Positions 1 to 64,000 of a stretch of DNA of 64,000 bases are shown piece by piece. The position numbers were made by a program, and so were the translations under genes. The notes under the pieces are model-generated. The model had not been told where the DNA came from, searched no databases, and saw only the letters and a list, made by a program, of their open reading frames with translations. Numbering within the stretch: position 1 is the stretch's first letter; the number at the start of each line of letters is the position of its first letter. Location: positions 310,001 to 374,000 of IMG/VR virus record IMGVR_UViG_3300036770_003657; one strand, written 5' to 3'. The DNA comes from a virus.

Positions 1-189
1 TCTATGATAGCCTATACTTATTCCTAACAAGGTTATACACACATACCCAATTATTGAATATAGGAACCACCATTCTGTAGTATTATTGGTGCCTATATTG
101 AAAATAGCCAAAGCTCCTATTACTTGCATAGGAACTATACTAGCCCATAAATTTTTGAGTTTAAAAAAATTTATAATTTTCTTTTCCAT
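1..189 (-). CDS. Fatty-acid (acyl-CoA type) desaturase, N-terminal part
   Basis: Partial gene; the window edge cuts it after 63 codons. I read ATG at 187-189. The product has a short basic N-terminus, two hydrophobic segments (about residues 14-30 and 40-58), and ends in GISIGYHR, the start of the first histidine box of membrane di-iron desaturases (family pattern GxHR...H). It overlaps the stop of the next gene, as usual in this operon. Known: phages can carry desaturase genes thought to alter membrane lipids. The remaining His boxes lie outside the window, so the call rests on one motif and topology. Confidence 0.6.
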   Translation of the reverse strand, partial: MEKKIINFFKLKNLWASIVPMQVIGALAIFNIGTNNTTEWWFLYSIIGYVCITLLGISIGYHR

Positions 190-710
190 TTTTTTAATAA
201 ACTATACTTCCCTTGATAAATTATTTTTTGCCAACAGGTATTATCTGTTTCGTTAGGGCAGGTCAAGTAAAAATACTTATCAGTTTTAAAATCAAGTCCA
301 TAAAAATTTAAATTCGATGATAACCACTCGTCCCAATTAAGTGTTTGTCTACTAATAAATGAAATTTTACTGTCAGTATTTTCTTTAAGCCACGTTAATT
401 GACTTTTTGCAGTTTCGGCTATAGATTGGCTCAGCCTTCTTGAAAACCTTATCTTCTCGTTGGGCTTCCAGGTTCTATTTAAGATTCTATAAAAGTCAGT
501 TGGCCAACAATCTCTATAAGATATACTTGAACATATTATTGGTGTTTCATTATCAAAGCAGATGGTTAGTGCTAGACAATATTTTAGGAAATCTTTATCG
601 TAATTTTTCCATAACCTGTGAGTTCTGTCATTAAATTGTATGATTCGTAATTCGTCAAACAAACTATCTAAGTAATTGTCTGCACCTGGGGACCATGTAA
701 CAGTATTCAT
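171..710 (-). CDS. Hypothetical phage protein
   Basis: About 179 residues, family not recognised. It is rich in Trp/Tyr (for example SYRDCWPTDFYRILNRTW) with no signal peptide or membrane segment, which suggests a soluble enzyme-like domain; a distant acyltransferase is possible but unproven. I take the ATG at 710, which overlaps the stop of the upstream GNAT-like gene as TAATG; an in-frame ATG at 728 would add six residues. It overlaps the downstream desaturase, so the three genes form one operon. Confidence 0.55.
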   Translation of the reverse strand: MNTVTWSPGADNYLDSLFDELRIIQFNDRTHRLWKNYDKDFLKYCLALTICFDNETPIICSSISYRDCWPTDFYRILNRTWKPNEKIRFSRRLSQSIAETAKSQLTWLKENTDSKISFISRQTLNWDEWLSSNLNFYGLDFKTDKYFYLTCPNETDNTCWQKIIYQGKYSLLKKWKRKL

Positions 711-1150
711 TACGCTATTTTCATCCAATAAAATTTTTCTTTTCTTTTATCAAGCCATTCTAAATACCCATGCGGTTCTATTGATGATGGATCATCTACT
801 GATTCATGTATACTATACAATAGTTTTTTATACCCTTGTTTCCTTAAATAGTCACAAAAAGACGCAATTAATGATCTTGTTAAAGATCCATGCCTATACT
901 CTTTGATAACATATATCCATGTTGCTAATGGGATAGTATTTTGAAAAATATAATCCCATGTTATCATACCGCATATATTAGAATCTATCTCTGCAATTAA
1001 AATTCTTTTACCTTCTATGGCTTCTCTTAACCATATATCTATATCATGTGTATAGATTAGTGTGTTACATTTGCTTAATTCTTTAATAATAAAAGATTCG
1101 GATTGAGTAGGAAACCTTATTATAAGATCAGCTATGCTATTATTGTTCAT
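710..1150 (-). CDS. GNAT-like N-acetyltransferase family protein
   Basis: 146 residues. The layout is that of a small GNAT domain: a helical N-terminus, strands around ILIAEIDSNICGMITWDY, then a helix after the basic stretch EYRHGSLTRSLIASFCDYLRK, which sits where GNAT proteins bind the acetyl-CoA pyrophosphate (R/Q-x-x-G-x-G/A), and a late strand KKLLYSI. The P-loop motif is degenerate, so the substrate cannot be named. Its stop overlaps the next start (TAATG), so the two are translationally coupled. Confidence 0.5.
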   Translation of the reverse strand: MNNNSIADLIIRFPTQSESFIIKELSKCNTLIYTHDIDIWLREAIEGKRILIAEIDSNICGMITWDYIFQNTIPLATWIYVIKEYRHGSLTRSLIASFCDYLRKQGYKKLLYSIHESVDDPSSIEPHGYLEWLDKRKEKFYWMKIA

Positions 1151-1176
1151 AAATTTTCAATAAGAAAATATTAATT

Positions 1177-1761
1177 TTAAAAATGTTTGATATCGTCTAA
1201 TGACCATATGGATCCTGTAATAGAAATACGGGAATGTTTTAAATGATCTACATCATGCATAACTAATCCATTTAATAATACCCAAGTACATTTTTCGAAT
1301 TTTATAGAGCCAATATTGACCAAAGAATTATAATCATTAGCAACGTCACCATATTCTCTCAATATAGGTTTATCTTCTTCTTGATAAAAATTAGTAAATA
1401 TACCTTCACCACCTAAATCTAAAATGTAAAGAATAGTCCATCGTCTAGGTTCCTTATCACAATGTGCTAGTAATTTAGTTTTTTCAATTACAGGCTCAAT
1501 TTTTTGAATTCCTACTTGGTTAAAATTACATGGAATATTTTCTTCTATCCAAGTGCTAAGAGGAGAAAGTAAAGGCCACCTTTTATATAATGAATTTTTA
1601 TACTTAATATCTTTATAATGTCCAACTCTTAATCCTTTACCCTCATATTGCAGTTCATCATTATTATAGTTAGAAATATCTAACAATAAATTATCAGGTA
1701 TTTTTGGCCAATCTTTTAATATAGCCCATAAAATTACGTCGTTATATCGAATAGTGTTCAT
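1177..1761 (-). CDS. 2OG-Fe(II) oxygenase-like protein (Asp/Asn hydroxylase type)
   Basis: 194 residues. The cupin facial triad can be read: H100-x-D102 (AHCD), a distal His (H169 or H173 in VMHDVDH) and R178 for 2-oxoglutarate (HSRIS). The order HxD...H...R and the RRWTILYIL strand after the first motif fit the phage prolyl/aspartyl hydroxylase-like group. It is a clear paralogue of the gene at 12244-12732: both start with a W/L-PxIPxNLLxD segment and share the HCDxxxRRW region. The substrate is unknown; free amino acids, proteins or glycans are all possible. Confidence 0.65.
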   Translation of the reverse strand: MNTIRYNDVILWAILKDWPKIPDNLLLDISNYNNDELQYEGKGLRVGHYKDIKYKNSLYKRWPLLSPLSTWIEENIPCNFNQVGIQKIEPVIEKTKLLAHCDKEPRRWTILYILDLGGEGIFTNFYQEEDKPILREYGDVANDYNSLVNIGSIKFEKCTWVLLNGLVMHDVDHLKHSRISITGSIWSLDDIKHF

Positions 1762-1781
1762 ATGTCCTTAATAAAAAATAT

Positions 1782-1854
1782 TGGAGCGGGTAGTCGGATT
1801 CGAACCGGCTTCATTAGCTTGGAAGGCTAAGTCCTCTCCCAGGAGAATACCCGC
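1782..1854 (-). tRNA. tRNA-Gly(TCC)
   Basis: Cloverleaf on the minus strand with acceptor GCGGGTA/TACCCGC, anticodon loop CTTCCAA (TCC), T-loop TTCGAAT, U73 and an encoded CCA. It starts two bases after the closing stem of the structured RNA upstream, so RNase P cleavage of this tRNA would also form that RNA's 3' end. Confidence 0.93.
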
Positions 1855-1856
1855 AT

Positions 1857-2290
1857 ACTTTATTAAAACACACTACCACCGAACTTTTTCACCTAGGGTT
1901 ATTAGTTTGTCTGCTAGGCAGAACATTGACTACGTACCGTCGGGCTTTGACTAGTCTTCAAGTGTGCTTTAATAAAGTGTAGGCCACTAGTTCCCACTAG
2001 CCCCTACTTGAGTTGTTACCCTGTCCGTGCCTTTTTACCAAGAGGCAACCTCCACACATACTTTTACCCTACCGGATGAATGGCCCGGAGGGAGGTAGGT
2101 ATGTTCTCACCTAATATGGTTCACGCACATATAAGACGCCTACTCGCTAACCGGCGTAGGGCCGGGGATTCTGTTCAGGGACGCAAAGTTGCTGTCGTTT
2201 AAGAGTTAGCGTAGGCTTCGGGTCTCCGCTTGTCGTTAAGTCTAACTACTACTCTCCCTCTATTGTGTCGCCCAATCCTGGCGATCAATA
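1857..2290 (-). ncRNA. Structured ncRNA 1, upstream of tRNA-Gly
   Basis: About 430 bases without a plausible gene, richer in G+C than neighbouring spacers and full of inverted repeats. The 3' domain is closed by an 18-bp stem (1857-1874 with 1961-1978, one G-U pair) around about 85 nt. A second stem pairs 2138-2151 with 2205-2216 (GTTAGC core) and encloses GAACAGA and a CCGG/CCGG hairpin. The motifs CTTAAACGA, GAACAGA, GAGTAG and GACGGTA recur in the RNA at 11241-11514. The 5' end is not mapped. Size and setting beside tRNAs recall phage RNAs such as GOLLD and ROOL, but I cannot assign a family. Confidence 0.6.
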
Positions 2291-2306
2291 CTTAATTTTC
2301 TAATAA

Positions 2307-2381
2307 TTATTTTACAGTACTTCTAATAAAAAAGCAACTAATAATTTTATCATTTTCTAATTCTTTATGAGTAATTTCCAT
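2307..2381 (-). pseudogene. Relic of a nitroreductase N-terminus
   Basis: A 24-codon reading frame starts M-E-I-T-H-K-E-L-E, matching the start of the nitroreductase at 9107 (M-Q-I-T-H-Q-E-L-E), then diverges and stops. A TATAAATA element lies just upstream in both places. Probably a leftover of a duplication or recombination; the similarity covers only about nine residues. Confidence 0.35.
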
Positions 2382-2385
2382 ACCC

Positions 2386-2393
2386 TATTTATA
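2386..2393 (-). promoter_or_regulatory. T4-late-like promoter (TATAAATA)
   Basis: TATAAATA on the minus strand. Initiation would fall near 2379, with transcription toward structured ncRNA 1 and tRNA-Gly. Confidence 0.45.
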
Positions 2394-2434
2394 TTAGATA
2401 GATTTTAAAAAAAGAGTTAAATAGTTTGAAAATT

Positions 2435-2902
2435 ATGAAATACTTGACGCATTTAGATTTTCCTTATGATAAAGAACAATTAATTTCCATTGCTGCTTTA
2501 GCTAAAGAATCAGCTACATATTACACTGACGATCGTTTTCCAAACTTAAATCTCACGTCTCATCTTATAAGTTACTATAACAACGAATATTTGGAGTCAT
2601 TAATAAGATCTTTAGATATTTCAGGCCAACCTAGATTTTATTATATGCAACCTTATAGTTTTTTTCCCACCCATACTGATAACCAAACGAAATGTTCAAT
2701 TAATATCATATTAAGCAATGACCCTGCACCAATAACTCTGTTAGGTAAAGACCTATATTATAAGTGCGCTATTATAGATACAACTAAACCGCATTCAGTG
2801 AGAAATAACTTTAGTGAACGTGTATTGTTTAAAATTAGCATTTTTGATAAATCTTATAAATCTATACTCAATCAACTTGAACTTAGGAAATTTATAAAAT
2901 AA
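2435..2902 (+). CDS. 2OG-Fe(II) oxygenase-like protein
   Basis: 155 residues from the ATG at 2435 (a TTG at 2426 would add three). Motifs: H80-x-D82 (THTD), distal H120 (TKPHSV) and R129 (SERVLFKIS). The phrase YYMQPYSFFPTHTDNQ and the strand ALLGKDL-type centre are typical of small phage 2OG oxygenases that hold Fe(II) with HxD...H. It is the only plus-strand gene between two minus-strand blocks. No strong Shine-Dalgarno is visible. The substrate is unknown. Confidence 0.6.
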   Translation: MKYLTHLDFPYDKEQLISIAALAKESATYYTDDRFPNLNLTSHLISYYNNEYLESLIRSLDISGQPRFYYMQPYSFFPTHTDNQTKCSINIILSNDPAPITLLGKDLYYKCAIIDTTKPHSVRNNFSERVLFKISIFDKSYKSILNQLELRKFIK

Positions 2903-2930
2903 AGAAAATTTTTATTGAATATATCTTTCT

Positions 2931-3032
2931 TTAGCTAATAAAGATCTTAGCAACCAACTATCCTTCACAACATTTAGTACATTCTCCACAACTTCTTCCT
3001 AAAGTTTCCACGATAATGGGAATAGTTTTCAA
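2931..3032 (-). pseudogene. Decayed copy of the Cys-cluster gene at 5233-5688
   Basis: From TTG at 3030-3032, overlapping the upstream stop as TTGA exactly as in the intact copy, the frame reads VET-x-GRSC-xx-C-xx-CCEG, matching the N-terminus of the 5233-5688 protein, then hits TAG where the intact copy has Trp (TGG). Residual similarity (LVAKIF) continues a few codons before everything is lost. A 24-residue peptide could still be made but is unlikely to be functional. Confidence 0.75.
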
Positions 3033-3469
3033 TCTCTTAAATCTCCGACCAAATGTAATCTCCATTGATCAGATCCATTAATTGCAGTATGATCTAAAGT
3101 TGAATCTACTAAACATATATGCCCAATTGGAATATGTTCGACCAAACCATTTTTAAAAACGAAAAAGCACTGATCATTTGTAATCAAAGGAATTTGTATT
3201 CGTTTATAGAAATCTCTGTGTAAACTATAACAGGATTTAGGACCTAACCATAACAATCTAGTTCTAAATAAATTGTATTTTTTAATATATATTTCTATAG
3301 TTGTATTATCTATTATTGATTTTATAGTATGTTCATCATCTAATTGGAGATAAAATTGCTTACTTTGAGGTACAAAATCAATCCATTCAATCTTAGGCTC
3401 TATTTGATAATAATCCTTTAATAATCTTACGTGAGTTATTGTATCTATAGTATCTAATATATCAATCAT
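3029..3469 (-). CDS. 2OG-Fe(II) oxygenase-like protein (intact copy)
   Basis: 146 residues. Facial triad H84-x-D86 (SLHRD), H127 (TLDHTAINGS) and R137 (QWRLHL). The C-terminal pattern DxTxxHxAxNxSxxxRxHLxxD is typical of Asp/Asn beta-hydroxylase-like proteins. A shortened relative that lacks the HxD segment lies at 5685-5909. The gene overlaps the upstream oxygenase-like gene by eight bases and is followed by a decayed Cys-cluster gene. Substrate unknown. Confidence 0.68.
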   Translation of the reverse strand: MIDILDTIDTITHVRLLKDYYQIEPKIEWIDFVPQSKQFYLQLDDEHTIKSIIDNTTIEIYIKKYNLFRTRLLWLGPKSCYSLHRDFYKRIQIPLITNDQCFFVFKNGLVEHIPIGHICLVDSTLDHTAINGSDQWRLHLVGDLRD

Positions 3470-4046
3470 TTTTTTTAGAATAGCACAAGTTTGATATTTT
3501 TTGAATCACTTCGTCAAATGTAGGATTGCCAATTAAACGTACACTAAGAATACATCTATAACTATTGTCTAATCTACTAGTAACATTATGGGGAATATCA
3601 ACTCTAGTTATTGTTGGATAGTTATCAATATATGCTCTATCAATAATACTTGGTTTATCTTTCCAGACTACTTTATAAAATTTTGTTCCCCCAGTAGTAG
3701 AAACTGGCAATTTATAATAACTACCATCTAGCCAGTACATATAGGTTTCAGCACACCCTTCTAGAGGGAAAATTATTGAAGTATGTATTGCTCGTTTTTC
3801 TATGTTATCATAATCGACATGACATACATCACTTTCGTAGAAAAAATTTTTTCTTTTAAAGCATAAAAAATTCCATCCTGGAGTTAATCCATAGCTATTC
3901 ATTTCTTCAGCAAAAACTTCTATCAGATCTTTTGAAATTGGTATGTTTTTGATATAGATGTCTTCTGTATCAAATTTACTCATAAAATCCAATGTTTGTT
4001 TTTTGAAATGATCGAAACATTTTAATTTAAAAGAATAATGTAACAT
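3462..4046 (-). CDS. 2OG-Fe(II) oxygenase-like protein
   Basis: 194 residues. Metal motif H76-x-D78 (VCHVDYD), distal H153 (DIPHNV) and a basic residue R164 or R170 (RCILSVR). The central strand IIFPLEGCAETYMYW fits the jelly-roll core. The first 60 residues are probably an accessory helical part. It is only distantly related to the neighbouring oxygenases. Its last 35 or so bases resemble the end of the methyltransferase gene at 5906, which marks the edge of a local duplication. Confidence 0.6.
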   Translation of the reverse strand: MLHYSFKLKCFDHFKKQTLDFMSKFDTEDIYIKNIPISKDLIEVFAEEMNSYGLTPGWNFLCFKRKNFFYESDVCHVDYDNIEKRAIHTSIIFPLEGCAETYMYWLDGSYYKLPVSTTGGTKFYKVVWKDKPSIIDRAYIDNYPTITRVDIPHNVTSRLDNSYRCILSVRLIGNPTFDEVIQKISNLCYSKKND

Positions 4047-4084
4047 AAGTTTATTTATTTTCTGTAGTTAAAAATAAATATTTC

Positions 4085-5053
4085 ATGAAAAAGGTTTTAC
4101 TTTTAGTTCCAAGATTAGACGTTCTGTTTATTCCAAATAGTTATATTCCGTCAATAATAGGTCCTCCATTAGATAACGGAAAAAAATTATGGGGTGATTT
4201 CTTAAAATGTTTAGAGAAAGAGTATAAAACTAGATCTGATATAAAATTTTCTAAATTAGAACTTCCTATTTGGCAATTTAGTCCCAATATGTTAAAAGAT
4301 TACGACTATGATATGGTACTAGTTCCTCATAGTGCAGACTATAATTTTAAAGTAAAAAATAAACAAGTATACTATTATATGCAAACGACTTTTCCATGGA
4401 TATTCAGTGTAGATCCAAAGGGCTGGGCAGGAGGTGCTAGTGTATATCCATATAATAGCTTATATACTGATAAAATTGATAGTACAGTTTTTAATAATTT
4501 AAGAACTAGAGCGTTAGAAAACAAAAGTAAATTTGATCAACCTAAATATACTGATATATCTTTACCTGAAAATTTTGTATTGTTTACCTGTCAAATACCA
4601 ACAGATCAAAATGTAATGTATCATAGTAAAACAAGTGTAATTAATGCACTAATTTGGACCTGTAAAGCTACAGAAAAGATAAACATACCTTTAATAGTAA
4701 AAGGCCATTTATATAGAAAAGAAACAATGAACCATCTAAAACAAATTGTAAAAACTTATAAACATGCTATTTTTATGGAAGATGTAAGTATACATCAATT
4801 AATAAGTTTATCTAAATGTGTAGTTACAATAAATTCTGGAACTGGAATGGAAGCATTGTTGCATAAAAAACCAGTTATTACATTTGGCAAAGCTGAATAT
4901 GATTGTGTAACTAATCATGCAACAAAAGATAATATCATTGAAGTATTGAAAAATTTATCTTATAATGAAAACGACGTTATTAGATTTTTTGATACTTGGT
5001 ATAACTGGTGTTATGACGTAAATAATCCAGATTCTTTTTTCAAACTGCCCTAA
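4085..5053 (+). CDS. KpsC/KpsS-like capsule glycosyltransferase
   Basis: 322 residues. The C-terminal half carries the signature of the capsule-polysaccharide Kdo-transferase family (GT-B fold): PLIVKGHLYR, then VSIHQLISLSKCVVTINSGTG followed by MEALLHKKPVITFGKA. No signal peptide or membrane segment, so it should act in the cytoplasm on an activated sugar. It lies on the plus strand between minus-strand operons, and its stop overlaps the end of the convergent relic. Likely role: modification of host surface glycans or a virion glycan (inference). Donor and acceptor are not predictable. Confidence 0.6.
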   Translation: MKKVLLLVPRLDVLFIPNSYIPSIIGPPLDNGKKLWGDFLKCLEKEYKTRSDIKFSKLELPIWQFSPNMLKDYDYDMVLVPHSADYNFKVKNKQVYYYMQTTFPWIFSVDPKGWAGGASVYPYNSLYTDKIDSTVFNNLRTRALENKSKFDQPKYTDISLPENFVLFTCQIPTDQNVMYHSKTSVINALIWTCKATEKINIPLIVKGHLYRKETMNHLKQIVKTYKHAIFMEDVSIHQLISLSKCVVTINSGTGMEALLHKKPVITFGKAEYDCVTNHATKDNIIEVLKNLSYNENDVIRFFDTWYNWCYDVNNPDSFFKLP

Positions 5054-5236
5054 GCCCAACGACCAAAATCACTTAAATATTTCGTTTTAACTTTTTTGAA
5101 AGAATATCCATTTCTTAAATTAACTTTGAAATCAAATTTAATATCATTAATTTTTTTAATTTTTTAATTGTGACAGAAATTGATCAAAATCTGTACAGAA
5201 TCTTGGTTCACCTGAGATTAGAAGCGCTACTTTCAT
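5050..5236 (-). pseudogene. Internally deleted glycosyltransferase-like gene
   Basis: An ATG at 5234-5236, overlapping the upstream stop as ATGA, opens a frame beginning MKVALLISGEPRFCTDFD that ends after about 26 codons. In another frame an intact-looking tail follows (NDIKFDFKVNLRNGYSF to YLSDFGRWA, then TAG). Start and end of one gene thus survive with the middle missing. The MKVALLISG-P-RF start is common in phage sugar-transfer genes, so the parent was probably one. Its end overlaps the convergent plus-strand gene. Confidence 0.65.
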
Positions 5237-5688
5237 TTTTCAAATTCCAAAATAGCCAAAGATCGAAATAATGGATCATTACTATAAATATTTAGTTCTC
5301 CATTTTGATCATATGCAACCAAGTGTTTACCTTGCTTTGCCTGCTCTTCGGCCCATTCGTATACATATTTTTTAATTATACCTGCTGTAACTATTCTGTA
5401 GTATAGATAAGTTTCTAATTTCTTGGTTATAATTATAGCATTACATTTATCAGGTTTAAGGTTTTCTGGTAAGGAACTATTTTCAATCCAATCACAATAA
5501 AAATTTTTACATAAGGTATCTCTTACTGGGTAAATTCCACATCCAACTCTGCCTAAAAACCTACAAGAACCATTAGTTGGACTTATTTCAAAATTAAAAA
5601 CTCTGGCAATTAACCAACCTTCGCAGCATTTACTACATCCGTTACAACTTCTTCCTTTGGTTTCAACATATATAGAAAATTGCTTCAA
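5233..5688 (-). CDS. Cysteine-cluster protein (YkgJ-like, metal or Fe-S binding)
   Basis: 151 residues starting at TTG (5686-5688), which overlaps the upstream stop as TTGA; the same arrangement in the decayed copy at 3032 supports this start. C15, C18, C21 and C22 form CxxCxxCC, followed by SCRFLGRVGC, then YPVRDTLCKNFYC, the usual order in CxxCxxCC zinc/iron-cluster proteins. Such proteins often stand beside oxygenases, as here. The C-terminal 80 residues are helical without motifs. Biochemical role unknown. Confidence 0.62.
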   Translation of the reverse strand: MKQFSIYVETKGRSCNGCSKCCEGWLIARVFNFEISPTNGSCRFLGRVGCGIYPVRDTLCKNFYCDWIENSSLPENLKPDKCNAIIITKKLETYLYYRIVTAGIIKKYVYEWAEEQAKQGKHLVAYDQNGELNIYSNDPLFRSLAILEFEK

Positions 5689-5909
5689 TCTTTAATATCT
5701 CCTACTAAATGTAATCTCCAATCATTAGAACCATTTATGGTAGTATGTTCTAAAGTAGAATCTATTAAGTATGAAAATCCTACAGATATATGTTCAAACG
5801 GTCCATCTTTAAAAATTATTCCATAGATGTCCCATTCAATTTTAGGTTCTAAAAGGTAATAATCATCTAGTAAAATAATATGATTAATTGATTTTAACTT
5901 TTTTATCAT
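5685..5909 (-). pseudogene. Truncated 2OG oxygenase paralogue lacking the HxD motif
   Basis: 74 residues from the ATG at 5907-5909 (ATGA overlap with the upstream stop). It aligns with the 146-residue protein at 3029-3469 at both ends: the LLxDYYxxEPKIEW segment and the whole C-terminus FKxGxxEHI...HTxINGSxxWRLHLVGD. About 65 residues between them, including the HRD metal motif, are missing in frame. It could be a translated but non-catalytic remnant, or a regulatory fragment. The reading frame itself is intact. Confidence 0.7.
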
Positions 5910-6565
5910 TTTTTTGAAACTATTGCACAAGTTTGAAAATTTATAGTAAACTTTGGGTTTTTAAATTCTATATGATAATGAGGAAATAAACTAGCTAGGT
6001 ACTTTTTGTTATAAAAGGCTAAAAACATTTTATTATCGATTGGCCTATCTCCTTTTTTATTATCTATCAAATATAGTTTATCATTTGATATAATAGGGTC
6101 ACATGTACCAAAATCTTTAATTCTTTTCCGATAAAAGAAATTAGTTACCTTACTATCTTCTATATCACAGAAACTAAAATATATTTTGTTTTTACAATAG
6201 TTGAATAAATCATCAATTCTATTTTTCATCTCATCTTCTGTGGTATGTGTAAAAACACTATATGCAATAATATTATCAAAGGATTTATTCAATGATAGTT
6301 TTAAATTTTTAATTCCTGTAGGATTATACATTGCATTGTAATCATCAAAATGAAAAAATTCTGCTTTAGGGTACAAATATCTAGCCTGTTCTATAGCTTC
6401 TTTTAAAACATCTATTCCTGTATAAAGACTAATATCATAATCAACCTCTCTTGTTTCTAGAAATGAGCCAATATTACACCCGTAATCTAGTAAAGTCCCT
6501 TGAATAATTTTTTCATCTATACACTTAAAGTAAGAAAAATTTTCTTTTTTATAATTTATAATCAT
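5906..6565 (-). CDS. Class I SAM-dependent methyltransferase
   Basis: 219 residues from the ATG at 6563-6565, which overlaps the stop of an upstream relic as ATGA; five more codons are possible. Rossmann motifs: motif I LLDYGCNIGSF, acidic strand 2 end YTGIDVLKEAIE, motif II/III region AEFFHFDDYNAM, and the strand FDNIIAYSVFTHT. This is the methyltransferase-11/25 type common in phage sugar or small-molecule cassettes. The substrate is not evident; neighbours suggest surface glycan or small-molecule modification. Confidence 0.72.
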   Translation of the reverse strand: MIINYKKENFSYFKCIDEKIIQGTLLDYGCNIGSFLETREVDYDISLYTGIDVLKEAIEQARYLYPKAEFFHFDDYNAMYNPTGIKNLKLSLNKSFDNIIAYSVFTHTTEDEMKNRIDDLFNYCKNKIYFSFCDIEDSKVTNFFYRKRIKDFGTCDPIISNDKLYLIDNKKGDRPIDNKMFLAFYNKKYLASLFPHYHIEFKNPKFTINFQTCAIVSKK

Positions 6566-6669
6566 TGTAATTTTACCCATTCTTTAATTATTCTCAATCC
6601 TTCTGGATCATGCCATAGTGAATGCTTGTCACTATTTAATACTTTAAATTTAACAAGAGAAATGTCAAA
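6562..6669 (-). pseudogene. C-terminal gene remnant
   Basis: An open stretch without start codon reads KHSLWHDPEGLRIIKEWV and stops with TGA overlapping the methyltransferase ATG. The coupling (ATGA) and the well-formed protein sequence suggest the tail of a gene whose front was deleted, right after the GNAT gene stop. Parent family unknown. Confidence 0.45.
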
Positions 6670-7096
6670 TTATATATTCGTAATTTATGGTATCTACGTT
6701 TTCACGAAATATATTAGCACCATTTCTTAGATGAAACTTACGGGCCATTTCAGTTTTTGGACTAAGGGTTACAAATCTAGTGACTGTAGGATATAATTTT
6801 GGAATTTCGTCAACTACAGCAAATAATAACTTACTGGCCGCACCCGCACGATAACTCCATATGGTATAAAATATGGCAGTGGTGAGGGTTGTGTCATCTC
6901 TACTTAGATCTTCTACAGTTTGTGGAACAAAATTGTGTAGACTAACGCATATCATAGCCTCTAATTTTTCTTCAACTAGAGCACCTACAAATCTATTACG
7001 ACTAACACGGAAATCTATAGGAATGTCTGGACGTACTGGGTCATCTTTGATATATTCTAACAAAGGGTTATCTGTGTCCTTTATGAGATTTAACAT
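6665..7096 (-). CDS. GNAT family N-acetyltransferase-like protein
   Basis: 143 residues. GNAT features: strand KLEAMICVSLHNFVP, strand TLTTAIFYTIWSY followed by the acetyl-CoA contact helix RAGAASKLLFAVVDEI, then MARKFHLRNGA, the typical late motif where an Arg/Lys-rich helix precedes the C-terminal strand. A TATAAATA element lies at 7118-7125, 22 bases upstream, so late expression is likely. Substrate unknown. Confidence 0.6.
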   Translation of the reverse strand: MLNLIKDTDNPLLEYIKDDPVRPDIPIDFRVSRNRFVGALVEEKLEAMICVSLHNFVPQTVEDLSRDDTTLTTAIFYTIWSYRAGAASKLLFAVVDEIPKLYPTVTRFVTLSPKTEMARKFHLRNGANIFRENVDTINYEYII

Positions 7097-7117
7097 ATAG
7101 CTACTTTATTATATACA

Positions 7118-7125
7118 TATTTATA
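7118..7125 (-). promoter_or_regulatory. T4-late-like promoter (TATAAATA)
   Basis: TATAAATA on the minus strand, 22 bases before the GNAT ATG. The same spacer holds TAATAAATA on the plus strand before the gene at 7140, so the spacer may be divergent. Confidence 0.55.
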
Positions 7126-7139
7126 TAATAAATATTTAC

Positions 7140-7664
7140 ATGAATGATTATTACCAAAAAATTAATTGGAATTATGATAAAGAATTACTTCTAAATTTGG
7201 TCACAGAAGTAAATCATATAGGTATGATAAATTTACCTTTTCAATATGTTCGAAAAATAAAAAATACCCTTAAATTGTTCATTCATCCTTTTAGTATTTT
7301 GTATTTTAACATTGAAGAAAATGGCGTAGGAACTATTCATATAGATTATTTGAATAACATTAGTGATTGGGCACTTAATCTTCCTTTAACGGAGAATTTT
7401 GCAACAATGCATTGGTACACGCAAAATAAAAAAGATGTTGAATTTTATAACACCAGTGATAATTTTGCTGCCAGTCCTAGGCTAAATCAGGAAAATGCTA
7501 TTCAAATAGCAAGTTGTCAAATAAGTCAACCCTTAATTGTTAAAATAAATTATTGGCATAATGTAACTAATCAAACAAAAGATTTTACAAAGTTTATAAG
7601 TTTGAGATTTCTTAAAATAACATCAGATGAATTCTTATCAAGACAAAAAATAATTAAATTTTAA
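7140..7664 (+). CDS. 2OG-Fe(II) oxygenase-like protein
   Basis: 174 residues. H67-x-D69 (GTIHIDYLN), a later His near residue 144 (NYWHNVTNQ) and an Arg about 15 residues on (ISLRFLK) give the HxD...H...R order. The NLPLTEN and MHWYT segments resemble core strands of phage prolyl-hydroxylase-like domains. It is a stand-alone plus-strand gene facing the tRNA block. Substrate unknown. Confidence 0.5.
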   Translation: MNDYYQKINWNYDKELLLNLVTEVNHIGMINLPFQYVRKIKNTLKLFIHPFSILYFNIEENGVGTIHIDYLNNISDWALNLPLTENFATMHWYTQNKKDVEFYNTSDNFAASPRLNQENAIQIASCQISQPLIVKINYWHNVTNQTKDFTKFISLRFLKITSDEFLSRQKIIKF

Positions 7665-7675
7665 TAACTAATTTT

Positions 7676-7751
7676 TGGTGCCGCCTCGTGGGATCGAACC
7701 ACGTTCCTCGGTTCTTCAGACCGGTGCTATGACCACATCAGCTAAAGCGGC
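7676..7751 (-). tRNA. tRNA-Phe(GAA)
   Basis: Acceptor GCCGCTT/AGGCGGC, anticodon loop CTGAAGA (GAA), T-loop TTCGATC, A73 and CCA encoded. Position 37 is G rather than the usual A, and the first anticodon-stem pair is a mismatch. Confidence 0.85.
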
Positions 7752-7756
7752 ATATT

Positions 7757-7832
7757 TGGGGTAACCTATGAGGATCGAACTCATACTGTCTCGGTCACGA
7801 CGAGAGGTGCAGGCCACTACACTAAGGTCACC
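7757..7832 (-). tRNA. tRNA-His(GTG)
   Basis: Acceptor GTGACCT/AGGTTAC with an encoded extra G at -1 facing C73, the hallmark of tRNA-His. Anticodon loop TCGTGAC (GTG), with unusual C33. CCA is encoded. Confidence 0.9.
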
Positions 7833-7838
7833 ATTAAC

Positions 7839-7913
7839 TGGTGCTGATAATAGGATTTGAACCTATGACTTCCATCTTACCAAGATGGCGATCTACCCCT
7901 GATCTATATCAGC
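7839..7913 (-). tRNA. tRNA-Thr(GGT)
   Basis: Acceptor GCTGATA/TATCAGC, anticodon stem CCATC/GATGG with loop TTGGTAA (GGT), T-loop TTCAAAT, CCA encoded. Confidence 0.92.
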
Positions 7914-7984
7914 AAGAAAGTTAGTTGTACAAAAGTATAGGTTTTGATCGAAACTTATCTAGTAAGTATACAAAAGGACTTACT

Positions 7985-8254
7985 ATGAGAGCACAAGACC
8001 TACTAAGAGATTATATAAACATTGTTGAAAAATGGGGCACGCCTACTACAGTCGCACCCAGCGAACGTGGCAAATATAAGGGCAAGAGTAAACAGGAACT
8101 ACAAAAAAGTTACAATTCTCTAAAAGCCAGTGGCCCACATAAAAAAGGATCAACAGAATATGGTCGTATGCGTGAACTAGCATTTGCCATACGTGCTAAA
8201 AGTGGATGGGGCAGTGTAAAGGGTGAAGGTAGTTATGAACAAGAGGAAGAATAA
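7985..8254 (+). CDS. Conserved phage protein, basic
   Basis: 89 residues from the ATG at 7985, preceded by AAGGAC about eight bases upstream; an earlier in-frame ATG at 7925 has no ribosome site. The product is Lys/Arg-rich with GKYKGKSKQELQKSYNSLK and GPHKKGSTEYGRMRELAFAIRAK, a pattern I recognise from uncharacterised proteins of marine and freshwater myophages. Probably a nucleic-acid-associated or virion protein, but no function is known. Followed four bases later by another small gene. Confidence 0.7.
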   Translation: MRAQDLLRDYINIVEKWGTPTTVAPSERGKYKGKSKQELQKSYNSLKASGPHKKGSTEYGRMRELAFAIRAKSGWGSVKGEGSYEQEEE

Positions 8255-8257
8255 TTC

Positions 8258-8503
8258 TTGGATATAGAATTTATCTGCCTCTCAAAACTTGGTGTAGGAT
8301 CTGTTCTAGTAAGACATACGGATATTATTACTATGGAGCTTACTCCTATGGGATTCACTCGTATTGAATTTGGTTACGGTGAACATCTCATAGTGGAGGA
8401 AACACCTATTCAAATACTAAACAAGATTAGAGCAGCACAAGAACTCAGTGAGCAGTCTGTTGAATCAACAATTAAAGAACCTATTAATAAGGAGTCTAAA
8501 TAA
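8258..8503 (+). CDS. Hypothetical protein
   Basis: 81 residues from TTG at 8258; GAGGAAG in the end of the previous gene is a fair ribosome site. Beta-rich N-terminal 50 residues (FICLSKLGVGSVLVRHTDIITMEL) and a charged C-terminus. It overlaps the end of the convergent nitroreductase by eight bases. Not recognised. Confidence 0.55.
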   Translation: MDIEFICLSKLGVGSVLVRHTDIITMELTPMGFTRIEFGYGEHLIVEETPIQILNKIRAAQELSEQSVESTIKEPINKESK

Positions 8504-9107
8504 TCTCTACACTAATTTTTTCTTTAGTTTTAGTAGGAAACAGTTGATTAGTTACATGATGCAGTCTTCTGCTTCTATCAGGATCACCAAATCCAATTCC
8601 CATTAATAAACTAGGACCGTTTGTCATTCCTAAAATTTGTTGTATCTGTGTTCCATCAAAACAGGCACAACAACCAGTTTTATAACCTAAAATATTACTG
8701 ATTAAATTAGCATAACCTGCCGCTATACCTATGGCCATGTCGCTATCTCTAGTTGAAGTAGCTTTGGAACCATTTTCATAAATATGGTTTTTTATTTTAT
8801 GTCTATCACTGGTTTCTATAGCCTCAAACACAAGTAAAAGATTAGCTAAAGTTTGACTGTTAGTTGTCCACTCTCCATTAGGTAACAAAAATCCTTCAGT
8901 AGTTGCATGTATAGATTCAATAATATTTCTATTTACTACAGCATAAACCTTATAAAAAGCATGATTTTGTTTACTGGGGCAATTAGATACAGCATGTATT
9001 ATAAGTTCTAAATCCTCTTGCGGAATATTTTTAGAAATGTCCCAATTACGCTGACAATGTTGACTTCTTATTATAGCTTTTTCAAGTTCTTGATGAGTAA
9101 TTTGCAT
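8496..9107 (-). CDS. Nitroreductase-family FMN oxidoreductase
   Basis: 203 residues. Family features in order: RSQHCQRNWDISKNIP near the N-terminus (FMN phosphate side), AVSNCPSKQNHAFYKVYAVV (PSxQN), and AIGIAAGYANLISNILGYKTGCC followed by LGMTNGPSLLMGIGFGDP. These match the small NAD(P)H-dependent nitroreductases that use FMN as a dimer; the physiological substrate is unknown. A TATAAATA element lies 19 bases before the ATG with GGAGC between them. It sits among tRNA genes. Confidence 0.75.
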   Translation of the reverse strand: MQITHQELEKAIIRSQHCQRNWDISKNIPQEDLELIIHAVSNCPSKQNHAFYKVYAVVNRNIIESIHATTEGFLLPNGEWTTNSQTLANLLLVFEAIETSDRHKIKNHIYENGSKATSTRDSDMAIGIAAGYANLISNILGYKTGCCACFDGTQIQQILGMTNGPSLLMGIGFGDPDRSRRLHHVTNQLFPTKTKEKISVEII

Positions 9108-9126
9108 AATATTGCTCCTAGTACAT

Positions 9127-9134
9127 TATTTATA
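9127..9134 (-). promoter_or_regulatory. T4-late-like promoter (TATAAATA)
   Basis: TATAAATA reading toward the nitroreductase ATG at 9107, leaving a short leader that contains GGAGC. Confidence 0.6.
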
Positions 9135-9143
9135 CTAGAAATT

Positions 9144-9218
9144 TGGTGCCTCTTCTTGGGAACGATCCAAGGACCCCCACCTTATCAAGATGGTGCTCTA
9201 CCACTGAGCTAAAGAGGC
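9144..9218 (-). tRNA. tRNA-Ile(GAT)
   Basis: Acceptor GCCTCTT/AAGAGGC, anticodon loop TTGATAA (GAT), CCA encoded. The T-loop reads ATCGTTC instead of TTCGATC, which is unusual and may weaken the D-T loop contact. Confidence 0.85.
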
Positions 9219-9222
9219 ATAT

Positions 9223-9297
9223 TGGATGCGGAGGACGGATTCGAACCGCCGATCTCTAGGTTATGAGCCTAGTGAGTTTCCTCTTCTCTACCCCGCG
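9223..9297 (-). tRNA. Initiator tRNA-fMet(CAT)
   Basis: Anticodon loop CTCATAA. The acceptor CGCGGGG/CTCCGCA leaves C1 opposite A72, the mismatch that marks bacterial initiator tRNA for formylation, and the D-stem has A11-U24. The anticodon stem has two rather than three G-C pairs next to the loop. CCA encoded. Confidence 0.85.
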
Positions 9298-9303
9298 ATT
9301 GTA

Positions 9304-9378
9304 TGGTGGACCGGCGGAGGATCGAACTCCGACTAAAGGCTTGCAAAGCCCCTGTGCTACCATTATCACTACCAGCCC
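9304..9378 (-). tRNA. tRNA-Ala(TGC)
   Basis: Acceptor GGGCTGG/CCGGTCC with the G3-U70 pair that identifies tRNA-Ala; anticodon loop TTTGCAA (TGC); CCA encoded. Confidence 0.93.
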
Positions 9379-9384
9379 ATTGTT

Positions 9385-9460
9385 TGGCTCCGGTCCAGGG
9401 ATTCGAACCCCGCTTCATGGATTAACAGTCCACCGCCTACACCTAGCTTGCTCGACCGGA
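9385..9460 (-). tRNA. tRNA-Asn(GTT)
   Basis: Acceptor TCCGGTC/GACCGGA, anticodon loop CTGTTAA (GTT), G73, CCA encoded. Confidence 0.93.
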
Positions 9461-9467
9461 ATATACT

Positions 9468-9559
9468 TGGTGGAAGGAGAGGGATTCGAACCCTCGGAGC
9501 AGGTTACCCCACTCGACAGATTAGCAATCTGCTGCCTTAAGCCTCTCAGCCATCCTTCC
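9468..9559 (-). tRNA. tRNA-Ser(GCT)
   Basis: Class II tRNA with a long variable arm; acceptor GGAAGGA/TCCTTCC, anticodon stem GCAGA/TCTGT with loop TTGCTAA (GCT), CCA encoded. Confidence 0.93.
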
Positions 9560-9568
9560 TAATACTAC

Positions 9569-9652
9569 TGGTGCCCTGAGAGGGACTCGAACCCCCACAC
9601 CTTACGGCACTTGCTCCTAAGGCAAGCGTGTCTACCATTTCACCACCAGGGC
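9569..9652 (-). tRNA. tRNA-Leu(TAG)
   Basis: Class II tRNA; acceptor GCCCTGG/TCAGGGC, anticodon stem CTTGC/GCAAG with loop CTTAGGA (TAG), variable arm TGCCGTAAGGTG, CCA encoded. Confidence 0.93.
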
Positions 9653-9659
9653 TACAACT

Positions 9660-9734
9660 TGGAGCAGGATATCGGATTCGAACCGATGACATTCTCGTTG
9701 GCAACGAGACATTCTACCCCTGAATTAATCCTGC
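9660..9734 (-). tRNA. tRNA-Gly(GCC)
   Basis: Acceptor GCAGGAT/ATCCTGC, anticodon stem TCTCG/CGAGA with loop TTGCCAA (GCC), CCA encoded. Second glycine tRNA of the window. Confidence 0.93.
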
Positions 9735-9758
9735 ACTACACTACTTATATCTTGTCTA

Positions 9759-9848
9759 TGGTGGAAGCGGTGAGATTCGAACTCACGGACCGTTACCAGT
9801 CGTCTGTTTTCAAGACAGGTGCATTAAACCAGGCTCTGCCACACTTCC
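9759..9848 (-). tRNA. tRNA-Ser(TGA)
   Basis: Class II tRNA; acceptor GGAAGTG/CGCTTCC, anticodon loop CTTGAAA (TGA), long variable arm, CCA encoded. Second serine tRNA. Confidence 0.92.
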
Positions 9849-9853
9849 TTATT

Positions 9854-9929
9854 TGGTAGCAATGGTCAGACTCGAACTGACGATAGGCACCGTATGAAGG
9901 TGCTGCATTAGCCACTATGCTACATTGCT
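9854..9929 (-). tRNA. tRNA with CAT anticodon (elongator Met or Ile2)
   Basis: Acceptor AGCAATG/CATTGCT, anticodon stem GCACC/GGTGC with loop TTCATAC, A73, CCA encoded. The first base pair is normal, so this is not an initiator. Elongator Met versus lysidine-modified Ile2 cannot be decided by eye. Confidence 0.85.
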
Positions 9930-9930
9930 G

Positions 9931-11226
9931 TTAATTATGTGATATAAACTTAAGACCTGCTTGAGCGGCTATTGCAGCCCAAGCATCATTATGATCTTCA
10001 TCTACTGAAAAAACTGCCGCCTTAGCATTAGTTTTTTGTAACTGGCTGTTGGCAAACCTAGCCCATTCTCTAGCAATTAATTTCCATACACCTTTATATT
10101 GGCCGCTTGATGCATTGTCCACCATAAGTTCAAGATATGGAGTCTGATCCTCCATATGGAATAGTGGAGTAACTACAAAACTACATTCCCAATTTGGATT
10201 GTCACGCATATTAAAAACATCAGGATCAAGTTCACTAAAACGAGTTTTAGGATCAGTTGTGGCCATTATCATTATATCCTCTCGCCTTATACGAATTGGC
10301 ACATTGGGATATAAACTGTTAAAGGAATTCTTAACAACCTTGGCCATATAGGCTGCGGCTTTTGGAGCCCAAGATCTCATCAATTCTTGTTCCCACTTTA
10401 ACCCTTGTTTTTGATCCATACCAGTTTGTTGAACATCTTCATCTAATTTATTATCAGAATCACTTGGAACTGTTACACCCATTGTGTTAACACGAATCTT
10501 TCCTTGTTCTACCTGATCAATTTGTGCTTGATTACCAAATGATAACGGATCCGTTATTACAAGTTGTGGTCCATATTTTGTTCTACGAAACATAAAATTA
10601 CCACCATTTAGATCTCTTTTATAACCACTTTTATAAAGATATCGTATGATATTGATTGCTTCTATCAATTGCGGATCTTTTATACTATTGCCTTTCTTAT
10701 CTTTATATTTAGGATCAAGTAAAGTTTGAGTTATAAGATAAACTAATTCTGACATTATAATAATACCTGGTCTCCCTACTGTATAGGGATATTGATCTTG
10801 GAGACTATTAAAATCAACATTCAATATTTTACTAAAAACCATAATCAATTCATCTGAGTCGAGGTCTCGCCAGTTACTTAACTTTTCTATGTCTAATTCA
10901 AAATATGGAGCACCTCTTTTAGGCTTTACTATATTGGCATTGTAGACCTGAGGTAGATAAGGATTATCGGTTTGATCCTTTAATGACATCAACTTATTAA
11001 TGTATGCGTAATAACCGTCTAATTTAGGCTTATTTTGATCAAATCTAGATACTTTCTTTGCTGTGCCAATACCCAATTCGCCTTCTGGTTGATCATAAAC
11101 TTTACCAAAATGTCCACTACCTAATTCAGGTTGTGTCTTGGATATTGCTGCCATTCGTTGCTTTTGAGTTGGGCCTTGTGTAACTGGAAGATCCTCACTG
11201 ATAATGTCTGTAATTTTCATAATCAT
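9931..11226 (-). CDS. Protein-kinase-like fold phage protein
   Basis: 431 residues. It shows kinase-fold landmarks: a Gly-rich loop LGSGHFGKVYD (residues 35-45), a lysine pair at 57-58, a catalytic-loop-like YKRDLNGGNFMF (RD at 204-205, N210) and ITDPLSFG (D226) in the place of DFG. His of HRD is replaced by Lys and DFG by DPL, so it may be an atypical or inactive kinase. The C-terminal 180 residues form a separate domain without recognised motif. No good Shine-Dalgarno at either ATG (11226 or 11220). It separates two tRNA blocks. Confidence 0.55.
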   Translation of the reverse strand: MIMKITDIISEDLPVTQGPTQKQRMAAISKTQPELGSGHFGKVYDQPEGELGIGTAKKVSRFDQNKPKLDGYYAYINKLMSLKDQTDNPYLPQVYNANIVKPKRGAPYFELDIEKLSNWRDLDSDELIMVFSKILNVDFNSLQDQYPYTVGRPGIIIMSELVYLITQTLLDPKYKDKKGNSIKDPQLIEAINIIRYLYKSGYKRDLNGGNFMFRRTKYGPQLVITDPLSFGNQAQIDQVEQGKIRVNTMGVTVPSDSDNKLDEDVQQTGMDQKQGLKWEQELMRSWAPKAAAYMAKVVKNSFNSLYPNVPIRIRREDIMIMATTDPKTRFSELDPDVFNMRDNPNWECSFVVTPLFHMEDQTPYLELMVDNASSGQYKGVWKLIAREWARFANSQLQKTNAKAAVFSVDEDHNDAWAAIAAQAGLKFISHN

Positions 11227-11240
11227 ATTTAGTTAGGTTT

Positions 11241-11514
11241 ACCATATTGAAACACACTGATTGAACCTTTACCTCTTCCGAGTCCGTTCTTACCGTCAGG
11301 CGTTACACAATGTGCTTCAATATGGTTGCCGGTTACAAAATCCGGCGTTACACTTTCGGAGTAACTGTTCTACCTATCCCGTCACCGACTTCGTTTAAGA
11401 CTCGCCGCCTTTATACACGCTGATGGCCACGTGTTCTGGTATTGCTACCATATTTGAGCATACTACTCATCGGCTAGCCGCCATTTGTCTGTTCGGCAAT
11501 ATGCTCAAATATGG
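11241..11514 (-). ncRNA. Structured ncRNA 2, directly downstream of tRNA-Gln
   Basis: About 270 bases with no gene. A perfect 15-bp stem (11448-11462 with 11500-11514) includes the CCA end of tRNA-Gln and closes a 37-nt loop that is 36/37 identical to the loop at 12852-12888. Smaller hairpins follow (GCCGG/CCGGC, GTTAC/GTAAC). The 3' domain is closed by a 16-bp stem (11241-11256 with 11311-11326) and carries GACGGTA, as in ncRNA 1. It shares CTTAAACGA and GAACAGA with ncRNA 1. Probably made from the same transcript as tRNA-Gln. Confidence 0.65.
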
Positions 11515-11586
11515 CAGGGGTACTCCGACTCGAACGGAGAAATGCGGGATCAAAACCCGGTGTTTTACCAATTAGACTATACCCCA
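11512..11586 (-). tRNA. tRNA-Gln(TTG)
   Basis: Acceptor TGGGGTA/TACCCCT (U1 opposite U72), anticodon loop TTTTGAT (TTG), G73, CCA encoded. The CCA is also the first three bases of a 15-bp stem of the following structured RNA. Confidence 0.9.
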
Positions 11587-11592
11587 ACTGAT

Positions 11593-11667
11593 TGGCGGTC
11601 CCAACGGGAATCGAACCCGTCCCTGCGGCGTGACAAGCCGCTATACTCACCGATATACTATGGAACC
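11593..11667 (-). tRNA. tRNA-Asp(GTC)
   Basis: Acceptor GGTTCCA/TGGGACC, anticodon stem GCGGC/GCCGC with loop TTGTCAC (GTC), G73, CCA encoded. Confidence 0.94.
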
Positions 11668-11672
11668 ATATT

Positions 11673-11746
11673 TGGCGTCCCTGCACGGATTCGAACCGCG
11701 ACTAAGAATTTTGGAGATTCACGTGCTACCGTTACACTACAGAGAC
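11673..11746 (-). tRNA. tRNA-Trp(CCA)
   Basis: Acceptor GTCTCTG/CAGGGAC, anticodon loop CTCCAAA (CCA), G73, 3' CCA encoded. Confidence 0.93.
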
Positions 11747-11753
11747 ATTGTTT

Positions 11754-11828
11754 TGGTGCTCTGTGAAGGACTTGAACCCTCATCGCCGGATTACAAAACC
11801 GGAATTCTAGCCTTTGAAATAACAGAGC
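11754..11828 (-). tRNA. tRNA-Thr(TGT)
   Basis: Acceptor GCTCTGT/ACAGAGC, anticodon loop TTTGTAA (TGT), A73, CCA encoded. One T-T mismatch next to the loop. Second threonine tRNA. Confidence 0.9.
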
Positions 11829-11833
11829 GTTGG

Positions 11834-11911
11834 TGGAGTTAGGAGTCGGATTCGAACCGACGGGTTGACAGTTTTGCAGACTGTTGCGTTGGGCCTCTCC
11901 GCCATCCTAAC
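11834..11911 (-). tRNA. tRNA-Cys(GCA)
   Basis: Acceptor GTTAGGA/TCCTAAC, U73 as expected for Cys, anticodon stem ACAGT/ACTGT with loop CTGCAAA (GCA), CCA encoded. Confidence 0.93.
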
Positions 11912-11914
11912 ATT

Positions 11915-11989
11915 TGGTACGGGCACTCGGGCTCGAACCGAGAACTTACTGGTTAAAAGCCAGTTACTCTACCTTTGAGTTATACCCGC
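11915..11989 (-). tRNA. tRNA-Lys(TTT)
   Basis: Acceptor GCGGGTA/TGCCCGT, anticodon stem ACTGG/CCAGT with loop CTTTTAA (TTT), A73, CCA encoded. Confidence 0.93.
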
Positions 11990-11994
11990 AAAAT

Positions 11995-12032
11995 AAAAAA
12001 CCCTTGGCAAAATCTATGACTTACCCAAAGGC
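11995..12032 (-). terminator. Rho-independent terminator between tRNA-Glu and tRNA-Lys
   Basis: On the minus strand CCTTTGG pairs with CCAAGGG (7 bp, one G-U) around a 17-nt loop, followed by six T. It would end or weaken transcripts coming from tRNA-Tyr and tRNA-Glu. Confidence 0.6.
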
Positions 12033-12041
12033 CATAATTCT

Positions 12042-12116
12042 TGGTACACCCAACGGGAGTCGAACCCGTCTTTCCAGCTTGAAAGGCTAGCGTCCTAACC
12101 GATAGACGATGGGTGC
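12042..12116 (-). tRNA. tRNA-Glu(TTC)
   Basis: Acceptor GCACCCA/TGGGTGT, anticodon loop CTTTCAA (TTC), A73, CCA encoded. Confidence 0.93.
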
Positions 12117-12122
12117 TTTGTT

Positions 12123-12207
12123 TGGTGGAGAGCCAGGGACTCGAACCCCGTATGCCTGAGGCGTCGGATTTACAGTCCGATGCAGTAACCTGTTCTGCTC
12201 GCTCTCC
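12123..12207 (-). tRNA. tRNA-Tyr(GTA)
   Basis: Class II tRNA with long variable arm; acceptor GGAGAGC/GCTCTCC, anticodon stem TCGGA/TCCGA with loop CTGTAAA (GTA), A73, CCA encoded. Confidence 0.93.
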
Positions 12208-12243
12208 GTATGTGTTTATAAATACTCCGAAGAGAACATCCCA

Positions 12244-12732
12244 CTAAATGTTCACATTTATGAATGGGTCTTCGTCCATTAATCCAATTGTTATTGCCTT
12301 TCTAACAGATGTTACATTTGCTACACTATGCAAAACATGCGTATTTAATATATGCCATCTGAAAGGTTCTATTTCTAATTTCATTATCGTTTCTAAATCA
12401 TCTATTGTCGGATGGCTGTATCTAGGACCAATATAAATATCTCTATTCTTGATACGATGCAGCCGTGTTACGACGTTTCCTCCTCTAGAAATAATATAGT
12501 TTAATCCCCAACGTCTGAAATCGCAGTGAGGAGCAACATTAGCTTCCATAACTTGACAGCCCATTCTGTCTTTTATAGGGCTAACATGTTTTACTAGCCA
12601 ATCTATAAGTTGTTCTGAAATGTTATATCTTGAGTAAACTCCATCTTTAAATCCTACTTTATCTGTGTAATAACAATCTACAAGAAGATTGGAGGGTATA
12701 TTAGGTAATTGATCCAAATAAGTAAAAAGCAT
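12244..12732 (-). CDS. 2OG-Fe(II) oxygenase-like protein (paralogue of 1177-1761)
   Basis: 162 residues. H69-x-D71 (APHCDFRRW), distal H135 (THVLHSVAN) and R144 (SVRKAIT) give the HxD...H...R triad. The N-terminal LPxIPxNLLxD segment and the HCD/RRW block match the protein at 1177-1761, so the two are duplicates now 11 kb apart. It lies between the tRNA cluster and structured ncRNA 3. Substrate unknown. Confidence 0.62.
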   Translation of the reverse strand: MLFTYLDQLPNIPSNLLVDCYYTDKVGFKDGVYSRYNISEQLIDWLVKHVSPIKDRMGCQVMEANVAPHCDFRRWGLNYIISRGGNVVTRLHRIKNRDIYIGPRYSHPTIDDLETIMKLEIEPFRWHILNTHVLHSVANVTSVRKAITIGLMDEDPFINVNI

Positions 12733-12766
12733 AATCTATTTATTTTAATAACAGATAATTTATCTT

Positions 12767-13023
12767 AAAAAAATTTTAACACACTCTAGCAGTTTATCTT
12801 TCTGCCCCATCTTACTAGGTAAGTGTGGACGAGTGTGTGTAATAAAGCAGACTACTCATCGGCTCGCCGCCATTTGTCTGTTCGGCAATCTGCTTTATTA
12901 CTACTACCTTTTTACACATCCTAGTTACCGCCTAGGACTTATCATCCGGTAGTACGCCCTCGTTTGCCACATGTTTTAAGTGCATGGCAGGACCGCGTTC
13001 CCTATACACACTTTGCTATCTTA
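12767..13023 (-). ncRNA. Structured ncRNA 3 with its own promoter and terminator
   Basis: A 257-nt transcript is bounded upstream by a perfect sigma-70 promoter (13030-13058) and downstream by the stem ACACACTC/GAGTGTGT (12779-12786 with 12831-12838) followed by seven T. A 13-bp stem (12839-12851 with 12889-12901) carries the 37-nt loop shared with ncRNA 2, one base different. A TCCTAG/CTAGGA hairpin lies upstream. No reading frame of note. This is the best-defined member of the RNA family in the window. Confidence 0.7.
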
Positions 13024-13029
13024 AACTGT

Positions 13030-13058
13030 ATTATATACAGTCTCCAGCATATTGTCAA
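13030..13058 (-). promoter_or_regulatory. Consensus sigma-70 promoter for ncRNA 3
   Basis: TTGACA, 17-bp spacer, TATAAT on the minus strand, both boxes perfect. A palindrome ACTGTA-TTATA-TACAGT (13025-13041) covers the -10 box and could be an operator. Confidence 0.8.
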
Positions 13059-13087
13059 CTATTGCTTTGTTACTCTTTTACAACATC

Positions 13088-13121
13088 TAAAAAAAACCCC
13101 AAGGTGTTTAGTCCTGGGGTC
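13088..13121 (-). terminator. Rho-independent terminator
   Basis: ACCCCAGG pairs with CCTTGGGGT (one bulge) around an 8-nt loop and is followed by eight T on the minus strand. It closes the short transcript from the promoter at 13293-13321. Confidence 0.8.
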
Positions 13122-13144
13122 CTTAAGTTGGATATACTACTATC

Positions 13145-13255
13145 CTACCGGGACCCCCGACAATCTGTATCATTAGCCTTAATCATTGACCAATAGGCTG
13201 GCATTGAGCCTGACTCATGGCGTTGACTAAAACTAAAATAATACTGGGATTTCAT
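13145..13255 (-). CDS. Possible 36-residue small protein
   Basis: The short unit between the consensus promoter at 13293-13321 and the terminator at 13088-13121 contains one reading frame, ATG at 13253-13255, beginning MKSQYYFSFSQRHESGS. An AGGA lies about 14 bases upstream, a little far. If real it would be a strongly expressed early small protein; the unit could equally be a noncoding RNA. Confidence 0.35.
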   Translation of the reverse strand: MKSQYYFSFSQRHESGSMPAYWSMIKANDTDCRGSR

Positions 13256-13292
13256 TTAAACTTTATTTCCTTTGTTACTTACTATGCTTCAC

Positions 13293-13321
13293 ATTATACA
13301 CTTGCTAGTACAAGTTGTCAA
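13293..13321 (-). promoter_or_regulatory. Consensus sigma-70 promoter
   Basis: TTGACA, 17-bp spacer, TATAAT on the minus strand, both boxes perfect. A T4-late-like TATAAATA lies further upstream at 13355-13362. Confidence 0.75.
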
Positions 13322-13408
13322 CAACTTTTGGTGTTGTTTTTCTACTACATCTTGTATTTATACAATTGCTTAATTCATATGCTATTATATGGTGATTTCA
13401 TTGACCTG

Positions 13409-13708
13409 TCAACTATGTTTGAGCATCCAGAACAGAGCCTCACCTTTTTTCCAAAAACCAAAATACCATTCTTGCCTTGTGTCTCGTTGTAGGAAGAATG
13501 CTTCCACCTTACCGTTGGCTCTATGTACTTTGTTATTCATTTCTTCCCACCAATCTGTTTTGTGTAGGAAGTCTGCGTTGAAATATTCGTGTGTCTTAAT
13601 TACTAGAATATCGGCTGGAGGATTGTTAGCATAAAGATTCTTAAACCTTTCTGCTTCGTAGTAAGGTATATGACCTTCTAACCAATCCTGCCAAGCCAAT
13701 ATTTGCAT
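13409..13708 (-). CDS. Hypothetical phage protein
   Basis: 99 residues, rich in Trp and charged residues (QDWLEGHIPYYEAERFKNLY, KTDWWEEMNNKVHRANGK). No membrane segment or motif recognised. It follows the DUF3501 gene by seven bases in the same direction, so it probably belongs to the rubrerythrin operon. Confidence 0.6.
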   Translation of the reverse strand: MQILAWQDWLEGHIPYYEAERFKNLYANNPPADILVIKTHEYFNADFLHKTDWWEEMNNKVHRANGKVEAFFLQRDTRQEWYFGFWKKGEALFWMLKHS

Positions 13709-13715
13709 TCATTAT

Positions 13716-14294
13716 TTAAGCAAAGTCTTTAACTAATTCGTTTCTAACTTCATCTTTAAGTTGAATTTCATAAGGATAAAGATCATGCCCAATCCCTAGG
13801 TATACTTTATTGGCGGAATCCTTAAAATCTATGATTTCACCAGGTTTAAGTTCAAACCTAAGAAAATGAACCGCACTCGTTTTGGAATCTGTGCTACGTT
13901 CGAGATCTTCATCTGCAATTGCATATATACGCTGATGTCCTTGGATTCTTAAAAATACTGTATCTTCAATATTTTTAAGTTGTTCCAATTTCACTTTACG
14001 TAGATCAGGATCCCCGTATTCCAAAGTCATAGTGGCAATAAGATTCATACCGTTTGGTATTAAAGGATTATAAGCATCTAGTTCATCCTTGATACCATTA
14101 GTTGTAAATGTACGCTCAATGAACAACATTTCCTGAACTTGGTACTTTACAGTATCTCTATCTTCAAAAGCCAAAGTACAATTTGGTCCAATTGATACTT
14201 GACGTAGGCGACGATGATCTATAGCACTGCGTCTAAAGTCATCACGAACCTTACTATAATCTTCCAATGTCATTAAATCGTCTTGAGTTAACAT
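13716..14294 (-). CDS. DUF3501-family protein
   Basis: 192 residues. The N-terminus LTQDDLMTLEDYSKVRDDFRR, then RRLRQVSIGPNCTLAFEDRDTVKYQVQEML, the stretch YNPLIPNGMNLIATM, and SKTSAVHFLRFELKPGE follow the pattern of DUF3501. In bacteria this family often stands next to rubrerythrin, exactly as here (11-base gap), and is thought to serve redox or iron metabolism; its biochemistry is unknown. Full length for the family. Confidence 0.72.
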   Translation of the reverse strand: MLTQDDLMTLEDYSKVRDDFRRSAIDHRRLRQVSIGPNCTLAFEDRDTVKYQVQEMLFIERTFTTNGIKDELDAYNPLIPNGMNLIATMTLEYGDPDLRKVKLEQLKNIEDTVFLRIQGHQRIYAIADEDLERSTDSKTSAVHFLRFELKPGEIIDFKDSANKVYLGIGHDLYPYEIQLKDEVRNELVKDFA

Positions 14295-14305
14295 ATCTAA
14301 TCCTA

Positions 14306-14740
14306 TTATTGCTCTGCTTTAAATGCGTCAAGAGTTTTCTTGAACTTACCAGCGTGGCTACGTTCTGCCTTGGCCAATGTTTCAAACCAATCAGCAATCT
14401 CGTCAAAACCTTCATCACGAGCATCACGTGCCATACCTGGGTACATATCTGTGTACTCATGTGTTTCACCAGCAATGGCTGATTCAAGTGCTTCAACAAC
14501 TGTTTTAGCGCTCATACCAGTTTCTGGATCACCGCTTCCACCATTGATCAAATATTCCATATGACCGTGTGCATGACCAGTTTCACCTTCTGCTGTATGA
14601 CGGAAGATTGATGCTACATCTGGTGCACCTGCAATGTCTGCCATGTTTGCGAAATACAAGTATCTACGATTTGCTTTACTTTCACCTGTAAACGCATCCT
14701 TAAGATGCTGTTCTGTTTTACTACCTACTAGTTTAGTCAT
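14306..14740 (-). CDS. rbr: Rubrerythrin-like di-iron protein
   Basis: 144 residues from the ATG at 14738-14740 with GGAGA upstream. A four-helix ferritin-like domain is clear: [44 protein letters not shown] and [12 protein letters not shown] give the two Glu-rich repeats with ExxH. The usual C-terminal rubredoxin domain (two CxxC) is absent, so it is a rubredoxin-less form that would need an external electron donor. Role: peroxide reduction or iron handling. The sigma-70-type promoter at 14771-14799 with an overlapping palindrome suggests early, controlled expression. Confidence 0.85.
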
Positions 14741-14770
14741 TGTTTTCTCCTTGTGTGTATGACGTGTTTT

Positions 14771-14799
14771 ATTGTACATTTATTTAATCTATTAATCAA
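14771..14799 (-). promoter_or_regulatory. Sigma-70 promoter of the rubrerythrin operon
   Basis: TTGATT, 17-bp spacer, TACAAT on the minus strand; TATA-type start about 24 bases before the ribosome site. The -35 region overlaps the palindrome at 14786-14815. Confidence 0.55.
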
Positions 14800-14815
14800 G
14801 CGATTTTAATAGATT
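14786..14815. promoter_or_regulatory. 10-bp inverted repeat upstream of rubrerythrin
   Basis: AATCTATTAA and TTAATAGATT, perfect over 10 bp, separated by 10 bases, overlapping the -35 box. On the plus strand it is followed by six T, so it could act as a terminator against antisense reading or as an operator. Confidence 0.5.
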
Positions 14816-14842
14816 TTTTATGGTATTTTTTAATAAGGCTTA

Positions 14843-15637
14843 TTAAATTTTTTTATAAACAGCAATTACAGTATGCCCAATATCAAAGTTTATATTATGA
14901 TCTTTGATATCATATCTATTCTCATCAAGTAAACTACGATGAAAATCTGCTAGGGGTTCTTCGTATATTTCCACTTGTCTTAGGTCAAACAAGTTGGCAA
15001 TATTAGTCAAACATTGTTTGGTAAATCGTGTAACATGATGTGGAGGATAGTTTAGTGCCCAACCTTCTATATTGCCTAAAAAACCGTCTTCGTTTGGCAC
15101 ACTGAGTATGAGTATACCATTAACTTTTAAACAGCGTAGAGCATTGGATATAAAAGATCGTGTGTCATCTACATGTTCTAATACTTGGAATCCACATATT
15201 ACGTCATATAGGCCTTGATGTTCTTGTATGCTTTGTTTTATTACTTTCGGGTTTTGGCTGTAAGGATCTAGCCCAGTATAATCGGCTTCAACCATTTTAC
15301 CAAAGTAACCCTCTCCGCAGCCAATCTCCAGTATATTGTCATCTGATATGATGTATCTTTTGGCAAAGTCAAATTCTGGTTTGACCAATTGATAGTACCA
15401 AGGAAATGCCTGTAGTTGACTATAGAAGTTTGAACCACCCATAACAGGTGGTTTATAAAACCTAAGATCACAATCCATACATCTGTATAATTCTATATCA
15501 GAGGTAATATCTTCTGTGACATCAACTGGTGTATTATCAAACAAGGGATCTGTTTTATAAGCATTATGTATAAAATCACGGCTATACGTTTTATGTATAG
15601 CTGTGTTACTACTATGACATAAAGGACATTTTTTCAT
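14843..15637 (-). CDS. Class I methyltransferase with N-terminal zinc ribbon
   Basis: 264 residues from the ATG at 15637 (six more codons upstream are possible). N-terminus CPLC...CMDC forms a zinc ribbon, then Rossmann motifs ILEIGCGEGYFGKM (about 105-118), YTGLDPYSQ, VICGFQVLEHVDD and a SVPNEDG strand, the methyltransferase-23 pattern. The ribbon plus this domain is common in sugar C- or O-methyltransferases. It overlaps the start of the next gene by 26 bases. Substrate unknown. Confidence 0.75.
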   Translation of the reverse strand: MKKCPLCHSSNTAIHKTYSRDFIHNAYKTDPLFDNTPVDVTEDITSDIELYRCMDCDLRFYKPPVMGGSNFYSQLQAFPWYYQLVKPEFDFAKRYIISDDNILEIGCGEGYFGKMVEADYTGLDPYSQNPKVIKQSIQEHQGLYDVICGFQVLEHVDDTRSFISNALRCLKVNGILILSVPNEDGFLGNIEGWALNYPPHHVTRFTKQCLTNIANLFDLRQVEIYEEPLADFHRSLLDENRYDIKDHNINFDIGHTVIAVYKKI

Positions 15638-16121
15638 CTTTTTCCATATATTCAAAAAGGTTATTCCAGACTTCTTGTTTTTTCATTTCTTTAATTTCAT
15701 CGTCATATGGATGACTACCATCGAACCTATAGTGATAACGTAGAGCATCAGCACATACTATGTTCTTCTCTACAATATGTCTAAGATCTTCCCTACCACA
15801 GAGTAATCTTTCTCTACATAAGTCTACATTGTCCTGCATGAGATCAACTCCGTAAACTGTAGATAACGCCTGTTCAAAGGTTGAACCATTCTCCATCTTG
15901 CGGATTAAGACTTCGCCAAGGAACTGTCCATCACCGCAAGTAGGGTCCAGGAAAGTTTTGGTAGTATCAGTAAACACTTCTTCGGGTAATTGTGTTAGTA
16001 TTTCTTGAACAAGAGGAGTCGGGGTAAAGACTTCTCCCGTTGCCTTTACCCTTGCCTGTTCTCGCTCTACACCACTCATGTAATCACGGTCGCGGATGTG
16101 ATTGATTATGTCATTTAACAT
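15612..16121 (-). CDS. N6-adenine methyltransferase-like SAM-binding protein without NPPY
   Basis: 169 residues from the ATG at 16119-16121, which overlaps the end of the helicase-methyltransferase gene by 11 bases; the frame is open further but the coupled start fits. Motif X GEVFTPTPLVQEIL, motif I FLDPTCGDGQFL, acidic GVDLMQDNV and ADALRY are those of gamma-class N6-adenine methyltransferases. The catalytic motif IV (N/D-PPY) is missing and the protein ends early. It may be a partner or regulator of the large upstream protein, which has NPPY. Confidence 0.65.
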   Translation of the reverse strand: MLNDIINHIRDRDYMSGVEREQARVKATGEVFTPTPLVQEILTQLPEEVFTDTTKTFLDPTCGDGQFLGEVLIRKMENGSTFEQALSTVYGVDLMQDNVDLCRERLLCGREDLRHIVEKNIVCADALRYHYRFDGSHPYDDEIKEMKKQEVWNNLFEYMEKDEKMSFMS

Positions 16122-19100
16122 TGGCTTCAACATAATCGATTTCATCTTGAGTAAGGCCGAAGTGAGCATATAGTTCTGCGTCAGTCCAAACCTTACTAGC
16201 GAGTTTAGGCAATGATGACAACACTTTTCCATTAAGGAAACCGCTCCATTTACCTGTGTTTACGACAAATTTGTAAAGTTTGCTATTAAGATAACTTAGG
16301 ATATGTTGTGATTCTGCTGAGTTTGTTAAAATATATTGGCATACTTCTGAGGTTCCCAGATTGCCTTCACTATAGAAAGGTTTAAAATAACCACTTGTAG
16401 TCCAAATAATCTTAGACTTTAAAAAGTCTTTTGATTGTTTTTTACAAAATTTTGTTTGAGCATTGGTATGGAATGTTTCATACTTGTAAGTCGTGTCTTT
16501 AGTGTCAGAAAAATTCTTATGCTTATGGTCGCTATGGCACGATGTATCGCAAAGAATATCTAACTTGGGGTGAGTCGAGTTAATTACTTTATCATGTATA
16601 GGAAATGTTTTAGAAAAATTTCTCGGAAGATATTGAAGTCTAGCAAGGTCAACTTCTAGTCCGTCAATCAATGCCGTTGAGGTATTCTTATTTTTTTGCA
16701 TGATCCATGCTGTAAAACTACTACCAACCGTAAAATATTTTCCAACTTCAGTATCAACCCAAATCAGAGAGTTATCTTTAAACATTTTGAGGACTTGACT
16801 GTTTGGGCTCATCCAACTGTCAGGGGTAACAAATGCAATATACCCATCTGTGTTGAGTAGTTCAGATCCTTTGTCAACAAACTTACTCCACAAATTATGA
16901 CTCTTGGGTTGTTTTGTTCCCTTATCATTGTTACCTTGATAAGGAGGATTACCTACAATAACATCAAATTTCATATCAAACTCCAATTCTGTAAAGTCGC
17001 CTTGCATTACTGTGATGCCAGGATACTTGCGTTTAATCTGGTTGCAGAGAAAACTGTATTTGTCATTATACACAATCTTGTCTACAATAGCAACGCCAAA
17101 CATGTCCACAAGCACATCAATCTCCGATCCGTGACCACCTGCTACTACAAGGATCTGACGGCAATGCTTACTTTTGATAAAACGCTTTAGTTCTCTGTTA
17201 CCAAAAATATCAAACCAAAGTTTAAGATCATCTTTGAGAATGGCCAGGGCATTATTCTCAATGTGCTTTTGTTTATTATTATATTTACTCATCCGCACAA
17301 TCATGTCTAGCGTGGAAATCTCTAGACGACTAGCAAGACGCTTGATGGTGCCGGGATACACTCCGTAAAGTTCTGCAAACTCTCGGCTCATTTCTGCATT
17401 GACATCGATGATATCTACACACTCAAGGAAACTTTCACCTTGATAATTGCTCAGGGCCAACACAGTTGTGGCACTTCCGTTGATCATACGGATGGCTTTT
17501 TCTACGATCACCTTAAGAGGATTTTTTTTTGGTCGGCCCGATGCTGTATGACCTGAATCAAAAGTCTTGCCAGTGGCAACGACTTTGTCAATTTTAGATT
17601 TCTCTGCCTTACTTCCAGATGATCGTTTGGCCAATTCGCCAAAGGCTTCGATCTCTTCAGAAGTCAAATCCTCTAGAGTAATGCGAGTATGAGCATTGGC
17701 AATCTCCAACAGTTTATTGTTGTCTTCGAACTGCTTAATAACTTCGTCAGCATCAATCCATTGACCAGAAACCATGTCCTTGATGTTGACACTATTCAAC
17801 ACTTCTCGAACAGCGTCAGGATAGGTTTTTCCTTTTTGTCGAATCAACAGAGCCGCTTCTACTGCTACGCTCATCACAGTATTGCGAGTCTTACTTTGGT
17901 CAAAGGCAAAGTCAAAGATGTGACCAAACTTTTTGCCATAGCCGGGTGTAAGGCAACGACTGTATTTTTGCATGTAAGGATAGACATCGCCACCTTCTTG
18001 CATAAACAAGCAGGCCTGGATCTCAGGAATACTGTAACTGCGAGTGCCCATCATGTTGGTGATCACCAACAGTTTGTTGCGGCCTTCATAGTATCCGTTT
18101 TGCAAGCGGACCAGTTCTTCTTTGGTATCGCCTTCAGAATCTTTGTTGTTGGTGTGATCGCCGTGTAATACTTTTACCTTATGCTCGGGGCAGGCCTTTT
18201 CAATGACTTCGGCAAGTTGGTCCATTGCCAGTTTGGGAATATTAACAAACAGCATAGAATTTTGAATCTCTTCGCCGGCACAGTCACTTATGTTAAATCC
18301 ATAAATTGGCTGGTATCCAAAGATGTCCTGGAATAGTGCAGATATAAATTTCTGCTGGCTCAATGGCTTTGCTAGAATCTTTGTGATGTTAGGCAACAGA
18401 TCCTTATCAAAATCTTCCAGCAGTTTGTTGATGCGGCCGCTGAACAACATATTGTAGAATCTACGCACTACTACATTAGGAATACTTTTATCCTGTTCTA
18501 CCATGCAGTAAGGAACACTAATAATTTCATCGATGGCATTCTTGCCAAACGCCTTGGCTAGTCGACCGATGTTAGTTCCGCTGGCGTTGATTCGCGTTAC
18601 AGTCTTGTTTGCTAGAATGTATTCAACCTTTTCGACTTGACTGTCAGTGTGAGTGCCAAAGTCTGTTTCTTCTAGCAAGGCAATATGTGTGCCAGTAAGT
18701 TTGTTGATCCATTCGTATTTTTCTTCTGCTTCCGGATTCAGACTAACAAACACAACGGGCATCTTACCATCTGCGATAGCCTGTTGATATTGTTGTTCTG
18801 CGTCCGAATCGGCGGCATCAATAAACGTCATGCAAGCAAAATCAATATACTTGCCGATTTCATCTTTGTAAGAAGTCTTAACACTGAGCCCAACGCCGTA
18901 GGCCATAATAAACATCGACTCGTGCCCAAACTCTTCTCGCATGGTTTTTGCAAGGGACAGGAACAAGATAGTTTTACCAATTCGTGCCGCAAGTTCGCAT
19001 ACAAAATTAGTTACGATACCATTTTGGCGAAGAGCAGACAAAACTTTTTTAATAACTAGAATCTGAACTTCTCGCAAATTTGCAGCCTGCTTTACATGAT

Positions 19101-19545
19101 TAGGGTTGAGTTTTGCAGCACATCTGCGGATTTTCTCATTAAGCCAAACACGAATGGGCTCAAAATCTTTGGATTTTAGAAACTGTTTGACGAGCATTTC
19201 TTCTACAGCAATACGAAACACCTCATTCTTTTTGCCTGTGTTTGGGTCCTGTAGTTGAGCCGCAAAGGTTTGGCGGATTTCTTTATGCAGGCTGTAATCG
19301 CTATATCCTGGTGTAGGGATAGAGTCTAACAAGTAATGTTGCCATTTTAGATTTTTGGAACTTGTATGTCCTTCCATTCGACTTGCAATAGTGCTATGTT
19401 CAGCATCTTCGCGTGTCTGCCCTACACCAAATTCTAAAAAGCCAGTAGATAGCATAGCCTCAATTCGGGGTGCAGTAGTATCTATGTAAATTCCTTGGCA
19501 GTCCGTTTTAAGACCAAGTTCTACAGGACTTTTAACATAACTCAT
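16111..19545 (-). CDS. SF2 helicase fused to N6-adenine DNA methyltransferase
   Basis: 1144 residues. Helicase part: Walker A-like LAARIGKTILFLSLAK (near 190), a DExx-like LLEETD, SAT-like NASGTN, and a motif VI-like region QKYSRCLTPG around 520. Then a linker with a GRPKKNP hook, and an adenine-methyltransferase part: SAM strand VVAGGHGSEIDVL, GDFTELEF, and the catalytic VGNPPYQGNN. I see no PD-(D/E)XK or HNH nuclease motif in the first 150 residues. The layout resembles single-chain restriction or modification enzymes with the nuclease absent or unrecognised. It is coupled to a small acidic gene upstream and a second methyltransferase downstream. Confidence 0.75.
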   Translation of the reverse strand: MSYVKSPVELGLKTDCQGIYIDTTAPRIEAMLSTGFLEFGVGQTREDAEHSTIASRMEGHTSSKNLKWQHYLLDSIPTPGYSDYSLHKEIRQTFAAQLQDPNTGKKNEVFRIAVEEMLVKQFLKSKDFEPIRVWLNEKIRRCAAKLNPNHVKQAANLREVQILVIKKVLSALRQNGIVTNFVCELAARIGKTILFLSLAKTMREEFGHESMFIMAYGVGLSVKTSYKDEIGKYIDFACMTFIDAADSDAEQQYQQAIADGKMPVVFVSLNPEAEEKYEWINKLTGTHIALLEETDFGTHTDSQVEKVEYILANKTVTRINASGTNIGRLAKAFGKNAIDEIISVPYCMVEQDKSIPNVVVRRFYNMLFSGRINKLLEDFDKDLLPNITKILAKPLSQQKFISALFQDIFGYQPIYGFNISDCAGEEIQNSMLFVNIPKLAMDQLAEVIEKACPEHKVKVLHGDHTNNKDSEGDTKEELVRLQNGYYEGRNKLLVITNMMGTRSYSIPEIQACLFMQEGGDVYPYMQKYSRCLTPGYGKKFGHIFDFAFDQSKTRNTVMSVAVEAALLIRQKGKTYPDAVREVLNSVNIKDMVSGQWIDADEVIKQFEDNNKLLEIANAHTRITLEDLTSEEIEAFGELAKRSSGSKAEKSKIDKVVATGKTFDSGHTASGRPKKNPLKVIVEKAIRMINGSATTVLALSNYQGESFLECVDIIDVNAEMSREFAELYGVYPGTIKRLASRLEISTLDMIVRMSKYNNKQKHIENNALAILKDDLKLWFDIFGNRELKRFIKSKHCRQILVVAGGHGSEIDVLVDMFGVAIVDKIVYNDKYSFLCNQIKRKYPGITVMQGDFTELEFDMKFDVIVGNPPYQGNNDKGTKQPKSHNLWSKFVDKGSELLNTDGYIAFVTPDSWMSPNSQVLKMFKDNSLIWVDTEVGKYFTVGSSFTAWIMQKNKNTSTALIDGLEVDLARLQYLPRNFSKTFPIHDKVINSTHPKLDILCDTSCHSDHKHKNFSDTKDTTYKYETFHTNAQTKFCKKQSKDFLKSKIIWTTSGYFKPFYSEGNLGTSEVCQYILTNSAESQHILSYLNSKLYKFVVNTGKWSGFLNGKVLSSLPKLASKVWTDAELYAHFGLTQDEIDYVEANVK

Positions 19546-19718
19546 TCTTCATCTCCAAAATCAGCGTTATCAATTTGCTCTTGCCAAAATGCACGAGCAT
19601 CCTTTTCGTTTTCAAAACTTTCCAAAACGTTCATACCACCCAAAGGATGAGGAAACCAAACTAACCAAATTTGGTCATCTTCATCATATGTACAATATAG
19701 TTCTACTGGATCTTCCAT
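19542..19718 (-). CDS. Small acidic protein leading the helicase-methyltransferase operon
   Basis: 58 residues, ATG at 19716-19718; its TGA overlaps the next ATG (ATGA). Strongly acidic (MEDPVELYCTYDEDDQ at the start, NADFGDEE at the end) with a hydrophobic core WLVWFPHPLGG. Placement as first gene behind a perfect sigma-70 promoter means strong early expression. High acidity recalls DNA-mimic anti-restriction proteins, but many small phage proteins are acidic, so the function is open. Confidence 0.65.
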   Translation of the reverse strand: MEDPVELYCTYDEDDQIWLVWFPHPLGGMNVLESFENEKDARAFWQEQIDNADFGDEE

Positions 19719-19724
19719 GTTCGT

Positions 19725-19753
19725 ATTATAGTATAAGTCCTATATGTTGTCAA
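19725..19753 (-). promoter_or_regulatory. Consensus sigma-70 promoter (proximal)
   Basis: TTGACA, 17-bp spacer, TATAAT on the minus strand, both perfect, seven bases before the ATG at 19718. A transcript from here would be nearly leaderless. Confidence 0.75.
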
Positions 19754-19794
19754 GTGTTGCAATATTACTACACAATTTTTGATAAACTGTTTAC

Positions 19795-19809
19795 AATTGT
19801 TTAACAATT
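19795..19809. promoter_or_regulatory. Palindrome between tandem promoters
   Basis: AATTGTT-T-AACAATT, a perfect 15-bp palindrome between two consensus promoters; a candidate operator. Confidence 0.4.
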
Positions 19810-19820
19810 TTCTTGACACA

Positions 19821-19849
19821 ATTATAGTAAATCTTGCTTTACATGTCAA
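19821..19849 (-). promoter_or_regulatory. Consensus sigma-70 promoter (distal)
   Basis: TTGACA, 17-bp spacer, TATAAT on the minus strand, both perfect. It reads in the same direction as the promoter at 19725-19753 and would add a leader of about 100 bases. Confidence 0.75.
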
Positions 19850-19992
19850 GAATTTATATTACTCTTTGGCTGACAAAATTGTCTGCGTATAACCAATGTA
19901 GTTGCTTATGTGCGGTAGACTGCACTACAATAGTGCTACGATGTTTAACTTTTTTAATATATCTATACTGACGCATAGATAATACGGTTTAC

Positions 19993-20757
19993 GTGTCAAT
20001 TGGTGTAGATATATTGTTAAGTATTAGTACAACCAAGGAAATAGAAGTGAGTGATAAAACACAGTTTACCTATGTGATGAAATATTTTAATCCAGAAGAT
20101 TTTGAAACATTAGGATCTGCTATTAAAAGAGATCTTAACGGAGAAGTCGAAGTTTATAATGGTATCGAAGATTTATTTCCTTTACTTAGTAATCCTTTCT
20201 ATAATACTGACTATGTATTCATTGATATAGAAGGTTTTTATAGTGTAGGGCATAGTGATGTATTTGAATTAATACAGACATTAAACACCCTACTCAAATG
20301 TACAGTACATAAACAAACACCAAGTAGTAAACCAAAACAACGATCAACTAAAATTGTTGTTTTAGTTCAATCAACAACAGATCCCTGTCTCATCAAGGAA
20401 GTAATAAAAATACCTTCTATCTATGGTGTGTTGGCCAGAGTAGGTGATGGTATAAGTTATGAAAACGCTTTAGAAGATTGTAGGCAATTATTGGCTGGTA
20501 AATCCGGTCCTGGTAGGTTAGTGGTGAACCTACTTAAAAAACCTAAAGTTGTAGTTAAACCTATATCGTCGGAGATCGCAATGACTCCAAGACAAAAACA
20601 GATCATGGATCTTATCTGTAGCAAAGGTGCCAGCAATAAACACATTGCTCGCATATTGGCTATCAGTGAAAGTACTGTAAAATTACACGTGGGACATATT
20701 TTCAAAAAATATGGAGTGCGTAGTAGAACACAATTGGCAGTGTTCAATCGTAAGTAA
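19993..20757 (+). CDS. LuxR/NarL-type transcriptional regulator
   Basis: 254 residues starting at GTG. The C-terminus (about 195-254) is a clear LuxR HTH: MTPRQKQIMDLICSKGASNKHIARIL followed by SESTVKLHVGHIFKKYGV. The first 180 residues resemble a degenerate response-regulator receiver, with strand VFIDIEGFYS, but no obvious phospho-acceptor set. It would bind DNA as a dimer. It stands alone on the plus strand ahead of the decoration-protein block. A weak sigma-70-like element (TTGCTT, TACAAT) lies upstream. Which genes it controls is unknown. Confidence 0.75.
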   Translation: MSIGVDILLSISTTKEIEVSDKTQFTYVMKYFNPEDFETLGSAIKRDLNGEVEVYNGIEDLFPLLSNPFYNTDYVFIDIEGFYSVGHSDVFELIQTLNTLLKCTVHKQTPSSKPKQRSTKIVVLVQSTTDPCLIKEVIKIPSIYGVLARVGDGISYENALEDCRQLLAGKSGPGRLVVNLLKKPKVVVKPISSEIAMTPRQKQIMDLICSKGASNKHIARILAISESTVKLHVGHIFKKYGVRSRTQLAVFNRK

Positions 20758-20819
20758 AGAAGTATATTCAGTATCTTAGTATACCTTTTTAGCCATCTTA
20801 ACTCTTTAAGTACATATGA

Positions 20820-20835
20820 GAGGGCATGAGCCCTC
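20820..20835 (+). promoter_or_regulatory. GC-rich hairpin in the leader of the 20856 gene
   Basis: GAGGGC-ATGA-GCCCTC, six perfect G/C-rich pairs with a four-base loop, 20 bases before the ATG and just ahead of the ribosome site TAGGAGAT. It may protect or modulate the mRNA. Confidence 0.45.
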
Positions 20836-20855
20836 CCATATATAGGAGATAAAAT

Positions 20856-21512
20856 ATGGCAGATATTTTTACAGGTACAGCGACTGGGTTTGTAAACAAC
20901 TATCCAGAAACTACCACAGCGGCACTAAGCGATATTCGCCTAGAGCAAATGAAGCAAAGCAGCGATGTGCTCGACGCTATAAAGGATGCTCGTCATGAAT
21001 TACTTGACAGCACAGGTAGTGGTACCGATCGTATCACTGACCGTGTCAATGCGTTAGATTCTAAAACCGGTGATCGCTTCTTTGATGTCGGTCGTGACAC
21101 ACAAGACATTCGTGCTCAGATTATTTCAGCACAACAGGCCATGGTTGCTGGATTCATGGGTGCATCAAAAGATGCTGAAATCAACGCACTAAAGACACAG
21201 GTTGAATTGGCCAAGCAGAGCACTTATCTCAGCGATAAGATTGATTCTGATGGTGAAAAGACTCGTGCTCTTGTAAACAGTTTGAAAGAGCAAGATTTAA
21301 ATCGTATGCTAATTGAGCGTAATACTCTATTATCAGAAGAGCGTTTTGGTCGTAGATATTGGAGTCATGGGGCTGATCAAGGTCAATGGGCTGCATTGAA
21401 TAGCCAGTTACAGGCTTTCCAAAGTCAACTACAGGAAACTCGCCAAGGTATGGTTAACTTCGGTACTATGGCAGGAGTAGGACAGACATCGACCAGCAAT
21501 AATGTAAGATAA
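20856..21512 (+). CDS. Coiled-coil phage protein
   Basis: 218 residues with a strong ribosome site (TAGGAGA). Mostly helical with heptad-like stretches (TALSDIRLEQMKQSSDVLDAI, KDAEINALKTQVELAKQSTY) and a C-terminal RRYWSHGADQGQW then Gln-rich helix LNSQLQAFQSQLQETRQ. No membrane segment. I know similar uncharacterised proteins in aquatic myophages; a structural or virion-associated role is plausible. It starts the plus-strand block and is followed by a terminator-like hairpin. Confidence 0.65.
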   Translation: MADIFTGTATGFVNNYPETTTAALSDIRLEQMKQSSDVLDAIKDARHELLDSTGSGTDRITDRVNALDSKTGDRFFDVGRDTQDIRAQIISAQQAMVAGFMGASKDAEINALKTQVELAKQSTYLSDKIDSDGEKTRALVNSLKEQDLNRMLIERNTLLSEERFGRRYWSHGADQGQWAALNSQLQAFQSQLQETRQGMVNFGTMAGVGQTSTSNNVR

Positions 21513-21548
21513 TCTTACCTTATCTGTTCCTTATTGTCTGTAGTTGGG

Positions 21549-21571
21549 GTGGGCCGTTATGGCCCACTTTT
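21549..21571 (+). terminator. Hairpin with short U-tract between 20856 and 21583 genes
   Basis: GTGGGCC-GTTAT-GGCCCAC then TTTT, 7 perfect pairs. Probably a partial terminator that lowers expression of the collagen-like gene relative to the one before it. Confidence 0.65.
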
Positions 21572-21582
21572 ATGGAGTCATT

Positions 21583-22281
21583 ATGGATACGCATCACAGA
21601 AAACTTATAGAATTAAATCAAGCATTACTCAAATTACACTATGGTGAAAAAATATCTGACGACCTGTTACAGCAGGCTCAATATGCTATAGCAGGAGGTA
21701 TTGATACTGGTCCAGGTAATGATACTGTAATAATAAATCAAGGAGCGAATAATGGAACACAATGCGTCCAAGGAATCCAAGGTACCCAAGGACTTCAAGG
21801 TATTGGAGGAGATGCACAAGGTATTCAAGGAATCCAAGGACTTCAAGGCACCGATGGAGCACAGGGCGCCCAGGGTATCCAAGGTATACAAGGACCTGGA
21901 GGAGAGAGTGGCACGCCTGGAAGCCAAGGCCTTCAAGGACTCGATGGCCCTGTCGGACCTATTGGCCCGCCTGGAAAATGTACTTGTGAGTGCAAGGCAA
22001 TTTTGGTATCAGAAGACTACAGTGCTGACAGTACTGATTACTATATTGGCGTTAATAGTGATGGACCGACTGTTATTGAACTTCCCTGTGATGTTAGAGA
22101 TTGTCTCGAAATTATTGTAAAAGCAGAAATGGGACCACCTTTAGGTAATCGTAAGATAACAATCATTCCCTGTCAAGACAGCACAGCCTGTAAGATAGAT
22201 GGAGAGGATAGTTATGTTATTGAAGTACCTTACCAATCAGTGAATTTAATCTACCGTGGTGGAAATTGGTGGATTGTTTAG
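21583..22281 (+). CDS. Collagen-like protein with conserved C-terminal domain
   Basis: 232 residues from the ATG at 21583, GGAG six bases upstream; an earlier in-frame ATG lies within the hairpin. After a helical N-terminus (1-50) come about 25 G-x-x triplets (mostly GIQG, GLQG, GPPG) from residue 64 to 138, then CTCEC, then an 85-residue beta domain (YYIGVN to YRGGNWWIV) shared with the 23176 protein. Collagen-like stretches form trimeric stalks in phage fibres and decorations. Likely a virion surface or host-glue protein. Confidence 0.75.
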   Translation: MDTHHRKLIELNQALLKLHYGEKISDDLLQQAQYAIAGGIDTGPGNDTVIINQGANNGTQCVQGIQGTQGLQGIGGDAQGIQGIQGLQGTDGAQGAQGIQGIQGPGGESGTPGSQGLQGLDGPVGPIGPPGKCTCECKAILVSEDYSADSTDYYIGVNSDGPTVIELPCDVRDCLEIIVKAEMGPPLGNRKITIIPCQDSTACKIDGEDSYVIEVPYQSVNLIYRGGNWWIV

Positions 22282-22289
22282 GAGCGAAT

Positions 22290-22481
22290 ATGTATTATAG
22301 AGATTACCGTAGACCGTATCATAGAGACTATTATTATAGGCCGTATTATAGGCCCTATTATGATTGGATGCTGTATGATGCCTACAGAGATAGGGATTAT
22401 TATAGAGACAAATACTTGGACGAACTATACAAAGTAAATCCATGTGATTACAGTGACCTACTATGTAGGTATAGAAGATAA
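22290..22481 (+). CDS. Small Tyr/Arg-rich protein
   Basis: 63 residues from ATG at 22290 with GGAG upstream. Nearly half of the residues are Tyr or Arg, with repeats such as YRDY, YHRDYYY and RPYYRPYY. No fold predicted; such sequences stick to nucleic acid or aromatic-rich surfaces. It lies between virion-type genes with overlapping expression signals. Function unknown. Confidence 0.6.
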   Translation: MYYRDYRRPYHRDYYYRPYYRPYYDWMLYDAYRDRDYYRDKYLDELYKVNPCDYSDLLCRYRR

Positions 22482-22491
22482 AGGATGAATT

Positions 22492-23025
22492 ATGATCAGT
22501 ACAATAACTTTTAGAAATAATGTAAACAATTTTTGGTATAACTGGTGTGACTGGATAGAGGATTATACTAGCCTAACCGGTACTAGCAGTGATACCAGTG
22601 AGTTATATTGGAAAATTACAAGAAGCATACAGGATTTTTATGATCCAGTTAAATCAGCCTATGGAAAAATGGCAGCAGAAAATGTTTGCCGGTACCTACT
22701 AGGAATGTTTGAAGGGCTAGTTCAGGCCAAAACATTAATTGAGAATAACGTAGATCCACAGGTAATAACAGACAGAGTGGCACCTAATGTAGTAGGTGGG
22801 TTAGTTACCACCTTAAGTAGTCTTAATTCAGATTGGACCAGTGAAGTACTAACTCCTGTGTTTGTCAATATTTGGACTGCTTGGCTGGAGCATTGTACTG
22901 CTACACTGGCCAGTGATATGACAGCAGCAGATGCCGCTGAATCTAAGGCACTAATTAATTCATTAGCATTTGCCGATGCATTTGTTAATGGAACAATAAA
23001 ACAGTACAACCCAATCTTTTTTTAA
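22492..23025 (+). CDS. Helical phage protein, probably virion-associated
   Basis: 177 residues, ATG after AAAGGATG. Hydrophobic, Ala/Thr/Trp-rich helices throughout (NNFWYNWCDWIEDYTSL, VFVNIWTAWLEHC) with no membrane segment or signal. It sits within the decoration-protein cluster, so a structural role is plausible; family not recognised. Confidence 0.6.
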   Translation: MISTITFRNNVNNFWYNWCDWIEDYTSLTGTSSDTSELYWKITRSIQDFYDPVKSAYGKMAAENVCRYLLGMFEGLVQAKTLIENNVDPQVITDRVAPNVVGGLVTTLSSLNSDWTSEVLTPVFVNIWTAWLEHCTATLASDMTAADAAESKALINSLAFADAFVNGTIKQYNPIFF

Positions 23026-23038
23026 TAAGGAAATAAAA

Positions 23039-23158
23039 ATGTCAAATGAATGTGATCCAATTAGCCCACCACCCCCACCAACTCCAGTGTGTGAACCCCC
23101 ACCTCCGCCACCAGAGGAAACACCACCAGTTCCAGAACCTACCCCACAACCCAATTAA
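23039..23158 (+). CDS. Very proline-rich small protein
   Basis: 39 residues, ATG at 23039, ribosome site AAGGAAAT. More than half Pro, with runs of five and six, plus several Glu and two Cys. It would form polyproline II helices, perhaps a spacer or adhesive element. Similar Pro-rich mini-proteins are easily missed by gene callers, but start, ribosome site and spacing to the next gene all fit. Confidence 0.6.
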   Translation: MSNECDPISPPPPPTPVCEPPPPPPEETPPVPEPTPQPN

Positions 23159-23175
23159 ATTTTTAAGGAGCGAAG

Positions 23176-23805
23176 ATGAGTTATTTGAGCGAAGGCACTA
23201 GTAAAACCGACTACGGCGTAGTTAAAGTTGGTAATTTTATTAATGTAGATGAAGGTATAGTTAGCTTAGAACAGGATGTTAGTCCTAATGCTGATGTTAT
23301 TTTTAATAAAGTTGAAAGTATAGAAGTATACGATAGTGATGATCGTGTTGTTACTAGTGTTACTCTTAGCAGTGGTGACAATGGTATTGAAATTAACAGC
23401 AGTGTAACCACAGGGCCAACTACAAGTTTTACCATAAACAATACTGGTGTTAGAAGATTAACAGCAGGTCCTGGCATAGACCTAAGTGATAGTTCTGGTG
23501 AAATTGTAGTCAGTGCCACAGGTGCTGATCTGATCAGTGTATATGGTACAACCACAAGTTATACCGCTACAGCAGATGATGAATATATAGGTGTTAGTAG
23601 TGCCAGTGCTGTAACAATCACTCTACCTAATGCGGATCCAGGTAGAGTGTATTACATTAAAGATGAATATGGACAAGGCAGTGGAAAAATTACAATCCAA
23701 CCACAAGTTGGTACACTTATTGATAGGAAAAATAATTATATAATTAGTGTTCCTCATCAAAGTGTAGCCGTTGTGTATAGAGCAGGAGGTTGGTGGTTAA
23801 TCTAA
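23176..23805 (+). CDS. Beta-structured decoration or fibre protein
   Basis: 209 residues, ribosome site AAGGAGCGA. The N-terminus resembles small fibre domains (TDYGVVKVGNFINVDEGIVSL), the middle is beta-rich (GNGIEINSS, RRLTAGPGIDLSD), and the last 85 residues (DDEYIGVSS to YRAGGWWLI) match the end of the collagen-like protein at 21583. This common C-terminal domain probably attaches or trimerises. Its end overlaps the convergent gene by four bases. Confidence 0.68.
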   Translation: MSYLSEGTSKTDYGVVKVGNFINVDEGIVSLEQDVSPNADVIFNKVESIEVYDSDDRVVTSVTLSSGDNGIEINSSVTTGPTTSFTINNTGVRRLTAGPGIDLSDSSGEIVVSATGADLISVYGTTTSYTATADDEYIGVSSASAVTITLPNADPGRVYYIKDEYGQGSGKITIQPQVGTLIDRKNNYIISVPHQSVAVVYRAGGWWLI

Positions 23806-24323
23806 ACCGCTTTACGTTCAGCGTCTTTGATAGCCAACCAAAGAAGGTCTTCAACCAATTGATTGAGGGTGACATCACGTTCGTGTGCCATCTTCATCAA
23901 TTGGAAGACTTCCTCATCACTGAGTTCTAATGGTACACTAACTTTATTGTCATAGTCCTCATTGGCCACAATCTTACGACTCTTTTCCAACCAATCTTCT
24001 TCTACTTCCAAATCAGTGTAGTCAATACCGTCCCAAGCCTGATTCATATAGTGTGAATTATGCTCACGAGCATAATCAAAATAAGCGGCCTTGTAGTGGG
24101 GATTGACTAAACGATAGGCACGCTCACGTTTATAGTCACAACTTTCTACCATATAGACTTCTTGGGTTAGGGTATCAAAAGTAATGTTCAAACTCCAACC
24201 ATCGGTCTCTCCATTCCAGGCACTGATCGAGTAGGCTCTGTCTCCAAAACAAGGCCAACCAAAATCACTACCTTCAGTGATACGATATTGACTTACTTCC
24301 ATAAATTGTTTAATAGTGATCAT
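23802..24323 (-). CDS. Conserved phage protein with possible ribbon-helix-helix C-terminus
   Basis: 173 residues from the ATG at 24321-24323 (GAGG upstream); a longer frame would cover the promoter. N-terminal 70 residues are an unrecognised alpha/beta domain (DFGWPCFGDRAYSISAWNG, CDYKRERAYRL). The C-terminal 45 residues (VSVPLELSDEEVFQLMKMAHE, then LNQLVEDLLWLAI) have strand-helix-helix character like ribbon-helix-helix DNA-binding proteins. Expressed from a promoter whose -35 lies in the porin terminator. Confidence 0.55.
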   Translation of the reverse strand: MITIKQFMEVSQYRITEGSDFGWPCFGDRAYSISAWNGETDGWSLNITFDTLTQEVYMVESCDYKRERAYRLVNPHYKAAYFDYAREHNSHYMNQAWDGIDYTDLEVEEDWLEKSRKIVANEDYDNKVSVPLELSDEEVFQLMKMAHERDVTLNQLVEDLLWLAIKDAERKAV

Positions 24324-24351
24324 ATTAGCCTCTACAGTTGTTAATGTGTGT

Positions 24352-24380
24352 ATTATACAGATAAAAAAAGGGACCGTCAA
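24352..24380 (-). promoter_or_regulatory. Sigma-70 promoter overlapping the porin terminator
   Basis: TTGACG, 17-bp spacer, TATAAT on the minus strand. The -35 is in the loop of the porin terminator hairpin and the spacer contains its T-run. Confidence 0.65.
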
Positions 24381-24393
24381 GTCCCTTTTTAAC
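24361..24393 (-). terminator. Rho-independent terminator of the porin gene
   Basis: AAAAAGGGAC-TTGACG-GTCCCTTTTTTT on the minus strand, immediately after the porin stop. Confidence 0.85.
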
Positions 24394-24406
24394 CATTTCT
24401 AACGGA

Positions 24407-25282
24407 TTAGAAACGATGTACTAGACCAATACCAAATTGGCTTTGATCTGCTGCATTTACCTTGCTGTCTACATTACGATATGCTACTACTAAGTCAGTA
24501 CGCTTGCTCAAATGATAGTCTGCACCAATAGCGTATGCGTCTACATCACGATTGGTACGACCATAACTGGCCTTTAATGTTACTGGACCACTGGTACGTG
24601 CAACACCAACTAGATCACCTTTATGTGCATAAGCACCCTTGTTATCACTATGGCTGTAGGTCACACTAAATCCAGCAACTTTAGTGGCTGCTGTCAATAC
24701 TGTGCTTTCCTCACTGCCTGCATCATAACGTGCTACTGCTGCCTGTACGGGACCAACACGACCACTGCCACTAACTACAGTGATTTCCTGTGCTAGGCCT
24801 TGTGTTTGAGTTAGCCCAAGGTTAATACCTTTAACTGGGGTAACTGTTAGATGTACGGCATCACTGACACGTAGTCCACGTAGGTTGTGAACATCACCAA
24901 CTAGTGAACCATATACTGCACCGAATACATCACTGTCTGCGATAGTATTGAATAAGCCGTGTGTGGCACGACCAAGGCTAACACCAGCAAAGTTATTGGC
25001 TACACCAACAGTCATTTGACGATCTCCTAGGCGTGTGCCTGGTGTACCAAATGTGTTGTCGCCAATGCTGGTTTCTACAACTGCTGTAGCAGTTAAGGCA
25101 CCAACCTTTTCTTTGGCTGTAATGTTAAGATTGTTTGTGGGCTCTGTTGCTGCGGCAGTAGTTGAACGTGATCCAACTTCTACGTTTTGTACATATGCAC
25201 CAACTTTACCACCTAATGTTACCTGTGCTTGTGCTGCACCGGCAACGGCCATCAACGCTACTGCAAGAATAGTTTTCTTCAT
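24407..25282 (-). CDS. Outer-membrane porin, betaproteobacterial type
   Basis: 291 residues. A classic signal peptide (MKKTILAVALMAVAGAAQAQ, cleavage near AQA-QV) is followed by VTLGGKVGAYVQNVE, repeated amphipathic strands, RTNRDVDAYAIGADYHLSKRTDLVVAYR near the end and a terminal Phe after GIGLVH, the BAM recognition signal. This is the gram-negative porin-4 pattern of Burkholderiales; at about 270 mature residues it is short for that family (usually 330-370). Ribosome site AAAGGA. It sits directly behind a secreted-protein gene. Probably a cargo gene changing host permeability or masking receptors. Confidence 0.82.
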   Translation of the reverse strand: MKKTILAVALMAVAGAAQAQVTLGGKVGAYVQNVEVGSRSTTAAATEPTNNLNITAKEKVGALTATAVVETSIGDNTFGTPGTRLGDRQMTVGVANNFAGVSLGRATHGLFNTIADSDVFGAVYGSLVGDVHNLRGLRVSDAVHLTVTPVKGINLGLTQTQGLAQEITVVSGSGRVGPVQAAVARYDAGSEESTVLTAATKVAGFSVTYSHSDNKGAYAHKGDLVGVARTSGPVTLKASYGRTNRDVDAYAIGADYHLSKRTDLVVAYRNVDSKVNAADQSQFGIGLVHRF

Positions 25283-25308
25283 AAATTTTCCTTTAAAAAA
25301 GTTTCTAA

Positions 25309-26220
25309 TTAACCACCAAATGGTACGTATTCTACACCTGTGGTTTGGAGGCCTACTAAGTTGATTTGATCAAGTAGTTCTTCTCTATTAGCGGCAACCA
25401 TTAATACATCAGCCTGGCTATATCCATACTTTTCAATTACCTCTACTACTGCGGCAATCTCATCATATGTGCCTTCACGTTCAAATGTATTTTGCCAAAC
25501 ATGTTTAGCAAATATAACATTGCTTGATCCACCAGCATCTTCTAAATATTCATCACTGGTTAGAATTTTGGCTGCGATGTCTTCAATACTCCATCCCATT
25601 TGCTCTCTTAAGTACATGCCAGCACCAATATATTCTGGTGTAACATCACCATCTCCAAGAGCAGCGGTCATTAGAGCAATAATTTTACCCAAGTCACTAT
25701 CAACGGTGTCAAATGCTAGATGTTTGTCATCAAATGCTACACGTTCATGATCATGTAGGGTAAAGGTTAAATTAGTGGCAAGATCGCTGGTTGCAATAAT
25801 GTCACCATCAAGATAAGTCAGTGTGTAGTCTGTGCTATCGCCAGTAAAGGTATATGTGTCAATGTCTAATTCATCACCTTCAACATCAACTAGGATGTCA
25901 ATAACCCCATCACCTTTACGACCAGTACCTACAGTACCAAAGGTAGCAATTTTGCCACCCAAACCAACTGTGCCAACTGTTACGATTAAGTTGTTGTCTG
26001 GTGCTACTCCACCTAAATTTGTACCAGCGATAGTAATAGTATCACCTGCTACATAATCAGAGCCTTGACTGGCAGTATCCAATGTAACTGCATATGCCCC
26101 GTTAGTTTTAATAACATCAAACTCGGCACCTGTTCCAGCACCGCCACCACCAATCACTCCTGATACATTTTGGTAGGTTTCATTTATTGCTTTATCTGTC
26201 ACTGTAATTCTTACTGTCAT
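25309..26220 (-). CDS. Secreted/S-layer-like protein with DUF4214-type C-terminus
   Basis: 303 residues. No N-terminal signal peptide. The N-terminal half is Gly/Asp-rich beta repeat (GSDYVAGDTITIAGTNLGG, YLDGDIIATSDLATN); HERVAFDDKHLAFD is the motif that precedes DUF4214 in type-I-secreted RTX-like proteins. The C-terminus (FAKHVWQNTFEREGTYDEIAAV to VLMVAANREELLDQI) resembles DUF4214. Either a virion protein or a surface protein exported by the host's type I system. It precedes the porin by 26 bases, probably one operon. Confidence 0.6.
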   Translation of the reverse strand: MTVRITVTDKAINETYQNVSGVIGGGGAGTGAEFDVIKTNGAYAVTLDTASQGSDYVAGDTITIAGTNLGGVAPDNNLIVTVGTVGLGGKIATFGTVGTGRKGDGVIDILVDVEGDELDIDTYTFTGDSTDYTLTYLDGDIIATSDLATNLTFTLHDHERVAFDDKHLAFDTVDSDLGKIIALMTAALGDGDVTPEYIGAGMYLREQMGWSIEDIAAKILTSDEYLEDAGGSSNVIFAKHVWQNTFEREGTYDEIAAVVEVIEKYGYSQADVLMVAANREELLDQINLVGLQTTGVEYVPFGG

Positions 26221-26321
26221 ATTATTTTCCTTTCTGTGGGCTGTTACGCCTCTCTGTGTTTAATATATAGCAAACTAGGATAAAAAAGCAAGTAAAATGG
26301 CTAGATTTTAGTCATTAACTG

Positions 26322-26939
26322 CTAGTTTATTAGGCTATTCTTAATATCTTCAACGGTCCACAACGCCATACTCTTATCGTATGCGTCGCCCACTAAACCC
26401 TCATTTATAATGAATAATGGCTTAGGCAAGTTAAATGGCTCCGCCTCAAGATTCAATGCTCGCCACTTTCCCATTTCTATATCATTATTATTTACATGGT
26501 CTGGGAATGTGGTCATCAATACGTATTTACAATCGCTAAGACATATATTGTATAGGCTTTTGAATACTAGATCATTGGGGAAATGTACTAAACAATCCCT
26601 TATTAATACTAGGTCAGCATATGGTAGTTCACTATCTATTAAGTCTAATTCAATGAATTCTTTTTCTGGATATTTTATACGATTGTCCTTAATAATCTCA
26701 GTGACTAAATCGGCTCCAGTATAATCTATACCTGCAAGGTCAACAATCTTCATCCAATTAAAATCACCGCATGGTATATCCAATACACTGGTAATATTAA
26801 ATTGTTTGAAAAGTACAGGTAGTTGATCGGCCAGTTTACGTGTTTTTACTATGCTAGATCCTGTACCGCTACGACTTTCCTGATCACGCCAATAATTTGT
26901 ATTGTAGATATCTAAAAATATATCTGTATAATTCTTCAT
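26322..26939 (-). CDS. Class I SAM-dependent methyltransferase
   Basis: 205 residues. Motif I VLDIPCGDFNWMK (about 53-65), YTGADLVTEII, EFIELDLIDSELPYADLVLIRDCLVH and MTTFPDHVNN follow the methyltransferase-11/25 layout that is widespread in marine phages. No accessory domain. Neighbours give no hint to the substrate; TYW-like small-molecule or sugar methylation is possible. Confidence 0.72.
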   Translation of the reverse strand: MKNYTDIFLDIYNTNYWRDQESRSGTGSSIVKTRKLADQLPVLFKQFNITSVLDIPCGDFNWMKIVDLAGIDYTGADLVTEIIKDNRIKYPEKEFIELDLIDSELPYADLVLIRDCLVHFPNDLVFKSLYNICLSDCKYVLMTTFPDHVNNNDIEMGKWRALNLEAEPFNLPKPLFIINEGLVGDAYDKSMALWTVEDIKNSLIN

Positions 26940-26958
26940 AAAATTACTTATACTAGTT

Positions 26959-27063
26959 CTAACCTGTTACAATCTTTTTTAACACACCAAAAATAATACC
27001 GATCATTGGTATGATCAATAGACTGAATCCAAATAATGCAATTAATCCTAATAAATATTTCAT
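26959..27063 (-). CDS. Possible single-membrane-span microprotein
   Basis: 34 residues, ATG at 27061-27063; one hydrophobic helix (LLGLIALFGFSLLIIPMIGII) followed by Lys-Lys. The clean membrane-peptide composition argues for a real gene, but there is no ribosome site. Confidence 0.35.
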   Translation of the reverse strand: MKYLLGLIALFGFSLLIIPMIGIIFGVLKKIVTG

Positions 27064-27075
27064 AAATAATTATAC

Positions 27076-27642
27076 ATGATTCTACAGATATTCACACAGA
27101 TTAATCGGCCCAATTTAGCCGATTCTTATAGTATTTGGATACCTTGCTTACGCACTGAGCCTGTAGAAATTTGTCCTATACAAACCACAAACATATTTAT
27201 TACTCATATTAATGCTGTAGAATACTGTAATCAAGACCTACACGACTATAAAATATATTGTATCGGACCCATTACTGAAGGTAGACTACGTGACAGAGGA
27301 TATAATGTACATAGACTAGCAGATAAGGCCAGTGATGTAGCACTACCCGATGAACCTATAACTTGGCTACACGGGGATACTTATAGTAGAGATTTTAGCA
27401 GCAATCATAATGTGACTAGTCTACAGGATTACACTACCGTAGTGGATGAGGAAGCTATAGATAGATTAATATATTTAGAGTATAAATTTTTACACATTTA
27501 CAGCCCTAAAGTATTACGTGCCTACGAGAGCAGAAATCCTGAGCGTAAAATTCATTTATACTATACAGATAGCTGCATACCTAATCCAGACTTATATGCT
27601 AGTATTACACGCTTTTATCCGGGTACTGATAAATACACTTAA
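27076..27642 (+). CDS. Uroporphyrinogen-III synthase (HemD)-like protein
   Basis: 188 residues. The segment TNIFITHINAVEYC followed by YKIYCIGPITEGRLRDRGYNVHRL recalls the HemD fold: a strand with (S/H)-x-NAV, then the strand with the CxG..T..L...G turn. HemD closes the linear tetrapyrrole hydroxymethylbilane; its sequence is poorly conserved, so the match is suggestive only. The length is shorter than the usual 240. TAATAAATA and CATAAATA elements lie upstream. If right, it fits the heme oxygenase/bilin genes 3 kb away. Confidence 0.42.
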   Translation: MILQIFTQINRPNLADSYSIWIPCLRTEPVEICPIQTTNIFITHINAVEYCNQDLHDYKIYCIGPITEGRLRDRGYNVHRLADKASDVALPDEPITWLHGDTYSRDFSSNHNVTSLQDYTTVVDEEAIDRLIYLEYKFLHIYSPKVLRAYESRNPERKIHLYYTDSCIPNPDLYASITRFYPGTDKYT

Positions 27643-27736
27643 CATACCCTAGGACCGTTAGGGTTATGTGGCTTACCCCAAGCCTCAGTAAAGGACTCGC
27701 TACCCTTTTACTGTAAATGGGGCCTACAAGGAGCAC
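27643..27736 (+). promoter_or_regulatory. Structured leader before the 27739 gene
   Basis: Stem CATA-CCCTA/TAGGGTTATG (one bulge) at 27643-27667, then CAGTAAA/TTTACTG inside CCCC/GGGG at about 27676-27722, then AAGGAGC before the ATG. Such a compact double hairpin suggests a regulatory or stabilising leader; no known riboswitch recognised. Confidence 0.45.
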
Positions 27737-27738
27737 AA

Positions 27739-28047
27739 ATGAAAATACTACTAGCGGCCCTACTCTTGATACCCGCAGTGGTATCTGCTCAACAGATCAA
27801 GCCGGTCAATAAAGTTGTTAACTGTGGCGATGCAAAATTAATAATTGGTGAACTACGCAAGGTAAAAGAAGATCCTGTATGGGTTGGTGACGTAGATGAC
27901 AATACCAACAGTCGTATGAGTCTATGGATTAGTAAAGAAAATAATACTTGGACTTTACTACAGAATAATGACAAAATAGCCTGTGTTATAGACTATGGTA
28001 ATAAGAATGTGTTTAGTTCAGAGTTGTTTGGCGGCAAAGGGGTTTAG
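27739..28047 (+). CDS. Small secreted protein
   Basis: 102 residues. Signal peptide MKILLAALLLIPAVVSA with cleavage before QQ, then a beta-rich domain with two Cys (NCGDAK, IACVIDYG), the pattern VWVGDVDDNTNSRMSLWISKENNTWTLLQ. Similar short periplasmic proteins are common in aquatic phages, with unknown function. The strong ribosome site AAGGAGC stands after a structured leader. Confidence 0.65.
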   Translation: MKILLAALLLIPAVVSAQQIKPVNKVVNCGDAKLIIGELRKVKEDPVWVGDVDDNTNSRMSLWISKENNTWTLLQNNDKIACVIDYGNKNVFSSELFGGKGV

Positions 28048-28135
28048 TATAGTCACTACTAATACCCATTATTAAAAATGGAAAAAACCATAGCAGTATA
28101 AAATTTTTAACTATTTCATCAAACATTGTAATCAT
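28013..28135 (-). CDS. Small membrane protein coupled to the 28135 gene
   Basis: 40 residues, ATG at 28133-28135 overlapping the upstream stop (TAATG), with a good AAGGAG eight bases before it. One hydrophobic segment (FILLWFFPFLIMGI). It overlaps the convergent secreted-protein gene by 35 bases. Function unknown. Confidence 0.5.
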   Translation of the reverse strand: MITMFDEIVKNFILLWFFPFLIMGISSDYTKPLCRQTTLN

Positions 28136-29676
28136 TATACTGCTCCTTGAGGTTGTGTTGTAGTAATAGGTTGTGGAGCTACTGGTTGTGGAGCTATAGG
28201 TTGATTTGAAGTTACAGATCCAGGAATTCTAGTGCTTTGACCTTTTGTTAATTTTGGTTTAAGTTGAGGAATACGTCTTTCTAATTCATCTATTATGTCT
28301 TTTGTAGGAAGTTTTTCAACAATAATAAGTTTCATTGTTGTGTCAATAATCTTATGTAAAATCCTTTCATTATTGATATTCCTTAATTTAGCTAACTTTT
28401 GAGCCCAAGGAATAAGTTTTTCTACAAAATCGTCACTCTGTATATCTTTTGGCTTCTTAGCAAACTTACCTAATTCTTTGGCACTAACTTCACCGCCGAA
28501 TGTTGTCGGCTGTACATAGATTTGTGGATACGCGGTTCTACCAGGATCATTTACCCCAGTCAAATAGATACTGTCTGCATGGAATCTTAATCCTTGGCTT
28601 ATTAGATCTTCTGCACTATTATACCAAATTAAATTCCTATCATAAAGGTTGACAAATAGTACACCATCATCATGTTTAAGTGCCATATAGTTGTTAAAAC
28701 TGGCCTGTGAATAGGCTTGTTTAGCTGCCCCTAGATCTCCATCTTGTATGGTCAATAAAATTTCTTTTATATTTCTTTTTAATCTAGCAGTATATTCTTT
28801 TCTTTCTGTTTGAGCGTTACCAAATATTTTTTCAACAACACTTTTTAATTTCTGCATAAAAGTACTTTGAATTTCACCAGTAACATTTTGATGAAACTCT
28901 ATAGCCTGTGTAAGACTTAGCCCTGATTTAGTTAATTGAAGTTTAAAACCTTTTCTATTTTTATAAGGTCCAGTACCTCGTACAAAGTCATTTAAATCAC
29001 GAGCAGCAGGATCCCAACCTTCAATTGGCCTAACTTCCTGATCTCCAAAACGAGCTGATGCTTTACTGGATTTTTCCTTGCCAGTTTCAGGATCTACAGT
29101 GGTGGTCATACTGGCTGTTTTTACTTCAACTTGCCACATCCTACCATTCCATTCTGCTTTAAGGTCACCCTTACCATCATTAGGTTTGTTTATAGTTTTA
29201 CTAAAAACATTTAGGGCAAATTCGCCTTTACCATGTCCCAATGTAGCTACATTCATTAGAGTATCCACTAACTCAGTGGTGATTGGGTTAGATCCGTAAG
29301 TATTAAAAACTTCTTCAAAGGAAACAGACTCACCTGAAAATAAAGCGTCTTTGTTTACAATTTTATCCTGTTTCCATAAACTAAACAGTTGATTACGTTC
29401 TTCAGGAGTGCCATCTATGCTAAGAATATATCTTGTCAGATCTTTTTGTACTGCATTGACTGCAGGGTCATTAATACTTTGTAGGTCCTTTGCAATTAAG
29501 CCTTTTCTTCCACCAGCATTTACATCACGTAATAAATCCTCAATCTCTCTTAAGGTTTTAATAGTGGCATCATCAGAAGGAAGGATTTTGATTTGGCTCG
29601 CAATCTTCTCCTTCCAATTATCCACAGCATCAGCTGCCATTTCAGCCAATAGTAATCTAAATTCTTTATATCGCAT
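28135..29676 (-). CDS. Large phage protein with PD-(D/E)XK-like centre
   Basis: 513 residues. The central part GKGEFALNVFS...GDLKAEWNGRMWQVEVKTAS places an acidic residue and an E-x-K at a spacing typical of restriction-endonuclease-like folds (D...ExK). The N-terminus resembles other phage proteins starting with a short basic-acidic helix (MRYKEFRLLLAEM). The C-terminal 40 residues are Pro/Gln-rich. A nuclease or DNA-end binding role is possible. It is 10 bases after the bilin reductase gene, so probably the same operon. Confidence 0.5.
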   Translation of the reverse strand: MRYKEFRLLLAEMAADAVDNWKEKIASQIKILPSDDATIKTLREIEDLLRDVNAGGRKGLIAKDLQSINDPAVNAVQKDLTRYILSIDGTPEERNQLFSLWKQDKIVNKDALFSGESVSFEEVFNTYGSNPITTELVDTLMNVATLGHGKGEFALNVFSKTINKPNDGKGDLKAEWNGRMWQVEVKTASMTTTVDPETGKEKSSKASARFGDQEVRPIEGWDPAARDLNDFVRGTGPYKNRKGFKLQLTKSGLSLTQAIEFHQNVTGEIQSTFMQKLKSVVEKIFGNAQTERKEYTARLKRNIKEILLTIQDGDLGAAKQAYSQASFNNYMALKHDDGVLFVNLYDRNLIWYNSAEDLISQGLRFHADSIYLTGVNDPGRTAYPQIYVQPTTFGGEVSAKELGKFAKKPKDIQSDDFVEKLIPWAQKLAKLRNINNERILHKIIDTTMKLIIVEKLPTKDIIDELERRIPQLKPKLTKGQSTRIPGSVTSNQPIAPQPVAPQPITTTQPQGAV

Positions 29677-29686
29677 AGTTAAGTAT

Positions 29687-30370
29687 TTACCTTAACTCTG
29701 GAAACAAACACTCCTGTATGAATATACGTACATCTTCCTCATTCAATCCCAAACTGGTCATTACCTTAGGCGTATGTGGGTTCATCTTTTGGTTCTGTGC
29801 GTAAAAATTCTGTTGTTCGCTAGTATTAAGTACAGTGTTATTAGTTTCACCTACTGTGCTTAAGTAATGATCTACACCCTTGCGAGCCATTTCAAAGATT
29901 TGATCTAGTTCGTGTTCGTCCTGTACATTACCTGCTGCCACCATGCTCTTGCTGAATATACGGGTAGCCCAATCTGGTAGTGCTCTTTCCTTACGCCATT
30001 CCATCTTACTTACTTCGTTGGCAAACCATTCACACATAGGATGATTAGCATCCCCTGTAGGACTATAATCATAAAAACAGCCGGTAATTTTATTCTTACC
30101 GGCTATAACATCAAATCCAAAGATTGGGGCAGGGTTGTGTGTATGTGGAAATACGCAACAATGCATCATCCACAATCCCTTTTTCTCTCTAGCATCTACA
30201 ACATCTACGTGAGCCCTACGATATGCTTCACTGGTCCAAACACGGTTTACCCATCCTGGTTGATTAAACCTATCCATACCTGGTTCAAATGCTTCAGTAC
30301 CAGTGCGTTCAAAACTTTGCTCTAATAGGTGTTGTACATTAATTAGAGCGTCCCAAACTTTACTCTCCAT
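29687..30370 (-). CDS. pcyX: Ferredoxin-dependent bilin reductase, PcyX/PebS-like
   Basis: 227 residues. The family signature is clear: WMMHCCVFPHTHNPAPIFGFDVIAGKNKITGCFYDYSPT (P-x-P-I-F-G-F-D, then the DxSP turn), with the substrate-side Asp in FGFD, and a helical C-terminus. These enzymes reduce biliverdin using ferredoxin. It overlaps the heme oxygenase gene by 11 bases, so both are made together. The symbol reflects my view that this is closest to the non-cyanobacterial phage type; PebS or PcyA type cannot be excluded by eye. Confidence 0.78.
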   Translation of the reverse strand: MESKVWDALINVQHLLEQSFERTGTEAFEPGMDRFNQPGWVNRVWTSEAYRRAHVDVVDAREKKGLWMMHCCVFPHTHNPAPIFGFDVIAGKNKITGCFYDYSPTGDANHPMCEWFANEVSKMEWRKERALPDWATRIFSKSMVAAGNVQDEHELDQIFEMARKGVDHYLSTVGETNNTVLNTSEQQNFYAQNQKMNPHTPKVMTSLGLNEEDVRIFIQECLFPELR

Positions 30371-30908
30371 TGTACAAATCCCTCATCATCTTAATGGCCC
30401 ATTCAAAGGCCACACGAGCCTCATCACCTAACTCATCTGTGAGTTCGGCTCTGATTGCTACTTTAAGTTGATCAGGATTAGTAAACTCATAGAACTTGCC
30501 ACTGCTAATGTGTGCTACTTGTTTCTTAATAATTAAGCCACCATTTAGGTCACCCATATGACGACAATACAAATGTGCCTTAAGTAAATGTCTACGTTCT
30601 AGGTCATTGGTTAGCTGGACCAAATAGTCATGATAGGCTAGGGTCTGTGGTAGCCAAACAAACTTGTGCTCTGGCCCAGCTAATTCCATAAAATCTTGAT
30701 ATATTGCTGGTAAACGCTCAATACCCTGTATGTTAGCAAAGTGTCCTAACATACGATTACCAAATTCAATTGGTCCGTATATGGGCAATAATTGGTATAG
30801 ATAATTTGCGTAATCTTCCTTACTAATTTTACCACTTAGTAATAGTTTAGCAAATTTAGTTGTTTCCGCCTCGTGATGTAAATCCTTAGTAATCTCTCTT
30901 AAACTCAT
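30360..30908 (-). CDS. hemO: Heme oxygenase (HO-1 type)
   Basis: 182 residues. Proximal His H11 in LHHEAE, the distal helix HMGDLNGG (118-124) equivalent to the LGDLSGG of the family, and the helical layout identify HO. It opens heme to biliverdin, Fe2+ and CO with electrons from ferredoxin; the next enzyme in the operon uses the biliverdin. Its start overlaps the clpS stop (ATGA). Slightly short (family about 200-240) but complete. Confidence 0.85.
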   Translation of the reverse strand: MSLREITKDLHHEAETTKFAKLLLSGKISKEDYANYLYQLLPIYGPIEFGNRMLGHFANIQGIERLPAIYQDFMELAGPEHKFVWLPQTLAYHDYLVQLTNDLERRHLLKAHLYCRHMGDLNGGLIIKKQVAHISSGKFYEFTNPDQLKVAIRAELTDELGDEARVAFEWAIKMMRDLYNGE

Positions 30909-31222
30909 TCTTCCTCCATCTTCACTTGTAAGGGAAATCCGTTAGCCCTAGCCAAGCTAAATGTTTCACTTGATTTGACTTCTGCGATTTCATAAGTATA
31001 TGTACCTGCAATACCACTTCCAGACTCGTGAATTTGAAGCGTAATATCTTTAGCTGTTTCGGGAGTATGTTTAAAAATTTCAATTAATATACTAATTACA
31101 AACTCCATAGGAGTATGATTATCATTAAGGAAAACTACATGATATCGTTTGGGCTCAGACACCCTAATTTTAACTTTTTCATCTAGCACTACATCTGAGG
31201 TTACTTCTGTATCTACAGCCAT
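30905..31222 (-). CDS. clpS: ClpS, N-degron adaptor of ClpAP
   Basis: 105 residues from the ATG at 31220-31222, GGAG seven bases upstream. Core motifs YHVVFLNDNHTPMEFVI (N-degron pocket with D-N-x-T-P-M-x-F-V) and YEIAEVKSSETFSLARANGFPLQ are all present, so it should bind host ClpA and N-terminal degrons. The first 25 residues are a family-typical flexible tail. It lies between hsp20 and heme oxygenase, overlapping the latter. Confidence 0.88.
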   Translation of the reverse strand: MAVDTEVTSDVVLDEKVKIRVSEPKRYHVVFLNDNHTPMEFVISILIEIFKHTPETAKDITLQIHESGSGIAGTYTYEIAEVKSSETFSLARANGFPLQVKMEEE

Positions 31223-31239
31223 TATTGACTCCATATAAG

Positions 31240-31258
31240 TGGGGGAGTTTCCTCCCCC
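31240..31258 (-). promoter_or_regulatory. Strong GAAA-tetraloop hairpin between hsp20 and clpS
   Basis: GGGGGAG-GAAA-CTCCCCC on the minus strand, seven G/C-rich pairs, right after the hsp20 stop and just before the clpS ribosome site, without a T-run. It could stabilise the hsp20 mRNA end or partly attenuate clpS. Confidence 0.6.
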
Positions 31259-31264
31259 TGTTGA

Positions 31265-31702
31265 TCAAGCTACGTTGACTTGAATCTTCCTTGGCAATAA
31301 TGCTTCTGGAACGATTCGTTCGATTACTACAGTAAGTAATCCATTTTTAAGATCAGCACTCTTAACTTCCATATGTTCTGAAAGAGCAAATGTTCTATCA
31401 AAACTACGATATGCTAGGCCCCTGTGAAGATATTCAATTTCTCCATCAGTTTCTACTGGCTTCTTTTCACCAGTAATGATTAACTGGTCCTGATCAATAC
31501 TTACATCAATTTCATCTCTACTAAAACCTGCTACTGCTAGGGTAATAGTGTAGATATCACCTTTGCGTTCTAGGTTATAGGGAGGATAGTTGTTATTGGC
31601 CATACTGTTCCCCCAACTACGTTCCATAGTGTTAAAAATACGATCAAAACCAATCAGCGCTCTATTCAAAGCCGCTGTATCCATTCTAGCTAATTGTGTC
31701 AT
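31265..31702 (-). CDS. hsp20: Small heat-shock protein (IbpA/Hsp20 type)
   Basis: 145 residues. Alpha-crystallin domain from YPPYNLERKGDIYTITLAVAGF to SADLKNGLLTVVIER with the A-x-x-x-N/G-L-L motif, and the C-terminal I/L-x-I-type anchor PRKIQVNVA. It binds unfolding proteins and passes them to DnaK, encoded just upstream. TATAAATA at 31759-31766 and a hairpin at 31729-31757 form its leader; the ribosome site AAAGGAGA is outside the hairpin. Confidence 0.9.
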   Translation of the reverse strand: MTQLARMDTAALNRALIGFDRIFNTMERSWGNSMANNNYPPYNLERKGDIYTITLAVAGFSRDEIDVSIDQDQLIITGEKKPVETDGEIEYLHRGLAYRSFDRTFALSEHMEVKSADLKNGLLTVVIERIVPEALLPRKIQVNVA

Positions 31703-31728
31703 AAAATTTCTCCTTTATTAAGCAAGAT

Positions 31729-31757
31729 GCGTGTAGCCTCACCTGAGCACTACACGA
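31729..31757 (-). promoter_or_regulatory. Leader hairpin of hsp20
   Basis: CGTGTAG pairs with CTACACG (7 bp) around 13 nt, between the late-type promoter and the hsp20 ribosome site. It does not cover the ribosome site, so it is not a ROSE-type thermometer as drawn. Confidence 0.45.
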
Positions 31758-31758
31758 C

Positions 31759-31766
31759 TATTTATA
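31759..31766 (-). promoter_or_regulatory. T4-late-like promoter (TATAAATA) for hsp20
   Basis: TATAAATA on the minus strand, 57 bases before the hsp20 ATG and just after the dnaK stop. Confidence 0.55.
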
Positions 31767-31771
31767 AGGCA

Positions 31772-33649
31772 TTAGGCTGCGTTTTTAACTTCTGTAAAAT
31801 CTACATCCGTAATGTCCTTATCCTGTTGTTGAGGCTGTGCGTTTTTAGCAGTGTAAATAACCTGTGCCGCAGCAGCTAGGTCACTCATCTTCTGTGTTAT
31901 TGATTCCTTAGTACCTGTAGCAATCTCAGTTAATAGTGCTGTGATACTAGTTTCAATCTTATCTTTATCATCACTGCTAATCTTATCCTCAACTTCCTTC
32001 AAATCCTTACGAATTTGATGGACTTGTCCGTCTACGCTATTCCTTAAATCAACAATCTCACGCTGTTTGCGATCTTCCTCAGCGTTGGCTTCAGCTTCAC
32101 GGATCATTTTTTCAATTTGATCCTTACTTAAACCACCATCTGATTTAATAGTGATCTTGTTTTCTTTGCCTGTAGTCTTATCCTTGGCACTAATTTTCAT
32201 AATACCATTAGCATCTACATCAAAGGTTACTTCAATTTGAGGCATACCTCTGGGCTGTGGCATAATACCTTCTAGGTTAAACTCGCCTAGTAGTTTATTA
32301 TCCTTTACAAACTCACGTTCACCTTGGAATACCTTAATAGTGACAGCAGGTTGATTGTCATCTGCTGTGCTAAATGTTTGACTAGCCTTTGTGGGAATAG
32401 TAGTATTCTTTTGAATGATCTTGGTCATTACTCCACCAAGTGTTTCAATACCAAGACTCAATGGTGTAACATCTAATAACAATACGTCATTGCGTTCGCC
32501 GCTTAGTACAGCACCTTGTACAGCAGCACCCACTGCCACTGCTTCATCTGGGTTAACATCCTTACGTGGCGCTTTACCAAATAACTTTTCTACAGCGTCC
32601 TGTACCTTGGGCATACGTGTCATACCACCAACTAAAATAATTTCATCAATATCTGCTGGTGTAACTCCTGCGTCTTTCATAGCAGTACGACAGGGAGCAA
32701 TGCTACGTTCAATTAAATCTTCAACCAATGCTTCTAATTTAGCACGAGTAAGTTTTAGATTCATATGTTTTGGCCCGCTAGCATCAGCAGTAACATATGG
32801 TAGATTAATATCTGTTTGTTGGCTGCTACTTAATTCAATTTTAGCCTTTTCCGCTGCCTCTTTAAGACGTTGTAGAGCTAATACATCTTTAGTCAAGTCA
32901 ATACCTTGATCCATCTTAAAAGTATCAACTAAGTAATCCATAATACGTTGGTCGAAGTCTTCACCACCTAAGAAAGTATCACCATTAGTGCTTAGTACTT
33001 CAATTTGTTTGTCATTACCCAAGTTAGCAATTTCAATAATGCTAATATCAAAAGTGCCACCGCCCAAGTCATATACTGCTACCTTACGATCTTTTTTATC
33101 CGTCTTATCAACGCCGTAAGCCAACGCGGCAGCAGTCGGTTCATTAATGATGCGAAGAACTTCCAAGCCAGCAATACGGCCAGCATCTTTAGTAGCTTGA
33201 CGCTGACTATCATTAAAATAGGCCGGAACAGTAATAACAGCTTGGGTAACATCATAACCTAAATAATCTTCAGCAGTCTTTTTCATTTTACGCAATACTT
33301 CTGCGCTGATTTGAGGAGGTGCTAACTCCTTGCCCTGTGCCTTAACCCAAGCATCACCACTTGAGTTTTCAATGATTTCATAGGGCATTAGATCTAAATC
33401 TTTTTGTACAGCCTCTTCTTTAAACTTACGTCCAATTAAGCGTTTGGCTGCGTATACTGTATTCTTTGGATTAGTAACAGCTTGTCTTTTAGCACTGGCA
33501 CCTACAAGAATTTCTTCATCTGTATAGGCTACTATACTGGGAGTAGTACGTGCTCCTTCGCTGTTTTCAATTACTTTGGGATTGCCGCCTTCTATAATGG
33601 CGACGCAACTGTTAGTAGTACCGAGATCGATACCGATTACCTTACTCAT
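31772..33649 (-). CDS. dnaK: Hsp70 chaperone DnaK
   Basis: 625 residues, full length (E. coli 638). Phosphate 1 [34 protein letters not shown], phosphate 2 [13 protein letters not shown] and the interdomain linker region [20 protein letters not shown] are intact, followed by the beta-sandwich and a helical lid; the EEVD-like tail reads [11 protein letters not shown], as in bacterial DnaK. Ribosome site AAGGAGATA; AAATAAATA upstream. No DnaJ or GrpE gene lies in the window, so it must use host co-chaperones. Rare in phages. Confidence 0.96.
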
Positions 33650-33711
33650 ATGTATCTCCTTAAATTAAGCAAGAATTAAATGGTCTTAGTTAAGCACCAT
33701 TATTATTTATT

Positions 33712-34242
33712 TCAATCAAATTTTCTACCCAGCTTTTTAAACATAGTTTGAACACCAATGACCTGCCTCAGAGCATCTTCAAGAGCATGATGCTTATTGG
33801 CCTGAGGCATTTCAGGATCCATACCCAAATCAAATAGTGTGCGAGTATCTCTTACTTCCCAAAATTTCCAAGGATATGGTTTATTGACTTGTCTAAAATA
33901 GTGTTCTAATATGATAATATCAAATGTACTACCATGACTCCAAAATTTACTAGAGCCCATACAGAACTTGTAGAATTCGTCTAACATCCAACGAACGTCT
34001 ACTCTATCATTGGGATCGAATGCTTCCTCTTGAGCAGCAGGGTCTTGTTTACTCCACCACTCAATAGTATTATCATCAATAAAGCTATCCAATCCTTCAA
34101 AACTTTCTAATTCAATTTTGTAGTAGAAAGTATCGTAGACTTTGGAACTATTGGGGTCAAATGTAGCCGCTCCAATGCTCAATATAGTGGCATTAGGAGT
34201 GGTGGCTAAAGTTTCTAAATCTACCATCAGATGTTTTGTCAT
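33712..34242 (-). CDS. dexA: DexA-like 3'-5' exonuclease (DnaQ fold)
   Basis: 176 residues. Exo I VDLETLATTPNATILSIGAA, Exo II W-SHG-STFDIIILEHYF, and Exo III NKHHALEDALRQV give the DEDDh catalytic set (D8, E10, D106-like, H and D). The domain is of the Rv2179c/T4 DexA type, which degrades ssDNA or RNA 3'-5'. The symbol is by similarity of type only. It lies just upstream of bS21 on the same strand. Confidence 0.78.
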   Translation of the reverse strand: MTKHLMVDLETLATTPNATILSIGAATFDPNSSKVYDTFYYKIELESFEGLDSFIDDNTIEWWSKQDPAAQEEAFDPNDRVDVRWMLDEFYKFCMGSSKFWSHGSTFDIIILEHYFRQVNKPYPWKFWEVRDTRTLFDLGMDPEMPQANKHHALEDALRQVIGVQTMFKKLGRKFD

Positions 34243-34270
34243 AATAGTGATTATACAACTAATTTAAGAT

Positions 34271-34498
34271 TTAGTAAAGCTTTGTTGGTAATCTTTCTTT
34301 TTCTAATTTCTTTTTGTACCTATTAACAGCAGCACCATGACGACGTTTGCGTTCGGTAGTTGGTTTTTCAAAAAATTCACGTTTACGTAATTCGTCTAAA
34401 ATACCACTATCTTCTACTTTATTTTTAAACTTGCGTAGAGCACGGTTGATATCTTCACCGTCTCTTAATTCCACTTTACGACCATTAAAATTATTCAT
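34271..34498 (-). CDS. rpsU: Ribosomal protein bS21
   Basis: 75 residues from ATG at 34496-34498 (longer frames start inside the preceding gene). Typical bS21: INRALRKFKNKVEDSGILDELRKREFFEKPTTERKRRHGAA. It binds the 30S platform near the anti-Shine-Dalgarno and helps initiation. Phage-encoded bS21 is known in aquatic phages and is thought to bias host ribosomes. It overlaps the preceding gene by eight bases. Confidence 0.92.
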   Translation of the reverse strand: MNNFNGRKVELRDGEDINRALRKFKNKVEDSGILDELRKREFFEKPTTERKRRHGAAVNRYKKKLEKERLPTKLY

Positions 34499-34898
34499 CT
34501 TCACCTTCTTGTGTATCATCTACTCTCTTAAAAAATGGTATGCTATCTAAATCATAGATTCTGTTTTTACTTATCAGATGCCACGGAGTTATCTCATCTT
34601 TAGTGATATAGTAAGAATCAGTCTGTGCTATCATAAATGTAACAAAACTCCTAGTAATTACATCACAATTGTCTATATCAATTATAGTAACATCTGCATA
34701 GCTATGTACACTTAATAACCAATCTAAATCCATTTCATTTTCGTCAAATACAAATACATTGAGTTCTTCAATAATTTCACAAATGTATTTTTGAAAAGCT
34801 TCTTTTACCTCGTTTGTTGGTTTAACCAAAAGTATACTAGGATTTTGATTAAACAACTTATCAGGTGGTGTAATTACGTTAATTTTTCCCAGATTCAT
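34491..34898 (-). CDS. Conserved phage protein before bS21
   Basis: 135 residues. Alpha/beta layout (ITPPDKLFNQNPSILLVKPTNE, VTIIDIDNCDVITRSFVTFMI) with a charged C-terminus. It resembles small receiver-like or nucleotide-binding folds, but no motif is complete. Overlaps both neighbours (20 bases upstream, 8 downstream). Function unknown. Confidence 0.55.
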   Translation of the reverse strand: MNLGKINVITPPDKLFNQNPSILLVKPTNEVKEAFQKYICEIIEELNVFVFDENEMDLDWLLSVHSYADVTIIDIDNCDVITRSFVTFMIAQTDSYYITKDEITPWHLISKNRIYDLDSIPFFKRVDDTQEGEDE

Positions 34899-36399
34899 CT
34901 CTAGCTCTTATTCTTTCTAATTCATCTATTTGCCAAGGTAATCTATCTACTAAACCCATTTTTTTAAGTTTAATTTGTTGTTTGATAGTATCATTTGGAT
35001 TAGAGTCTTTCCATGCTTTCATTAAATCTTTTTCACGTTGCTTTAGTTCATTTATATATCTTGTTTCATCATCTTCAACTAAAATAACACGATCTTCATC
35101 ATCAGTAGCTACTCTTTTTTTTTCCGTATCGGTATCAGTCTCAGGCTTAGGTTCTGGAGCAGTAGCTACTGGAACAGGACTCAAATATGGTTTTTCTGTT
35201 TCTATTTTAATTTCAGTAGTATCTACAGTAATAATAGGTTGCTCTACTACTGGAACTATTTCTGGTTGTAAAACAATTGGTTCCTCTGTCTTAACTTCTA
35301 TAATTGGTTCTGGGGGAACGATTATAGGCTCTTCTACTTTAATCTCCACAACTGGCGCTGGCTCGACGACGGGCTCTTCAATTTTAACTTCTTTGGCGGG
35401 TGCGGTTTCTTCATTAGGTGCTGGACGCCATTTAAAAAATACACCAGGTTTATCAAGATAACTTAATATTTTACTAGGTTCTGCTGGCTTAGGTGCAGTT
35501 TCCTTAATTTGTTCTATGACTTCTTCAGGTAAAGGCCCATCGTCCTTTTCGTACTTAGGTTCTTCAGGAGCGGGCTCATCCTTGCCCTTGGGACGCATTT
35601 CTTCCTTGACCTTATCCCATAAACTGGCTTTTTCCTTACGTTCTTGGAAAGCCCATTGAAAACTCATTTGACTGGCTAGTAATAATAACACTGCCAAAGG
35701 ATCAAATACAAATACAATGGTAAGAATTACCCAGACTACTGCTTTTTCTAGTAAATTAGTGTCAGGGTTATCACCATAGATTAAGGCTGCTATATATTTG
35801 ATTGGGCCAACTTCTGCTTCTACAGCACGAACTTCGGCACGTATTGGAGCAGCTTGTTCATTTAATTTTTGAATAACGCCCTGTTCAGTTTCAATCTCTT
35901 TTAATAGTCTTGCTCTATCTCTAGCCTGACTACGACGTATTTGATCTGACCTAGCAGCACCTTGTTCATTGGTACTACGGCTCATTACTTGATCTACTGC
36001 TGCATCCAATTGTTTTAATTGATTTCTAGCAGATTCAATATTTTCTCTACTTATTTTGATCTTTTCGTCAATAAGGCTTATCTTGGCCTGTACGTCACCA
36101 CTGACTAGGCTTTGGTCACTATGTGCTTTACTAAGATAGCCAAAAATACCCATGCTAGTTATGAGCATTAGGGTAATGACTGCTATAGTAAGGTAGCCTT
36201 TTAAACTCCATGGAGTTCGATACCAATTAGCCTTAAGCCACCATGCTGTGACCAATTTACTAATTTCCAATACAGTGCCCATAATGATGACACTAAGGGC
36301 GGCGGCACTGAATATGCTAGCCAGCCCTAGAACCGAATAATATATAGCTATTGTTGAAATAGCTATACCTGTAAAGAATGTTAAAAATGCGAGAACCAT
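34879..36399 (-). CDS. Large membrane protein with coiled coil, conserved in aquatic myophages
   Basis: 506 residues. Four membrane segments: about 1-20, 22-45, 65-88 and 225-250. Between them a basic, Gln/Arg-rich coiled coil (SDQSLVSGDVQAKISLIDEKI to AVEAEVG). The C-terminal half is low-complexity Pro/Glu/Val with about ten EEPIV/VxEPxx repeats. Similar proteins occur in many aquatic T4-like phages without known role; the cytoplasmic tail suggests scaffolding at the inner membrane. Overlaps the next gene by 20 bases. Confidence 0.6.
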   Translation of the reverse strand: MVLAFLTFFTGIAISTIAIYYSVLGLASIFSAAALSVIIMGTVLEISKLVTAWWLKANWYRTPWSLKGYLTIAVITLMLITSMGIFGYLSKAHSDQSLVSGDVQAKISLIDEKIKISRENIESARNQLKQLDAAVDQVMSRSTNEQGAARSDQIRRSQARDRARLLKEIETEQGVIQKLNEQAAPIRAEVRAVEAEVGPIKYIAALIYGDNPDTNLLEKAVVWVILTIVFVFDPLAVLLLLASQMSFQWAFQERKEKASLWDKVKEEMRPKGKDEPAPEEPKYEKDDGPLPEEVIEQIKETAPKPAEPSKILSYLDKPGVFFKWRPAPNEETAPAKEVKIEEPVVEPAPVVEIKVEEPIIVPPEPIIEVKTEEPIVLQPEIVPVVEQPIITVDTTEIKIETEKPYLSPVPVATAPEPKPETDTDTEKKRVATDDEDRVILVEDDETRYINELKQREKDLMKAWKDSNPNDTIKQQIKLKKMGLVDRLPWQIDELERIRARDESGKN

Positions 36400-36408
36400 A
36401 TCAAATAT

Positions 36409-36813
36409 TTATTTGAAAAAGCTCCACATCCTTGTACTTTCATCTAGACAGGCCCAGTGTTCTTCTGTGTTACGACTACTGGTAGTTCGTATTTCACTAT
36501 ATACTCTACGACATAGTCTACCGCTTAGACGTTGAGTCATAATAATTTCAATAATGCCGTGATTGTAACTGTCATCGCTATACCAACGTATGACCTCACC
36601 ATTGTCCAAATTACCAAGAGCGGTAAACATTGCCTGTTGATGCTTTCTACGATCATCTTCATTTAGTCCATCCAACATTCTGATTACACTATTTTTAATA
36701 GACCAAATGCTCTCAGGTAAACGAATTGTAACCTGTGCATTAGCCTGTGTGCTAGCGATTAATGCCGCGGCCGTCAATAACTTCCCAACTACCATCACGC
36801 TTTTGGCAAGCAT
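36409..36813 (-). CDS. Secreted surface-antigen-like protein
   Basis: 134 residues from ATG at 36813 (earlier starts would run deep into the preceding gene). Signal peptide MLAKSVMVVGKLLTAAALIAS with cleavage after NAQ. The C-terminus LCRRVYSEIRTTSSRNTEEHWACLDESTRMWSF resembles the 17-kDa surface antigen pattern CRxYxxx...ACRxxDGxW. It overlaps the upstream lipoprotein gene by 62 bases. Probably periplasmic or outer-membrane associated. Confidence 0.6.
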   Translation of the reverse strand: MLAKSVMVVGKLLTAAALIASTQANAQVTIRLPESIWSIKNSVIRMLDGLNEDDRRKHQQAMFTALGNLDNGEVIRWYSDDSYNHGIIEIIMTQRLSGRLCRRVYSEIRTTSSRNTEEHWACLDESTRMWSFFK

Positions 36814-37084
36814 AGTTAATTCCTTCAATAATACGCCCATTGGGCAATTGTTGTTTATAGGGATGTTCAAAGCACTTTGGGGCTACTCCCATTCTTTTAA
36901 TAGGGATGGCTTCAATGGGATCGTCTGTACATCGCATAATGGTTTGACTGGCTACAGACTTACCATCTACTATAGTAACATCTTTAGTACCATAACAAGC
37001 CGGTTTAGCCGGCTGGTGAATTTGTCTAGGAACAGAACCACAGCCAGCTAAAATCACTACTAAAGGTATTAGAATTACTTTCAT
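36752..37084 (-). CDS. Lipoprotein with surface-antigen-like C-terminus
   Basis: 110 residues. Lipobox MKVILIPLVVILAGC (Cys15) marks lipid modification. Then YGTKDVTIVDGKSV and a C-terminal NYACQKRDGSWEVIDG resembling the ACRxxDGxW end of surface antigens. Together with its two neighbours it forms a small envelope-protein cluster. Function unknown. Confidence 0.65.
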   Translation of the reverse strand: MKVILIPLVVILAGCGSVPRQIHQPAKPACYGTKDVTIVDGKSVASQTIMRCTDDPIEAIPIKRMGVAPKCFEHPYKQQLPNGRIIEGINYACQKRDGSWEVIDGRGINR

Positions 37085-37090
37085 TATAAA

Positions 37091-37852
37091 TCAACGAATA
37101 GTTGTATTCATTACTACAGCATTTGGATCCTTTAATACTTCGGCTACTCTTGCCTTTACTTTTTCATCTGTAATAGAATTAGTAATCATTCTACTTCGAT
37201 CTAAACTTGCAACTGGAGTTACTATAATTCCATTAGAATTTTCCTTTTCATTTTTAGAAACTTCTTTAGGTTTTATCTCAGGTGTTTTTACTGGTTTTTT
37301 GTCTAATTCATTAAAAGCCTCTGTTTCAGCATCAACTTCTTTAACGGGCTCTTTAACTTCGACTTTTTGTTCATCTAATTTAATAGCCATAAGAACAAAT
37401 GCTCTATAAACATTAGTGCTTTCTAGTACGACTTTTGTATCTACAAGCTCTACACCAGTAAGACTTACGTTCTCAACTTTTTTTCTAGTAGCACTTTGAT
37501 AACTTCCTACATAAGAGCCGTTTTTGTCTGCCTGGAACATTTTAGTTTGTTTATCAATTTTAGAATCCAATGTTTCTGCAATTTTAGATTGAGCAAGTGT
37601 TCTTGCTTTTTCCACAGCCATAGAATAATCTTGACTACGAGCACTTGCACTAGAATATAAAATACCTGGAGTCTTAGGCAACTTGTGCATCCATTCTGGA
37701 GAACTATCTATGGTTACGTTGGATGGATGTTTGTAGATTACTTTTTCAACTACTCTTTCAGTAACTTGTGGGACAGGAGTCTCTTTTTTAGTAACAAAAG
37801 TTTCACAACCTGCAAGAGCAACTACAATTGGCAAAATAACAAATTTTTTCAT
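37091..37852 (-). CDS. LPP20-like lipoprotein
   Basis: 253 residues. Lipobox VVALAGC (Cys15). Residues 50-160 hold a LPP20-type domain: PEWMHKLPKTPGILYSSASA then YSMAVEKARTLAQSKIAETLDSKI, with a later beta part VELVDTKVVLESTNVYRAFVLMAI. The rest is charged low-complexity. It starts four bases before the end of the small gene upstream (ATGA). Outer-membrane anchored on the periplasmic side (inferred). Confidence 0.65.
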   Translation of the reverse strand: MKKFVILPIVVALAGCETFVTKKETPVPQVTERVVEKVIYKHPSNVTIDSSPEWMHKLPKTPGILYSSASARSQDYSMAVEKARTLAQSKIAETLDSKIDKQTKMFQADKNGSYVGSYQSATRKKVENVSLTGVELVDTKVVLESTNVYRAFVLMAIKLDEQKVEVKEPVKEVDAETEAFNELDKKPVKTPEIKPKEVSKNEKENSNGIIVTPVASLDRSRMITNSITDEKVKARVAEVLKDPNAVVMNTTIR

Positions 37853-37974
37853 TTTGAAGCTTCCTGTAAAGTTGTCCCTGCCTTTTGGCTAATATTATCT
37901 GTAAGTTTAAGTAAACCTGATATGTCTAATTTACCTACAACGAATCCAATTAGAAATACTGCAATATAACGCAT
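37849..37974 (-). CDS. Small membrane-anchored protein
   Basis: 41 residues, ATG at 37972-37974 with GAGG upstream, TGA overlapping the next ATG (ATGA). N-terminal hydrophobic helix (RYIAVFLIGFVVGKL) then an amphipathic helix. First gene behind a good sigma-70 promoter, leading the lipoprotein operon. Confidence 0.6.
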   Translation of the reverse strand: MRYIAVFLIGFVVGKLDISGLLKLTDNISQKAGTTLQEASK

Positions 37975-38017
37975 ATGATCCTCTATATCTGTGGGTTAAT
38001 GTTTTACTACAAGTCAA

Positions 38018-38046
38018 ATTATACAATCGTTCCTATATCTTGTCAT
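38018..38046 (-). promoter_or_regulatory. Sigma-70 promoter of the lipoprotein operon
   Basis: ATGACA, 17-bp spacer, TATAAT on the minus strand, about 40 bases before the ATG at 37974. Confidence 0.6.
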
Positions 38047-38055
38047 TAATTTTGG

Positions 38056-38385
38056 TTATTTAAAAATGATCAATCCCATAAGTGTTGCTTGAACAAAGAA
38101 ACCAAACCCAATTGTAATAATATTGAGTAAGTCCCTAGCAATTACACTACGGAGAAAGAACATAAACAGACCTAGCCAAACCAATCCAACCAAATCTACA
38201 GGTGGCATCTTTTCTGTTAATCCTGTTAATATGGCTATTAGTGTAGGAATAGTGGCCATATGTATTAGAATTACAGCTATCCAGTTCAATGTTTCTGCAC
38301 TGATATGTCCAATATTTTCTACTAGATTATTTGCCATTTCCTTAAAATTGAACAATTCAAGTACTTTATCCCATTGTATTTTCAT
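38056..38385 (-). CDS. Membrane protein, holin candidate
   Basis: 109 residues with three hydrophobic segments (about 32-55, 63-80, 90-108) after an amphipathic N-terminus. It lies eight bases after the cell-wall hydrolase gene in the same direction. Size, topology and position fit a class I holin or a related lysis membrane protein, but no family is recognised. Confidence 0.5.
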   Translation of the reverse strand: MKIQWDKVLELFNFKEMANNLVENIGHISAETLNWIAVILIHMATIPTLIAILTGLTEKMPPVDLVGLVWLGLFMFFLRSVIARDLLNIITIGFGFFVQATLMGLIIFK

Positions 38386-38393
38386 GTTTACTC

Positions 38394-38933
38394 CTATTTG
38401 TAAAAAATATGTTGACCTATTACTGCTACTCGTTTACGATTCCACCGTGGATTCACATATTTGGCATGAAAGTACATGGCATCTTCCAAACTGGGTAATC
38501 TAAATCCTTCAAGTAAAACCATTTTGGCTACTTTTTCACTTTCCCTATATGTTTGCTCATGTTTAGGAATACGCTTAGAAGGATGTGTACAATACCAACT
38601 AAATTGGCAAAGCACTTTTTCATATACTACGTTCTTTTGGTAAACTACTTGACACAGGTCTGCTGGAAATTGTCCACTGTTGGCTCTATTCAATGTTACC
38701 TGTGCTACTGCTACCTTACCCTCAAATGGTTCTGTGCCTGCTTCATAATATACATTACGTGCCAAACACTCTAGTTGTCTACTCATTGACTCAGCTGGTA
38801 TATGTTTAAAGGAACTCATTTTGATATTGATTTCCTTATTCTCATCCAACTTGAACATAACAACTTTATAACCTACCCACCCTAAACCAATTGCGGCAAT
38901 AAGGATGGCTAGCATTTTAACAATGCGTATCAT
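38394..38933 (-). CDS. SleB-type cell-wall hydrolase (endolysin candidate)
   Basis: 179 residues. N-terminal membrane anchor (MLAILIAAIGLGWVGYKVVMF), then the Hydrolase-2 domain: ECLARNVYYEAGTEPFEGKVAV (catalytic Glu in YYEA), VTLNRANSGQFPADLCQVVYQ, CQFSWYC, and YFHAKYVNPRW. SleB-like enzymes cut peptidoglycan; in phages they serve as lysins. The anchor suggests a signal-arrest-release type. Next to a three-span membrane protein. Confidence 0.82.
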   Translation of the reverse strand: MIRIVKMLAILIAAIGLGWVGYKVVMFKLDENKEINIKMSSFKHIPAESMSRQLECLARNVYYEAGTEPFEGKVAVAQVTLNRANSGQFPADLCQVVYQKNVVYEKVLCQFSWYCTHPSKRIPKHEQTYRESEKVAKMVLLEGFRLPSLEDAMYFHAKYVNPRWNRKRVAVIGQHIFYK

Positions 38934-38963
38934 TTTTATCTCCTTTACGCTGGATAATTAAGG

Positions 38964-39359
38964 CTATCTACGCATACTAGCAATGTCTTTAGCCTCATCA
39001 TCTGTAAAGATGGGCACAGCATTACTCTTATGCATGGTTCCAATACCCTTAATTTTAGTGCCGGTATAGAGCTTGGGTGCTGCCTTAGTAGCGGCGGCAC
39101 TGTCTATACCTTTATTTAGGCTGGGAATACGTGGAGCATCCATTCCACGATATGTCAGTTTTGGTGGCTGATATACAGTACGATCCATGGCGGCACGTTG
39201 TTTACGTTGCTCCTGTTCAATACCATATTTCTTTTGAAGCGCATGCCAATCCGCTTCAAGTTCCCTTGCCTTCCGTGCTTCATCGGCGTTGCGGAATTTA
39301 GTTTTACCCTTACGCTTGCCTGTAGTACTGAGCCACGGACCTTCAAGATGCATACTCAT
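38964..39359 (-). CDS. Conserved basic phage protein
   Basis: 131 residues; ATG 39357-39359 overlaps the upstream stop (TAATG); M3 is an alternative start. Starts MHLEGPWLSTTGKRKGKTKFRNA and ends in KIKGIGTMHKSNAVPIFTDDEAKDI, a pattern I know from uncharacterised proteins of many aquatic phages. Highly basic middle. No function known. Confidence 0.7.
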   Translation of the reverse strand: MSMHLEGPWLSTTGKRKGKTKFRNADEARKARELEADWHALQKKYGIEQEQRKQRAAMDRTVYQPPKLTYRGMDAPRIPSLNKGIDSAAATKAAPKLYTGTKIKGIGTMHKSNAVPIFTDDEAKDIASMRR

Positions 39360-39505
39360 TAGTCTTCCCTTGTATAGTTTAACACATTGCCAACACCATA
39401 TTGTGCTTCTCCTAGCATTTTGGCAGCATAGTCATTCTCTGCGTATACAATGGTATTCACTGTTTGATATTCATTGATACGAACCCAAAGTTTGTACTTG
39501 TACAT
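39359..39505 (-). CDS. Small conserved phage protein
   Basis: 48 residues, ATG at 39503-39505 behind an excellent AGGAGGT. MYKYKLWVRINEYQTVNTIVY then AENDYAAKMLGEAQYGVGNVLN: a short beta-hairpin plus helix, seen in other phages beside the 38964-type gene. Coupled to it by TAATG and driven by the sigma-70 promoter at 39530-39558. Confidence 0.72.
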   Translation of the reverse strand: MYKYKLWVRINEYQTVNTIVYAENDYAAKMLGEAQYGVGNVLNYTRED

Positions 39506-39529
39506 GGTACCTCCTATAGTAATTTATTT

Positions 39530-39558
39530 ATTGTAGTAGAACTGTAATCAAATGTCAA
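39530..39558 (-). promoter_or_regulatory. Sigma-70 promoter
   Basis: TTGACA, 17-bp spacer, TACAAT on the minus strand, about 25 bases before the ATG at 39505. Confidence 0.65.
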
Positions 39559-39568
39559 CTAAAAGCGA

Positions 39569-39904
39569 TTAAATGGCTGGCATTTGTTTACTTACTAGAT
39601 TTAGTAAGTCCTGTAGGTCAAAATCCGCTAATTTCGCCCCTAATTCTACTGGTGAGTCAGGCAAATCTTCCCAATCTTTAATACAAAGTATTTCAAATAT
39701 TTCCCTACGACTTATAGGTTCTTCTCGCATATAACTTACCCATAAAACTGTAAGAAAACTCAGTGTGAATACTGTTTCATTGTTTATAATGTCGTTATCT
39801 TCACAGTATTTTACAGTTTGGTTTAGGTAATAATCTATATCTTCAATACGATTTTCTAATTGATTAATCCAAAGTTTAGTATCGTATATATTCCAATGTT
39901 TCAT
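39569..39904 (-). CDS. Hypothetical protein
   Basis: 111 residues, helical, acidic (WINQLENRIEDIDYYLNQTVKYC; MREEPISRREIFEILCI). ATG at 39902-39904 overlaps the stop of the small membrane protein upstream (ATGA). Not recognised. Confidence 0.55.
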   Translation of the reverse strand: MKHWNIYDTKLWINQLENRIEDIDYYLNQTVKYCEDNDIINNETVFTLSFLTVLWVSYMREEPISRREIFEILCIKDWEDLPDSPVELGAKLADFDLQDLLNLVSKQMPAI

Positions 39905-40077
39905 TTTTGGTTATTCACATTTTGATATACATTACCTGCTATATAAGCACTGATGGCGGCCACTGCCACAACTGAATAGACTCCTGGATCTATTTTTCCA
40001 AACCATACCAGTAATTGGTTTCCAAGAATGGCCAACACGGCTACAATAAACTTGCGTTGTCCTATTAATTTATCCAT
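39901..40077 (-). CDS. Two-span small membrane protein
   Basis: 58 residues, ATG at 40075-40077 overlapping the iscA stop (TAATG). Two hydrophobic helices (KFIVAVLAILGNQLLVWF and VYSVVAVAAISAYIAG) joined by a short loop GKIDPG, with a charged C-terminus. Could be a holin-like or accessory lysis protein; it lies 1 kb from the SleB gene. Confidence 0.6.
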   Translation of the reverse strand: MDKLIGQRKFIVAVLAILGNQLLVWFGKIDPGVYSVVAVAAISAYIAGNVYQNVNNQK

Positions 40078-40403
40078 TAAACATTAAAACTTTCGCCACA
40101 ACCACATTTGGCTTTTTCATTTGGATTGTTAAATTCAAAACCTTCGTTTAGGCCTTGTTTAACCCAATCCATTTCTAAACCATCTACATAGACTAGGCTA
40201 CGTCCATCTACATATACTTTGACACCATAGTTATCATAGACAAATTGATCTCGTGTTACAGTCGGATTATCTACATATTCTAACACATAGGCTAGTCCAC
40301 TACACCCTGTGGTTTTTACTCCAATACGTATACCAATACCTTTACCTCTACGTTCTAAATTATTTTTAACTTTTTCAGCGGCACGTTCAGTCAGTGTAAT
40401 CAT
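40077..40403 (-). CDS. iscA: A-type Fe-S carrier IscA/ErpA
   Basis: 108 residues, full length. All three ligand cysteines are in place: [16 protein letters not shown] and the C-terminal CGCGESF. It receives or delivers [2Fe-2S]/[4Fe-4S] clusters. A TATAAATA element six bases before the ATG follows directly on a terminator, so its mRNA may be nearly leaderless. IscU is encoded 250 bases upstream. No IscS, HscA/B or ferredoxin gene in the window. Confidence 0.9.
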
Positions 40404-40408
40404 AAAAA

Positions 40409-40416
40409 TATTTATA
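40409..40416 (-). promoter_or_regulatory. T4-late-like promoter (TATAAATA) for iscA
   Basis: TATAAATA on the minus strand ending six bases before the iscA ATG; initiation would fall on or next to the start codon. Confidence 0.55.
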
Positions 40417-40417
40417 T

Positions 40418-40440
40418 AAAAAAAGGGCCCTAAGGCCCAA
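40418..40440 (-). terminator. Rho-independent terminator after the Lys-rich gene
   Basis: GGGCC-TTAG-GGCCC followed by seven T on the minus strand. The T-run runs into the iscA late promoter. Confidence 0.75.
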
Positions 40441-40456
40441 TTTGTAAAAGGCTAAA

Positions 40457-40585
40457 TTATTTTTTAGCTTCTTTTTTCTCTTCTTTCTTATCTACCTTCT
40501 TGTCATCCTTCTTAGCATCTGCTGCATAAGCGGTACCTACGGTTAAAGCAAAAAGAGCTGTCATCATTGCTGCAACGATTTTCAT
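40457..40585 (-). CDS. Small Lys-rich secreted protein
   Basis: 42 residues, ATG at 40583-40585, AAGGA upstream. Signal peptide MKIVAAMMTALFALTVGTAYA then ADAKKDDKKVDKKEEKKEAKK, about half lysine. Short signal-peptide plus K/E/D-rich proteins are common in Burkholderiales, where they are expressed strongly, so a host origin is plausible. The clean terminator behind it supports a dedicated transcript. Confidence 0.7.
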   Translation of the reverse strand: MKIVAAMMTALFALTVGTAYAADAKKDDKKVDKKEEKKEAKK

Positions 40586-40650
40586 ACATGTTCCTTTCTA
40601 GTTAGTATGTATATATATTAACGCCTGTGTGTGTAAATGTGCTGACTTAT

Positions 40651-41046
40651 TTATTGAGCAGTTTGCTCAATCATATGTTTTTGTTTGTAGTCTGTTATTG
40701 CGGCCTTAATGGCATCCTCTGCCAAAATGCTACAGTGAATTTTTACAGGTGGCAGAGCCAATTCTTCGGCTATATGCGTGTTTCTAATTTCCCCTGCTTG
40801 TTCAAGACTGCGTCCTTTGACCCATTCTGTAACAAGACTACTACTGGCTATGGCACTACCACATCCATATGTCTTAAACTTTGCGTCGGTAATAATGCCA
40901 TCTTCCACCTTGATTTGTAATTTCATTACATCACCACAAGCAGGTGCTCCCACCATGCCTGTTCCTATGCCAGATTCGTCTTTGGCAAAACTGCCTACAT
41001 TACGTGGGTTTTCGTAGTGGTCTAATACTTTTGTTGAATATGCCAT
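40651..41046 (-). CDS. iscU: Fe-S cluster scaffold IscU
   Basis: 131 residues, full length. Canonical sequence: STKVLDHYENPRNVGSF, GAPACGDVMKLQI with the first Cys and D39-type Asp, KTYGCGSAIASSSLVTEW with the second Cys, and LPPVKIHCSILAEDAIKAAI with the third Cys and the HscA-binding LPPVK. It should accept sulfur from host IscS. Ribosome site GAGGAG. Its start lies within the end of a short reading frame upstream. Confidence 0.95.
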   Translation of the reverse strand: MAYSTKVLDHYENPRNVGSFAKDESGIGTGMVGAPACGDVMKLQIKVEDGIITDAKFKTYGCGSAIASSSLVTEWVKGRSLEQAGEIRNTHIAEELALPPVKIHCSILAEDAIKAAITDYKQKHMIEQTAQ

Positions 41047-41179
41047 CTATAACTTTCTCCTCAATGTGTTTATGTGTTTTAGGGGTAGGTGGCAATTTTA
41101 AATTCTCAAACTTCTTTAGAAACAATAACCAAGCCTCATCATCTTTCGAATCAGCATCAATTTTTGGATCTATTGACAT
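41000..41179 (-). CDS. Possible small protein overlapping iscU
   Basis: 59 residues, ATG at 41177-41179, overlapping the end of the His-rich gene by 10 bases and the iscU start by 47. Acidic-helical start MSIDPKIDADSKDDEAWLLFLKK; a basic tail shares DNA with iscU. The ribosome site is weak. The first 40 codons look like protein. Confidence 0.4.
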   Translation of the reverse strand: MSIDPKIDADSKDDEAWLLFLKKFENLKLPPTPKTHKHIEEKVIDGIFNKSIRPLRKPT

Positions 41180-41520
41180 GAAAATACGGATCCGTATATG
41201 GGACGACCGTGTTGGTCTTTAAACCAACCTTTTTCCTCTCTGAGCATGGTTCCTAATGGACAAGTCAATGTAGGAACAGCATTCATATCATAGATTACAC
41301 TAGGTTTAGGGTTCTCATTCATAATTATTGTTTGTGTATCGTTACGCTGATTGGCTATTACAGCACCAGCAATACCACCAATAATTAATGGGGCTACCCA
41401 ATGATGTGCGGGTGGACTATTCCAATGTCTATGGTGATGATGTCTGTGTCCATGATAAGGACCCGCATCTACACCAGTACTAAAAATTGTTAAAGCCAAA
41501 CCTAGTATAATCTTTTTCAT
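41170..41520 (-). CDS. His-rich secreted protein, possible metal binder
   Basis: 116 residues. Signal peptide MKKIILGLALTIFSTGVDA, then GPYHGHRHHHHRHW, a dense histidine cluster able to bind Zn, Ni or Cu; then a membrane-like VAPLIIGGIAGAVIA and a C-terminal domain with two Cys (TCPLGTMLREEKGW, SVFSC). Probably periplasmic or outer-membrane attached. Next to iscU, it may serve metal handling (inference). Confidence 0.6.
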   Translation of the reverse strand: MKKIILGLALTIFSTGVDAGPYHGHRHHHHRHWNSPPAHHWVAPLIIGGIAGAVIANQRNDTQTIIMNENPKPSVIYDMNAVPTLTCPLGTMLREEKGWFKDQHGRPIYGSVFSCQ

Positions 41521-41545
41521 AATCTACCCCTTAAAGGTTGTAAAA

Positions 41546-41746
41546 TTATTTATCCTTGCTTTCTTTACGTGAGTTTTTGACTTCTGTAACGTGGTTTCTA
41601 ACTTCTTTACATAATTTGGCTAATTCTTGAAGGTGTTTACGCACACGAGTTCCAGCGGCATTATTGCCTTTATTGTAAAACTTTTCAAAATCGTCCTGCA
41701 TACCTTCCATTAAGGTCTTAAACTCATTAAATCTACTTGAATCCAT
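41546..41746 (-). CDS. Histone-H1-like small protein
   Basis: 66 residues from ATG at 41744-41746 (AAGGAGATTT upstream). FNEFKTLMEGMQDDFEKFYNKGNNAAGTRVRKHLQELAKLCKEVR matches the bacterial Hc1/H1-like family, a two-helix protein with a basic second half. Such proteins bind DNA non-specifically. Common in aquatic phages. Confidence 0.7.
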   Translation of the reverse strand: MDSSRFNEFKTLMEGMQDDFEKFYNKGNNAAGTRVRKHLQELAKLCKEVRNHVTEVKNSRKESKDK

Positions 41747-41802
41747 ATAAATCTCCTTGTACATAATTTAGCATAATCTATACTATAGTCAAAGAAAAAC
41801 GA

Positions 41803-43278
41803 CTATTCCGCATCAAAAAAGAACATATGCCATAATCTACAATTGTCCTTGTTATAGCCAAAATATTCTTTAGCTGCGTGTATCAACCCACCATCATAGA
41901 TCACAAGTCGATTATATACATTGCCTACTACATCAACGTCTTCAAATCCAGTACCATCTAAAAATGTAATTTGATTAAAACAATCCATAATCCTAGGATC
42001 ACTACAATGACGTACACGATTAGTTTTGTAAGCACTCATTCTTGTGCCTGCACTATAGGGAGCGTTTGGTGTAAGATATATTAGACCAGCAAACTTTTGA
42101 AAATCAGTGTGCCAAGTTATAGCTTCACCTGCTACATTATGTTGAAATCTGCCATTCATTCCATGGCTTTCCCAATTGGTTATACGCATACCCATAACCT
42201 GTTCAAACTTTTCTTTCATTCCTGGAAAGAAAAACTGCTGTCTAGTACGTTTACCTATAAAACCAGGATCATCAAAGTAATGTTGATTTAAAGCGAATTC
42301 ACGCACACTATCGGGATCATCATAAAAATCCTCTACAATCCATAACCTAGGCTTTTTGTTAGCTCCCATAGTTACTCCACCCATCTGTGGGAAACTCCAT
42401 ACCAAGGATTGATGAGCGCCTTCTAATGTAGGTAAAAAGAACTCATTATTTCTAACAACTTCAGGTAACTTATCTGTATTGTAGGGTTTAAGATGATGAT
42501 CACGTACTGCTACAGGATCTTGACCATTGTCCGTAGGAACAAATGTGTTCATATAACTTTTACGTAATTCGTGCCCTAATGCGCTATGTTCACTGTAAAA
42601 GTGGCTATCTTCGTACATCTTCCACTTAAGTTCACGATTTCCCATCCATTGGAATTTCCAGCCTGCGTCCTGTATTTCGTTATTGTCTTGTAGGTACATT
42701 CCAGGGAAGTCTACCCAAGTCCATTTACCGTCTCTAGTCTTTTCTCTACGAAAGTCGCTTAAACTATATATGGTAAAGTGTTCACTGCGACAAACATAAC
42801 CCTGACGATTTTGTACCATCTCTCCACTTTCTGCCTGTAATTGCCAAGCACTATGTCCGCTTAGATGTGCTAATGGTAATCTAATATTATGTACTGGACT
42901 ATTATAGCTTATACTACGATAATAATCAACAAACCCATAATTAGGTATTTCATCTTCGTAGTTTACAAATACTATGCTATTTTGTGGTATGTGTTTACGC
43001 ATACAATCAAACAGCCAATCGCTGCGTTCTTCTACGCTATGTCCAAACTTTGGTAAATCGTTACGTTTAACTTGAACAATTTGAATTTTATCTGTTGGTA
43101 ATCCAAGGTCAACTATATCTTGTTCTAGGGTAAAAGGTTTATCTTTCCCTGATAGTGCATAATCGGCTTCTGCTATAATAAACAAATCAAAGCGATCATA
43201 CAAGTATTCAATTCTTAATTTCAATAATTCCTTAACGCCAGTATAAACTGAGCAATTTACAACTGGTTTATCGTACAT
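41803..43278 (-). CDS. GT17-like glycosyltransferase fused to a DUF6445-type oxygenase
   Basis: 491 residues, two domains. 1-270: GT17-like, with ELLKLRIEYLYDRFDLFIIAEADYALSGKDKP and VFVNYEDEIPN (DxD-like acidic motif). 300-491: LWIVEDFYDDPDSVREFALNQHYFDD, GKRTRQQFF, then H390-T-D392 (ITWHTD), H467 (GLIHAA) and R481, the 2OG-Fe(II) type of DUF6445. One protein may thus add and hydroxylate a sugar or a protein side chain. Follows the tail genes; a variant late element TAGTAAATA is upstream. Confidence 0.65.
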   Translation of the reverse strand: MYDKPVVNCSVYTGVKELLKLRIEYLYDRFDLFIIAEADYALSGKDKPFTLEQDIVDLGLPTDKIQIVQVKRNDLPKFGHSVEERSDWLFDCMRKHIPQNSIVFVNYEDEIPNYGFVDYYRSISYNSPVHNIRLPLAHLSGHSAWQLQAESGEMVQNRQGYVCRSEHFTIYSLSDFRREKTRDGKWTWVDFPGMYLQDNNEIQDAGWKFQWMGNRELKWKMYEDSHFYSEHSALGHELRKSYMNTFVPTDNGQDPVAVRDHHLKPYNTDKLPEVVRNNEFFLPTLEGAHQSLVWSFPQMGGVTMGANKKPRLWIVEDFYDDPDSVREFALNQHYFDDPGFIGKRTRQQFFFPGMKEKFEQVMGMRITNWESHGMNGRFQHNVAGEAITWHTDFQKFAGLIYLTPNAPYSAGTRMSAYKTNRVRHCSDPRIMDCFNQITFLDGTGFEDVDVVGNVYNRLVIYDGGLIHAAKEYFGYNKDNCRLWHMFFFDAE

Positions 43279-43319
43279 AGTAGTCCTTTAGTAGTATAAG
43301 CTATTTACTATTCTATGCT

Positions 43320-43616
43320 TTAGTCACCTGCATAAACGTTAGGACTGCCCTGTGCTGACGCACTTCCACAAGCCACAGGGTCACCTACTCTACAAACATC
43401 CAAATAATTGGCAAATACTGTTCCACTACCTTTAGCTAAATTACTAGAATGACAACTTGATCCGCAGCAGTGTACAATCCAGTGATCAGTTCTTCTATGT
43501 ACATTTAAAAAATTTGCATAAACATTAGGACTACCTTGACTATTTGGTCTTGGAGGCCAACATCCATGTCCCGTACAAACGTCGCCTAATCTTGTAACAT
43601 TTTTACTATTAGCCAT
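43320..43616 (-). CDS. PAAR-like spike tip protein
   Basis: 98 residues from ATG at 43614-43616. Begins with ANSKNVTRLGDVCTGHGCWPPRPNSQGSPNVYANF and repeats the pattern in the second half (YLDVCRVGDPVACGSASAQGSPNVYAGD), a two-fold PAAR repeat with GSPNVxxN/G. His and Cys clusters (HCCGSSCHSS) can bind a metal at the apex. It caps the tail spike in contractile systems. Lies next to baseplate and fibre genes. Confidence 0.82.
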   Translation of the reverse strand: MANSKNVTRLGDVCTGHGCWPPRPNSQGSPNVYANFLNVHRRTDHWIVHCCGSSCHSSNLAKGSGTVFANYLDVCRVGDPVACGSASAQGSPNVYAGD

Positions 43617-43617
43617 T

Positions 43618-44502
43618 TTACCATGTAGTAGTATTTTTACCACTATCTCCTATTATTTGTCCAATACTATATGCAGCAGGAGCAGCTACAAATTCCACTG
43701 GATTATTATGATGTTGTGTTACCCAATCTCTTATTCTAGTCCAGTCTTGAAATAAGCTTTGTGTAGTTGTATATGTTCTTTTAGTACCTTTATTAGTCGT
43801 TAATTCGTAGCTATATGTAATTGTGTAAGTTAAATCATTGGTCCAATAATATATTTCAGATTCAGGTCTTGTTGGACATTCAGTTATATCATACTCTGTT
43901 AAAATTCTAGGAGTAGTGTGTGGAGCAGAGTCAGAAGTAGTAGCACTTGATAAATGATCAACATATTTCATTGTTCCAGTCGGTATCATATCATAAAATC
44001 CACTGGCTTCACAATTATCTGCATTGATAGTCAATGTAATATGATCTAAAAATCTTGGGCGTCTTGGCATACTAATATCAGTACATTGTACTTCAATAAT
44101 TTCTTCATCTTCTTCATCATTATACCATAAGTAAGGTATAGGATCATAATCTGGATTTGGTACTTCTCCTGCATAATTGCCATCACCATCATATGCAGCT
44201 ATAGTTTGGGGTAAAAAATGTGCTGGGTTAGGGATATGTGGTGGTTTTACTATTGATGCTCCAACTGTAAAACTAAAATTAGCATAAATTTCTACACTGC
44301 CTCCAGAACCAGACCAATTAAAAGTATTTCTATAGTCATAGCTATAACTAACACTGTCTCCAGGTTTATCATTACTAGAAGGAGTAAATGTTTCTGGAGC
44401 ACGCCACTCTGCTCCATTTTTAAATGGAAAAATAAATGGAAAATCTGTATTAGGTGGAGGAGGTGACTGTATCAGTGTATAGCCATCTATTATCACACTC
44501 AT
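43618..44502 (-). CDS. Baseplate or tail-associated protein
   Basis: 294 residues, beta-rich with many Thr/Ser/Pro (GSVEIYANFSFTVGA, ITYSYELTTNKGTKRTYTTTQ). Pro-rich motif SPPPP at the N-terminus. It sits between the PAAR gene and the giant fibre gene, overlapping the fibre stop by one base, so a baseplate or fibre-attachment role is likely. Family not recognised. Confidence 0.55.
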   Translation of the reverse strand: MSVIIDGYTLIQSPPPPNTDFPFIFPFKNGAEWRAPETFTPSSNDKPGDSVSYSYDYRNTFNWSGSGGSVEIYANFSFTVGASIVKPPHIPNPAHFLPQTIAAYDGDGNYAGEVPNPDYDPIPYLWYNDEEDEEIIEVQCTDISMPRRPRFLDHITLTINADNCEASGFYDMIPTGTMKYVDHLSSATTSDSAPHTTPRILTEYDITECPTRPESEIYYWTNDLTYTITYSYELTTNKGTKRTYTTTQSLFQDWTRIRDWVTQHHNNPVEFVAAPAAYSIGQIIGDSGKNTTTW

Positions 44503-47500
44503 TATAGTCTCCCTACAACTACTTCAATAACGCCTTCATCACCATCAAAATCTTCTAGTGCTTTACCTATTACCATACCCATACGTGGATCATCATGTGC
44601 CTTGGCATAGCCATCTCCTGCACTGACCAACATATCACCTTTGCTTATCTTACCACGTACCTTAACTGGTACACGACCTTGTAGAGCAACTGCTACAACG
44701 TGTTCACCTTCTAGTTCACTGTTCATTAAGTGTGCTGGGTTCTTACTAACTACACCTACTACTTTACGTGTTAAATCTGTACCTATGGTAACTTCATTTA
44801 CTCCACCAATCATTAGAACTGTGCCTTCTTCGTATTTTGCATCAGCAAGATAGTTCTCTGCCAAGTCAGCATATTTTGCTTGTGTAGCTACACCATTGAA
44901 TACAGAAGCATATAATGTATCAGTAGCAGGATTACAGTATATACCACCTGTTCCATAAACACTGTTACCGCTACCCCATAGCATTTGGTATGTAGAATTA
45001 CTATCGTTATTGTAATTGATAGTAACTTGCGAGGAAGTGGAAGCTGAAGCAGCATTACCTGTACAGCTTCCTGAACTTCCACTTACATTACCTGTTACAT
45101 TTCCTGTTAGATTACCAGAAAATGTGGCAGTTATAGTACCTGCACTGAAATTACCACTTGCATCACGTTTGACTAATGTACTTGCTGTATTTGCTGTAGC
45201 ACTTGATACATTAAAGGTAGTTCCACTTAATGAAAGATCGGTTCCGGCACTGTAAGTAGTATTAGTATCTGGATTAGCTGGCATAGTCAATGTTATTGAA
45301 CTAGTTCCTGTGATGTGTCCGTTTGCATCATAAGTAACACTAGGTATTTTAAATGTACCACCAAATGCCAGTGTTCTTGTTGCTCCTCCATCACTTATTG
45401 TACCAGCTGTTACTGAATTACTATGATTAAACGTAGTTCCACTTAGAGATAATCCAGTTCCAGCACTATAGGTAGTATTAGTATCTGGATTAGCTGGCAT
45501 AGTCAATGTAATAGTATTGGTACCAGTAATATGTCCATATGCATCATAAGTAACACTAGGTATTTTAAATGTACCACCAAATGCCAGTGTTCTTGTTGCT
45601 CCACCATCACTTACTGTACCAGCTGTTATTGCACTATTGGCATGCCCTAAAGTTATTGTACCTGCTGTACTTTGATTAGCAGTAAACGTACCGGTACCAG
45701 TTAATCCATTATTACCCTGTACAGTAAGTGTACCATTGCCTATACTGACTGTAGCTGTAGCTACACTAGCAGCAGTAACGTGACCATAACCATCAAACTC
45801 AAAACTAATATCTTGTATAAATGTATTATCACTGTTATCACTGCTTAAATTACCTACACTGCTAGTGTCAGCATGACTTAGTGTAATAGTACCTGCTGTA
45901 CTTTGATTAGCTGTAAATGTACCACTACCAGTTAATCCATTGTTACCCTGTACAGTAAGTGTACCGTTACCTATACTAACTGTGGCAGTAGCTACACTAG
46001 CACTAGTAACGTGTCCAAATCCATCAAAATCAAAACTAATATCTTGTATAAATGTATTACCACTATTATCACTGCTTAAATTACCTACACTGCTAGTGTC
46101 AGCATGAGAAATATTAACAGTGACACCTTCACCACTTCCTGAAATAGTTAACCCACTAGTTCCAGTTTGACTACCTGGAGTTCCAGAACTTACTGCTGCT
46201 ATATAATTACCAGTAGTATCAGTTCCTAGTGCTACACTATCAATTCCAATAGTTGTAGTCATGCTAACATTGTTAGATCCATCAAATGTCACACTACCAC
46301 TAACATCACCAGTTAAGGCAATAGTTCTGGCTGTAGCTAATTTTGTAGCAGTGTCAGCGTTCCCACTCAATCCACCACTTACACTACCTTGGAAAGTTCC
46401 TGCGATAACAGTTGACCCTGCTCCAAATGTCCATTTATCAACACTTTCATCCCATAATAAACTTACGTTGGTATCAGTACCTCTTTCTATTTCTATACCA
46501 GCATTTTGTGTTGGTTCAGCAGTTTCGTTACTATTCAGTACAATGATATTATCAGCTAACTCAATAGTTTCAGTATTGATTGTAGTAGTTGTGCCACTTA
46601 CTGTTAGATTACCACCAATAACAGTATTACCTGTAACGTTAAAGTTTCCACCAACATTAAGGTTTTCAGTTACCGCTACTCCACCAGTAACAATTAAAGT
46701 ACCAGTTGACGTATTTGTACTGGATATATTACCTGCCATTTCAATACGGCCAGTCCCAAATACCTTAAACTTATCTGCACTGGCTAAATTAGTAGGTCCA
46801 CCATAAGTAAAGGCTATGTAGCTGGTAGTATCAGTTACCGTAATAACCTTATCTATAGCCCAATGACTCTTTAGGTTATTATCCTTTACAAACGCACTAC
46901 CATTCCAATTTAAATTAGTTAACCAACTAAATCTATTGGTTGTTCCTACACTAGTAAATCTAGTTTTAAAATCTGTAGTATAAGCACTTTGTAAAGTAAC
47001 ACTAGTTAATGCCCCACTGCCATTGTAGGTAATATTAAAAGTTGGATCATCTATAGTAGGTGCTGCTTTATAAATCACCTGTCCACCAGTAGTAAAGTTA
47101 ATAGTGCTACCATCAGTGGCTTGGAACGTCATGGTGTTACTTGCTGTTAATGTCTTAGCATTAGCCAATGTAAATGTACCTGTGCTGTTGGAAATAGTCA
47201 TTCCATTTACAGTCTTATTGGTCAATGCTTCTGTACCTGCCAATGTAGCCAATGTACCTGTCGTTGGGAAGGTTACACTGGTTGCAGCAGTCATAGTAAA
47301 TGTGCTGGCATATGCTCCTGATGTAGTTAAGTTACCTCCTAAGGTTATAGTCTTTGTACCATTGTTAACACCAGTGCCACCATATGTTGGGCTAATTATG
47401 CTGGCTTGCCAAGTACCTGTACTAATAGTGCCTACTCCAGTTAGACTACTATTGACAACACCTGAACCTAATGTTGTACTACTCAATACATCTACACCGT

Positions 47501-50500
47501 TGATCTTATAAGTTTTACCTGTGGCAAGATCCATGTTCTCACTACTGGTCCAGCTACTTGTAGATTGTATCCAACGGAAAAGTTTATCAGTGGTGCCTTT
47601 TATTGTTATACCACCTCCAGCTGCTGTAGCATCAGTAATTCCACCAGTGTTGAAAACTACAGCCACTCCATTTGGACTAATTTGATCTGGTGGTGTATCA
47701 GCTGTAAACGTAAACAAATTAGCACCATTAATAGCAGTTACTCTTGGATTGGCACCTAATTGACCACCACTTACTCTACTCAATGTCATCCCAGGAATCA
47801 TTCCTGCTGTACTAGCAGTAATTGTAGTTGTCAGTGCTCCAATAGCGGTAAAGTTAATATTGCCACTACGACTTGATATTGGTTCTACTGAGCCTAATTC
47901 AATATTGTTATCATCCATTTGGATGTCATATGCATTAAGAGTGCTGGCAGCACCGGTAATATTAACATTACCATTTACAGTGAGCCCGTTTAAGGTTATG
48001 CTGTCGGTCCAAACTGGACGTTTATTAGCACTGCCTAAACTCACTGGCTGAACATTTAACACAGAATTAGTATCACCTATAGGTAATTTTTGTATTATGG
48101 TGGAGCCACTGGCATATAACATGTCCCCGACAGTATAACTGGCAATATTAGTACCACCCTTATCTACAGGAACTTGACCAATAATATTACTTGGTGTTAG
48201 ATAATATAATCCATCTTGTCCATCTAGAGTACCTGCATCTACTACACCTGATTTAATACCAACAGCACCCTGACTACCTCCGGTACCTACTTCAAATTGA
48301 CTCTTATTAAATGACGCTACACCTAAGTTTGTATGGCCAGGGATATTTGCATTTTCCTGTCCTCCACTGACTACATCCACACCAACAGTAACTTCATTGT
48401 AGAATTCTTGTATGCCTCCAGGTCCTGGATCAAAGAATGGGCCAGTTATAGTAATAGCACTATCAACACTTGGTTTTTTGATCTTTTGTACGGCCTTGGC
48501 CCATGTACTATCGCCTCTTAAAAAGGTGTTACTATTAGCAGTACCAATAGCTAATCTAGTAGTGCTCATTATACCACTAACAATATTAGTTGTATCTATA
48601 TTACTGGCGCTTAGACTACTCCAGTTTTCTGCCAGTATACTAGCATTATCTACAACACCAATAATTTTAATGCTTTGCTTTCTAAAACTAGCAACCCCAG
48701 TACCAGTATTAGTAAAATTAAATGCACCAATAGTAAGACCTAATGTACTGGCCACTGCATCAGCTCTACCTTCATGTATAGTAAAGGTGTTAGTAGTCAC
48801 ACTTCCTACAAAGAATATGCTGTTAGTTAGTATACCGTATGGTGGATCTGCTGCAATAATTTTTACTGCATCACCAGTAGCAAATCCATGATCTGGAATA
48901 TAAACTGTATCTTTGGTGATATCTAATATAGATAATGTTAAAGTTTGATTACCTGCACCAGAGTTAACAATTGTTAACTTGGTTGATAGACTATAAGTTG
49001 TATAAAGTTCAATAGTATCAGCATCAATACTTTTCACATAATAGATGCTATTATTAACAATCCCACCTAATGGTGTTCCAAATCCTGCATTATATTGTAC
49101 AGCATCACCATCATCAAATGGGTGACCAACGATAGTTATACGACTTAGCGCAGTATTAACATTGCCTCCTGAACCTGTACTAGCAGCATTAAATGTAGCA
49201 ACTACAGTACTGTCTAATTGATCAGTTGTTTTCGTTACAACATTTGCATCTTCTGTAAATTCTGGGGCTATACTATTTGCATTAAACTTCAATGCGCCAA
49301 CAATATCAACATACACACGATTTTGTATTTGGCTAACCTTAACACTAAATGCGCTTCCACCTGTACGTCCATTCAAATTTGCATCATTTGCACTGAGTCT
49401 ATCTACTGTGGTATACCCACTTCCACCGGCAGTTAGTACTACATTAGTAACGACTCCACCACTTAGGAACAGGTCTGCCCTAGCTCCAGTTCCTGATCCT
49501 CCTGTTAAAGGCACATCAGTATAAAATCCTGAAGGTGGTTGAGTATATCCACTACCCCCTGCTAATCCTGTTACTGGATCATTGCTATTATCTAGTGCAT
49601 TAGCAACACCTTCTACAATATATTCTATAGTGCCTTGTGCTTGACTATTACTACCTGTTACACTAGTTACTCCTGTAAAATCATAAGTTTGAGTTGGGTC
49701 TAATAGTAATATCTGTTTACTATCTAATTCACTTAAAATGTAATTGGTATTTTGATCTGGAATAATACCTCCTACTAGGGTAGGTGTTAATCCAGTGCTT
49801 GCACCATTAAGAGTTATTTCTCCTACAGTATCAAATGTATCGTCAAAAAATTCACCTAAACTTCCAATGACTACAGTAGTAGAATTATTGCCACCGACTA
49901 CTCGACCAGTTGCTCCAGAACTGGCTTGTAGGATTAAGTCACCATCAACGGCCACTAATACACCATCTAGAGTCAACGATACTCCACTATATGTTTCAAT
50001 GGCTAAATCACCATTTAAAATACTAGTAGGAGGTACTGTATTGACCAAGTTTAGTCTACTACGATATCCATTACTTCTATATACTAAGAAGTTTCTTAAT
50101 GGTGGTATCTGATCAGCACTTAATTTTCCTAGTGCATTTAACTGAGGGATACCACCTGGTTGAGTAGTAGTTGTAAGTTCTTTGTCAATAAAGTCTCCTA
50201 GTCTATTTTCTAAGAAACTTCTAACAGCCAACTGTGTGCTTAATCTATTATGACTTGGTCCGCCTACTTCATTATCACCGAGATCAATATCAGCACTAAA
50301 TTCTTCAATAGTAATATTACCAACAGCCAACTTCAACGCATCTAAAGCAGCAATACTAACAGTGTTTGTAAATTGTACATTACCTGTTTTGTTTTCAGCT
50401 TTAATAAAATCACCAACTTTAAAGTCACCAAGTTCATTGGTTCCTGAACTATATACACGCCCTGGTAATTCACTGACTTGTTCATATTCAACTCTAGTAC

Positions 50501-53500
50501 GTCCACCGTTTTGTGGTAATGCATTATAGTCAGTTCCGCTACCTGCATATTCCCAAGTGTGGCTACTGCTGTTAACAATACTAGGTCTATGCAACCATAT
50601 CTGTTTACTTGGCAGTGTTTCTAAATTGATTAGTTCATTACCACTGGTAGTGGCCAATATCTTAAATGTTGCCGTGTATAAGTTATCTACGTTTTGGACA
50701 TCAGTTACATCAATATTTAAAATAGCAGGGCTACCATTGTCATATTGAATAACAGTATCTAAGGTAAAGTTATTTCTAATAAAATTTTCCCCAACTAATA
50801 CTTTTTCTACGCTAACAACTAGGCTTCGTGTTGTTGGATCCCAACTGAATATATATGCTCTATTTGGTGTTATACCACTGGTTGTACCTTCGATTACTCT
50901 ACCTGGAATAAATGTATAACTTTGTCCTATAGGAGGAGGTTCTACTTGTAATTTTTGATATACAACGTGACTTTCAGTGAGATCATCAATAAAAAATTCT
51001 TTAATATTCTTTAATAAAAGATGTTCACCTGTTGGTAGTGGAGCAGTAAATTTTGCCTTTATTTCAAAACCATCGTCCAAATATAATTCAAATTGATTGG
51101 CATTTAAAATTTTAATTACATAAGTTTGTTCGTCATAAAGACCTTTAATTAAACTATTTCCATTAGCTCTATAAACTATTTTCTCTGTATTTTGAAAACC
51201 GTGAGCAGGAATTGTTATGACATTAGTATTGACATTTATAACTGGTTCGATTTGTGCAGGACTAGTTCCTGGAATGGTGACATTATTACTTGGTGTAAAA
51301 GGTACCTGATCATCCACCTGTTTGTAACTATTAGTTACATCTCCAATATTACTATAGTCAACTATTTCTGGAACATTAATGATACTGTCAATAATATCTA
51401 TAATGATATCAAATAAATCACCAACTCTACTCTGTGCATCAGGATGTACTAGCGCAATAGTTAACGATTTTAGTTCTTGGAAGGCAGCAATATTTTGAGT
51501 TCTTTGATTTATTAGAGCTGCCACAGTGCTTGTAGAATAGGCTACACCAGCTTCAACGCTTTTACTATTGCCTCCTGTTAGTACATCATATGCTACTGCC
51601 TCTAATACTAGTAAAGTATCTCTTCTACAAGTATCTTGATCATATGTAAATCCTGTATAATATGGCGCTGTGTTGGCAGTTACTTGGCTGTCAATCCAAG
51701 TTATTAGTGCATCTCTTAATTCTTCTTTGTTATTTAAAATTGTACTATATGTTTCTCTATATACAGGATTTCTAAATCTTATTACATAGTGCTGTACTGG
51801 TAGGTCCCCAAAACCAATAGCAGTAATAGTTTGTTGTGCTCCTGCGCTGCCTGTAGCAACTACAATACCTTTATTAAAATCAAAAGCATTAGGACTATAA
51901 CCATTGGCCCTTAAAGCAAATTGACCAAAGTTAGTAGCACTATTGGTAATACTTAGATATCCACCGCTTTGACAATAACTACCATTTAAACAGAAGATCT
52001 GGAAACAGCTAACAATCTGTGCATATGCATCATTAATAACACGATATCCTGTACCCCCAAAGCTCAACATAGTAAATGCATTACCTACCATTGATTTACC
52101 TTGTTGCGGAGCAGGTCCTTCTACTGGGTTCTCTGCTTCAATTTGATTAACAGGTATATTTGGTGTACGTACTTTACTACCATCAACCAATACACCATTA
52201 CCACCTAAGAAGCTGATTATACTACAGTTCTGCACATATGGGCTAATACTAATAACTGGTTTATTATTTGGTAGTCTAGTATATCCTACACGACTACATT
52301 CTGGATCAGCTGGATCATCAAACGCCACTGCATAGTCAAATGTAAAGCTAGGTATATTGTTTACATCCAGTGCATCTCTGAAAGTTATCTCTGTAAAATA
52401 ACAGCCATTACGTACACGTAGCATATCCTTACCAGCATTAAGTGGTCTAATATTACAGGCACGTAGACCAGCTCCTACTACACTAACGTTATCTGGAATA
52501 ATAATTGGATTATCTTCGTAATAGTCTCCACTAGCAACTGCTATAACAATACGCTTTTCGTTTGGAATGTAGTCAGCAACAAAAGCTACAGTTTCGGTTT
52601 GAATGATTTCCTTGTCTGCTAGTAATGCTGCTCTAGCATCACTCTTAGTTGGACTTATTGGTGTAGCATTAGGATATTCTGTATTTGGTGCTTGACTGGG
52701 TCCTTGATCTATAATTGTTACTACATATCCTAAAAGTTCCTGAGCTTTATCTATGGCAGCACTGCTGGCTGGATCTCCTACACCAAATGCGTTGAGATCA
52801 TTTTCTAATACTAAATTGATTATTTCTTCTTTCAAATATCTATATGTTATTGCACTGGCTTGTCTATCATTGAATATAGGTAATCCCATTCCATAACTAA
52901 AATATTTTTTAGCAGCATCTATAGTTTGACTATTGCCACCATACATTAGGTCATAGGCTAAACTGTAGACTAGATATCTTATATCACGAGCGCACTTTTC
53001 TTCATTATAAGTAAAGTTATTAAACTCAACAGTAATAAATTGACTTACTCCAGTAATAATAGCAGCTTTGTTTTCCTGTATCAGTCCAAAATTAAGTTGC
53101 GTTGTTGGATTAGCCGAACTAATGTCTGGAAATACTTTATTGTTTAAAGAACTAGTATTTTCATCTGTAATAACATCAATGATTATATCAACTAAATCTT
53201 GGCATTTGATAGTTTGTTCAGAATTAGTAGCAGGATATAATGAAGTATCTTGTGTAAGAAGATTGGTACTAGATTTAGTAATTGGTACTGCGTTAACAAT
53301 ATCACCAATAATCTCTTGTAGTCTTGTATATGCTGCTAGTGTTTGTGCCTTCTCACCAGCACCTAATTGTAGCACGGCTCCAAATATATAAGCTTCTGCA
53401 TTAGAATAGGTTGCACTATTACCGCCATATAATACATCGTATGTTATAGCATCAACTATAAATTCTACATCACGTCTACATTTATCTATTATACTTCCTG

Positions 53501-56500
53501 GGGTGCTGGCATATGATGGATAAGTATCAATTAACCAAGCAATGACTTCCTCTCTAATAAATGCTTTATTTGTTTGTAATTGATTTTTAGCATTTAAAAC
53601 TGCAACTTCTGCATTACTGGGATCAGTGAAAGACACTGCATCAATAGCAGGATAACCTTCCTCAAGAAAATCAATTATTTCCTGTACTTTATTTTTATAG
53701 CTTAAGAAGAATGTGCCACTGGTTACATATTGTTCACTTTCTCTGTATAATTGTTTTAATGCTGCTGCTGTCTGTATCTTTTGATTATAGAAAGTGCCTA
53801 ATTGATTCTGTCTATCATAACTATATTGATTTTGTCTAGTATTTAAGTTAGTTCCCAGTACTATGTCATATATAGCTCCTTCAATGACTAGACTCATATC
53901 TCTTTCACATTTGGTTACTGTGGGGCCAGTATAACTAAATCCTAAAAATGTATTATTGACATAGTTAGTACCTTGATCAACTATATATTCAATATTATCT
54001 AATAATAAGTCTTTGGCATTGACATAACCTACTGGCAATCCTGCAGGAGTTGGCATAGTAATTGCAGGTAATATTGTAGGTATTTTAGCAATACCATCTC
54101 CAGTACCAGGTACAGCGGCTACAAAGGTATCTCCTACTGTATAAGATTCACCAGTAGTACCAGCTACAGCGTTCCAATCAGTGCTTCCTAATACTTCAAT
54201 TTCATACGTAATACCCGCAACTAAATCTGTTACAGGATATGATACATCAACTACGTTGATTAAGTCACCAGCATATGTATTCGCCAGTATGTTTGTAATA
54301 CTTTGAATACTGGCAGCTACTTCAGTTGCCTCAGTTCCACTTTGAGTATCTACAGCCTTTAACAATAGATAGTTTAAAGCTCTAATGGTAATATCTTTTT
54401 GACTAATTAGTACTGCACTGGCTGTGGCATTGCTATAGGTAAATCCTGCCTTTACGCTTTGCCAATTACTGCCATAGATAAGATCATATCCAATAGCATC
54501 AATAATTAAACCAACATCTCTAAAACAAGTTTGATCATTAAATTCATTTCTTTGTTTATAGACTAAATTACTGGCTATTTGTAGGGCACGTTTAATAGTT
54601 TTTACTGGTTTATTAATGCCATCAAAATTATCATCACCATTAGTTGCACTAACAGCTACTTGTCCACCACCAAATAAATCAGCACTAACAAATTCTAATT
54701 TATTTCCATCTCGATTAAGTGATAATATTGATCCATCTACACCTAAAACTCTTGGAAATGTTAATGTATAACTGTTTACAAACTCTTCCGGTGTTGTTCC
54801 TGCTGGGGCACGTAATCCTACATAGTTATTGCCGTTTGAAGTTAACTCTTTTAATCTAATCTCGCCTTGATTATTAACATTAAGACCGTCAGTGTTGATT
54901 AAGGTAGATCTTATTGTAGATGGAGTTGTCTCACCTATCCTAGTATTATCAATAGTTCCACTGTTGATATCTACGTTGGCTAATGTGCTAGTGCCATCTA
55001 CAGTAAGATCTTCAGCAATATACACATTGTTGTTTACTGTAATATTATTTACTGTAATATCATCTAATAACAAACTGCCTAAAGTTGCTTGGCCAGTAAC
55101 ATCGAGGTCACCACCAATATTAACATTACCAGTAGTATCAAGTGTATTGGCATCAATGTTATCAGCATTTATATCATTACTTGTTATTGTGCCTGTGAAA
55201 TTACTAGTACCAGTAACATCTAGATTGCCACCTACATGTAAGTTTTCGCTTATTCCTACACCACCTGTTACTACGACGGTTCCAGTAGTTGTATCGGTAG
55301 AACCTATATTAGCCTTTGCATATACCTGTCCATCTAAATTAGTCTCTAAATTAACTGTTAAGTTTTCAATAGTAGCATTATCAAGTACATCTAATATATC
55401 AGTTTCTATATTAGTGGCATCAACGTCACCAGTCAAATCACCTGTAACATCACCTGTAACATTACCAGTATACATAGCATCGGTACCTGTAGTACCTCTA
55501 TCCAATATTACAGTTTCAGTGACTACACCACCAGTGTCCTTATAAAGAATAATATCTGTGTATGCTTTTGCATCAAACCCATTAGTACCATTTTCAAAAA
55601 CTTTTACACTTACATTTTCAGCAAATATATCACCAGTGCTTGGTCCAATAATAGTACCTTCAAACTCACCAATAAATCTTTCAGTGGCTTCGATTATTGT
55701 TCCTGTTATGGCTCTAGGTTCTTCTGCTCCAATTACAGTGGCATCAATATTCCCACCATTTATATCAACTTGATCTAACCTACTAAGCCCATAACTGGTT
55801 ATATTACCACTTACCTTACCGATAAACTCAGCTTCTACATAACCTGAATCTAAGGGTGCTCCACCTGTACCATTCTCCAATACTTTTGTAATACCATCTT
55901 CAGCATAGATATCACCAGCAAAATTTCCGCTTATGCTACCTTCAACATTACCATAGAATACAGGTGGTTGATAACTTAATACATTTGTTGGGCCACCTGT
56001 TCCATTATCTAATATTTTAGTAGTGCCATCAGCAGCATATAAATCACCAACTACATTACCTTCTAGTTTACCAACAAATTTTACACTGGCAGTAATTACA
56101 GTTCCTGTGATTAAGGTAGGACCGCTATTACCAATTATAGTGCTGTTAATAAATCCACCGTTTAATAACAAACTACTTATTTGACTGGTTCCAGTAGTTT
56201 GAGTTATTCGACCTAACAATTCACCTGTAAAAGTTGCATCTGTTCCATTGGTGCCATTCTCTAAAACTTTTACTCCACTATCGCTATAAATATCACCAAA
56301 AACATCACCAAACAAGTTACCAGTAATATTGCCTTGAATGTTAGCTAGAATTTCTTCTTCTACATTTATACTATTGGCTACTATATCGCCAGCTACATTA
56401 AGATCGCCTCCAATACCTACTCCACCAGATACAATCAATGTTCCTGTATATGGGTCTAAACTAGGCGTATTATCAGAAAGTATTGTTTTAACATTAACAG

Positions 56501-56786
56501 TAATTATTTCTGGATCAGCTACTAGGGTTTCTACAGTATTGTTTGTCATGACAATACTATTGATTCTATCTTCAGGGCCAATGCTTAGAAAAGTATAGGG
56601 ATTGAATTCGGAAACAACTTCACCTAAAGTAACAATATAGGATAAGTTGTTCCACCTAGTAAAACCATCACCTATTTTAAAGTTTTTTTGATCTAGGTCA
56701 ACCCCAATCTCGCCCTGTGCAAGAATCGGGTTAATATCTATCCAGTTTTGTCTTGAATCTCTTCTTAATTGAATCCTTTTGGCCAT
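44502..56786 (-). CDS. Giant tail-fibre protein (4094 residues)
   Basis: Starts at ATG 56784-56786 with GGAGA upstream; longer frame rejected. N-terminus MAKRIQLRRDSRQNWIDINP, GEIGVDLDQKNFKIGDG is the trimeric fibre attachment domain seen in Mtd-like and other fibres. Then many beta repeats, a helical region with five C-x-RD...YD-x-x-YGGNS repeats (DNA 51420-54600), a beta-helix (KRIVIAVASGDYYEDN near 52550), Gly/Thr repeats, and near the C-terminus tandem 72- and 77-residue units. It ends in AKYADLAENYLADAKYEEGTVL...VVGRL, a domain common at fibre ends. Likely the main adhesin or side fibre. Confidence 0.85.
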   Translation of the reverse strand: MAKRIQLRRDSRQNWIDINPILAQGEIGVDLDQKNFKIGDGFTRWNNLSYIVTLGEVVSEFNPYTFLSIGPEDRINSIVMTNNTVETLVADPEIITVNVKTILSDNTPSLDPYTGTLIVSGGVGIGGDLNVAGDIVANSINVEEEILANIQGNITGNLFGDVFGDIYSDSGVKVLENGTNGTDATFTGELLGRITQTTGTSQISSLLLNGGFINSTIIGNSGPTLITGTVITASVKFVGKLEGNVVGDLYAADGTTKILDNGTGGPTNVLSYQPPVFYGNVEGSISGNFAGDIYAEDGITKVLENGTGGAPLDSGYVEAEFIGKVSGNITSYGLSRLDQVDINGGNIDATVIGAEEPRAITGTIIEATERFIGEFEGTIIGPSTGDIFAENVSVKVFENGTNGFDAKAYTDIILYKDTGGVVTETVILDRGTTGTDAMYTGNVTGDVTGDLTGDVDATNIETDILDVLDNATIENLTVNLETNLDGQVYAKANIGSTDTTTGTVVVTGGVGISENLHVGGNLDVTGTSNFTGTITSNDINADNIDANTLDTTGNVNIGGDLDVTGQATLGSLLLDDITVNNITVNNNVYIAEDLTVDGTSTLANVDINSGTIDNTRIGETTPSTIRSTLINTDGLNVNNQGEIRLKELTSNGNNYVGLRAPAGTTPEEFVNSYTLTFPRVLGVDGSILSLNRDGNKLEFVSADLFGGGQVAVSATNGDDNFDGINKPVKTIKRALQIASNLVYKQRNEFNDQTCFRDVGLIIDAIGYDLIYGSNWQSVKAGFTYSNATASAVLISQKDITIRALNYLLLKAVDTQSGTEATEVAASIQSITNILANTYAGDLINVVDVSYPVTDLVAGITYEIEVLGSTDWNAVAGTTGESYTVGDTFVAAVPGTGDGIAKIPTILPAITMPTPAGLPVGYVNAKDLLLDNIEYIVDQGTNYVNNTFLGFSYTGPTVTKCERDMSLVIEGAIYDIVLGTNLNTRQNQYSYDRQNQLGTFYNQKIQTAAALKQLYRESEQYVTSGTFFLSYKNKVQEIIDFLEEGYPAIDAVSFTDPSNAEVAVLNAKNQLQTNKAFIREEVIAWLIDTYPSYASTPGSIIDKCRRDVEFIVDAITYDVLYGGNSATYSNAEAYIFGAVLQLGAGEKAQTLAAYTRLQEIIGDIVNAVPITKSSTNLLTQDTSLYPATNSEQTIKCQDLVDIIIDVITDENTSSLNNKVFPDISSANPTTQLNFGLIQENKAAIITGVSQFITVEFNNFTYNEEKCARDIRYLVYSLAYDLMYGGNSQTIDAAKKYFSYGMGLPIFNDRQASAITYRYLKEEIINLVLENDLNAFGVGDPASSAAIDKAQELLGYVVTIIDQGPSQAPNTEYPNATPISPTKSDARAALLADKEIIQTETVAFVADYIPNEKRIVIAVASGDYYEDNPIIIPDNVSVVGAGLRACNIRPLNAGKDMLRVRNGCYFTEITFRDALDVNNIPSFTFDYAVAFDDPADPECSRVGYTRLPNNKPVISISPYVQNCSIISFLGGNGVLVDGSKVRTPNIPVNQIEAENPVEGPAPQQGKSMVGNAFTMLSFGGTGYRVINDAYAQIVSCFQIFCLNGSYCQSGGYLSITNSATNFGQFALRANGYSPNAFDFNKGIVVATGSAGAQQTITAIGFGDLPVQHYVIRFRNPVYRETYSTILNNKEELRDALITWIDSQVTANTAPYYTGFTYDQDTCRRDTLLVLEAVAYDVLTGGNSKSVEAGVAYSTSTVAALINQRTQNIAAFQELKSLTIALVHPDAQSRVGDLFDIIIDIIDSIINVPEIVDYSNIGDVTNSYKQVDDQVPFTPSNNVTIPGTSPAQIEPVINVNTNVITIPAHGFQNTEKIVYRANGNSLIKGLYDEQTYVIKILNANQFELYLDDGFEIKAKFTAPLPTGEHLLLKNIKEFFIDDLTESHVVYQKLQVEPPPIGQSYTFIPGRVIEGTTSGITPNRAYIFSWDPTTRSLVVSVEKVLVGENFIRNNFTLDTVIQYDNGSPAILNIDVTDVQNVDNLYTATFKILATTSGNELINLETLPSKQIWLHRPSIVNSSSHTWEYAGSGTDYNALPQNGGRTRVEYEQVSELPGRVYSSGTNELGDFKVGDFIKAENKTGNVQFTNTVSIAALDALKLAVGNITIEEFSADIDLGDNEVGGPSHNRLSTQLAVRSFLENRLGDFIDKELTTTTQPGGIPQLNALGKLSADQIPPLRNFLVYRSNGYRSRLNLVNTVPPTSILNGDLAIETYSGVSLTLDGVLVAVDGDLILQASSGATGRVVGGNNSTTVVIGSLGEFFDDTFDTVGEITLNGASTGLTPTLVGGIIPDQNTNYILSELDSKQILLLDPTQTYDFTGVTSVTGSNSQAQGTIEYIVEGVANALDNSNDPVTGLAGGSGYTQPPSGFYTDVPLTGGSGTGARADLFLSGGVVTNVVLTAGGSGYTTVDRLSANDANLNGRTGGSAFSVKVSQIQNRVYVDIVGALKFNANSIAPEFTEDANVVTKTTDQLDSTVVATFNAASTGSGGNVNTALSRITIVGHPFDDGDAVQYNAGFGTPLGGIVNNSIYYVKSIDADTIELYTTYSLSTKLTIVNSGAGNQTLTLSILDITKDTVYIPDHGFATGDAVKIIAADPPYGILTNSIFFVGSVTTNTFTIHEGRADAVASTLGLTIGAFNFTNTGTGVASFRKQSIKIIGVVDNASILAENWSSLSASNIDTTNIVSGIMSTTRLAIGTANSNTFLRGDSTWAKAVQKIKKPSVDSAITITGPFFDPGPGGIQEFYNEVTVGVDVVSGGQENANIPGHTNLGVASFNKSQFEVGTGGSQGAVGIKSGVVDAGTLDGQDGLYYLTPSNIIGQVPVDKGGTNIASYTVGDMLYASGSTIIQKLPIGDTNSVLNVQPVSLGSANKRPVWTDSITLNGLTVNGNVNITGAASTLNAYDIQMDDNNIELGSVEPISSRSGNINFTAIGALTTTITASTAGMIPGMTLSRVSGGQLGANPRVTAINGANLFTFTADTPPDQISPNGVAVVFNTGGITDATAAGGGITIKGTTDKLFRWIQSTSSWTSSENMDLATGKTYKINGVDVLSSTTLGSGVVNSSLTGVGTISTGTWQASIISPTYGGTGVNNGTKTITLGGNLTTSGAYASTFTMTAATSVTFPTTGTLATLAGTEALTNKTVNGMTISNSTGTFTLANAKTLTASNTMTFQATDGSTINFTTGGQVIYKAAPTIDDPTFNITYNGSGALTSVTLQSAYTTDFKTRFTSVGTTNRFSWLTNLNWNGSAFVKDNNLKSHWAIDKVITVTDTTSYIAFTYGGPTNLASADKFKVFGTGRIEMAGNISSTNTSTGTLIVTGGVAVTENLNVGGNFNVTGNTVIGGNLTVSGTTTTINTETIELADNIIVLNSNETAEPTQNAGIEIERGTDTNVSLLWDESVDKWTFGAGSTVIAGTFQGSVSGGLSGNADTATKLATARTIALTGDVSGSVTFDGSNNVSMTTTIGIDSVALGTDTTGNYIAAVSSGTPGSQTGTSGLTISGSGEGVTVNISHADTSSVGNLSSDNSGNTFIQDISFDFDGFGHVTSASVATATVSIGNGTLTVQGNNGLTGSGTFTANQSTAGTITLSHADTSSVGNLSSDNSDNTFIQDISFEFDGYGHVTAASVATATVSIGNGTLTVQGNNGLTGTGTFTANQSTAGTITLGHANSAITAGTVSDGGATRTLAFGGTFKIPSVTYDAYGHITGTNTITLTMPANPDTNTTYSAGTGLSLSGTTFNHSNSVTAGTISDGGATRTLAFGGTFKIPSVTYDANGHITGTSSITLTMPANPDTNTTYSAGTDLSLSGTTFNVSSATANTASTLVKRDASGNFSAGTITATFSGNLTGNVTGNVSGSSGSCTGNAASASTSSQVTINYNNDSNSTYQMLWGSGNSVYGTGGIYCNPATDTLYASVFNGVATQAKYADLAENYLADAKYEEGTVLMIGGVNEVTIGTDLTRKVVGVVSKNPAHLMNSELEGEHVVAVALQGRVPVKVRGKISKGDMLVSAGDGYAKAHDDPRMGMVIGKALEDFDGDEGVIEVVVGRL
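45241..45672 (-). repeat. Two 216-bp tandem units in the fibre gene
   Basis: Units begin at 45241 and 45457; each encodes 72 residues around GGATRTLAFGGTFKIPSVTYD and TYSAGTGLSLSGTTF. The DNA is nearly identical over long stretches, so the copies are recent or kept alike by recombination. Confidence 0.8.
45661..46122 (-). repeat. Two 231-bp tandem units in the fibre gene
   Basis: Units begin at 45661 and 45892; each encodes 77 residues with NTFIQDISF-x-FDG-GHVT and NGTLTVQGNNGLTG. Directly follows the 216-bp repeat array in the 5' direction of the gene. Confidence 0.8.
51420..54600 (-). repeat. Five-copy helical domain repeat in the fibre protein
   Basis: Five copies of a unit beginning C-x-R-D and containing YD-(V/L/I)-(L/M/V)-Y/T-GGNS or GT/GSN (DNA near 51590, 52955, 53435, 53860 and 54480). 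Copies are diverged at the DNA level, so the repeat is old. Four are in a row; the fifth lies after the beta-helix. Confidence 0.75.
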
Positions 56787-56836
56787 TATTGTCTCCAACT
56801 GTAGTTTGGAGATAGCCTCCAAACCGCCCATAATAG

Positions 56837-56845
56837 TATTTATTA
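56837..56845 (-). promoter_or_regulatory. T4-late-like promoter (TAATAAATA) for the giant fibre
   Basis: TAATAAATA on the minus strand 51 bases before the fibre ATG. Confidence 0.4.
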
Positions 56846-56870
56846 GGAACGATTTGGATAGTAAACTAGT

Positions 56871-57161
56871 TTAATTCAATGCGATTCCTGAGGTTTTACT
56901 TAGATATTGCTTGGCAATCTCTGTGTCTGTTATAGCATGTGTGATAATTCCACTTTTATTAATTGCATATTCATCATCTGGATTTACTGTAAACATAAAA
57001 GGAACCATGCCCATTCCTTGTTGATTCATCATTAATACACTGGGTTTAGTTATGTACATTGTAGTGTCATCCTCACGTACAAACCTACCTAATATTTCTT
57101 CACCGCTGCTTAATTTAAAGCTTACTACGTCATTATCTTTGTATTTTTTTGCTAATAGCAT
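56871..57161 (-). CDS. Sm/LSm-like phage protein
   Basis: 96 residues. DVVSFKLSSGEEILGRFVREDDTTMYITKPSVLMM resembles the Sm1 motif of LSm proteins (strand, G-x-E-x-x-G-x-(F/V), acidic turn), but Sm2 is not clear. C-terminal half helical. Found in other aquatic phages; an RNA-binding role is possible, not shown. Overlaps glutaredoxin by one base. Confidence 0.5.
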   Translation of the reverse strand: MLLAKKYKDNDVVSFKLSSGEEILGRFVREDDTTMYITKPSVLMMNQQGMGMVPFMFTVNPDDEYAINKSGIITHAITDTEIAKQYLSKTSGIALN

Positions 57162-57391
57162 TATGCCGCCTTTTGAAAGTATTTTGCTAGTTCATTATAA
57201 CCACCAATATGTTGTTCATCTAAAAATATTTGTGGTACCGTACGAGCTGTTGGTACTGCTTCTAATAACTCTTCCTTAGTCCATCCATCACCAATTTTAC
57301 GTTCTTCAAACTCAATGCCTTTTAATTCTAATAGGCTCTTGGCCTGATCACAATAGGGGCAATGATACTTACTCCAGATAATAGCCTTCAT
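57161..57391 (-). CDS. grx: Glutaredoxin
   Basis: 76 residues. Active site HCPYCDQAKSLL, cis-Pro motif RTVPQIFLDEQHIGGYNEL with TVP and GG for glutathione. Minimal family length. It probably reduces the phage ribonucleotide reductase encoded next to it. Confidence 0.92.
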   Translation of the reverse strand: MKAIIWSKYHCPYCDQAKSLLELKGIEFEERKIGDGWTKEELLEAVPTARTVPQIFLDEQHIGGYNELAKYFQKAA

Positions 57392-57403
57392 CTTAGTTCC
57401 TTT

Positions 57404-58501
57404 CTAGAATTGAGGAAGTTCATCATAGTTAATAGCATCACTCATGACACCAATAACATAGTTAGTTGATTCGTTTTCCTGTAATGCTGTTTGTTTCTTA
57501 CTAGTATCGCTATGTTTGTTAAACCACGGAATAGGATTGGTCTTGATGTGTGTAGCATATTTTAATCCTATTTCCTTTAGTGCTGATACTGCTGTATAAT
57601 CAACAAAATCCTTTAGAATGTTAGCATTAAGTCCAATAACAGGTCCACGCTTAAACAAGTAGTCAGCCCAAGCCTTTTCTTCTCGTATAACATCCATATA
57701 TAAGGCATAGACTTCTGCTTCACATTCTACTTTGGCCTGTGCGAACCTTGGATCTTCCTTGACCACTTGATTGATCAACCAGCCTGTCCATCCCTTGTGT
57801 AATAATTCATCCTGTAGGATAAGACTGATAATGTTGCCATTTCCAATAAAGATCTTGTTCTCTACCATGGCTAGGCTAGTAGCAAAACTTACCATAAATC
57901 GTAGTGCCTCAAGAGCATAACTGGCATTAAGTGCTAGCCAAATTGCTTTGATATGATGGTCTACAGCGACTTCTGTACCTGTTTCTTTGAAGCAATTTAA
58001 TTGATGTAACTGCTCATAGTATCGACCTACACTAGCAGCCATATCCACAATCTCTTGTGTGTCATGTATGGTGTTAAACACATCTTTAGGTACATTATAA
58101 ATGTTACGAATGATATGACTGTAGCTACGACTATGTATATTAGTCTCGAAGAATGTCCAGTTGTACACTAATGCTTCTAGTTCAGGTAAACTTACTACTG
58201 GAGTAAAGATTTGACTGGGCCCACGTCCTTGTAAACTATCCAATGCTGTTTGACGCAATAAGTTACTAGTGAAAATATGTTTTACTGCTTCACTGGCTTC
58301 TTTAAAATCCTGAGCATCTTTAACTAGGCTGATCTCCTCTGGTACCCAAAAGAAACCACGTGCTGTTTTTTCAAAGTCTGCTATTTTATTATATTTGACT
58401 TCTTCAAATCGTTGTATTGTCACTGGACCTGCTGGGTCAAGGAACATTTTACGATGTAGGTAGTCTGTCTTTGTGTGTAAGTTATATTGTTGTTTGCTCA
58501 T
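57404..58501 (-). CDS. nrdB: Class Ia ribonucleotide reductase, beta subunit
   Basis: 365 residues. Di-iron ligands and radical Tyr in the expected places: LDSLQGRGP (Asp), FFETNIHSRSYSHIIRNI (Glu, His, radical Tyr), and DELLHKGWTGW (Glu, His). It gives the tyrosyl radical to NrdA. Its ATG overlaps the nrdA stop (ATGA). Near the family's usual 375 residues. Confidence 0.96.
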   Translation of the reverse strand: MSKQQYNLHTKTDYLHRKMFLDPAGPVTIQRFEEVKYNKIADFEKTARGFFWVPEEISLVKDAQDFKEASEAVKHIFTSNLLRQTALDSLQGRGPSQIFTPVVSLPELEALVYNWTFFETNIHSRSYSHIIRNIYNVPKDVFNTIHDTQEIVDMAASVGRYYEQLHQLNCFKETGTEVAVDHHIKAIWLALNASYALEALRFMVSFATSLAMVENKIFIGNGNIISLILQDELLHKGWTGWLINQVVKEDPRFAQAKVECEAEVYALYMDVIREEKAWADYLFKRGPVIGLNANILKDFVDYTAVSALKEIGLKYATHIKTNPIPWFNKHSDTSKKQTALQENESTNYVIGVMSDAINYDELPQF

Positions 58502-60831
58502 AATACGCAGGAATCGCAGTCCTCCTCCATTTCTATCTCTGTGTAATCCATTTTACTTTCTATACTAGCACCATTGGTATACTTAATATCTGCCTTGGCG
58601 CCTTGTTTATCTATTAGGCTGTAATAGAATGTTTTGATTCCCCAAATATGTGCCTGCATAAGGTTTTTCGCTATCAATGTACTAGGTACTTTACGATCAG
58701 GAAAATGTTTGGGACTATAAAATGTGTTTGTACTAATGCTTTGATCCACATAGGCTGCTAGAACTGCTGCTGTTTTAATATAGCCAACGCAGTCTGTTTG
58801 TTCCCACATTAGTTGATACTTGTTTTTAAGTTTGTGGTATTCTGGAACTACCTGTGTAAAACTACCTGCCTTACTTTCCTTAGTACTAATAAGGCTCATG
58901 GGTAATTCTATACCATTAGTGCTGTTGATTACTACACTGCTAGATTCAACAGGAGCAATAGCCATTAAGGTAGCATTACGCACACCATACTGTATCATAT
59001 TTTGTCTAAGTGGTTCCCAGTCTAGTTCTGGAGTAAAGTCTGCTAGTTCATTAACACCCTTGGCTCTACGCTCCCACGGAAAGACTCCTTTGCCATAGTG
59101 GGTTAGTCTACTATCCTTGCATGGACCACGTTCTTTGGCTAATTCAACTGTGGCTTCTGTTAGATAAAATGCTTGATGTTCCATCCAACTTTTAACTTCT
59201 GCTAGAGCATCCTTATCACCATACTTTAGGCCACGTTTGGCATGCCAGTAGGCCAAATTAGTAACACCAATACCTAATGGCTGTATTTCATCATTGCTTA
59301 ATTTGCTCTGTATGCTTAAGTAATCTTGGTAATCAAGAATGTTACAAAGGCTACGCTGGAGTATACGGCAAGCACGACGCATATCCTCAGGGTTGCGGAA
59401 GCAGCCCCAGTTAATTGACCCCAAGGTGCATAAAGCGATGCGGCCTTCTTGATCATCAAGTCTTTTGAATGTGCGTGTAGGAAGCAGGATTTCACAGCAT
59501 AAGTTACTTTGGTATATGGGATGATGCAGGGGATCAAATGGTCCTTGGTTCAATACGTTATCTATGAACACAAGGTATATGCGTCCTGTATCAGTTCGTT
59601 CCTTAAGTATGCCTCCCTTAAATACTTCCTCGGCACTCATAGTCTTTTTGCGTAGACCTGGTGTCTTCTCGTATTTAACATACAATTCTTCAAATAGTTC
59701 AACATCTCTATAAAATGCTTCATAGAGATCTGGAACTTCATTGGGGTCAAAAAATGTTATGTCTTTTTGTTCTCTGAATCTTCGCCAGAAGAAACTCGAA
59801 AGCACAACCCCATAATCCATATGTCGTACCCTGGTTTCCTCTGTTCCTTGGTTGTTTTTGAGAACAATGAGATCATCAAACTGATGATGCCAAATAGGAT
59901 AAAACACAGTGGCACTAGCATTGCGTATTCCACCTTGACTGCAACTCCTTAAATCGCCGAACCACTTTTTGAGGAAAGGTAGCATGCCTGTATGCATGAT
60001 CTCTCCACCCCTAATCGGACTACCTAATGGTCTGAGGCGTCCTATTTCCAAACCTATACCAGCACGTTTGCTGGCATATTTAGCCATCATTTCGCCGCTA
60101 GCAAATATACTGTCAAGATCATCGTCACTGCGGATAAGCACACAGCTAGAAAACTGTTTGGTAGGAGTACCAAGACCAGCAAGCACAGGAGTGGCAAGAG
60201 TAAAGAGCCCATCAGAGGCAGCATTGTAATATTCCCTTATGTAACGCATACGAGCAGTGTTAGGTTCTTCCTTATGAAATATAGTGGCAGCGGCTACCAT
60301 ATAACGTACTTGTGGAGTTTCGTAGGTTTCTTTTGTACTACGATTCTTTACAAGATACTTTTCAATAAGTTGTTCAATAGCAGCATAGCTATATTGGAAG
60401 TCTTTGTCGTGATCAATCATATCATTCATACGATTCCAATCAGCTTCAGTATACCACTCTAGTAGTTCTTTAGTATACAGACCAGTAGCTATGTTGCGTT
60501 TAATGATTTCATAAAGATGAGGTATTTCGCTACTACCATATACATCTTTACGTAGCATATGGTATCGTTGACGACCTGCTACATATTGATAGTTAGTGTT
60601 ACCAATGTCTGGATTTGACTCCACATCAATAAGATCAACAATAGCACGTAAGGTAATTTCATCTATCTCTCTAGTAGTAATACCATCATAGAAATGAGGG
60701 TTACTACGTATTTCAATCATACTTTGGCTTACATCAGCAATGCCATTACATATTCTTGATACTTGGGCTTGCCATTTTGTGAGATCTAAAGGCTCTCGGC
60801 TACCATTACGTTTTACTACAGTTATATTCAT
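58498..60831 (-). CDS. nrdA: Class Ia ribonucleotide reductase, alpha subunit
   Basis: 777 residues. ATP-cone N-terminus (VVKRNGSREPLDLTKWQ), substrate cysteine region KQFSSCVLIRSDDD, radical Cys segment QSNLCCEILLPTRTF with catalytic Glu, and the redox C-terminus EEDCDSCVL. It reduces nucleoside diphosphates for phage DNA synthesis. No intein or intron interrupts it. Forms an operon with nrdB and glutaredoxin. Confidence 0.96.
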   Translation of the reverse strand: MNITVVKRNGSREPLDLTKWQAQVSRICNGIADVSQSMIEIRSNPHFYDGITTREIDEITLRAIVDLIDVESNPDIGNTNYQYVAGRQRYHMLRKDVYGSSEIPHLYEIIKRNIATGLYTKELLEWYTEADWNRMNDMIDHDKDFQYSYAAIEQLIEKYLVKNRSTKETYETPQVRYMVAAATIFHKEEPNTARMRYIREYYNAASDGLFTLATPVLAGLGTPTKQFSSCVLIRSDDDLDSIFASGEMMAKYASKRAGIGLEIGRLRPLGSPIRGGEIMHTGMLPFLKKWFGDLRSCSQGGIRNASATVFYPIWHHQFDDLIVLKNNQGTEETRVRHMDYGVVLSSFFWRRFREQKDITFFDPNEVPDLYEAFYRDVELFEELYVKYEKTPGLRKKTMSAEEVFKGGILKERTDTGRIYLVFIDNVLNQGPFDPLHHPIYQSNLCCEILLPTRTFKRLDDQEGRIALCTLGSINWGCFRNPEDMRRACRILQRSLCNILDYQDYLSIQSKLSNDEIQPLGIGVTNLAYWHAKRGLKYGDKDALAEVKSWMEHQAFYLTEATVELAKERGPCKDSRLTHYGKGVFPWERRAKGVNELADFTPELDWEPLRQNMIQYGVRNATLMAIAPVESSSVVINSTNGIELPMSLISTKESKAGSFTQVVPEYHKLKNKYQLMWEQTDCVGYIKTAAVLAAYVDQSISTNTFYSPKHFPDRKVPSTLIAKNLMQAHIWGIKTFYYSLIDKQGAKADIKYTNGASIESKMDYTEIEMEEDCDSCVL

Positions 60832-60872
60832 AATTTATTTTAACAACTTTACTAGTATAATACAAGAACAAA

Positions 60873-62612
60873 TTAAGTCAAAACCTTATATGTATAGGTC
60901 AATGTGCCTTCTTCAAAAGGTTGTTGATCAACACTAAGTGATTGATGTTGGTATGTCAATACAATTTCCTTTTGGTTCTGTATTGAATTTATCTGTTCTA
61001 CAGCCCTAAAGATTAATTTTTCATCCTCAGGAGTAATATTTCCAGTAGCGTTAGTAGTTAATCCATACCCTATATATTCATAATCATCGTATAAATTAAT
61101 AATAGGAAGCGTCAAAGTGTTAGCTCTAAAATCTACAATTACTGTAAGAGTTCCTTTTCTTATTCTTCTTGATTTTTCATATATTGCAGGACTACCTGAT
61201 GTGGTGTCAAAAGTTTTACTTTGATACAAATAATCTATTTCTATACTCATAGATTCTGGACCAATACCAGTGGTATTGCTCAAAGGAATAGGAAATCTTA
61301 CAAAATTAACAGGATTAGTAGAATAGGTAATCTTTTTTGTTTGGGTAATAAAGTTTTGATTTAATCCATAGCCAGTAAATTCACTAACATATGGTCTAGT
61401 ACTTAGACTGTTGGCTCCGTATTTTGATAATTCTTTATGTCTTAAACTGCTATAATCTAAATTAATATTTCCTGGTACGTCAAATTCAATTTGTCCGTAA
61501 GCAGCATTTTGTATTCCACCATATATATTTCCCACACTTAGAAGATTATTGCTAGAACACATATTACTATATCCTTGTCTAATCTTCACAGCCTGTTTTT
61601 CAATATTGTCAAAGAAGCATGATTTTATTAAATTATGTCTAGGACCTTCATTTGAATTTGCAGATCCTAAAACAACACCTTGACTTAGCGTGATAAATCG
61701 ACTTTCTGATATTGAATTTTTATTGATTGGTCTTGAAGCATAAAACCCAATTTTAAAATTTTTAAATGTTACATTATTTATAGAGCATAAATTAGTATAG
61801 GTAAAAGGTGATAGATCATTTACGTTTCCATTTCTAGGTTCATCAACTCGAAAAGCTATACTATCTATAGCATCTGGAACTACTGCACTTGTTACTAACG
61901 GCCCAATCAGTTCTAGATTACTAAATTCACATTTGGTTACACCGTAAAGATCAAATATTACTGATGGAGTATCAAGATACGATTGAGTTATTGGGTTTGG
62001 TCTAACAATTTCAATAGTTAAATTTGAAATACTTAAATTTCTACATTGATTTACTATCTCAATAGCATTGTTATCATCATGTATACTTTCAAATACATTT
62101 CCTGAACCTATGTATTTTAATATAGTATTTCCTTTTCCTGCACCTTGAATTCTAGTAAAGCTTGGTAATTGTACTGTACTATCAAATATAAAAATACCTG
62201 GACCAATATCTATAACATTTTTACTATCATTTGATGTACCTATGTATAATTTTTCCATTAAAGCATTTAATACATCAGTATTTCTTGATGCATAACTTAG
62301 GTTATCTCCTTCTAATAATCCAAAGTCATTGGCACTTACTCTATCTTCTAGTCTATCAGTAAAACTTCTAAAGATTCCATTATTTTTATAGGTATATCTT
62401 CCTAGGCTAAAGATATCACTATTCTCTGTTAAAATTTCAACATTTTCTAATTGACTAGCACTTCCAATAATGGAAGATCCTATATATAACTGTTTGGTAT
62501 CTATACACCAAGCGAACTCACCGTTGCTTAACTTGATAGGAAGATCACTACTAGGGCTAGCATCTTTAATATCTCTACGTATTTGTATTTTACTTATTTG
62601 AACTACGGCCAT
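60873..62612 (-). CDS. Beta-helix tail protein (tailspike or depolymerase candidate)
   Basis: 579 residues. N-terminus with QIRRDIKDASPSSDLPIKLSNGEFAWCIDTKQLYIG, the same attachment module type as the giant fibre. Middle part (about 110-400) is a pectate-lyase-like right-handed beta-helix (IRIQGAGKGNTILKYIG, NNVTFKNFKIGFYAS). C-terminal 170 residues are another beta domain. May cut or bind capsular polysaccharide; the catalytic residues are not identifiable. Confidence 0.7.
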   Translation of the reverse strand: MAVVQISKIQIRRDIKDASPSSDLPIKLSNGEFAWCIDTKQLYIGSSIIGSASQLENVEILTENSDIFSLGRYTYKNNGIFRSFTDRLEDRVSANDFGLLEGDNLSYASRNTDVLNALMEKLYIGTSNDSKNVIDIGPGIFIFDSTVQLPSFTRIQGAGKGNTILKYIGSGNVFESIHDDNNAIEIVNQCRNLSISNLTIEIVRPNPITQSYLDTPSVIFDLYGVTKCEFSNLELIGPLVTSAVVPDAIDSIAFRVDEPRNGNVNDLSPFTYTNLCSINNVTFKNFKIGFYASRPINKNSISESRFITLSQGVVLGSANSNEGPRHNLIKSCFFDNIEKQAVKIRQGYSNMCSSNNLLSVGNIYGGIQNAAYGQIEFDVPGNINLDYSSLRHKELSKYGANSLSTRPYVSEFTGYGLNQNFITQTKKITYSTNPVNFVRFPIPLSNTTGIGPESMSIEIDYLYQSKTFDTTSGSPAIYEKSRRIRKGTLTVIVDFRANTLTLPIINLYDDYEYIGYGLTTNATGNITPEDEKLIFRAVEQINSIQNQKEIVLTYQHQSLSVDQQPFEEGTLTYTYKVLT

Positions 62613-62637
62613 TGACTTTCCCCTTATCGGGTATTTA

Positions 62638-63354
62638 TCATAGGCTGGTGTAGTATTGCTCTACCCTATCAAACCAACGATGGCTCCAATAATCAAAGTC
62701 CTTAGCCCCTAGTATAAACTGTTGATATACAGGCTCACCCCATTGTCCAGGACTTGTTTCAGGGGGTCTAACACACATCATAATAACACCTTTACGTATA
62801 TCAGTACCATATACAGCATTATGAGCCAGTGCGTAGGCAGTGATCTGTAGGTAATAATCCTCAATCCATTCTAGCTTTTTAGGCTTATTGGTCTGCTTGA
62901 AGTCTAATATACTAGGCTCACCATCATGTAATCCTACGCAATCTGTAGTACCTGCATACATTTCAGGATAGTATAAGGGAACTTCATTGCCCCATATTTC
63001 ATTAATGGCACCAAATCCTTCATCAATTACCTTACGTGCCATTAATAGGCTTTGTTGAGCATATGGGTTACTCACACTGTCCTTGATGCCTTCACCCTTA
63101 ATGTAGCGTTCTAGGAAGGTGTGCATCCTTGTGCCACGAGCAGCGGCTTCTGTAGTAATGGCCTGTGCCTGTGCATGTCCCACACGATTACGCCATTCCT
63201 TCAATGCCTGTTTGGCTTCTTCTGGTTTGGTACGATCAAGTATAGTAGTTACACTGGGTACACGATGTCCATCTGGTGTGGCGTATAAGCGTTTGCCTGA
63301 TGATTCATCTCTGGTTAAGTTTTTATATTGGAATTTTTCTATTAGTAGTGTCAT
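62638..63354 (-). CDS. RecB/MGME1-like PD-(D/E)XK exonuclease
   Basis: 238 residues. GTRMHTFLERYIKGE (H in the helix), YAGTTDCVGLHDGEPSILDFKQTNKPK (G-x-x-D...D-x-K core), and a late DYYLQITAYALAHN (Q-x-x-x-Y, motif QxxxY) give the Cas4/RecB signature. Likely a DNA exonuclease in replication or recombination. The sigma-70 promoter at 63361-63388 starts at or beside the ATG. Confidence 0.78.
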   Translation of the reverse strand: MTLLIEKFQYKNLTRDESSGKRLYATPDGHRVPSVTTILDRTKPEEAKQALKEWRNRVGHAQAQAITTEAAARGTRMHTFLERYIKGEGIKDSVSNPYAQQSLLMARKVIDEGFGAINEIWGNEVPLYYPEMYAGTTDCVGLHDGEPSILDFKQTNKPKKLEWIEDYYLQITAYALAHNAVYGTDIRKGVIMMCVRPPETSPGQWGEPVYQQFILGAKDFDYWSHRWFDRVEQYYTSL

Positions 63355-63360
63355 TAAGGA

Positions 63361-63388
63361 ATTATAGCAGAAATTTTTATAATGTCAA
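63361..63388 (-). promoter_or_regulatory. Sigma-70 promoter for the RecB-like nuclease
   Basis: TTGACA, 16-bp spacer, TATAAT on the minus strand; the ATG at 63354 lies seven bases after TATAAT, so the mRNA would be leaderless. Confidence 0.65.
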
Positions 63389-63714
63389 CGTCTTCGGTTA
63401 AGTGCGCTCTTTGCCATACTTTTTGTAAGATTGCCTTTTCCAGGATCACCACCTGACTGTTGTGGTTCTTCACTGGCTCTTGTCTTAAGACGTACACCTT
63501 GTGGGTCAAAGCTACAAATTTCAGCAAAGCTTGGATTGGCTTCAAAGCGTGGACCAAATTTGCTAGGGCTGTCTATACGTTGCCCTAGCACATTTTGTGT
63601 TATATCTCCAAAAGCGGCCCAGTTAATAACTTCTGGGTTGTCTGCACTATCAGCAGAGTTACGCTTGGCTACTAGTAAATCAAATAACTTATCTTGGTTT
63701 TCAGTTACTTTTTT
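63385..63714 (-). CDS. -1 frame extension of the 63705 gene (probable frameshift product)
   Basis: From the A-run the -1 frame reads KKVTENQDKLFDLLVAKRNS, DNPEVINWAAFGDITQNVLGQRIDSPSKFGP, EICSFDPQGVRLKTRASEEP, then a stop at 63385. The first 33 codons have no start codon (first GTG at 63591), though they look like protein. Translation by -1 slippage at A-AAA-AAG (63714-63708) explains this; a sequencing indel in the nine-A run is the alternative. Similar C-termini occur in other aquatic phages. Confidence 0.6.
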   Translation of the reverse strand, partial: KKVTENQDKLFDLLVAKRNSADSADNPEVINWAAFGDITQNVLGQRIDSPSKFGPRFEANPSFAEICSFDPQGVRLKTRASEEPQQSGGDPGKGNLTKSMAKSALNRRR

Positions 63715-64000
63715 TTTGTAAGTATGGCAGCAAGTCTACGGCTATAAGCAGCAGTTTCTCTCATAGCACGACCTGCTGGTTCCGCTGCCCCTGCTGCACC
63801 AAGTTCATCTTCCATACCTGCTGCTGCTTCTGGAGCACCTACTTCTGGAGCACCCATACCACCCATACCCATGCCTGCGCCACCTGGAGCTTCTGTGCCT
63901 GTTAATACTGCTACTGCCTGTGCTAGTGCTTGACGATTTTTCTCTAAGGCCAAATATATTTCATCTAGAGCAGGACGAACTGTTTGTTCAAAACTGCTAC
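63705..64000 (-). CDS. Gly/Ala/Met-rich phage protein, C-terminal part
   Basis: Partial gene; open to the window edge. It reads SFEQTVRPALDEIYLALEKN, then a flexible GMGMGGMGAPEVGAPEAAAGME region, then RETAAYSRRLAAILTKKK and stop. The end is the nine-A slippery run, where a -1 frame continues for about 110 residues. Function unknown; the low-complexity linker suggests two domains joined flexibly. Confidence 0.55.
   Translation of the reverse strand, partial: SSFEQTVRPALDEIYLALEKNRQALAQAVAVLTGTEAPGGAGMGMGGMGAPEVGAPEAAAGMEDELGAAGAAEPAGRAMRETAAYSRRLAAILTKKK

What the first reader, a model, noticed from the sequence alone, without database searches (positions are those of the whole stretch)
15612..19849. 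Acidic protein, helicase-methyltransferase and NPPY-less methyltransferase in one early operon
Two tandem perfect sigma-70 promoters with a palindrome between them drive a 58-residue acidic protein, a 1144-residue SF2 helicase-N6A methyltransferase and a second SAM-binding protein lacking catalytic NPPY, all coupled by overlaps. No nuclease motif is visible. It may be a self-modification or anti-restriction system, or a defence system that blocks rather than cuts; the acidic protein may be a DNA mimic that controls it.
Basis: partly seen in the sequence, partly recalled or inferred. Interest (0 to 1): 0.68.

Follow-up and report, generated by a model that had tools for sequence, protein, structure and literature searches.

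The report
Phage restriction-modification enzyme with hidden nuclease

Summary
The 1144-residue protein begins with a divergent GIY-YIG (T5orf172-type) nuclease domain. Directly it scores below Pfam's cut-off (12.8 bits, cut-off 20), but a profile of homologues with the window's clade left out gives 20.2 bits (E 2.7e-8; 0 of 18,000 shuffles), with Y20, G42, R56 and E108 kept. An SF2 motor, an m6A methyltransferase (NPPY) and a swapped target-recognition domain follow (26% identity to L008 where the rest is 80-95%). This is the layout of a single-chain Type ISP enzyme, with GIY-YIG instead of Mrr. The NPPY-less protein is a conserved partner: 21 phage loci, and 42 bacterial/archaeal triads with an NPPY subunit whose own SAM motif is degenerate. 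The acidic protein is conserved in the operon (6 of 7 orthologues); in 36 other viral loci methyltransferase-motif genes are five times denser within 2.5 kb of it than farther away. Best reading: a cutting, ATP-dependent phage R-M system, a fused member of a class annotated but, as far as found, uncharacterised in cyanophages. Function was not tested; structure prediction was inconclusive.

The parts
19821..19849 (-). distal perfect sigma-70 promoter (TTGACA-17-TATAAT)
   Evidence: one of six perfect promoters in the window
19795..19809 (.). palindrome AATTGTTAAACAATT between the promoters (possible operator; not conserved in relatives)
19725..19753 (-). proximal perfect sigma-70 promoter; a perfect or near-perfect promoter at this position is common upstream of the acidic ORF in relatives
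   Evidence: 12/12 in 17 of 41 acidic loci against 2.6% of control stretches
19542..19718 (-). 58-aa acidic protein (pI 4.05, charge about -15), member of a viral small-protein family linked to R-M genes
16111..19545 (-). 1144-aa single-chain nuclease-helicase-methyltransferase-TRD protein (HelMT)
19141..19545 (-). aa 1-135: divergent GIY-YIG (T5orf172-type) nuclease domain, Y20, G42, R56, E108
17626..19068 (-). aa 160-640: SF2 helicase-like motor (AARIGKT, EETD, ASGT, YSRC motifs)
   Evidence: ResIII/Helicase_C in homologues
17176..17625 (-). aa 641-790: linker, position of the coupler in Type ISP enzymes (inferred)
   Evidence: inference from order
16894..17175 (-). aa 791-884: gamma-class m6A methyltransferase core with NPPY and a degenerate motif I (VVAGGHGSE)
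   Evidence: Pfam Eco57I E=2e-16
16201..16893 (-). aa 885-1115: target-recognition domain, swapped between relatives
   Evidence: 22-26% identity to L005/L006/L008 but 87-96% to L002/L004
15612..16133 (-). MT2: NPPY-less N6_Mtase protein with intact motif X (EVFTP) and motif I (DPTCGDGQFL); longest ORF runs from 16232

Best explanation
The operon encodes a phage-borne, ATP-dependent restriction-modification system that cuts. HelMT is one chain: GIY-YIG nuclease, SF2 DNA motor, linker, m6A methyltransferase and exchangeable target-recognition domain. The TRD finds the recognition site. If the site is unmethylated the motor is engaged and the N-terminal nuclease cuts; if methylated it is left alone. 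MT2 is the dedicated second methyltransferase subunit: it carries intact SAM-binding motifs while HelMT carries NPPY and a degenerate SAM motif, so the two most likely form one working methyltransferase. The acidic protein is made first from strong promoters and is associated with phage R-M systems of several types; its likeliest role is to restrain or time the nuclease until the phage's own DNA is methylated. Probable use: destroying competing phage or host DNA. Shown here: the genes, domain order, homology, conservation of nuclease residues, TRD swapping, conserved gene partnership and R-M linkage of the acidic family. Inferred: that the nuclease cuts, that MT2 and HelMT form a complex, and what the acidic protein does.
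For: GIY-YIG: invariant GIY, FGxG, R, H, E in the clade; Pfam T5orf172 sub-threshold at matching coordinates in 3 of 4 members; homologues have clear T5orf172 (36.2 and 38.1 bits) before ResIII helicases; profiles without the window's clade score it 17.2 and 20.2 bits, 0 of 18,000 shuffles; the 23%-identical homologue in LR756508 is co-linear and keeps G40, G42, R56 and E108. Motor: ResIII/Helicase_C in homologues. Methyltransferase: Eco57I E=2e-16. TRD swapping. MT2 partnership: 21 phage loci; 54 of 57 classified prokaryote MT2 homologues lack NPPY and 42 triads have MT2, an NPPY subunit and a T5orf172-helicase; MT2 and HelMT match complementary parts of PF02384 and are its only matches in the 400-kb record. 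Acidic protein.
Against: Pfam T5orf172 is below its cut-off for the window protein itself; a profile of bacterial N-termini alone, and one of the L043-type phage relatives, do not single out the clade. AlphaFold2 gave no confident fold (pLDDT 45 and 55) and Foldseek no meaningful match, so the nuclease rests on sequence. The YIG tyrosine is F39, so activity may be reduced. The similar locus dnmA-yeeB-yeeC of B. subtilis showed no restriction in tests (PMC9973331). Many acidic loci (16 of 36) have no methyltransferase-motif ORF within 2.5 kb.
Confidence: 0.68

Rival explanations
1. Self-modification / anti-restriction: the methyltransferase protects phage DNA from host enzymes, the helicase only scans, and the N-terminal domain is a dead nuclease remnant.
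For: Orphan methyltransferases are common in phages (general knowledge); dnmA-yeeB-yeeC of B. subtilis acts as an orphan methyltransferase (PMC9973331); F39 replaces the YIG tyrosine.
Against: Y20, R56, H87 and E108 are invariant in the seven-member clade although this region is its second most variable after the TRD; an orphan methyltransferase does not need a conserved nuclease-motor unit.
Confidence: 0.17
2. Defence that blocks without cutting (BREX- or DISARM-like).
For: Helicase plus methyltransferase; weak PglX and DrmMI matches in PADLOC.
Against: Those matches cover only the NPPY region; an N-terminal nuclease domain is present; no other BREX or DISARM gene was noticed, although the whole genome was not scanned for them.
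Confidence: 0.05
3. Same enzyme, different target: an early phage weapon that degrades the unmethylated host chromosome rather than competitors (a rival on biological role, not on mechanism).
For: Strong promoters of early type before the operon; T4 and others degrade host DNA (general knowledge).
Against: TRD swapping between close relatives fits an arms race with varied DNA better than one fixed host; nothing here tells the targets apart.
Confidence: 0.2
4. The acidic protein is a general phage early protein with its own promoter that has no functional tie to restriction (a rival on this one part).
For: 16 of 36 acidic loci have no methyltransferase-motif ORF within 2.5 kb; an acidic ORF follows, rather than precedes, the R-M genes in several loci; in one R-M orthologue it is absent (L005).
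Against: Methyltransferase-motif ORFs are 5 times denser within 2.5 kb than at 2.5-6 kb (19 v 4, p=0.0009); several methyltransferase families and a REase_II are involved.
Confidence: 0.4

Closest known systems
Cyanophage genes annotated 'type II restriction-modification system restriction subunit' (S-CAM7 gp055-gp057; MA01 WVQ00382, fused 1074 aa) and the unannotated equivalent in ACG-2014f (Syn7803C24_51-53)
   Same: Nuclease-like N-terminus, SF2 helicase, NPPY methyltransferase and a small NPPY-less MT2 next to it; MA01 is fused like the window protein.
   Different: Only 22-29% identity over the matched parts; no acidic protein was found in the annotated phage collection; known to me only as automatic annotation, no functional study found.
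Type ISP restriction-modification enzymes (LlaGI, LlaBIII)
   Same: Single chain in the order nuclease, SF2 motor, linker, gamma m6A methyltransferase, TRD; conserved core with variable TRD (PMC4872093).
   Different: Nuclease is GIY-YIG-like, not Mrr; the chain is shorter (1144 v about 1578); a separate NPPY-less subunit is conserved; LlaBIII/LlaGI did not come up in the solved-structure sequence search.
dnmA-yeeB-yeeC (Bacillus subtilis; Vibrio crassostreae homologues affect phage sensitivity)
   Same: m6A methyltransferase, SF2 helicase and T5orf172/GIY-YIG protein as one locus (PMC9973331).
   Different: Three genes; MmeI-like methyltransferase; no MT2 described; B. subtilis version inactive in tests.
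Bacterial and archaeal triads MT2 - NPPY methyltransferase - T5orf172 helicase (found here, L117-L171)
   Same: Same three components in 42 loci, with NPPY-less MT2 and T5orf172 N-termini.
   Different: Separate genes (about 225, 515 and 845 aa); NPPY subunit has motif I DPxxK(S/T)GVF; not named in any paper found in the held library.
Phage P1 DarB and BREX PglX
   Same: Large phage or defence proteins with an m6A methyltransferase (and, in DarB, a helicase).
   Different: Only the NPPY region of PglX models matches; DarB is recalled from general knowledge and was not compared.

Membership tests
GIY-YIG nuclease, T5orf172 family (PF10544) | Profile score over the Pfam cut-off | tested here: not met
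   12.8-13.0 bits, cut-off 20, in 3 of 4 members; homologues L083 (36.2) and NatCom (38.1) are over it
GIY-YIG nuclease, T5orf172 family (PF10544) | GIY tyrosine, YIG glycine, catalytic Arg and Glu in order | tested here: met
   Y20, G42, R56 invariant in 18 aligned sequences; E108 shifted by one column; YIG tyrosine is F39
GIY-YIG nuclease, T5orf172 family (PF10544) | Homology shown through intermediates | tested here: met
   20.2 bits, E 2.7e-8, 0 of 18,000 shuffles; 17.2 bits
GIY-YIG nuclease, T5orf172 family (PF10544) | GIY-YIG fold | tested here: inconclusive
   pLDDT 44.8 and 54.7; Foldseek uninformative
Type ISP restriction-modification | Single chain nuclease - SF2 - coupler - gamma MTase - TRD | tested here: met
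   order; coupler inferred from position only
Type ISP restriction-modification | Mrr-family PD-(D/E)XK nuclease at the N-terminus | tested here: not met
   the N-terminus is GIY-YIG-like
Type ISP restriction-modification | Translocation-coupled cleavage on collision of two enzymes | not testable with these tools
   needs biochemistry
Restriction-modification system (general) | Methyltransferase, nuclease and variable recognition domain in one unit | tested here: met
Restriction-modification system (general) | Unmethylated sites are cut, methylated sites spared | not testable with these tools
   needs biochemistry or methylome
BREX / DISARM | PglX or DrmMI homology over the whole protein with the other system genes | tested here: not met
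   only the NPPY region matches; other genes of these systems were not searched for genome-wide
MT2 as a complete DNA methyltransferase | Catalytic [DNS]PP[YFW] motif | tested here: not met
   absent in 21 phage loci and 54 of 57 prokaryote loci
DNA-mimic protein (acidic ORF) | DNA-like charge pattern on a solved or modelled fold | not tested

The most novel reading that the evidence does not exclude
A class of ATP-dependent R-M systems, shared by phages, bacteria and archaea, in which the m6A methyltransferase is built from two complementary half-defective subunits: MT2 with intact SAM motifs X and I but no NPPY, and an NPPY-TRD subunit (fused to the GIY-YIG-helicase in the window phage) whose SAM motif is degenerate. 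One MT2 could then serve several exchangeable NPPY-TRD modules. In phages, a small acidic protein acts as a common safety catch for R-M systems of many types.
Probability: 0.3. Interest if true: 0.8.

Novelty: new variant of a known kind. Interest (0 to 1): 0.6.

Why it matters
It would make phages carriers of a compact, cutting, motor-driven R-M system whose specificity is changed by swapping one domain, and would explain genes now annotated only as 'restriction subunit' and 'hypothetical protein' in cultured cyanophages. The NPPY-less partner poses a directly testable question: why two methyltransferase subunits with complementary defects are kept together across phages, bacteria and archaea. 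The acidic protein gives a handle for finding phage-borne R-M systems whose nucleases are too diverged to recognise, and may be a general inhibitor of them.

Tried and rejected
AlphaFold2 of residues 1-160 with 7 sequences and of 1-133 with 18 sequences: low confidence; Foldseek of the second model: RRM and ribosomal noise. Solved-structure sequence search with the N-terminal profile: nothing. Direct profile-profile comparison (with the LR756508 N-terminus, and with nine T5/ICP1 T5orf172 proteins): no signal, profile too shallow. A profile of the L043-type relatives alone and one of the bacterial N-termini alone did not single out the window's clade; only mixed profiles did. Bacterial homologues of the full-length protein by pattern scan: none; they appeared only through MT2. 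HicB-like fold for the acidic protein (idea from the sequence pattern): no Pfam support. Operator palindrome as a conserved regulator: not conserved. Acidic protein in annotated phage and plasmid collections: none. Silent TRD cassettes in the window's own genome: only one Eco57I match in 400 kb. The downstream class I methyltransferase, rubrerythrin and DUF3501 genes are not part of the system: not conserved with it.
Full report
What is there. The window is bases 310001-374000 of a 399,796-base virus record. On its minus strand the operon is as described: two perfect sigma-70 promoters (19849-19821 and 19753-19725) with a 15-bp palindrome between them, a 58-aa acidic ORF (19718-19542), an 1144-aa ORF (19545-16111) overlapping it by ATGA, and an NPPY-less SAM-binding ORF ending at 15612. 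Perfect promoters are not special to this operon: the window has six, all on this strand.

Conservation. Seven viral loci in IMG/VR encode orthologues of the 1144-aa protein (66-86% identity). The acidic ORF is syntenic and translationally coupled in six of them (not L005), the NPPY-less ORF in every locus long enough to show it. The class I methyltransferase, rubrerythrin and DUF3501 genes farther downstream are not conserved with the operon.

The hidden nuclease. In the clade alignment residues 1-135 keep GIY (18-20), FGxG (39-42), R56, H87 and E108, the order of a GIY-YIG nuclease. Pfam's T5orf172 model hits the right stretch in three of four members but below cut-off (12.8-13.0 bits against 20). 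A scan with an alignment that includes a 23%-identical co-linear homologue from LR756508 brought in distant relatives, and the acidic-protein scan brought in L083. Several of these helicases carry recognisable T5orf172 N-termini: L083 scores 36.2 bits for T5orf172 and 61.4 for ResIII, phage NatCom_35866 38.1 bits. A profile of six such N-termini, without any member of the window's clade, scores the window 17.2 bits (E 2.3e-7) and all seven clade members above every one of 18,000 shuffled sequences; adding a sample of bacterial N-termini raises this to 20.2 bits, E 2.7e-8. Profiles built from only the L043-type relatives or only the bacterial N-termini did not single out the clade. Structure prediction did not help: two AlphaFold2 runs gave pLDDT 45 and 55, and Foldseek nothing meaningful. 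The nuclease assignment therefore rests on sequence, motif order and position, not on a fold.

The rest of the chain. Residues 160-640 hold SF2 motifs (AARIGKT, EETD, ASGT, YSRC) and the homologous region is ResIII/Helicase_C in relatives. The C-terminal part is an Eco57I-type methyltransferase with NPPY (2e-16). Residues 885-1110 behave as an exchangeable target-recognition domain: against L008 the helicase, linker and methyltransferase core are 88-95% identical but this region 26%; against L004 it is 96%. This order, nuclease - SF2 motor - linker - gamma m6A methyltransferase - TRD, is that of single-chain Type ISP enzymes (PMC4872093), except that their nuclease is of the Mrr family.

MT2, the NPPY-less protein. 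It has intact motif X (FTP or HTP in 21 of 21 phage loci) and a motif I match in 20 of 21, and no NPPY. PF02384 matches MT2 at profile positions 20-99 and HelMT at 121-190, and these are its only matches in the 400-kb record. Its NPPY partners often have a degenerate or missing motif I: VVAGGHGSE in the window clade, GDPTGST in S-CAM7, none recognisable in L041, L085, L087 and L096; L083, L061 and L095 keep one. Some loci have ORFs that begin at motif IV itself (MKFDIVVGNPPY; L009, L014, L039, L040). A scan of prokaryote genomes with MT2 found 58 loci; 54 of the 57 that could be classified lack NPPY. In 42 loci MT2 is followed by an NPPY subunit of about 515 aa and a helicase of about 845 aa; all 42 middle genes carry NPPY, nearly all show motif I as DPxxK(S/T)GVF with lysine in place of the first glycine, and all 42 helicase N-termini match the T5orf172 profiles. 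The partnership is shown; that the two form one enzyme, with SAM bound by MT2 or MT2 acting as a regulator, is inference.

The same system elsewhere. In phages the components occur unfused (L083, L095, L049, L051), with MT2 first (L039, L040, LR756508), with the helicase split between its RecA domains (L061, L077, L107, L054), or fused (window clade; cyanophage MA01, 1074 aa). Cultured cyanophage S-CAM7 and ACG-2014f carry it as three genes, annotated in S-CAM7 as restriction subunit, DNA methyltransferase and hypothetical protein. The nearest studied bacterial locus is dnmA-yeeB-yeeC, where the V. crassostreae version affects phage sensitivity and the B. subtilis version appears inactive (PMC9973331). 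I found no paper in the held library that describes the MT2-containing triad; absence there does not show that it is undescribed.

The acidic protein. It has 50 relatives among viral contigs, many more than HelMT, and none in the annotated phage or plasmid collections. The family is 53-61 aa with mean charge -11.5 (42 members); its near-invariant VWFPHPLGG core is partly an effect of the search patterns. In 36 non-redundant loci, 20 have a methyltransferase-motif ORF within 2.5 kb, and such ORFs are five times denser within 2.5 kb than at 2.5-6 kb (19 against 4 by motif position, p 0.0009). Pfam confirms N6_N4, D12, Eco57I and N6_Mtase families among them, PADLOC a REase_II in L101, and L083, L095 and L061 carry the GIY-YIG-helicase system itself. 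A perfect promoter lies within 130 bp upstream in 17 of 41 loci against 2.6% of control stretches. It is thus a promoter-led small gene that travels with phage R-M systems of several kinds. A role as inhibitor or timer of the nuclease is the simplest reading, not a demonstrated one.

Judgement. This is a cutting, ATP-dependent R-M system as far as sequence can show, a fused variant of a kind already present in phages and prokaryotes. What is new here is the nuclease assignment, the conserved NPPY-less partner with complementary motif loss, and the acidic family's link to phage R-M systems.

Noticed in passing
L039:7854-9890; L040:7854-13490; L056, L057; L009:9998-10831: Extra ORFs that begin at or just before methyltransferase motif IV (MKFDIVVGNPPY) with different C-terminal TRDs lie beside full-length copies; they look like silent TRD cassettes or expressed half-methyltransferases.
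   Followed up: partly
L077:7060-7189, L107:5137-5288, also L061, L054, L039: The nuclease-helicase gene is split between the two RecA domains at similar places in several loci; in L077 and L107 a promoter-like sequence sits in the gap, so these look like natural two-gene forms rather than frameshift errors.
   Followed up: partly
L060, L073, L078, L079, L084, L089, L093, L094: Unassigned 190-310 aa proteins between the acidic ORF and a DNA methyltransferase; by position they are candidate restriction endonucleases of unknown family (no Pfam match, no PADLOC match for those scanned; L078 and L084 resemble L060).
   Followed up: partly
L009:11003-11773, L014:2078-2854: A 256-258 aa protein (no Pfam match for the L009 copy) lies between the methyltransferase genes and MT2 in the LR756508-type loci; possibly another nuclease.
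   Followed up: no
L009:16250-18103: A 617-aa N6_N4 methyltransferase with a LAGLIDADG-like insertion, probably an intein.
   Followed up: no
window 13716-14779: Rubrerythrin and DUF3501 genes lie downstream of the operon in the phage; a rubrerythrin-like gene is also near the operon in L006 (14684-15043).
   Followed up: no
window 13058-13412: Three further perfect sigma-70 promoters within 360 bases on the - strand in a stretch without clear genes.
   Followed up: no
window 44502-56831: A 4109-aa ORF, containing a DPPY-like motif that is probably a chance match; not analysed.
   Followed up: no
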